DNA of 20,286 bases from a virus, in IMG/VR virus record IMGVR_UViG_3300009182_002684, positions 1 to 20,286 of that record; one strand, 5' to 3'. The notes below the pieces were generated by a model that did no database searches, was not told where the DNA came from, and saw nothing but the letters and a program-made list of their open reading frames with translations. The position numbers were made by a program, and so were the translations under genes. How positions within the stretch are numbered: the stretch's first letter is position 1; each line of letters opens with the position of its first letter. This document shows positions 1 through 20,286 of the stretch, piece after piece.

Positions 1-1641
1 ATAGAAAGTGGAGAAACTGAACTAGCGGTAATTAAAAAAGAAGTAATTAAATACTTAAGAAAAAGTGGAACCATTGTAAAAAATTCAAAACAAGGTATGT
101 CCGAGGACGAACAAATTGATGGCATGGCTCGCGGCGAAGTAAAAGAAATTATTCGCAATGCCAGCACCATTCAACAGGCATTGGATCAGGGTATCAGTTT
201 AGATGGTTGGATGTATAGCTATGTTACTACTAGCAATGATCATTTAAACAGCGTGGCAGAACAAATTGGTAATCCTGACATCGAAGAAGCAAGTATGACA
301 TGGGCTGCACACAAATCAACAGGGCCAAAGTTTAGTGGCTACTTAAAAGGCACAGATCCAGCTCCTACTGAATTTGGCAACAAGAGTGTTGGTGGGATGG
401 AAGAAGGTATTGACGGTAACATGACTGCTCGCAGTAATCCGTTAACACAGCCATTAAGAAAACGCCAGCATATGAACAAGAACACACAAGTATCCTTGGG
501 CAAACACAATAACAATTTAAAAGCGGCAGCAGCTCGTTCGTTAGACGAAATGACCAACGATGAAATCGCTAAACTTCGTAGTGATGCTGAAGCGCATATG
601 ACAAAACAAATGAATGCTCCTAAAAAACCACAACCTAGTAAATCATTTATGCAACAAGTTGGCGACAAACAAATTGGCATGGTCAAAGGTGCTTGGAAAG
701 GCTTAACAGGTCAACTTGAAGAAGACGATATGGAAGAAGGTTGGAAAAATACTGTTGCTGGCGCTGCTTTAGCAGGCGCAGCCGCACTAGGTGCTGGTGG
801 CGCACACGCAGGTGGTGTAAGTACTACAGGACAAGGGTTTTCCATGGACGACCAAATGGCTCTTAATCAACAAATGCAACAACGAGTTCAACAACAATAT
901 GATCAAGCCCAACAACAAAGGCCACAAGCTCCTACGGCCCAAAAAGATTTAAGTGCGTTTGGTACAGAATATTTACAAAAGGTAGCTGATGGCCAAGGCG
1001 GCCGTGCTATGGTTAGTGTCGCAGATGCTAAAGCAGAATTAGCCGCTAGAGCAAATGGTACCAGTCAACAAGCCCCTGCTCCAGTAAAAGCCCCTGCTCA
1101 AAATGACGGGCAGTATAAATCTTTAGGCGATTATTATAAAGCAAACCCAGGCGTTAGAGAATCTTCAGATAATTTCTTATCATGGGCAGTTCGTAACGGC
1201 TACAATTTTACTAAAGATCCAGCTATTTACGAGTCAGCTAGAATGGAATACAAAGCTCTAATTGAATCTAAAAAAAAGACATTAAAAGAAGCTAAAGGTT
1301 TAGGTAAAAGAGTTCGAGTAGTTAGTGGCCCAGCTAGTGGTCAAACTGGTACCGTTGGCGAAGTTCGCAATGGCGCATATCAAGGTGCTCCAAAATATTA
1401 CACAGTAGACTTAGATAACGGCGGCCATGTACAAGTTCGCAAAGAAGCATTAAAATTAATAAAAAGTGAAATAGACGAAAGTTTAAAAGACAACGAATAT
1501 TTTGTTTGGACCGTTTATTTTGATGATGGTACTAGTAAGCGTATCAAAGTTAAATCTGACGAATTTGATCCTTACGCCTATTATGCTAGAAAAAATCAAG
1601 TAGTAGTAAATGTAGATTACGATTGGACAATACATCAATAA
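1..1641 (+). CDS. Uncharacterised phage protein with KOW-like C-terminal region, 5' end missing
   Basis: The reading frame is open from the first base, so the gene starts upstream; the ATG at 97 is only the first internal Met and has no clear ribosome binding site. At least 546 residues lie in the window. Visible parts are a polar, Asn/Met-rich N-terminal half, an Ala/Gly-rich hydrophobic stretch (about 757-816) that could be a membrane or packing segment, and a Gln-rich low-complexity region (about 865-930). A KOW/SH3-like region follows (about 1306-1460), with a GKRVRVVSGP...GQTGTVGEV pattern as seen in nucleic-acid-binding KOW motifs. An acidic, Tyr-rich tail ends the protein. I do not recognise the family. 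Size, low complexity and position before DsbA fit a virion-associated or DNA-associated phage protein, but that is inference. The gene itself is certain; its function is unknown. Confidence 0.8.
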   Translation: MESGETELAVIKKEVIKYLRKSGTIVKNSKQGMSEDEQIDGMARGEVKEIIRNASTIQQALDQGISLDGWMYSYVTTSNDHLNSVAEQIGNPDIEEASMTWAAHKSTGPKFSGYLKGTDPAPTEFGNKSVGGMEEGIDGNMTARSNPLTQPLRKRQHMNKNTQVSLGKHNNNLKAAAARSLDEMTNDEIAKLRSDAEAHMTKQMNAPKKPQPSKSFMQQVGDKQIGMVKGAWKGLTGQLEEDDMEEGWKNTVAGAALAGAAALGAGGAHAGGVSTTGQGFSMDDQMALNQQMQQRVQQQYDQAQQQRPQAPTAQKDLSAFGTEYLQKVADGQGGRAMVSVADAKAELAARANGTSQQAPAPVKAPAQNDGQYKSLGDYYKANPGVRESSDNFLSWAVRNGYNFTKDPAIYESARMEYKALIESKKKTLKEAKGLGKRVRVVSGPASGQTGTVGEVRNGAYQGAPKYYTVDLDNGGHVQVRKEALKLIKSEIDESLKDNEYFVWTVYFDDGTSKRIKVKSDEFDPYAYYARKNQVVVNVDYDWTIHQ

Positions 1642-1712
1642 TGGATTATCCAGTTTATCCAGAACAACAAGGTGACGAGGATTATAAACTTAATCCGTAC
1701 GCACCTGTTTAA
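1641..1712 (+). CDS. Putative 23-residue acidic/aromatic peptide
   Basis: The start overlaps the stop of the preceding gene by one base (TAATG), the coupling style used elsewhere in this window, for example at 7362. The product begins MDYPVYPEQQGDEDY and is rich in Pro, Tyr, Asp and Glu, without a membrane segment. There is no independent Shine-Dalgarno, so translation would rely on reinitiation. It could be a real micro-protein, a remnant of a longer gene, or a chance ORF. Confidence 0.3.
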   Translation: MDYPVYPEQQGDEDYKLNPYAPV

Positions 1713-1720
1713 AAAATAGC

Positions 1721-1789
1721 CTTAGGACCGGTATTAAGTTACCGTAGGCTGGGAGGCTCCTGCCCTAAGTAATCCGATTCGCTACCGGA
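1721..1789. other. Spacer with several nested complementary segments, possible structured RNA
   Basis: This non-coding stretch is unusually rich in complementary segments. CTTAGG (1721-1726) pairs with CCTAAG (1764-1769). CGGTA (1729-1733) pairs with TACCG (1740-1744) around a 6-base loop. GGC (1747-1749) pairs with GCC (1762-1764), and TCCG (1773-1776) pairs with CGGA (1786-1789). CCGGTA (1728-1733) can instead pair with TACCGG (1783-1788), which excludes the local hairpin and gives a switch-like alternative. It lies upstream of the promoter at 1821, so it would sit in the 3' tail of the upstream transcript, as a processing or termination element or a small RNA; the opposite strand is possible. 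I match no known riboswitch or tRNA. Confidence 0.4.
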
Positions 1790-1795
1790 ACCTTA

Positions 1796-1808
1796 AAAGT
1801 GGCACTTT
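1796..1808. repeat. 13-base palindrome AAAGTG-G-CACTTT upstream of the dsbA promoter
   Basis: AAAGTG (1796-1801) and CACTTT (1803-1808) are perfect inverted copies around one central G. The site ends 12 bases before the -35 hexamer at 1821, a usual place for an activator or operator site. Binding is inferred only from symmetry and position. Confidence 0.35.
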
Positions 1809-1820
1809 ACCAAAATAGCA

Positions 1821-1849
1821 TTGACTTATACCAAAATATCCTGTATACT
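1821..1849 (+). promoter_or_regulatory. Sigma70-type promoter for dsbA
   Basis: TTGACT (1821-1826) is followed by a 17-base spacer and TATACT (1844-1849). Transcription should start near 1856, leaving a leader of about 20 bases that holds the AGGAGA Shine-Dalgarno (1865-1870) before ATG 1876. The spacer contains ACCAAAATATCCTG, closely matching the spacers of the promoters at 4895 and 11727. Confidence 0.8.
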
Positions 1850-1875
1850 TGTAACATTATTAACAGGAGAATTAA

Positions 1876-2136
1876 ATGTCAGATCGCGTCTTTTCAGCAG
1901 AACAAACTAAAAAACTTGAACAAATTATCAGCGAAGGTATGCAGGTCACTCTTGAAATCGAAACACTCACCGGCGGTCTCAACGACACTATTAAAGCAGT
2001 AGCCGAAGAATTAGAAATCAAACCTGGTATTCTTAAAAAAGCAATTAAATTAGCACATAAGAGTGAATTTGGTCGTGAACAACAAGACCACGAATTGCTT
2101 GAGCAGATTTTGACACAAGTAGGCAGAACACTATAA
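1876..2136 (+). CDS. dsbA: DsbA-like double-stranded DNA-binding protein (late transcription)
   Basis: The product is 86 residues, against 89 for T4 DsbA, a small dsDNA-binding protein that acts near late promoters. Its centre, NDTIKAVAEELEIKPGILKKAIK (about residues 36-58), follows the layout of the T4 protein: a helix, then a K/A-D/E-E-L-(G/E)-(V/I) turn, then a second helix rich in Lys and Leu with HK-(S/D) after it. No other domain is visible. The ATG has a strong AGGAGA ribosome binding site and its own promoter. The next gene is DNA polymerase, and the polymerase promoter lies inside the 3' end of this gene. The call rests on size, helix pattern and T4-like context. Identity is low, so a different small DNA-binding protein is possible. 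Confidence 0.65.
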   Translation: MSDRVFSAEQTKKLEQIISEGMQVTLEIETLTGGLNDTIKAVAEELEIKPGILKKAIKLAHKSEFGREQQDHELLEQILTQVGRTL

Positions 2137-2137
2137 A
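2110..2137 (+). promoter_or_regulatory. Promoter for DNA polymerase, overlapping a T4-late-type TATAAATA box
   Basis: A consensus TTGACA (2110-2115), a 16-base spacer and TATAAA (2132-2137) lie in the last codons of dsbA. The -10 is part of TATAAATA (2132-2139), the exact T4 late promoter consensus, so it could be read as a sigma70 promoter, a late promoter or both. The resulting leader before TTG 2213 would be about 70 bases. Confidence 0.55.
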
Positions 2138-2212
2138 TATTATAGTCAGTAGTAAGAATCGTTCACTTAACGAACATGAGATACGGCTTACCGGCCATAA
2201 ACGGAGATTAAT

Positions 2213-4870
2213 TTGAGTTATGTAGATGCATTATATGATCGTGAACACGATCGAATTCATGTAGTAGAAAGGATCGACGGCGAAAGAGTTTATAAAGAAT
2301 ATCCCGCCGATTATATTTTTTATTATAATGATCCAAGAGGTAAATTTACATCAATCTACGGCACACCGGTAGCTCGTTTCTCCACTCGCAATAGTAAAGA
2401 ATTTCGTAAAGAAGTAGCTATACAAAAAGGTAAACAACTTTACGAATCTGACATCAATCCAATCTTCCGTTGCTTAGAAGAAAATTATAAAAATAAAGAT
2501 GCTCCAGAACTCCATGCGGCATTCTTTGACATCGAAGTAGACTTCCACAAAGAGAAAGGTTTTTCTCCCACAACGGATCCGTTTAATGCTATTACTGCTA
2601 TTTCTGTTTACTTACAGTGGTTGGAACAATTAGTCACACTAGTTATTCCACCCAAGCATATGAGCATGGAAACTGTCAAGGATATTGCTCGAGATTTTGA
2701 AAACTGTATTGTGTTTGATAAAGAAGAGGATATGTGTAAAACATTCCTAGACTTAATCGAAGACGCAGATGTTATTTCTGGTTGGAACTCAGAAGGCTAT
2801 GATATACCTTACACAGTAAATCGTATCAAGCGAATACTATCAAAAGATGATACCCGCAGATTTTGCTTGTGGGGACAATTTCCTAAAGAGCGTGAGTTTG
2901 AGCGTTATGGTGCTACTAGCACAACCTATGACATAGTAGGTCGCGTACACATGGATTATATGCAACTGTATCGTAAGTACACTTACGAAGAGCGTCATAG
3001 TTATTCATTAGATGCTATTTCTGAATATGAATTAGGCGAAAGTAAAACACAGTACGAAGGCACCCTGGATCAGTTATATAATCAAGACTTTAAACAGTTT
3101 ATCGTGTATAATAGACAAGATACATTGTTGTTAGACAAGTTAGATAAAAAACTACGCTTCTTGGAATTGGCCAATGAACTGGCCCACGCCAATACTGTAT
3201 TGTTAGCAACTACCATGGGTGCGGTAGCTGTTACTGAACAAGCTATTATTAACGAAGCACATGAGCGTGGGCTTGTTGTACCTAATCGCAAACAAAGATT
3301 AACAGACGATGATACTGCGGCCGCTGGTGCGTATGTTGCCTATCCTAAAAAAGGTGTACATGAATGGGTAGGCGCTGTGGATATTAACTCTTTGTATCCT
3401 AGTGCTATCCGTGCGCTTAACATGGGAATGGAAACTGTAGTAGGCCAGCTACGACCTATTATGACCGATCGATATATTAATGATATTGTTAATAAAGGCA
3501 AGACTTTTGCGGCGGCCTGGGAAGGTGTATTTGCCACATTAGAATATACTGCTGTCATGGAACAACAGCGTGGTACTGAGATCACTATAGACTGGCAAGA
3601 TGGTGACAGTACCGTACACAGCGCCAGCGAAATATGGACCATGATCTTTGACAGCAATCAGCCATGGATGTTAACTGCTAATGGTACTATTGTTACTTAC
3701 GAGCGCAAAGGTGTAGTCCCAGGATTGTTAGAACGTTGGTATGCCGAGCGTAAAGAATTACAAGCTAACAAAAAATCAGCCAAAGATAAAAAAGAAGAGG
3801 CATTCTGGGATAAGCGACAGTTAGTTAAAAAGATTAATTTGAATAGTTTGTATGGTGCTATTTTGAATCCACATTGTCGTTTCTTTGACAAACGCATCGG
3901 GCAGTCGACTACACTAACCGGTCGTAGTATTGCTAGACACATGGCAGGCTATATCAATGAATGTGTATTTGGTATTAAAGACCACTTAGGTGATGCTATT
4001 ATCTACGGCGATACTGATTCGTGTTATTTTACTGCTTGGCCTGCTATTAAAGATGAAGTCGCTAACGGTAATATGGCTTGGAGTAAAGAAACTTGTATCC
4101 AACTCTATGATAGTATTGCGGATCAAGTAAATGAATCATTTCCAGCATTTATGGAGCAAGCATTTCATTGTCCAAGAGAAGCTGGCGAACTTATTAAAGC
4201 AGGCCGCGAATTAGTAGCGTCAAACAGTTTGTTTATTACTAAAAAACGTTATGCTGTATTAATTTATGACTTAGAAAATAAACGCCTTGATGTTGACGGC
4301 AGTCCAGGTAAGATCAAAGCCATGGGACTAGATTTAAAGCGTTCAGATACTCCTAAAGTTATTCAAGACTTCCTAAGTGAAATATTACAAAAAGTATTAA
4401 CAGGCACTAGTCGCGAAGACATCATCGAGCGGATTCGTGAATTTAAATATGGATTCGCCGAAAGACCAGCATGGGAAAAAGGTACTCCTAAACGGGTAAA
4501 TAATCTAACCAAATACGGTGCTGCCGAAGAACGCGAAGGCAAAGCCAATATGCCAGGGCATGTTCGTGCGGCACTTAATTGGAATAATATGCGCCGTATG
4601 AATGGCGACAATTATTCTATCGCTATAGTAGATGGTATGAAAACTATTGTGTGTAAATTAAAATCAAATCCGTTGGGTTGGACAAGTATTGGTTATCCTA
4701 CTGACGAGCAAAGATTACCCGATTGGTTTAAAGAATTGCCATTTGATGATGCGTTGATGGAATCAACTATCGTAGATCAAAAGATTGATAATCTATTAAG
4801 TGTATTGGATTGGGATTTGGCTGCGGCTACTAATACAGAAAATACCTTCCAGTCATTATTTGAATTCTAA
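2213..4870 (+). CDS. 43: Family B replicative DNA polymerase with 3'-5' exonuclease (T4 gp43-like)
   Basis: This enzyme copies the phage genome and proofreads. At 885 residues it is close to T4 gp43 (898). Exonuclease motifs are FDIEV (D106, E108), GWNSEGYDIPY (residues 190-200) and YNRQD (D303). Polymerase motif A is DINSLYPS (D390), motif B is KKINLNSLYG (539-548) and motif C is YGDTDS (D600, D602), so both active sites look intact. The start is TTG with GGAGA (2203-2207) before it; no in-frame ATG occurs near, and the Shine-Dalgarno supports TTG. A CCG (2191-2193) can pair with CGG (2202-2204) next to the Shine-Dalgarno. T4 gp43 represses its own translation through a hairpin at this place, but the pairing here is too short to claim it. 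The clamp gene follows after an 83-base spacer. Confidence 0.97.
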   Translation: MSYVDALYDREHDRIHVVERIDGERVYKEYPADYIFYYNDPRGKFTSIYGTPVARFSTRNSKEFRKEVAIQKGKQLYESDINPIFRCLEENYKNKDAPELHAAFFDIEVDFHKEKGFSPTTDPFNAITAISVYLQWLEQLVTLVIPPKHMSMETVKDIARDFENCIVFDKEEDMCKTFLDLIEDADVISGWNSEGYDIPYTVNRIKRILSKDDTRRFCLWGQFPKEREFERYGATSTTYDIVGRVHMDYMQLYRKYTYEERHSYSLDAISEYELGESKTQYEGTLDQLYNQDFKQFIVYNRQDTLLLDKLDKKLRFLELANELAHANTVLLATTMGAVAVTEQAIINEAHERGLVVPNRKQRLTDDDTAAAGAYVAYPKKGVHEWVGAVDINSLYPSAIRALNMGMETVVGQLRPIMTDRYINDIVNKGKTFAAAWEGVFATLEYTAVMEQQRGTEITIDWQDGDSTVHSASEIWTMIFDSNQPWMLTANGTIVTYERKGVVPGLLERWYAERKELQANKKSAKDKKEEAFWDKRQLVKKINLNSLYGAILNPHCRFFDKRIGQSTTLTGRSIARHMAGYINECVFGIKDHLGDAIIYGDTDSCYFTAWPAIKDEVANGNMAWSKETCIQLYDSIADQVNESFPAFMEQAFHCPREAGELIKAGRELVASNSLFITKKRYAVLIYDLENKRLDVDGSPGKIKAMGLDLKRSDTPKVIQDFLSEILQKVLTGTSREDIIERIREFKYGFAERPAWEKGTPKRVNNLTKYGAAEEREGKANMPGHVRAALNWNNMRRMNGDNYSIAIVDGMKTIVCKLKSNPLGWTSIGYPTDEQRLPDWFKELPFDDALMESTIVDQKIDNLLSVLDWDLAAATNTENTFQSLFEF

Positions 4871-4894
4871 ATGGCAAAAAAAGTTTCAAAATCG

Positions 4895-4923
4895 TTGTAA
4901 AACCTAAATAAACCTGTTATACT
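4895..4923 (+). promoter_or_regulatory. Sigma70-type promoter for the sliding clamp and dpdA operon
   Basis: TTGTAA (4895-4900), a 17-base spacer and TATACT (4918-4923) are followed by a leader of about 25 bases with AAAGGAAA (4941-4948) before ATG 4954. The spacer sequence ACCTAAATAAACCTG resembles those at 1821 and 11727. No terminator separates the clamp from dpdA, so this promoter probably also drives the modification genes. Confidence 0.7.
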
Positions 4924-4953
4924 ATCAACATTACTTAATTAAAGGAAATATAA

Positions 4954-5676
4954 ATGCGTGATCATCTTTTAGACTTAGTTTCACATACTTTTGACTTGGG
5001 CAGTATTGAACAAGTTCGTGTAGTTGGCACTGATGCCGAAACAAAAATCTTTGGTAAAGCCGAAGATAATTCTATTATTGTAGAAGGCACAACAATCAAC
5101 CCAGTGCCAGAATTTATTGGCACATTTGGTATGCCAAACTTAGCTAAACTTAAAATTCTTTTGAACTTACAAGAGTATAAAGAAGATGCTACTTTGGCTA
5201 TTAATCGCAAAGACACTGGAGCTCCGGATCAATTAAACTTCGCGAACAAATCTGGCGACTTTAAAAATTCATATCGCTTCATGGCAGCCGAAGTTGCCAA
5301 TGAAAAAATTAAAACTGTCAAATTCAAAGGTGTTAAGTGGAATATCGAATTTGAACCAAGTGCGGCCGCTATTCAGCGTTTAAAAATGCAGGCTACTGCT
5401 AATAGCGAAGAAAACAATTTCCAAGTTAAAGTAGAAAATGGAGATCTAAAGTTCTTCTTCGGTGATCATAGTACACACGCTGGTAACTTTGTATTCCAAC
5501 CAGGTGTAACTGGTACATTAGCAAGAGCTTGGAGTTGGCCAGTTAAAGCTGTCATTGGAATCCTCGATTTGTATGGTGATAAAATCATGCGTATTAGTGA
5601 TGAAGGTGCGGCTCAGATTGTTGTTGATACTGGACTTGCTGTTTATTCTTATATCCTACCAGCACAATCTAAATAA
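4954..5676 (+). CDS. 45: DNA polymerase sliding clamp (T4 gp45-like)
   Basis: The product is 240 residues, close to the 228 of T4 gp45. Gp45 forms a trimeric ring that tethers the polymerase and, in T4, also activates late transcription. It shows the alternating strand/helix layout of the clamp, with INPVPEFIGTFGMPNLAKLKILL (about residues 48-70) and a C-terminal half ending in a beta-rich IVVDTGLAVYSYILPA strand. The start has a good AAAGGAAA site and its own promoter. In T4, regA, 62 and 44 lie between 43 and 45, with 43 after 45; here 43 is followed directly by 45, and no clamp loader is in the window. The identification rests on size, fold pattern and position beside gp43. Confidence 0.85.
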   Translation: MRDHLLDLVSHTFDLGSIEQVRVVGTDAETKIFGKAEDNSIIVEGTTINPVPEFIGTFGMPNLAKLKILLNLQEYKEDATLAINRKDTGAPDQLNFANKSGDFKNSYRFMAAEVANEKIKTVKFKGVKWNIEFEPSAAAIQRLKMQATANSEENNFQVKVENGDLKFFFGDHSTHAGNFVFQPGVTGTLARAWSWPVKAVIGILDLYGDKIMRISDEGAAQIVVDTGLAVYSYILPAQSK

Positions 5677-5679
5677 TAG

Positions 5680-7362
5680 ATGAGCCAAGACAATCTCACT
5701 AACAAACAATCTGACTATGCTGTGTTCTTGCCAGCATTGTCAGGTTTTTTTGGAACCTACATAGGCAAACAGCGTGGCGGACAGTATGTCGAGCAAGCTC
5801 GCATGCCAAAGAATATCCAAGATATGGAAATGCTCAACTGGCTTAATGCTCAGAAAGGTCTATTCACATATAAATGGAGTTTGTATTCCGCAGGCCATGC
5901 AAACCTAGATCTTAGTAAGCAAGATTGGAACGAAGACATGATTCGTAATCGAGATCGTGCTAATACTTTTGTCTTAGGCGACTCGGGTGGATTCCAGATT
6001 GGTAAAGGTGTGTGGGAAGGTGAGTGGCGTGACCCTAATGGAGCGGAAGTAAAAACTAAAATGGCCGAAGCTATCGCCAAGGGTATCGAACATGTTCCAT
6101 CGTTGAAACCAGATGGTACACCTAAGCATGACAAAAACGGTAATACAAAATATACTAAAATTGATCATGTAAAAGAATATCAAGCTAAGTTAGATGCGGC
6201 GCAGAAAAAGCGTGAAGCAGTATTAAAGTGGATGGATGGTATCATGGATTATGGCATGGTACTCGATATTCCAGCTTGGGTCGAACGCAGTCCTGTTGGT
6301 CGTAAAGCTACTGGTATCGAAAGCTATCAACAAGCTGTAGAAGCTACAAAATATAATAACGAATACTTTATTGCCAATCGTAATGGTAACTGTAAGTTCT
6401 TAAATGTATTACAAGGCGAGAATCACGCACAAGCGGAAGATTGGTATCAGCAGATGAAACATTTCTGTGATCCAACAAAATATGGTAATAAAGCATTTAA
6501 TGGTTGGGCCATGGGCGGTCAGAATATGTGTGATGTAGACTTAGTATTACGCAGACTAGTCGCATTAAAATTTGATAACTTGTTACAAGAAGGACAGCAT
6601 GATTGGATGCACTTCTTAGGTACAAGTAAATTAGAATGGGCACTATTATTAACTGACATCCAACGAGCTGTACGCAAGTATGTCAATCCAAATTTTACTA
6701 TTAGTTTTGATTGTGCTAGTCCATTCTTAGCAACTGCTAATGGACAAGTATACCATCAAGTTGATATACAGGATCGAGGTAAATGGTGTTATCGTATGAG
6801 TGCTATTGTGGACGATAAGAAATATGCCGCCGACACACGCAAATTTAGTACTGCTGTATTACAAGATAAATTAATACATCACTTTGATGATAGTCCTGTT
6901 AGTGATAATTTAGAAATTAAAGACATTTGTTATTATGCGCCTGGTATGCTTAACAAGATTGGCAAGGAAGGTAAAACTAGTTGGGATTCATTTTCTTACG
7001 CATTGCTCATGGCACATAATGTCTGGTTACACTTAGAATCTGTACAAAGAGCTAATCGTGAATACGATGCTGGCAAATGTCCTAATATGTTAGTACAAGA
7101 TAATTTTGATGTCATATATTTTAAAGATATAGTAGAAGCTATATTTGCGGCTCCTGATCGCGAAACAGCTATTGCTATCATTGATATGTACGATAAATTC
7201 TGGCAAGCTATTCCTGGAACTAGAGGCTATACTGGTAAACGAACTGTTAATGCTAGTACTAACTTTAACAATCTGTTCGAAACAGTTGAAGAGGAAGAAG
7301 AACAACATCCTATTGATGACTCTGGATTCGATGAATCTAAACTAGATGCGTTGGAAGCATAA
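5680..7362 (+). CDS. dpdA: DpdA-like DNA 7-deazaguanine transglycosylase (TGT family)
   Basis: TGT-family enzymes exchange guanine for a 7-deazaguanine; the phage DpdA branch does this in DNA. Motifs are DSGGFQ (D101-Q106), GWAMGG (275-280, matching the GLAVG loop of TGT), FLGT (312-315, matching LGVGT), ISFDCASP with D344 at the nucleophile position of TGT, and ALLMAHNVWLHLESV with H446-N447 at the conserved HN helix. At 560 residues it is much longer than tRNA TGT (about 375). An inserted Lys-rich segment lies after DSGGFQ (about 115-185), and the tail is acidic. The CxCxxC zinc motif of tRNA TGT is not visible, although H446 matches its zinc-binding His. The start lies three bases after the clamp stop without a Shine-Dalgarno, so coupled translation is likely. 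FolE and QueD downstream support the call. A tRNA substrate is the less likely alternative. Confidence 0.85.
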   Translation: MSQDNLTNKQSDYAVFLPALSGFFGTYIGKQRGGQYVEQARMPKNIQDMEMLNWLNAQKGLFTYKWSLYSAGHANLDLSKQDWNEDMIRNRDRANTFVLGDSGGFQIGKGVWEGEWRDPNGAEVKTKMAEAIAKGIEHVPSLKPDGTPKHDKNGNTKYTKIDHVKEYQAKLDAAQKKREAVLKWMDGIMDYGMVLDIPAWVERSPVGRKATGIESYQQAVEATKYNNEYFIANRNGNCKFLNVLQGENHAQAEDWYQQMKHFCDPTKYGNKAFNGWAMGGQNMCDVDLVLRRLVALKFDNLLQEGQHDWMHFLGTSKLEWALLLTDIQRAVRKYVNPNFTISFDCASPFLATANGQVYHQVDIQDRGKWCYRMSAIVDDKKYAADTRKFSTAVLQDKLIHHFDDSPVSDNLEIKDICYYAPGMLNKIGKEGKTSWDSFSYALLMAHNVWLHLESVQRANREYDAGKCPNMLVQDNFDVIYFKDIVEAIFAAPDRETAIAIIDMYDKFWQAIPGTRGYTGKRTVNASTNFNNLFETVEEEEEQHPIDDSGFDESKLDALEA

Positions 7363-8273
7363 TGAAAAGTCTTATAATTGGAATGAGTATTGGTCAGTTA
7401 TACAAACAAGTATTAACTGAACTTGAACATCATGTTGTCACTGTGGATTTAGATCCTGATAAACACGCCGATTACATGGATGTTGAAACTGCGGTAGCAG
7501 AACATACTTGTTTTGATACTGTTCATATTTGTACTCCAAATTTTACACACGAAGATATTGCCAGACAAGTAGCAGAACATAGTCGCATTGTGTTTATTGA
7601 AAAGCCAGGATTAGAATCAGCGTTAGCATGGTACAACTTAGTAACTGATTATCCCAGCACTCGTTTTATGATGGTCAAGAATAATCAATACAGAGAAAAT
7701 ATTGCAGTATTGACACAGTTGGCGCACAAGGCCAAAATTATTAATTTAACTTGGAATAATAATGATCGTGTACCCAATCCAGGAACATGGTTCACTAATC
7801 GAGAATTAGCATATGGTGGAGTTAGTAGAGATTTACTACCACATTTGTTGAGCTTGTTCCAATCATTATCTGGATTCAGCTATGATCAAGCCAAACTGAC
7901 TAATCAAGTAGCAGAAAAATTTTGGTCTTTGCCCGAGTTAACTCAAACGGATTACGGTCGCGTGGATCCCAATGGTGTATACGATGTAGACGATCAAGTA
8001 GAATTAGATTACACTGATACACATGGTTGTCACTGGGTTATCGAAGCCAATTGGCGTACATTGACTGACGATGATCGTAGCATTTTAATGACATTCGAAG
8101 ATGGTAGTCATTATTATTATGAACTAGGACTTTGTCCAGAAGATGCGTATAAACGCATGATTAGTACAGCAATTGAAATGTATCACACACAGGCGTTTTG
8201 GGATCTACAATTAGAATTAGATGTATGGATTCATAAAACTATCGAAAACATTGACATTTACGAGTTAGTATGA
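7362..8273 (+). CDS. Gfo/Idh/MocA-family NAD(P)-dependent oxidoreductase
   Basis: The 303-residue product has a short Rossmann start (SLIIGMSIGQL, residues 3-13), the VHICTPNFTHEDIA loop (54-67), the family EKP motif (E80-K81-P82) where K81 is the usual catalytic lysine, and GGVSRDLLPH (152-161), matching the GGG...D...H motif with H161 as candidate acid/base. These enzymes oxidise or reduce sugar or cyclitol carbons. The start overlaps the dpdA stop by one base (TAATG), and the next gene starts in ATGA overlap, so it is translated in the same chain. The substrate cannot be read from sequence. A role on nucleotide-linked sugars or on a modified base side chain is inference. Confidence 0.8.
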   Translation: MKSLIIGMSIGQLYKQVLTELEHHVVTVDLDPDKHADYMDVETAVAEHTCFDTVHICTPNFTHEDIARQVAEHSRIVFIEKPGLESALAWYNLVTDYPSTRFMMVKNNQYRENIAVLTQLAHKAKIINLTWNNNDRVPNPGTWFTNRELAYGGVSRDLLPHLLSLFQSLSGFSYDQAKLTNQVAEKFWSLPELTQTDYGRVDPNGVYDVDDQVELDYTDTHGCHWVIEANWRTLTDDDRSILMTFEDGSHYYYELGLCPEDAYKRMISTAIEMYHTQAFWDLQLELDVWIHKTIENIDIYELV

Positions 8274-9160
8274 GAGTAAGATTATTATCCACTGACGGCC
8301 AAGGTTCGTTTAGTGAAAGTATGTGGATTAAACCTGGAATAGCCCAAGACGAAATTGAAGTCAAGGCAGTGATGACTGGAGTATGTCGTTCGGACATCGA
8401 TATGATGCTAGGCAATTTTGGTCCACTGCCAATACATATGAGCGGGCATGAAGGTCTGGGTCAGGTAACCGAGATTGGTTCCGAGATCAAAGATGTGGCA
8501 GTTGGAGACTATGTTGCTACCCGCGGTGAACCAGCTTATGCAGATTACTATAATGTTAGACATGGCGAATATGTACAAGTTCCAGAAGCTCATCCCCGTT
8601 ATATTTTAGAACCTGTGGCCTGTGGAATCAATTGTGTCAATCAAGCATATAGCGAAATTGATAAACGAGCAGATGGGCGTTGTTTAATTATTGGTAGCGG
8701 ATTCCTTGCGTGGGTAGTTTACAACAATCTTCAACATGAATTTGAAGACTTGGAGATTGATGTTCTGGGCCGTAGTAATTCAGAACTATTTGGTGGCGCA
8801 CTTACTTACAAGCCCGAAAGCACTTATGACGTTGTAATCGATTTAGGATCAGGCACAGAAGTATTTGACCAGCCAATTCTAAATAATGAAGCCTTGATTG
8901 TGTTTGGAGTGGAGAAAACGGTTACTACAAACTTTGCTAACATACTTTGGAAATCTTGTACAATGACATTCCCAAGTCCACGTAATAGTAAATTTATCAT
9001 GTCGATGATGGAAGCCCGTTATATGATCGAAAACGGCTTACTTGATGTTGACAAATTCTGGACAAAGTGTTATAATCGTAATACAGAGTGGCAGAAAGCG
9101 TTTGCGGATGGTAAGGACCGTCCAAACGGTTACAGTAGAGGTTACATCAAGTGGGACTAA
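8270..9160 (+). CDS. Zinc-type alcohol/polyol dehydrogenase, medium-chain family
   Basis: The 296-residue product has a GroES-like N-terminal domain with TGVCRSD (C39, the catalytic zinc Cys), SGHEGLGQVTEIGSE (H60, E61) and VGDYV (79-83), then ILEPVACGINC (112-122). The cofactor loop is GSGFLA (142-147). The four-Cys structural zinc lobe usual near residue 90-110 is absent, and the protein is short for the family (about 340-350), the cofactor domain being trimmed. The family oxidises secondary alcohols of sugars and polyols. Pairing with the Gfo/Idh enzyme just upstream (4-base ATGA overlap) suggests consecutive redox steps on one substrate. The substrate is unknown. Confidence 0.8.
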   Translation: MRVRLLSTDGQGSFSESMWIKPGIAQDEIEVKAVMTGVCRSDIDMMLGNFGPLPIHMSGHEGLGQVTEIGSEIKDVAVGDYVATRGEPAYADYYNVRHGEYVQVPEAHPRYILEPVACGINCVNQAYSEIDKRADGRCLIIGSGFLAWVVYNNLQHEFEDLEIDVLGRSNSELFGGALTYKPESTYDVVIDLGSGTEVFDQPILNNEALIVFGVEKTVTTNFANILWKSCTMTFPSPRNSKFIMSMMEARYMIENGLLDVDKFWTKCYNRNTEWQKAFADGKDRPNGYSRGYIKWD

Positions 9161-9669
9161 ACACTGAAGAACGACAAGGCGTAGTTTATTTTACAGGCTA
9201 CGAAGTCGAACATACTATTTGTTATGGTATGAAAACTTTGTTTGTAGTAGGCACACCCGACTACAAAGAAATTAAAAAAATGGCAGGATTACACAGTTGT
9301 AATCATATCTACTTTGGTACTAGTCAAAGTTTTAATCCAAAAGAAATATCACAATCAGAATATAAACCTTGGGACAATGTTATTGTCTCGGCGCTTAAAG
9401 ATGATTTTTGGGTCACATTAGATTTTGACGTTAAGCACACAGAGGGTATTCACGAATCTGGTTATTGTGAATATGAAAAATTTGTGCCGATGATCAGTGT
9501 TAAACTTCCTTACATCAAACAGTTTAACTATAATGCTACACTTAAACTTGATGATTTAACTTGGGGCAAGACTAATCCTGGTGTATGGACTCATCAGTTA
9601 CACGATTTGATGGATATAAAGACTTATACCCACTGGGCTCAGTATACCCAAGACGAGGAAATTAAATGA
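9151..9669 (+). CDS. Uncharacterised phage protein, 172 residues
   Basis: The start is GTG 9151, inside the last ten bases of the dehydrogenase gene, with AGAGG (9137-9141) before it. The product alternates short hydrophobic strands with polar loops: TLFVVG (about 29-34), HIYFG (51-55), WVTLDFDV (88-95) and MISVKLPYIKQFNYNATLKLDD (about 113-134). This repeating strand pattern would fit an alpha/beta or small barrel fold. It has few Cys and no radical-SAM CxxxCxxC, so it is not an obvious QueE. I do not recognise the family. Its place between the oxidoreductases and the other small genes of the dpdA chain suggests a shared role. Confidence 0.75.
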   Translation: MGLNTEERQGVVYFTGYEVEHTICYGMKTLFVVGTPDYKEIKKMAGLHSCNHIYFGTSQSFNPKEISQSEYKPWDNVIVSALKDDFWVTLDFDVKHTEGIHESGYCEYEKFVPMISVKLPYIKQFNYNATLKLDDLTWGKTNPGVWTHQLHDLMDIKTYTHWAQYTQDEEIK

Positions 9670-9965
9670 TACCAAGATCTTGGAGACTTGCTATATTAAA
9701 CTGGCTTGGTGCTGGTTACATGACTATTAGTAAAGACGACGATTATGAGGCGACAAGTATTGGAATTGATTCTATGGCGCCAGAGATTGATGTCACTGGT
9801 TTATCGTTCAATGTTATGTCAGCACAAGGCGGCACTATTGTACAACTTCGCAAGTATGATGACAAACTTAGTTGTAATCACTACAGCACACATATTATCG
9901 CCGAAGGACAAGATGTAGCAGAAAATATTGGTAAAATCGTAGCAATAGAACTTTGGAAGGCTTAA
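9666..9965 (+). CDS. Uncharacterised small phage protein, 99 residues
   Basis: The ATG sits in a 4-base ATGA overlap with the preceding stop. The product has a short hydrophobic N-terminus (ILNWLGAGYM, about residues 10-19), then a beta-rich middle (ITGLS-type strands, GGTIVQLRKYDDK near 54-66) and a helix-forming end (DVAENIGKIVAIELWKA). No catalytic motif is visible. I have the impression that similar small proteins occur in other marine T4-like phages, but cannot verify this. Coupled translation within the dpdA chain is the best clue to its role. Confidence 0.7.
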   Translation: MIPRSWRLAILNWLGAGYMTISKDDDYEATSIGIDSMAPEIDVTGLSFNVMSAQGGTIVQLRKYDDKLSCNHYSTHIIAEGQDVAENIGKIVAIELWKA

Positions 9966-9966
9966 T

Positions 9967-10440
9967 ATGGAACAGCAAAGACAACAAGCATTAGCAGACC
10001 AAGCTAATCGTATTATGGAAAAAGCAGAGCGTAAAATTTGGTGTACGTTCCGCAAAGAAGGAATACATAAATACCCAGCGGCAGCCACAGATCCTAACTT
10101 GTGTACCGCAGGAGAATATGATGTATCGTTTCTTGCTAGTCCTCATAGGCACATTTTTCATTTCCGGGTGTGGATCGATGTTTTCCACAATGACCGGTGT
10201 ATTGAATTCATCCAATTCAAACGATGGCTCGAGAATCTCTATTCCTCCAATAACAATAATTCGAGTTCCGTTTTAGAACTAGATTGGAAGTCTTGCGAAA
10301 TGATCGCAGACGACTTGTATATTCAAATAGCCGGCAGGTATCCTGATCGCGCTGTGTGGATTGAAGTGGCCGAAGATGGCGAGAACGGCTGCCTCATTAA
10401 GTATGAACTTTCTCGTCCTAACCTAAGTTTTAAATATTAA
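9967..10440 (+). CDS. Uncharacterised protein, possible T-fold (QueD/QueF-like) relative
   Basis: The 157-residue product starts with a charged helix, followed by GEYDVSFLASPHRHIFHFRVWIDVF (about 50-74). Next come CIEFIQFKRWLENLY (about 78-92), a Ser/Asn linker, a helix (KSCEMIADDLYIQIAGRYP) and a strand ending in VWIEVAEDGENG. Strand-strand-helix-helix-strand order with a late Glu in IEVAED is the layout of T-fold enzymes (FolE, QueD, QueF). The CIEF..FK.WLE segment also loosely resembles the QueF CVESKSLKLYL motif. The QueF Cys/Asp and QueD zinc His sets are not clearly present, so enzymatic function is not claimed. AAGG (9957-9960) precedes ATG 9967, one base after the previous stop. It is a real gene; the fold call is speculative. 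Confidence 0.7.
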   Translation: MEQQRQQALADQANRIMEKAERKIWCTFRKEGIHKYPAAATDPNLCTAGEYDVSFLASPHRHIFHFRVWIDVFHNDRCIEFIQFKRWLENLYSSNNNNSSSVLELDWKSCEMIADDLYIQIAGRYPDRAVWIEVAEDGENGCLIKYELSRPNLSFKY

Positions 10441-10449
10441 GGAAACAAA

Positions 10450-10671
10450 ATGGGTAAGCCAGTTTACAAACCCAGCCCCAGGGCTTTAGCAGTACACGAT
10501 GACTTAACTAAATTTTTAGATTTTTGTGTTGATTTTGGTTATCGTTTTAACGAAGGCGACTTGTATAATTTTAAAAGTTATGCTTGGCAACAATACAATA
10601 AATTTGTTCAAGGCAAAAATGCCAAGAACATGTGGGCTGAAGATGCACGTCGTTTAGGCAGACCAATTTGA
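10450..10671 (+). CDS. Uncharacterised small basic protein, 73 residues
   Basis: AGGAAA (10441-10446) precedes ATG 10450. The product is mostly helical by composition and rich in Lys, Arg, Tyr and Phe, with no membrane segment or cysteine cluster. Its stop overlaps the TTG start of the glycosyltransferase gene (TTGA), keeping the translational chain unbroken. I do not recognise the family; the basic character would allow nucleic acid or partner-protein binding, which is a guess. Confidence 0.65.
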   Translation: MGKPVYKPSPRALAVHDDLTKFLDFCVDFGYRFNEGDLYNFKSYAWQQYNKFVQGKNAKNMWAEDARRLGRPI

Positions 10672-11723
10672 CAGTTTTTCTAATTGACTTAGAAGCAGTT
10701 CCAACCAGGTACACGGGTCAGTGGAAGACTCATGTACCTGCTTTACTTGAAAAGGAAGGACACAATGTCAAAATTATCTCTGGGCCTGAAGATGTTCCTC
10801 AAGCCACTACTCCTGGTGCTTTTCTTAATTTTGGTGGCACCAATATATATAAGTCTCGTCAAGTTGAAGAAATTAGCCGACTATTTTGCGCCGGAGCAGT
10901 TAGCCCTAATGATCACTTTATTTTTACTGATGCTTGGCACCCTGGCGTCATAAATTTAAAGTATATGAGTGAACTGTTACAGATTCCTGTAACTATACAC
11001 GGACTATGGCATGCTGGTAGTTATGATCCGCAAGACTTCTTAGGCAGACTTATTGGCGATAAGCCTTGGGTAAGACACGCAGAAAAGAGTTTTTTCTTTT
11101 CGTTCGATCATAACTACTTTGCTACAAAATTTCATATCGATATGTTTGCTCGCAATTTATTCGATACTTACGATGACGGCACCAATCCTTATGTGACACA
11201 AACAGGATGGCCAATGGAGTATATGGTAGATGAATTAGCGCCATATAAAAATTTACAAAAGCGTGACTTAATACTATTCCCACATAGAATCGCTCCAGAA
11301 AAACAAGTAGATATTTTTCAAGATCTAGCAAGCAGATTGCCACAATATGAATTCGTTGTTTGTCAGGAAAAAGAATTAACTAAACATGAATATCATACAT
11401 TGTTAGGCCAAGCTAAAATTGTGTTTAGTGCTAACTTACAAGAAACGCTAGGCATTAGTTGTTACGAAGGTGCATTATTAGATGCTATACCAATGGTCCC
11501 AGATCGATTATCATACAGTGAAATGTATCAAGATCATTTTAAGTATCCAAGTATATGGACTGAAAATTATCAAACATACGATACATATCGGTCTGAGCTT
11601 TGCAATACTATTATAGAAGATATCGAAACATACGAAACTAGGGTTCCGTGGATCAAACAACAAGCTGAAACTTTGTCTAAAGAGTTCTTTTCGGCTACTA
11701 ATCTATTGAAAAATATAACATAA
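10668..11723 (+). CDS. GT-B glycosyltransferase (GT4-like)
   Basis: The 351-residue product has two Rossmann-like halves. The N-terminal acceptor half includes AFLNFGGTNIYKS (51-63) and IPVTIHGLWHAGSYD (106-120). The C-terminal donor half begins at DLILFPHRIAPEKQVDIF (200-217), where the RIAPEK segment fits the donor-phosphate loop. It continues to FSANLQETLGISCYEGALLDAIPMVPD (253-279), which holds an E-x7-E motif (E259, E267) typical of GT4 enzymes. The start is TTG, overlapping the previous stop. It closes the dpdA-led chain, and a new promoter begins four bases after its stop. Donor and acceptor are unknown: a modified DNA base, a virion protein or a host surface glycan are all open. Confidence 0.85.
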   Translation: MTVFLIDLEAVPTRYTGQWKTHVPALLEKEGHNVKIISGPEDVPQATTPGAFLNFGGTNIYKSRQVEEISRLFCAGAVSPNDHFIFTDAWHPGVINLKYMSELLQIPVTIHGLWHAGSYDPQDFLGRLIGDKPWVRHAEKSFFFSFDHNYFATKFHIDMFARNLFDTYDDGTNPYVTQTGWPMEYMVDELAPYKNLQKRDLILFPHRIAPEKQVDIFQDLASRLPQYEFVVCQEKELTKHEYHTLLGQAKIVFSANLQETLGISCYEGALLDAIPMVPDRLSYSEMYQDHFKYPSIWTENYQTYDTYRSELCNTIIEDIETYETRVPWIKQQAETLSKEFFSATNLLKNIT

Positions 11724-11726
11724 CCT

Positions 11727-11755
11727 TTGACTTAGACCTAAATAACCTATATAAT
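11727..11755 (+). promoter_or_regulatory. Near-consensus sigma70 promoter giving a leaderless transcript
   Basis: TTGACT (11727-11732), a 17-base spacer and TATAAT (11750-11755) start four bases after the glycosyltransferase stop. Transcription should begin at about 11761-11763, which coincides with the ATG at 11762. The spacer GACCTAAATAACCTA matches those at 1821 and 4895. It should drive the folE unit. Confidence 0.8.
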
Positions 11756-11761
11756 AACTGT

Positions 11762-12178
11762 ATGACACTCGACGAACAATTTGAACGCATGACTTCTAAT
11801 AAAGAAGAACACACTCGTTTATACGAATCTGACAATTTGTATATTGTTTGGGCGATTAAAAAAGATGATCCTAAGTTAGAAGGTTTTATTAATAGTATTG
11901 ACAAAGAATACTATAACTGGCGTTCTACGCTTAATGGAACTAGTAAACGAGATTCAAAACTTGCTAACGCAGAAACTGAAAATTTAGAAGTCCGTGGGCA
12001 TATCTATAGTGTTACTAATGAGCAAATGGATATGTTTGAAAAAATTGCGTTGATGCCGTCAATGAAGTATGGATATAGATTTGAAAAATATGATGTAAAT
12101 GGTATTAAAGCTAAAGAGCAACAAGAAATAATGGAAGTATTAAAAGAGGAAACTAATGGGGAATCCAACACCGCCTGA
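11762..12178 (+). CDS. Uncharacterised acidic/basic helical phage protein, 138 residues
   Basis: The product is highly charged and mostly helical, with RLYESDNLYIVWAIKKDDP (about 19-37) the only strand-like stretch and a Glu/Lys-rich end. No known motif is visible. The ATG at 11762 lies where transcription should begin, so it would be translated without a leader. The next in-frame ATG (11789) has no Shine-Dalgarno either. The last 23 bases overlap the folE start, and GAGGA inside this gene (12144-12148 region) serves as the folE ribosome binding site, so the two are probably coupled. Function unknown. Confidence 0.7.
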   Translation: MTLDEQFERMTSNKEEHTRLYESDNLYIVWAIKKDDPKLEGFINSIDKEYYNWRSTLNGTSKRDSKLANAETENLEVRGHIYSVTNEQMDMFEKIALMPSMKYGYRFEKYDVNGIKAKEQQEIMEVLKEETNGESNTA

Positions 12179-12995
12179 TATTTTAAGAAGAGACAGACTT
12201 AACATGACATCATTTACAACTGAAGATAGAAAAAATGCTAGTAAACTAGTAGAAGAAGCCCCGTATCATCCTGGATACGAAGATGCCGTTATAGACCCTA
12301 ACGCAGGTCGTCCATTGAGCGTAGTAATTCGCGAGCGCATGATTGCAGATAAGAAACGCTTCTGGGCTGGAGATAACATTAGCGAATATGTTAACGAACA
12401 AGATAAAAAACAACTTATCAACGAAGCAACTGAAGCATTTGAAAAAGTATTAGACACTTTATTAATTGATCGTGCGTATGATCCTAATAGTCACGGCACA
12501 GCCCGGCGACTGGCTAAGATGTATTTTAACGAAATTATGGCTGGACGCTATGACCCTGCGCCAGACTGTACAGCATTTCCAAATAATAGCGAGGATAGAT
12601 ATGAAGGTATGTTGGTTGTACGCAGCGAGTTGCGTAGTATGTGTAGTCATCACCATCAGCCTGTCACTGGTGTTGCCTACATAGGAATCATAGCAGCACA
12701 AAAACTTATTGGTCTCAGTAAGTATACTCGTATTGCTCAATGGTGTGCTCGCCGTGGCACATTACAGGAAGAATTGTGTAACGATATCGCAAAAGAAATC
12801 ATGCGAGCCACAGGTAGTAATGATGTAGGAGTTTACATACAAGCTACGCATGGTTGCTGTGAAAATCGCGGTATCATGGCACATAGCTCATTAACTCAGA
12901 CTACAGTACTTAAAGGCGCCTTTACAACAGACGCTGGTACTAAGAAAGAGTTTATGGATAATATTAAATTACAACAGGACTTTGCCCCAAGATGA
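12156..12995 (+). CDS. folE: GTP cyclohydrolase I (first step towards preQ0)
   Basis: FolE converts GTP to 7,8-dihydroneopterin triphosphate, the substrate of QueD. Family motifs are present in order: RSMCSHHHQPVTG (C163, H165, H166, matching the C-E-H-H zinc/catalytic site), LIGLSKYTRIAQWCARRGTLQE (about 184-205), and HGCCENRG (H232, C234, the second zinc Cys region). At 279 residues it is longer than the bacterial enzyme (about 220) because of an N-terminal extension of about 60 residues. The start at 12156 has AGAGG before it; a second Met at 12204 has only a weak site. In a phage with DpdA and QueD, the natural reading is 7-deazaguanine supply, although folate or biopterin use cannot be excluded. 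Confidence 0.93.
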   Translation: MGNPTPPDILRRDRLNMTSFTTEDRKNASKLVEEAPYHPGYEDAVIDPNAGRPLSVVIRERMIADKKRFWAGDNISEYVNEQDKKQLINEATEAFEKVLDTLLIDRAYDPNSHGTARRLAKMYFNEIMAGRYDPAPDCTAFPNNSEDRYEGMLVVRSELRSMCSHHHQPVTGVAYIGIIAAQKLIGLSKYTRIAQWCARRGTLQEELCNDIAKEIMRATGSNDVGVYIQATHGCCENRGIMAHSSLTQTTVLKGAFTTDAGTKKEFMDNIKLQQDFAPR

Positions 12996-13069
12996 TTAAT
13001 GAATTTTTACACGAAATTTATGTATGGTGGATAATGATTATTGCTTTTATAGAATATCTTTTTTCATAA
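12992..13069 (+). CDS. Tiny single-pass membrane protein, 25 residues
   Basis: The ATG overlaps the folE stop as ATGA. The product is MINEFLHEIYVWWIMIIAF followed by IEYLFS: a short acidic start and one hydrophobic, Trp/Ile-rich segment long enough to cross a membrane. No Shine-Dalgarno is needed if translation is coupled. A second tiny membrane ORF follows at 13080, so the pair may be real. Function unknown; a chance ORF remains possible. Confidence 0.4.
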   Translation: MINEFLHEIYVWWIMIIAFIEYLFS

Positions 13070-13079
13070 GAGTAAAATA

Positions 13080-13184
13080 ATGCTAGAAACGATTGTGGAT
13101 TGGCATAGCATCGCAGGATTAATATTTTTTTGCTTAATAGCTATCTTGCTGATTGAAGATATCATTGTTGGCCTTAAAAAATGA
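13080..13184 (+). CDS. Tiny single-pass membrane protein, 34 residues
   Basis: The product starts MLETIVDWHS and then has a clear transmembrane segment (IAGLIFFCLIAILLI, residues 11-25), followed by acidic residues and a C-terminal GLKK. A weak AAGAG (13068-13072) precedes ATG 13080, and the stop overlaps the start of the glycosylase gene (ATGA). Small phage membrane proteins can be holin-like, antiholin-like or exclusion factors, but nothing here decides between these. Confidence 0.5.
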   Translation: MLETIVDWHSIAGLIFFCLIAILLIEDIIVGLKK

Positions 13185-13612
13185 TACAACCTTTAAGAGA
13201 TGATCTAATGGTTCAACAACAGTTGCCCGCAATCGATAAAGGAAAGTTTAGGATTGCTGCGTGGCAGCACATGGTGGCTGTTATCATGCTGAACCAGACG
13301 GGTCGTAAGCCTGTAAAAACTGTGTTCCCTATCTTTATGCACTATTGGTCTAGCCCGAGCAAATTTGTACGGGCACAGGAACAAGAGGTCAAGGATGTGA
13401 TCTGGAGCCTGGGCATGGTCAATGTGCGATACAAAAGATTAGTTGAAATGAGCTATGATTTTGGGCGTTGGGATTTCGATGATGCTACCAAACTGTATGG
13501 CATTGGCAAATACGGGTCAGACAGTTACGAAATCTTTTTCAAGAACAACTATGCCGTAGAACCAACAGATAAAGAACTAAAGAGATATTTGAAAGAAGAA
13601 GTTTTTGCATAA
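13181..13612 (+). CDS. HhH-GPD DNA glycosylase, MBD4-like
   Basis: HhH-GPD glycosylases remove damaged or mismatched bases; the MBD4 branch removes T or U opposite G. The 143-residue product matches the compact MBD4 catalytic domain. It has VIMLNQTGRKPVKTVFPIF (about 34-52), LGMVNVRYKRL (77-87), the helix-hairpin-helix LYGIGKYGSDSY (105-116, nearly the MBD4 HGIGKYGNDSY), and VEPTDKELKRY (127-136), with D130 at the catalytic Asp position. No Fe-S cluster cysteines are present, as in MBD4. It starts in ATGA overlap with the small membrane ORF. In a phage that replaces guanine it may repair G:T mismatches or act on host DNA; both are inference. The family call is strong. Confidence 0.85.
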   Translation: MIQPLRDDLMVQQQLPAIDKGKFRIAAWQHMVAVIMLNQTGRKPVKTVFPIFMHYWSSPSKFVRAQEQEVKDVIWSLGMVNVRYKRLVEMSYDFGRWDFDDATKLYGIGKYGSDSYEIFFKNNYAVEPTDKELKRYLKEEVFA

Positions 13613-13630
13613 CAGATAAAGGAAAGTAAA

Positions 13631-13855
13631 ATGAATAATGTAAGCATTCTAGCCAATCAGGCTATTGAACGAGCAAAAAATTTACAAGAGTTTGCGGTAT
13701 TCCGTGACATGGAAGATATTGTGTTCTGTGGTAAACCAATCCCTTACAATTTAAATCATGTCATGGGCGAGCAGGTAGAGATCACAGTACCAGCCATTGA
13801 CCAAGAGGAAGCCGAACAACGAGTGAATGTTTGGTTGAAAAGTCAGCGAGAGTAA
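13631..13855 (+). CDS. Uncharacterised small acidic protein, 74 residues
   Basis: A strong AAAGGAAAG (13618-13626) precedes ATG 13631, 18 bases after the glycosylase stop. The product is acidic, has one strand-rich middle (DIVFCGKPIPYNLNHV, about 29-44), and ends in a charged helix with EEAEQRVNVWLK. No motif or membrane segment is recognisable. It is the last gene of the folE unit. Confidence 0.65.
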   Translation: MNNVSILANQAIERAKNLQEFAVFRDMEDIVFCGKPIPYNLNHVMGEQVEITVPAIDQEEAEQRVNVWLKSQRE

Positions 13856-13887
13856 ATAAACACAGCGGTCTTTTGGTGTCATCCCGC

Positions 13888-13916
13888 TTTACAAACTCTG
13901 CCATCTATGCTATAAT
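13888..13916 (+). promoter_or_regulatory. Extended -10 sigma70 promoter for queD
   Basis: TTTACA (13888-13893), a 17-base spacer and TATAAT (13911-13916) preceded by TGC (13908-13910) form an extended -10 promoter. The leader is short and holds AGGAGA (13923-13928) before ATG 13935. Confidence 0.8.
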
Positions 13917-13934
13917 TTAACATAGGAGAAATAA

Positions 13935-14384
13935 ATGGCAAAGTATTATTCAACAAAACACTACGGACACAACATTGGATTAAGTGCGGTATTCCGTCAA
14001 CCTAATGCCGATCATAGCCACTGTCACTTACTTCATGGCTACAGTCTAGCATTCACATTTACTTTTGGATGCGATAAATTAGATGATAAAAACTGGGCAG
14101 TAGATTTTGGTGGGCTCAAGAAACTCAAGGCCTGGTTAGAAGATAATTTTGATCACAAGCTGGCTTTGGATCGAGCAGATCCACACTTGGCTAAGTTCCA
14201 AGAATTAGAAGAATTAGACTTGGCTGAGATTAGAATCTTTGATGGAGTTGGAGCAGAGAAGTTTGCCGAACATGCCTTTAATTTTGCTGATGCGTTAATC
14301 CGAGAAGCAAGTAATAATCGCTGTTATTGTGTAAGAGCAGAGTGTGCCGAACACGGCGCCAATTCTGCTATCTATGAGGGTTGA
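13935..14384 (+). CDS. queD: 6-carboxytetrahydropterin synthase (QueD/PTPS family)
   Basis: QueD converts dihydroneopterin triphosphate into 6-carboxytetrahydropterin, the second step towards preQ0. The 149-residue T-fold protein has CHLLHGYSL (C30-L38, matching C..lHGH), WAVDFGGLKKLKAWLED (54-70, matching viDF..lk), NFDHKLAL (71-78, D73-H74 catalytic pair) and AECAEHGANSAIYEG at the end, with the substrate-binding Glu. Two features are atypical: the second His of the HGH zinc motif is Tyr36, and the usual upstream AAH is replaced by GLSAVF. Nearby H27, H29 and H31 might take over zinc binding. FolE (upstream unit) and DpdA give the pathway context. The family is sure; the exact activity needs care because of the altered metal site. 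Confidence 0.88.
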   Translation: MAKYYSTKHYGHNIGLSAVFRQPNADHSHCHLLHGYSLAFTFTFGCDKLDDKNWAVDFGGLKKLKAWLEDNFDHKLALDRADPHLAKFQELEELDLAEIRIFDGVGAEKFAEHAFNFADALIREASNNRCYCVRAECAEHGANSAIYEG

Positions 14385-14386
14385 AT

Positions 14387-14644
14387 ATGCGTGAACAAAA
14401 AAAGATAAATGAAATATTAGATTTGCTACAAGAAGAATGTGGTGAAGTAGTGCAGATGGTTAGCAAAGCCAGACGTTTTGGATTAGAAGAAAAACGCGAA
14501 GATCTAGTGAAAGAACTAGGCGATGTATCACTTTTAATTGAATTGCTACAGGCTTATCAACTTTTTACTGTATCAGAACTACAAGAAGCTAAATTGAACA
14601 AGAGCAAAAAACTAGCTAAATGGTCCACAATCTACGAAGACTAA
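14387..14644 (+). CDS. MazG-like NTP pyrophosphohydrolase
   Basis: All-alpha NTP pyrophosphohydrolases hydrolyse nucleoside triphosphates to monophosphates and PPi using Mg2+. The 85-residue product shows the single-domain MazG signature EECGE (E16, E17, E20) and, after a 22-residue gap, ELGD (E43, D46), giving ExxE...ExxD. The ATG at 14387 is preferred over the in-frame TTG at 14381 because GAGGG (14376-14380) lies six bases before it. It follows queD by two bases and shares its transcript. In this phage it might remove unwanted or unmodified dNTPs or house-clean the pool. MazG-like proteins are common in marine phages, so a link to deazaguanine is not required. Confidence 0.85.
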   Translation: MREQKKINEILDLLQEECGEVVQMVSKARRFGLEEKREDLVKELGDVSLLIELLQAYQLFTVSELQEAKLNKSKKLAKWSTIYED

Positions 14645-14668
14645 GAAATTATTAAGTACCTATATTAT
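14637..14668 (+). promoter_or_regulatory. Weak candidate promoter before the glycosyltransferase/E1 cassette
   Basis: The 55-base spacer holds ACCTATATTAT (14658-14668), close to the CCTATATAAT of the promoter at 11727, with only a poor -35 (AAGACT, 14637-14642, 18 bases before TATATT). The spacer also carries AGTAAATA (14671-14678), near but not equal to the T4 late box. No terminator is seen before it. Confidence 0.35.
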
Positions 14669-14699
14669 CTAGTAAATAGTTCTAACTGTACAAAGGATA

Positions 14700-15512
14700 A
14701 TGATGGCCAAAACTAAAAATGATTACAAAATAGCAGTTCTACTACCTACAAGAGCTAGAACTACACCACTCAAACTCAGTATTATTAGTCTTATCAATAG
14801 AGTAGTTAATATAGACGATGTCCAGATTATGCTGGCATTTGATAACGATGATGAAGTTGGATTAAATTATTTTAACGAAACTATCCAACCGTGGATGGAT
14901 GAAAAAGGTGTACACTATACTGTAATGCAATTTGAACCGTTAGGGTATGCTGAACTAAATGGTTACTACAATGGCATGGCCGCCGAGACATCAGCTGATT
15001 GGCTTTTTGCTTGGAACGATGATGCTCTAATGGAAACAACTGGGTGGGATCGTATCATTCAAAAGTATACAGGTGAATTCAAATTACTTAAAATCCATGT
15101 ACACAACGAACATCCATATTCAATCTTCCCTATCTACCCAAAAGAGTGGTATGACCTTTTTGGTTTTGTAGCTAGACATCAGATGATTGATGCCGAGCTT
15201 AGTATGATAGCATATATGCTTGATATTATGCAGATTGTAGATATCTATGCGACTCATGACAGAAATGATTTAACTGGAAATAACAACGATAGCACTTTTA
15301 AAAATCGCGAACTCCGCGAAGGTAATCCATCAAATCCACGAGATATATCCCACAGTTCTTTTGTAAATGGCAGATTGATGGATGCTGAAACTATCTCTAA
15401 ACATTTAGAATCTAAAGGCGTCGATCTTACTTTCTGGCAAAATGTTAAACTAGGTAAACAAGATCCCTGGGTGAAATTAAAAGCAAATGACGTTAATAAA
15501 TTTACGAGCTAA
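14700..15512 (+). CDS. GT-A glycosyltransferase (GT2-like)
   Basis: The product begins with a GT-A nucleotide-binding strand IAVLLPTRAR (11-20), followed by FDNDDEVG (47-54) and then FAWNDDALMETTGWD (103-117), where N106-D107-D108 takes the place of the metal-binding DxD. The remainder is a variable acceptor part. Length 270 is normal for a compact GT2-like enzyme. Two adjacent ATGs (14700, 14703) are possible; AGGA (14694-14697) fits the second better by spacing, so the first residue is uncertain. It opens the sugar cassette and is followed two bases later by the E1 alpha gene. Donor and acceptor are unknown. Confidence 0.8.
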   Translation: MMAKTKNDYKIAVLLPTRARTTPLKLSIISLINRVVNIDDVQIMLAFDNDDEVGLNYFNETIQPWMDEKGVHYTVMQFEPLGYAELNGYYNGMAAETSADWLFAWNDDALMETTGWDRIIQKYTGEFKLLKIHVHNEHPYSIFPIYPKEWYDLFGFVARHQMIDAELSMIAYMLDIMQIVDIYATHDRNDLTGNNNDSTFKNRELREGNPSNPRDISHSSFVNGRLMDAETISKHLESKGVDLTFWQNVKLGKQDPWVKLKANDVNKFTS

Positions 15513-15514
15513 AA

Positions 15515-16450
15515 TTGAATATTACTAAATTATACAAAGCAATCAAAAGAATTAGACGGGCCGAAGAAGTAATTGCAAAAATCTATCCTACAGATAAAAT
15601 TAAAAGTCCAGTACACTTAGGAATTGGACACGAAGCCATACAAGTAGGTATATGCGAAAATCTAGAAAAAAATGATATCGTATTTGGTTACTATCGTAGC
15701 CATCCATTATATCTTGCCAAAGGTGGTGATCTTAATTCAATGATGGCCGAATTATTTGGGAAGATCACCGGATGTGCTAAAGGCTGGGGCGGTAGTATGC
15801 ATTTGGTAAGCCTAGAACACGGTGTTATGTCTACAACAGCCATTGTAGCTTCTAGCATTCCTAACGCAGTGGGCTATGCCTATGCTCTTAAATTACAGAA
15901 TAGCAAACAAGTAGTCGTAAGTTTCTGCGGAGACGGTGCTACCGAAGAAGGTGTCACTTCCGAAAGCTGGAACTTTGCCGCACTACATAAATTGCCAATA
16001 CTATTTGTCTGCGAAAATAACGAGTTAGCTATCCATACTAAGCGTAGTCAACGACAGGCTTCACTAGATATCTGTGGCCGTGCTGAAGCTAACGGAGTTC
16101 CTGCTACGCTTATCGATCAATATAATACAGAAACTATCTATAATATAGCAGGTGAGCTAATAGAAAAAATCCGCGATGGCCAAGGCCCACAGTTTCTAGA
16201 AGTTGTAGCTAGTCGTTGGTTAGAGCATGTTGGTCCTAACGAAGATTTCAAATTAGGATATAGATCCGAGGATGAAGTAACACCATTCCGTGAACAAGAT
16301 GAAATAGAAAGATTAGGCAGTTTGCTTGACCAACAAGTTAAATCTGAAATCGATCAAGAGATTGAAAATGAAATCGATCAAGCAATACAATTTGCTGAAA
16401 GCAGTCAGTTTCCACAAAAAGAGGAATTATTAAAATATGTCTACAAATGA
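15515..16450 (+). CDS. TPP-dependent 2-oxoacid dehydrogenase E1, alpha subunit-like
   Basis: E1 alpha binds thiamine pyrophosphate and, with E1 beta, decarboxylates a 2-oxoacid. The 311-residue product has the conserved VHLGIGHEAIQVG (residues 33-45), YRSHPLYLAKGG (61-72), GWGGSMHL (91-98), and the TPP motif GDGATEEG (139-146) followed 26 residues later by ENN (N168, N169). The start is TTG with no strong Shine-Dalgarno; the next Met is too far inside the conserved fold. It overlaps E1 beta by 14 bases. No E2 or E3 is in the window. An acyloin- or transketolase-like C2 transfer used for an unusual sugar is plausible, but the 2-oxoacid is unknown. Confidence 0.9.
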   Translation: MNITKLYKAIKRIRRAEEVIAKIYPTDKIKSPVHLGIGHEAIQVGICENLEKNDIVFGYYRSHPLYLAKGGDLNSMMAELFGKITGCAKGWGGSMHLVSLEHGVMSTTAIVASSIPNAVGYAYALKLQNSKQVVVSFCGDGATEEGVTSESWNFAALHKLPILFVCENNELAIHTKRSQRQASLDICGRAEANGVPATLIDQYNTETIYNIAGELIEKIRDGQGPQFLEVVASRWLEHVGPNEDFKLGYRSEDEVTPFREQDEIERLGSLLDQQVKSEIDQEIENEIDQAIQFAESSQFPQKEELLKYVYK

Positions 16451-17489
16451 TCGTAAATTAAATTATGTAGACGCGATTCGCGAAGCTACTGAAATAGAAA
16501 TGGCACGGGATGAAAAGGTCGTAATGTTTGGTCTTGATGTGGACGATCCTAAAGGAACCTTTGGCACTACCAAAGGACTAACAGAAAAATTTGGCGCTGA
16601 CCGTTGTTTTGGCACACCATTAGCAGAAGATGCTATGACTGGTGTAGCTGTAGGTATGTCATTGGCTGGTTACCGTCCTATACATAATCATTATCGTATG
16701 GATTTTTCTGCGTTGGCAATGAATCAACTGATCAATGTGGCAGCCAAGACTCATGCTATGTCAGGCGGTGTACAAAATGCTCCGTTGGTGGTGCGTATGC
16801 TTATCGGCAAGAGCTGGGGTAATGGCGCACAACATACCCAAAGTCTATATCCTTTGTTTATGAACATACCTGGTATTAAAATTTGTGCGCCAAGTACTCC
16901 ATATGATGCTAAAGGTTGTTTAGAATATGCTGTGCGTGATAACAATCCTGTGATCATAGTAGAGCATAGAATGTTGTATTATAGTACTGGCTATGTTCCA
17001 GAAGGCGAACTTTTAGTAGAGCCAGGACAGGCCCGTGTTACAGCTACGGGCAAAGACGTCACTTTAGTCGGTATTAGTTATCAACAACTAGAATGTATGC
17101 GAGCCCAGAATTATCTTGCTGACATAGGTATCAGCGCAGAAGTGATTGATCCTATCTGGTTAAATCCATTAGACTTAGACACTATCGAAAAGAGTGTACG
17201 CAAAACCAAAAAACTCATAGTAGTCGATAATGCCTGGACACAATGCGGTGCTGGAGCAGAAATTGTAGCTAGTCTACAAGAGCGCATGGGAGATATATCA
17301 TGGCAAGCCAAGCGTATGGGATTTGCTCCTACACCGTGCCCCACAACACCTACATTAGAAGATCACTTCTATCCTAACGCACAGAATATAGCTGCGGCTG
17401 CCAATGATTTAGTTAAAGGATCGGCACAAGGATGGATACCTGAACTTAAAGAAGAACTTAAATCTGTTGAATTCAAAGGACCATTTTGA
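16437..17489 (+). CDS. TPP-dependent 2-oxoacid dehydrogenase E1, beta subunit-like
   Basis: This is the partner of the upstream alpha subunit: a transketolase-type pyrimidine domain followed by the C-terminal transketolase domain. Visible landmarks are FGTPLAEDAMTGVAVGMSLAG (58-78), with E64 as the Glu that activates the TPP aminopyrimidine. PLVVRMLIGKSWGNGAQHTQS and IKICAPSTPYDAKG follow, and then the C-terminal domain with TLVGISYQ and VVDNAWTQCGAGAEIVA. Length 350 is normal (about 325-350). GAGGA (16421-16425) lies inside the alpha gene. Alpha and beta overlap, which fits equal production of a heterotetramer. As the E2/E3 partners are missing, the complex may act alone or with host E2. Confidence 0.9.
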   Translation: MSTNDRKLNYVDAIREATEIEMARDEKVVMFGLDVDDPKGTFGTTKGLTEKFGADRCFGTPLAEDAMTGVAVGMSLAGYRPIHNHYRMDFSALAMNQLINVAAKTHAMSGGVQNAPLVVRMLIGKSWGNGAQHTQSLYPLFMNIPGIKICAPSTPYDAKGCLEYAVRDNNPVIIVEHRMLYYSTGYVPEGELLVEPGQARVTATGKDVTLVGISYQQLECMRAQNYLADIGISAEVIDPIWLNPLDLDTIEKSVRKTKKLIVVDNAWTQCGAGAEIVASLQERMGDISWQAKRMGFAPTPCPTTPTLEDHFYPNAQNIAAAANDLVKGSAQGWIPELKEELKSVEFKGPF

Positions 17490-18082
17490 AGACAGCATTG
17501 ATTATTGGCGCCAATAGCGACATTGCTAAATCAGCAATGGAATTATTACAAGATGAGTATCATATTGTAGCAGTTGACCGTAAGATTGTTGATTTAGCTG
17601 ATCCCACTAGCGAGTTGCGTATTCATATGGCACTTACTATAGCTGAACCAGATGTTGTCATTAATTGCGCTGGCGTATTTAAAGAAAATGCCGATGCCGA
17701 CTACGACACAACATTTGATGTTAATTTAAAAAGTAATTGGTCCGTGATTAAACATTACATTGACACGCCTCCTAGTAAACCGGTAAAGTTTATTATGCTA
17801 GGATCTAGTTGTTATAATCACGGTCGACGTAATTTTATTTTGTATGCCGCTAGCAAAGCCGCACTATTTAATATGTGGCAGGGTGCTAGTGAATTTGTTA
17901 GTGAAAATTTAAAATTAGGATTAATTAATCCTGTACACGTTCATACTAAAATGACAGCTTTTAGAGTACACCCAAATCCAGATATATGTCTAGAGCCAAT
18001 CGATGTAGCGATAGAGATTAAAAATTTATGTGCTATGACCGAATCTAGATACATAGATATAGATTATAAACGAAAGGATTAA
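17486..18082 (+). CDS. Short-chain dehydrogenase/reductase (SDR)
   Basis: A short classical SDR of 198 residues (typical 250). The cofactor loop is GANSDIA (8-14), a variant of TGxxxGIG. NCAG (60-63), GSS (106-108) and the catalytic YAASK (Y120, K124) follow. The C-terminal substrate part is trimmed. The start is TTG in a TTGA overlap with the E1 beta stop. Following an E1 pair, it could reduce the ketone that such an enzyme produces, a pairing seen in branched-sugar pathways; here that is inference. It is certainly an NAD(P)-dependent oxidoreductase; the substrate is unknown. Confidence 0.85.
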   Translation: MKTALIIGANSDIAKSAMELLQDEYHIVAVDRKIVDLADPTSELRIHMALTIAEPDVVINCAGVFKENADADYDTTFDVNLKSNWSVIKHYIDTPPSKPVKFIMLGSSCYNHGRRNFILYAASKAALFNMWQGASEFVSENLKLGLINPVHVHTKMTAFRVHPNPDICLEPIDVAIEIKNLCAMTESRYIDIDYKRKD

Positions 18083-18083
18083 T

Positions 18084-18860
18084 ATGAAAGTAGGCGTAAT
18101 TGGAAAAGGTACAGTAGGAGCTGCTGTATATGACGGGCTGGAAGGCCAAGGACATGCCATGAGCTTTTTTGATCCTAAGTTTGAAGGATCTAAATTGGAG
18201 GATGTGTTAGATACAGCATGTATTTTTATCAGTGTTCCTACAGACAGCACACCAGAAGGCGACTGCGATACTAGTATTATTGACCGCGTGATACAGGAAT
18301 TAGATGATGCTAATTATAAAGGTCTCGTCTGTATCAAAAGCACTTCGGTTCCTGGAACTACTGATCGTCAACAGGAAAAGCATCCAAATCTAAAATTGGC
18401 TTGCGTTCCTGAATTCCTCCGTGCTAAGACTGCATTAGCTGATTTCATTTACAATCACGATGTATTGGTAATTGGTAGTTATCGCGATGAAGACTTTGAG
18501 CTAGTCAAAGAGATACATGGCTTCATCCCACGCAATGTAGTTAAAGTAACGCCAATCGAAGCCGAAGTTATCAAATATTTCAACAATGTCAATCACTCTG
18601 TACAGATTACTTTTGCTAACATTATCTATGAGATATGTCAAAAGGTTGGCGCAAATTATAATTCTATCTACGGAGCTATTATAAAGCGCGACTGTATCAA
18701 TCCACATTACTTGTTAGTCAACGAAAAGTTCCGTGAATTTGGAGGACATTGTTTACCTAAAGATACCAAAGCATTGAACAGATTACTACAACAACTTGAT
18801 CTAAAATTTGATTTGATCCAAGCTACCTTAGATGACAATGATAGGATTGCGAATGGCTAA
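18084..18860 (+). CDS. UDP-glucose/GDP-mannose dehydrogenase family, C-terminally shortened
   Basis: The N-terminal NAD domain begins MKVGVIGKGTVG (GxGxxG, residues 7-12). Later motifs are SVPTDST (50-56), STSVPGTT (86-93), PEFLRAKTALADF (109-121), IEAEVIKYFNNVNH (158-171, K164 the catalytic-site Lys) and FGGHCLPKDTKAL (219-231, C223 the catalytic Cys). These enzymes oxidise the C6 alcohol of an NDP-hexose to a carboxylate. At 258 residues it lacks the C-terminal UDP-binding domain (full length about 390-430) and stops about 30 residues after the catalytic Cys. It may be a natural compact form acting on another substrate, or have reduced activity. AAAGGA (18073-18078) precedes ATG 18084. The epimerase gene overlaps its end. 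Confidence 0.88.
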   Translation: MKVGVIGKGTVGAAVYDGLEGQGHAMSFFDPKFEGSKLEDVLDTACIFISVPTDSTPEGDCDTSIIDRVIQELDDANYKGLVCIKSTSVPGTTDRQQEKHPNLKLACVPEFLRAKTALADFIYNHDVLVIGSYRDEDFELVKEIHGFIPRNVVKVTPIEAEVIKYFNNVNHSVQITFANIIYEICQKVGANYNSIYGAIIKRDCINPHYLLVNEKFREFGGHCLPKDTKALNRLLQQLDLKFDLIQATLDDNDRIANG

Positions 18861-19752
18861 AATTTTAATTACTGGTGCTAGCGGATTATTAGGTACAGAA
18901 TTTTGTAAGCAATTAAAAGATGCTGGTCACGAAGTTTGGGCAGTAGATAATCATAGTCGTAGTACTACAATTCCTCCTTGCGACCATTGGGTAAAAATGG
19001 ATTTGTTAAATAATGATGCTTTTACAGGATATGTAGAGCTACCAACAGATTTTGATTATATCTATCACTATGGTGCTATTAACGGTACTACTAACTTTTA
19101 CAAAATGCCTAACAAGGTACTAACTAATAACTTTATCTCTGATATTAATATTTTTGAGTTTGCTCGTAAGCAAACAAATTTAAAGCGTTTAGTATATGCG
19201 TCAAGCAGTGAGATTGTAGCAGATGATCCTACAAGCCCTGTTTCAGAAAACGCAGATGTCTACATCAAAGATATTCACAACGCTCGCTGGAGTTATCGTT
19301 TGGCTAAGATTACTAGTGAAAACTATTTGGCTAATTCAGAACTTCCGTATGTTATGATTCGTTATTTTAATGTTTACGGTGAAAATAGTAAACAAGGCCA
19401 TTTCTTAGGCGATCAAATTAATAAGATTAAAAACGGTACCTTCTCTGTAATTGGCGCACAAGAAACTCGTTCATTCTGTCATGTTAGTGATGCTATCCGT
19501 GCTAGTATCTATGTAGCCGAAAATTGTAATCGTGAATTAGTCAATGTGGGAAACGACCGCGAAATATCAATTGGCGAAGCTGTTAAAGTTATTGCTACAG
19601 TAATGGGTCACCCAGATGCTCAATTTGAACAGTTGCCTAGTATGCCTGGTTCTGTAGCTAATCGTCGTCCAGACATTAGCAAATTGCGTTCTATTATGCC
19701 CGATTATGCTCCTATGAGTTTTGAAGACGGCATTCGGCAAATCCTCAGTTGA
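18853..19752 (+). CDS. NDP-sugar epimerase/dehydratase (extended SDR)
   Basis: The product (299 residues from this start) has GASGLLG (8-14) for NAD, YASSSE (115-120) with the catalytic Ser region, and YRLAK (Y148, K152) as the YxxxK pair. RYFNVYGENSKQG (about 169-181) and a C-terminal sugar-binding part follow, as in UDP-glucose/UDP-glucuronate epimerases and decarboxylases. ATG 18853 is chosen because AGGA (18843-18846) lies six bases before it and the protein then begins directly with the cofactor strand; ATG 18832 would add seven residues and has no such site. After a UDP-glucose-dehydrogenase-like gene, an epimerase or decarboxylase acting on the resulting uronate is likely, but substrate identity is inference. 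Confidence 0.88.
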   Translation: MAKILITGASGLLGTEFCKQLKDAGHEVWAVDNHSRSTTIPPCDHWVKMDLLNNDAFTGYVELPTDFDYIYHYGAINGTTNFYKMPNKVLTNNFISDINIFEFARKQTNLKRLVYASSSEIVADDPTSPVSENADVYIKDIHNARWSYRLAKITSENYLANSELPYVMIRYFNVYGENSKQGHFLGDQINKIKNGTFSVIGAQETRSFCHVSDAIRASIYVAENCNRELVNVGNDREISIGEAVKVIATVMGHPDAQFEQLPSMPGSVANRRPDISKLRSIMPDYAPMSFEDGIRQILS

Positions 19753-19778
19753 CAAATTTCCTATAGATAGTGTATAAT
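19749..19778 (+). promoter_or_regulatory. Near-perfect sigma70 promoter for the phosphoribosyltransferase
   Basis: TTGACA (19749-19754), whose bases include the epimerase stop codon, an 18-base spacer and TATAAT (19773-19778) give a strong promoter, with a start near 19785. The -10 is enclosed by an inverted repeat, described separately, so it is likely repressible. AGGAAC (19799-19804) precedes ATG 19808. Confidence 0.85.
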
Positions 19779-19801
19779 ATCTAAATACACTACTCTATAG
19801 G
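19760..19801. repeat. Large inverted repeat across the -10 and start site, probable operator
   Basis: CCTATAGATAGTGTA (19760-19774) and TACACTACTCTATAGG (19786-19801) are inverted copies that differ by a single base insertion. The left arm covers the promoter spacer and overlaps the first two bases of the -10; the right arm covers the first 16 transcribed bases and the start of the Shine-Dalgarno. As the left arm is not transcribed, an RNA hairpin from this promoter is excluded, leaving a DNA-binding site for a dimeric repressor as the best reading. Confidence 0.65.
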
Positions 19802-19807
19802 AACACA

Positions 19808-20286
19808 ATGAAAAAAGTATTTTTAACTTGGCAGGATGTTGAAGGTTATTGTCAAGAAATTTTGCGCCAAATTCAACAGGATGCTTGGCTCCCAGATTAT
19901 GTAGTTGGGCTTACTCGCGGTGGGTTAGTGCCAGCTAATCTTATTAGTCAATATTTAAATATCCCAATGGAAACTCTTAAAGTAAGCCTGCGAGATGACA
20001 CTAGTCAACCCGAAAGTAACTTATGGATGGCAGAAGATGCTTTTGGTGATAATGAAAATAACGGCAAAAAAATTCTTATTGTCGATGATATCAATGATAC
20101 TGGCGCCACATTAAATTATATTAAACAAGATTGGCAAAGTAGCTGCTTGTCAACCGACGAGCGTTGGTTAAATGATATTTGGGGTAAGAATGTTCGTGTA
20201 GCGGTATTGTATGATAATGAATCAAGCCAATCAGAGCTTGACATTTCTTATTCTAGTGTTACAATAAACAAAGCTGAAGAAGATCA
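19808..20286 (+). CDS. Phosphoribosyltransferase (type I PRTase, purine-salvage-like), 3' end missing
   Basis: The frame is open from ATG 19808 to the window end (159 complete codons). The PRPP-binding signature ILIVDDINDTGATL is clear, with VDDINDTGAT at residues 92-101. An N-terminal DYVVGLTRGGLVPANLI segment with RGG at 37-39 matches the PPi loop of xanthine/guanine and related PRTases. These enzymes join a purine base to PRPP. The gene has its own strong promoter within a possible operator, separate from the sugar cassette. Guanine or xanthine salvage is likely; handling a deazaguanine base is conceivable but unsupported. The end of the protein, which helps set base specificity, is outside the window. 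Confidence 0.85.
   Translation, partial: MKKVFLTWQDVEGYCQEILRQIQQDAWLPDYVVGLTRGGLVPANLISQYLNIPMETLKVSLRDDTSQPESNLWMAEDAFGDNENNGKKILIVDDINDTGATLNYIKQDWQSSCLSTDERWLNDIWGKNVRVAVLYDNESSQSELDISYSSVTINKAEED

Follow-up and report, generated by a model that had tools for sequence, protein, structure and literature searches.

A jumbo-phage gene interval with a DpdA-type transglycosylase probably encodes part of a pathway for tailored 7-deazaguanine in DNA

Within the window, by which we mean the whole 20,286-nt fragment of a giant freshwater phage recorded as IMGVR_UViG_3300009182_002684, the interval from 5680 to 14384 probably encodes part of a jumbo-phage pathway for replacing DNA guanines with a 7-deazaguanine, tailored by a PHROG_17812 protein and a glycosyltransferase (Table 1). 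The directly supported parts of this model are homology, fold, catalytic residues and gene linkage. Together with the loss of a zinc motif, these also support the central proposal of an earlier sequence-only reading, in which a DpdA-like enzyme acts with FolE and QueD in 7-deazaguanine modification of DNA; the open reading frame coordinates of that reading were reconfirmed.

Table 1. Features of the proposed module and its surroundings in the window
Feature	Coordinates	Strand	Remark
Family B DNA polymerase	2213..4870	+	Conserved neighbour upstream of the module
PHROG_12062 protein, candidate sliding clamp (DNA polymerase processivity factor)	4954..5676	+	Directly 5' of dpdA
DpdA-type TGT-superfamily guanine transglycosylase, 560 aa	5680..7362	+	Profile, predicted fold, active-site residues
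Gfo/Idh/MocA-type oxidoreductase	7362..8273	+	After dpdA in most freshwater relatives
Zinc alcohol-dehydrogenase-like protein (N-terminal domain)	8270..9160	+	Distribution as for the MocA-type gene
PHROG_17812 protein, predicted QueD-like T-fold	9967..10440	+	Module member
GT-B/GT4-type glycosyltransferase, putative tailoring enzyme	10668..11723	+	DpdA-linked in seven phage lineages
FolE (GTP cyclohydrolase I), first step of 7-deazaguanine synthesis	12156..12995	+	PF01227, active-site motifs
QueD-like protein (PHROG_2389, HGY type)	13935..14384	+	PF01242, PHROG_2389
Phosphoribosyltransferase, truncated by the record end	19808..20284	+	Adjoins queE in PA5oct and BUCT-ZZ01

The transglycosylase and its substrate

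As a single sequence, the 560-aa product of 5680-7362 has no match in Pfam, PHROG or PDB sequences. Relatives number 539 in viral contigs, and 13 named jumbo-phage records hold a homologue; a contig scan with the Phosso transglycosylase as query gave two loci, and viral-contig scans with the PA5oct and Vibrio transglycosylases gave no matches. At the profile level, the wider family has 45 PDB matches at E<=1, every one of them a TGT (best 0.0013), and hhalign places the family alignment on E. coli TGT with P=1.3e-8 and all motifs colinear. The narrow window-type profile reaches only P 0.0019 against TGT and has no match in the PDB. The similarity of the family to TGTs is far beyond chance.

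The TGT motifs are invariant across 36/36 non-redundant family members. In the window protein they comprise: DSGGFQ at aa 101-106 (nt 5980-5997); D196; Q245-G246; GG at 279-280; HxLG at 311-314; and D344 (nt 6709-6711), the putative nucleophile. D101, D196, G246 and D344 are invariant among relatives, while position 245 is Q, H or S. The predicted structure points the same way, with Foldseek returning QTRT1 (4.8e-5) and arcTGT (2.1e-3) as the best PDB matches, both at probability 1.00, and all others above 0.1. Global TM-scores of the model to TGTs are low (0.3-0.43) at a model pTM of 0.70, and the AF2 model has low confidence across the catalytic loops 100-116 and 184-199. The sequence-only reading had noted TGT motifs in this protein and suggested modelling it against TGT and DpdA; motif alignment, family profile and predicted fold agree, and by profile, fold and active-site residues the protein belongs to the TGT/DpdA superfamily.

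Its placement among the DpdA groups is less direct. DpdA1 (phage 9g type) matches the window family at the profile level over no more than a local stretch of 26 columns. DpdA2 (nt-1 type) aligns in hhalign with P 2.7e-4 across 43 columns only and was not retrieved by tblastn with the window protein; Vibrio GR7B/PhiXhv proteins bridge the window family and DpdA2. Superfamily and motifs are common to both, BLAST gives no link between them, and the window type is probably a sister subfamily of DpdA2. In the comparison with DpdA3 and DpdA4, the records of Campylobacter phage NCTC12673 and HVTV-1 held no window-family match.

Glycosylated queuosines occur in vertebrate tRNA. With this precedent, and with tRNA TGTs in the same superfamily, the enzyme could be a tRNA-modifying TGT, in which case the glycosyltransferase would make a glycosylated queuosine-like tRNA base that boosts phage translation. 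Several observations make this improbable. The CxCxxC motif of the tRNA-TGT zinc site (CxCxxC...H), present in E. coli TGT, occurs in 0/86 family members and is likewise missing from four aligned DpdA2 proteins. The DpdA genes are associated with DNA polymerase, candidate clamp, primase and helicase genes, and the window holds no tRNA gene. The DNA of phage nt-1, which encodes a DpdA2 relative, contains 7-deazaguanines (PMC6884629 Table 2), and for the viruses analysed in PMC6884629 no QueA, QueG or QueH homologs are reported.

DNA as the substrate also fits the gene order, in which polymerase, candidate clamp and dpdA follow one another in 80/80 loci reaching that far. The sequence-only reading placed dpdA without a gap behind a sliding clamp. 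The adjacency stands, with a 3-nt gap after the PHROG_12062 gene; the sliding-clamp identity of 4954-5676 is plausible but weakly supported. One of 14 PHROG_12062-family members matches the PHROG_223 processivity factor (6.7e-5), and the other support is the Phosso annotation; the protein has no PDB match, and hhalign against two clamps was negative.

Genes for the precursor

The first two precursor genes proposed by the sequence-only reading are confirmed. FolE matches GTP cyclohydrolase I (PF01227, 1.6e-38) and carries the C..HH and HxCxxxRG metal/active-site motifs behind an N-terminal extension of ~80-90 aa. The product of 13935-14384 is QueD-like (PF01242, 2.6e-13; PHROG_2389, 5e-39) with HGY in place of HGH, so that the zinc His triad with HGH is not found; HGY-type QueD is also encoded by phages ACP17, BUCT-ZZ01 and PhiXhv.

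FolE serves folate synthesis as well (PMC6884629), and the QueD-like protein is atypical in its HGY motif. One possibility would be that folE and queD supply folate or pterin and that the TGT-like protein uses a base made by the host. This is very unlikely given the distribution of queE, which has no folate role. Among dpdA-bearing viral contigs, FolE is encoded in 17/20, QueE in 16/20 and the QueD-like protein in 13/20; the PA5oct, Vibrio 2.275.O and Phosso genomes encode all three, and ACP17 and BUCT-ZZ01 hold queD, folE, dpdA and queE in one stretch.

Precursor synthesis by the phage would involve QueE, whose absence had been remarked on together with that of QueC. For QueE this reflects only where the sequence stops: the record breaks off within the preceding gene, and in the sister phage G005 queE directly follows the phosphoribosyltransferase gene, ~40 bp beyond the window end. 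The phosphoribosyltransferase itself may salvage the released guanine. For QueC, searches with PF06508 and a QueC-like 208-aa protein found full proteins in Vibrio 2.275.O, 9g and nt-1. G005 and G019 gave partial matches, and other reading frames of G005, G007 and G008 gave weaker ones, also partial. In most relatives, the complete PA5oct and Phosso genomes included, QueC was not found. With QueC missing from most relatives, dPreQ0 is not an automatic prediction.

Two further proposed members of the module

Two genes within the interval, encoding the glycosyltransferase and the QueD-like PHROG_17812 protein, had escaped the sequence-only reading. The PHROG_17812 protein is predicted to fold like QueD: the top Foldseek matches of its model are QueD/PTPS structures (E 0.006-0.03), E. 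coli QueD among them, while hhalign with individual QueD sequences gave no match. Its conserved residues are H34, HxH at 60-62 and E136, of which H34, H60 and H62 are invariant, and the catalytic Cys of QueD has no counterpart. The gene follows dpdA within 6 kb in 38/38 window-type loci reaching that far and occurs in the same QueC-poor lineages as the glycosyltransferase. Its proposed membership of the deazaguanine module appears to be new.

The product of 10668-11723 is, by profile similarity through its homologues, a GT4/GT-B-type glycosyltransferase. Pfam Glycos_transf_1 matches the X1 homologue at 8e-12, the ACP17 homologue at 2.5e-4 and the window protein itself at 0.059; an iterated profile joins the window protein with its phage homologues, and its six weak PDB matches are all glycosyltransferases. 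Pfam and the PDB gave this general GT4/GT-B similarity only, with no match to a T4 or queuosine glycosyltransferase. A kinship with QTMAN/GTDC1, suggested by motifs, is not proposed, as no Pfam model of that family appears at E<=10.

The distribution of this glycosyltransferase is narrow: it was found in only 19 phage records, 19/19 of which also encode a DpdA-type protein. It lies within 6 kb after dpdA in 38/38 window-type loci reaching that far, adjoins a dpdA-type gene in PA5oct, ACP17 and X1, and is two genes away from one in BUCT-ZZ01. In Phosso it lies two genes 5' of folE, and in PhiXhv-12 two genes 3' of a QueC-containing 521-aa frame. It is optional, since most DpdA2 phages lack it.

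A plainer system is possible, if somewhat doubtful, in which DpdA inserts preQ0 or CDG (7-carboxy-7-deazaguanine), with host QueC where needed, and the glycosyltransferase and PHROG_17812 are chance neighbours from surface-glycan or folate metabolism. QueC is common in hosts, the window also encodes a nucleotide-sugar cassette, and sister contigs carry large radical-SAM islands. Moreover, five phages have PHROG_17812 without a DpdA of the types compared here, and in some phages with no detected DpdA it adjoins folE. Against this, the glycosyltransferase recurs near deazaguanine genes in seven phage lineages and with three DpdA types, as well as in all 38 window-type loci, which makes chance linkage very unlikely. 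Its proposed place in the deazaguanine module likewise appears to be new. The Gfo/Idh/MocA-type and zinc ADH-like pair, found after dpdA in 33/38 freshwater relatives, was not assigned to the module because PA5oct lacks both genes.

Proposed pathway

From these data we infer that the enzyme acts on DNA, which base it inserts, what the PHROG_17812 protein and the glycosyltransferase contribute, and that the modification is protective. The tailored pathway would involve: conversion of GTP to CDG by phage FolE, the QueD-like protein and QueE, the last encoded outside the record; exchange of a DNA guanine for CDG or a CDG-derived base by the DpdA-type transglycosylase; and modification of the base by the PHROG_17812 protein and the glycosyltransferase, before or after insertion. 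By the TGT mechanism, D344 would attack the sugar C1' and D101 would serve as general acid/base. The finished base may be glycosylated. DpdA systems protect phage DNA against restriction, and the modification proposed here would protect phage DNA from host nucleases.

A more specific order, from CDG through a QueC-independent PHROG_17812 branch to DpdA insertion and then GT-B glycosylation, is offered tentatively, its chances falling a little short of even. In the literature examined, no modified base has been reported in any phage with a window-type DpdA. If the proposal is true, glycosylated 7-deazaguanine would be a phage DNA hypermodification of a new class, comparable with T4 glucosyl-hmC and with the glycosylated queuosine of tRNA. 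If the glycosyltransferase is in the module, guanine would join cytosine and thymine among the sugar-decorated bases of phages, which would bear on restriction, CRISPR, type IV nucleases and jumbo-phage sequencing. Several "hypothetical" jumbo-phage genes gain annotations, and the prediction is directly testable in cultured phages with the same genes (PA5oct, Paride, ACP17 and X1).

Comparison with known systems

Like the window protein, DpdA2 of Vibrio phage nt-1 belongs to the TGT superfamily without the zinc motif. The two have the DSGGxQ, DxP, G, HxLG and D motifs in common, with DSGGLQ in nt-1 and DSGGFQ in the window protein, and Foldseek relates the window model to nt-1 DpdA2 at 4e-4. 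A further difference is that nt-1 has QueC, and also ArcS according to PMC6884629. Phage 9g resembles the window type in carrying folE, queD, queE and dpdA beside DNA polymerase and a clamp that dpdA adjoins; its DpdA, of 317 aa, shows no resemblance to the window family at the profile level, and 9g has Gat-QueC and dG+.

Deazaguanine synthesis and incorporation were predicted earlier for the Pseudomonas jumbo phage PA5oct (PMC7824862), so the deazaguanine concept itself is not new. The DpdA-type protein of PA5oct is 32.7% identical to that of the window by tblastn and 38% in the alignment. As in the window type, PA5oct encodes FolE, QueE, two PTPS/QueD matches and PHROG_17812, with the polymerase, candidate clamp and dpdA in the same order, the glycosyltransferase directly 3' of dpdA and a phosphoribosyltransferase beside queE. 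It differs in the missing MocA/ADH pair and in the position of folE and queD, ~54 kb from dpdA.

Acidovorax phage ACP17, Xanthomonas phage X1 and Synechococcus phage BUCT-ZZ01 carry the same glycosyltransferase and PHROG_17812 as the window phage, together with folE, queE and a transglycosylase. None has a clear QueC, and queD is annotated in ACP17 and BUCT-ZZ01. They differ in encoding DpdA2 instead of the window type and in a compact gene arrangement that resembles an operon. T4 glucosyltransferases and queuosine glycosyltransferases act on modified bases in nucleic acid, and the putative function of the phage glycosyltransferase would be likened to theirs.

An enzyme of the TGT superfamily

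Alignment and modelling indicate that the TGT-like protein of the window is a TGT-superfamily enzyme, bearing out the TGT motifs noted in the sequence-only reading. Alone, the protein gave zero matches in single-sequence Pfam, PHROG and PDB searches. It has 539 relatives in viral contigs and 13 in named phages, jumbo without exception (PA5oct-type Pseudomonas phages, Vibrio 2.275.O and Sinorhizobium Phosso). The DSGGFQ, D196, G246, HxLG and D344 region is invariant over 36 non-redundant window-type members; in a wider alignment including Vibrio GR7B, PhiXhv-12 and DpdA2 (phage nt-1-type) proteins, D101, S102, G103, G104, Q106, D196, G246, H311, G314 and D344 are retained. At E≤1, the profile of this alignment retrieves 45 PDB sequences, every one a TGT, and it aligns to E. 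coli TGT with P=1.3e-8. Structural modelling agrees: the two best PDB fold matches of an AF2 model (pTM 0.70; catalytic loops at low confidence, TM-scores to matches low) are the TGTs QTRT1 (4.8e-5) and arcTGT (2.1e-3), the next lying at 0.1. Among viral models, it matches the Motura TGT and the nt-1 protein.

Sequence features and gene neighbourhood suggest that the substrate is DNA, not tRNA. The CxCxxC zinc motif, carried by E. coli TGT, GR7B and PhiXhv, is missing from 86/86 window-type proteins and also from the four aligned DpdA2 proteins. The DNA of DpdA2-bearing phage nt-1 contains dPreQ0, dADG and dG+ (PMC6884629 Table 2), and dpdA deletion in phage CAjan abolishes modification (PMC6884629).

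Gene order and supply of the base

Features of the window (a complete virus record of 20,286 bases, itself a fragment; its relatives are jumbo-phage contigs, the largest 383 kb) and of related stretches
Feature	Coordinates	Position or content
Family B DNA polymerase	2213-4870	first gene of ordered stretch
PHROG_12062 protein	4954-5676	after polymerase
TGT-like protein	5680-7362	3-nt gap from PHROG_12062 gene
MocA-type oxidoreductase, then ADH-like protein		downstream of TGT-like gene
Several small genes, including PHROG_17812	9967-10440 (PHROG_17812)	between ADH-like gene and glycosyltransferase
Glycosyltransferase	10668-11723	before FolE
FolE	12156-12995	
HhH-GPD/endonuclease III-like protein, 143 aa	13181-13612	folE-queD interval; in only 1/85 relatives
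QueD-like protein	13935-14384	HGY where HGH expected; type common to ACP17, BUCT-ZZ01, PhiXhv
E1 alpha/beta dehydrogenase pair (pyruvate/acetoin dehydrogenase type)	15515-17489	after QueD-like gene; phage-borne
Nucleotide-sugar cassette	17486-19752	after QueD-like gene; SDR, UDP-glucose-dehydrogenase-like, NAD-epimerase-like
Phosphoribosyltransferase		last gene, cut by record end
Phage 9g (L086)	2006-3960	dpdA beside replicative clamp, order reversed
Sister contig QueE (L108)	14650-15504	~36-residue insertion separating second and third cluster cysteines (GCNFKC...TGCDSYASW)
PhiXhv-12 (L144)	3819-7053	amidotransferase-annotated QueC-containing frame, N-acetylglucosaminyl-malate-deacetylase-like gene, glycosyltransferase
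Vibrio 2.275.O (L082)	16723-20983	window-type DpdA, amidoligase-like gene, QueF, queuosine-precursor-type transporter, QueC, GATase-like gene; QueC/QueF branch without glycosyltransferase

The proposed tie between modification and replication is supported as a recurring arrangement, with a polymerase near window-type dpdA in 75/75 loci reaching far enough and the PHROG_12062 protein in 80/80; its weaker part is the tentative identity of PHROG_12062 as a sliding clamp, which some tests favoured and others did not support. In Phosso, primase and helicase accompany dpdA; in 9g, dpdA adjoins clamp and polymerase.

FolE and the QueD-like protein are present as first read, and their linkage recurs: among 20 larger dpdA-bearing contigs, many incomplete, 17 carry FolE, 16 QueE and 13 the QueD-like protein, and all three occur in PA5oct, Vibrio 2.275.O and Phosso. 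QueE and QueC had been noted as absent from the window. For QueE, this appears to reflect the window's edge. In a sister contig (dpdA 89% identical), the edge phosphoribosyltransferase (152/159 residues identical) leads straight into queE, whose product matches five QueE models (TIGR03963 at 2.6e-13 among them); queE is therefore expected ~40 bp past the window end. Beyond the window clade, the two genes are also neighbours in PA5oct and BUCT-ZZ01. The absence of QueC stands for most relatives: none was found in PA5oct, Phosso, ACP17, BUCT-ZZ01 or one 383-kb relative, two sister contigs encode a divergent QueC-like protein (208 aa), and the positive controls Vibrio 2.275.O, 9g and nt-1 yielded full-length QueC. 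For most of the group, the steps encoded by the phage would thus stop at 7-carboxy-7-deazaguanine (CDG), and preQ0 could come from host QueC. Radical-SAM genes number up to 14 per jumbo-phage contig, densely clustered (G002, G017 and G020, the contigs of L031, L054 and L022).

PHROG_17812 and the glycosyltransferase

Both genes lie ≤6 kb downstream of dpdA in 38/38 window-group loci that reach. PHROG_17812 of the window phage is 55-62% identical to that of ACP17, X1, Phosso and RHph_I1_18. The best PDB match of its model is E. coli QueD (E 0.006), and alignment shows H34, H60 and H62 retained, matching the arrangement of the QueD zinc site, with no cysteine at the position of QueD's catalytic one. 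Lacking this cysteine, it plausibly catalyses a reaction different from QueD's. It is found where QueC is missing or doubtful, and without detected DpdA in five phages, including D479 with a partial QueC-like match. In a 2023 study, Cui et al. reportedly identified the modified nucleosides dCDG and dDG in the DNA of phages and predicted a CDG decarboxylase, DpdL; PHROG_17812 might be DpdL-like. Decarboxylation would leave bare 7-deazaguanine with no obvious sugar handle, which counts against glycosylation of the base.

Glycosyltransferase homologs occur in 19 of 50,697 phage records. A DpdA-type protein is present in all 19: window type in 11 PA5oct-type records and Phosso, DpdA2 in two ACP17 records and X1, and a DpdA-type match in PhiXhv-12/15/16 and Ep032 (full length shown for PhiXhv-12). 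The gene adjoins dpdA in PA5oct, ACP17 (4-nt overlap) and X1, sits inside the folE-queE cluster of Phosso, and lies two genes downstream of a 521-aa QueC-containing frame in PhiXhv-12. With a profile, a further homolog came to light in BUCT-ZZ01, downstream of the genes for DpdA2 and PHROG_17812. Although these records are not independent of one another, they span seven lineages and three transglycosylase types. The literature searched yielded no paper tying a glycosyltransferase to DpdA. The PhiXhv-12 gene row suggests GlcNAc transfer, then deacetylation. The window's nucleotide-sugar cassette could supply a glycosyltransferase; no E1 pair was seen near dpdA among relatives examined.

Proposed route and relation to known systems

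Homology and linkage of the pathway genes are observed; the chemistry would run as follows. GTP would pass through FolE, the QueD-like protein and QueE to CDG, with optional conversion by PHROG_17812. DpdA would exchange DNA guanine for the base, with D344 as nucleophile; the glycosyltransferase would move a sugar onto the 7-substituent; and the phosphoribosyltransferase may salvage the guanine set free.

That jumbo phages, PA5oct among them, make and incorporate deazaguanines had been predicted earlier (PMC7824862), and the subject is reviewed in PMC13282480. To this we add as new the window-type DpdA as a distinct, abundant subfamily of freshwater jumbo phages, PHROG_17812 and the glycosyltransferase as extra module members, queE at the window edge, and the systematic lack of QueC.
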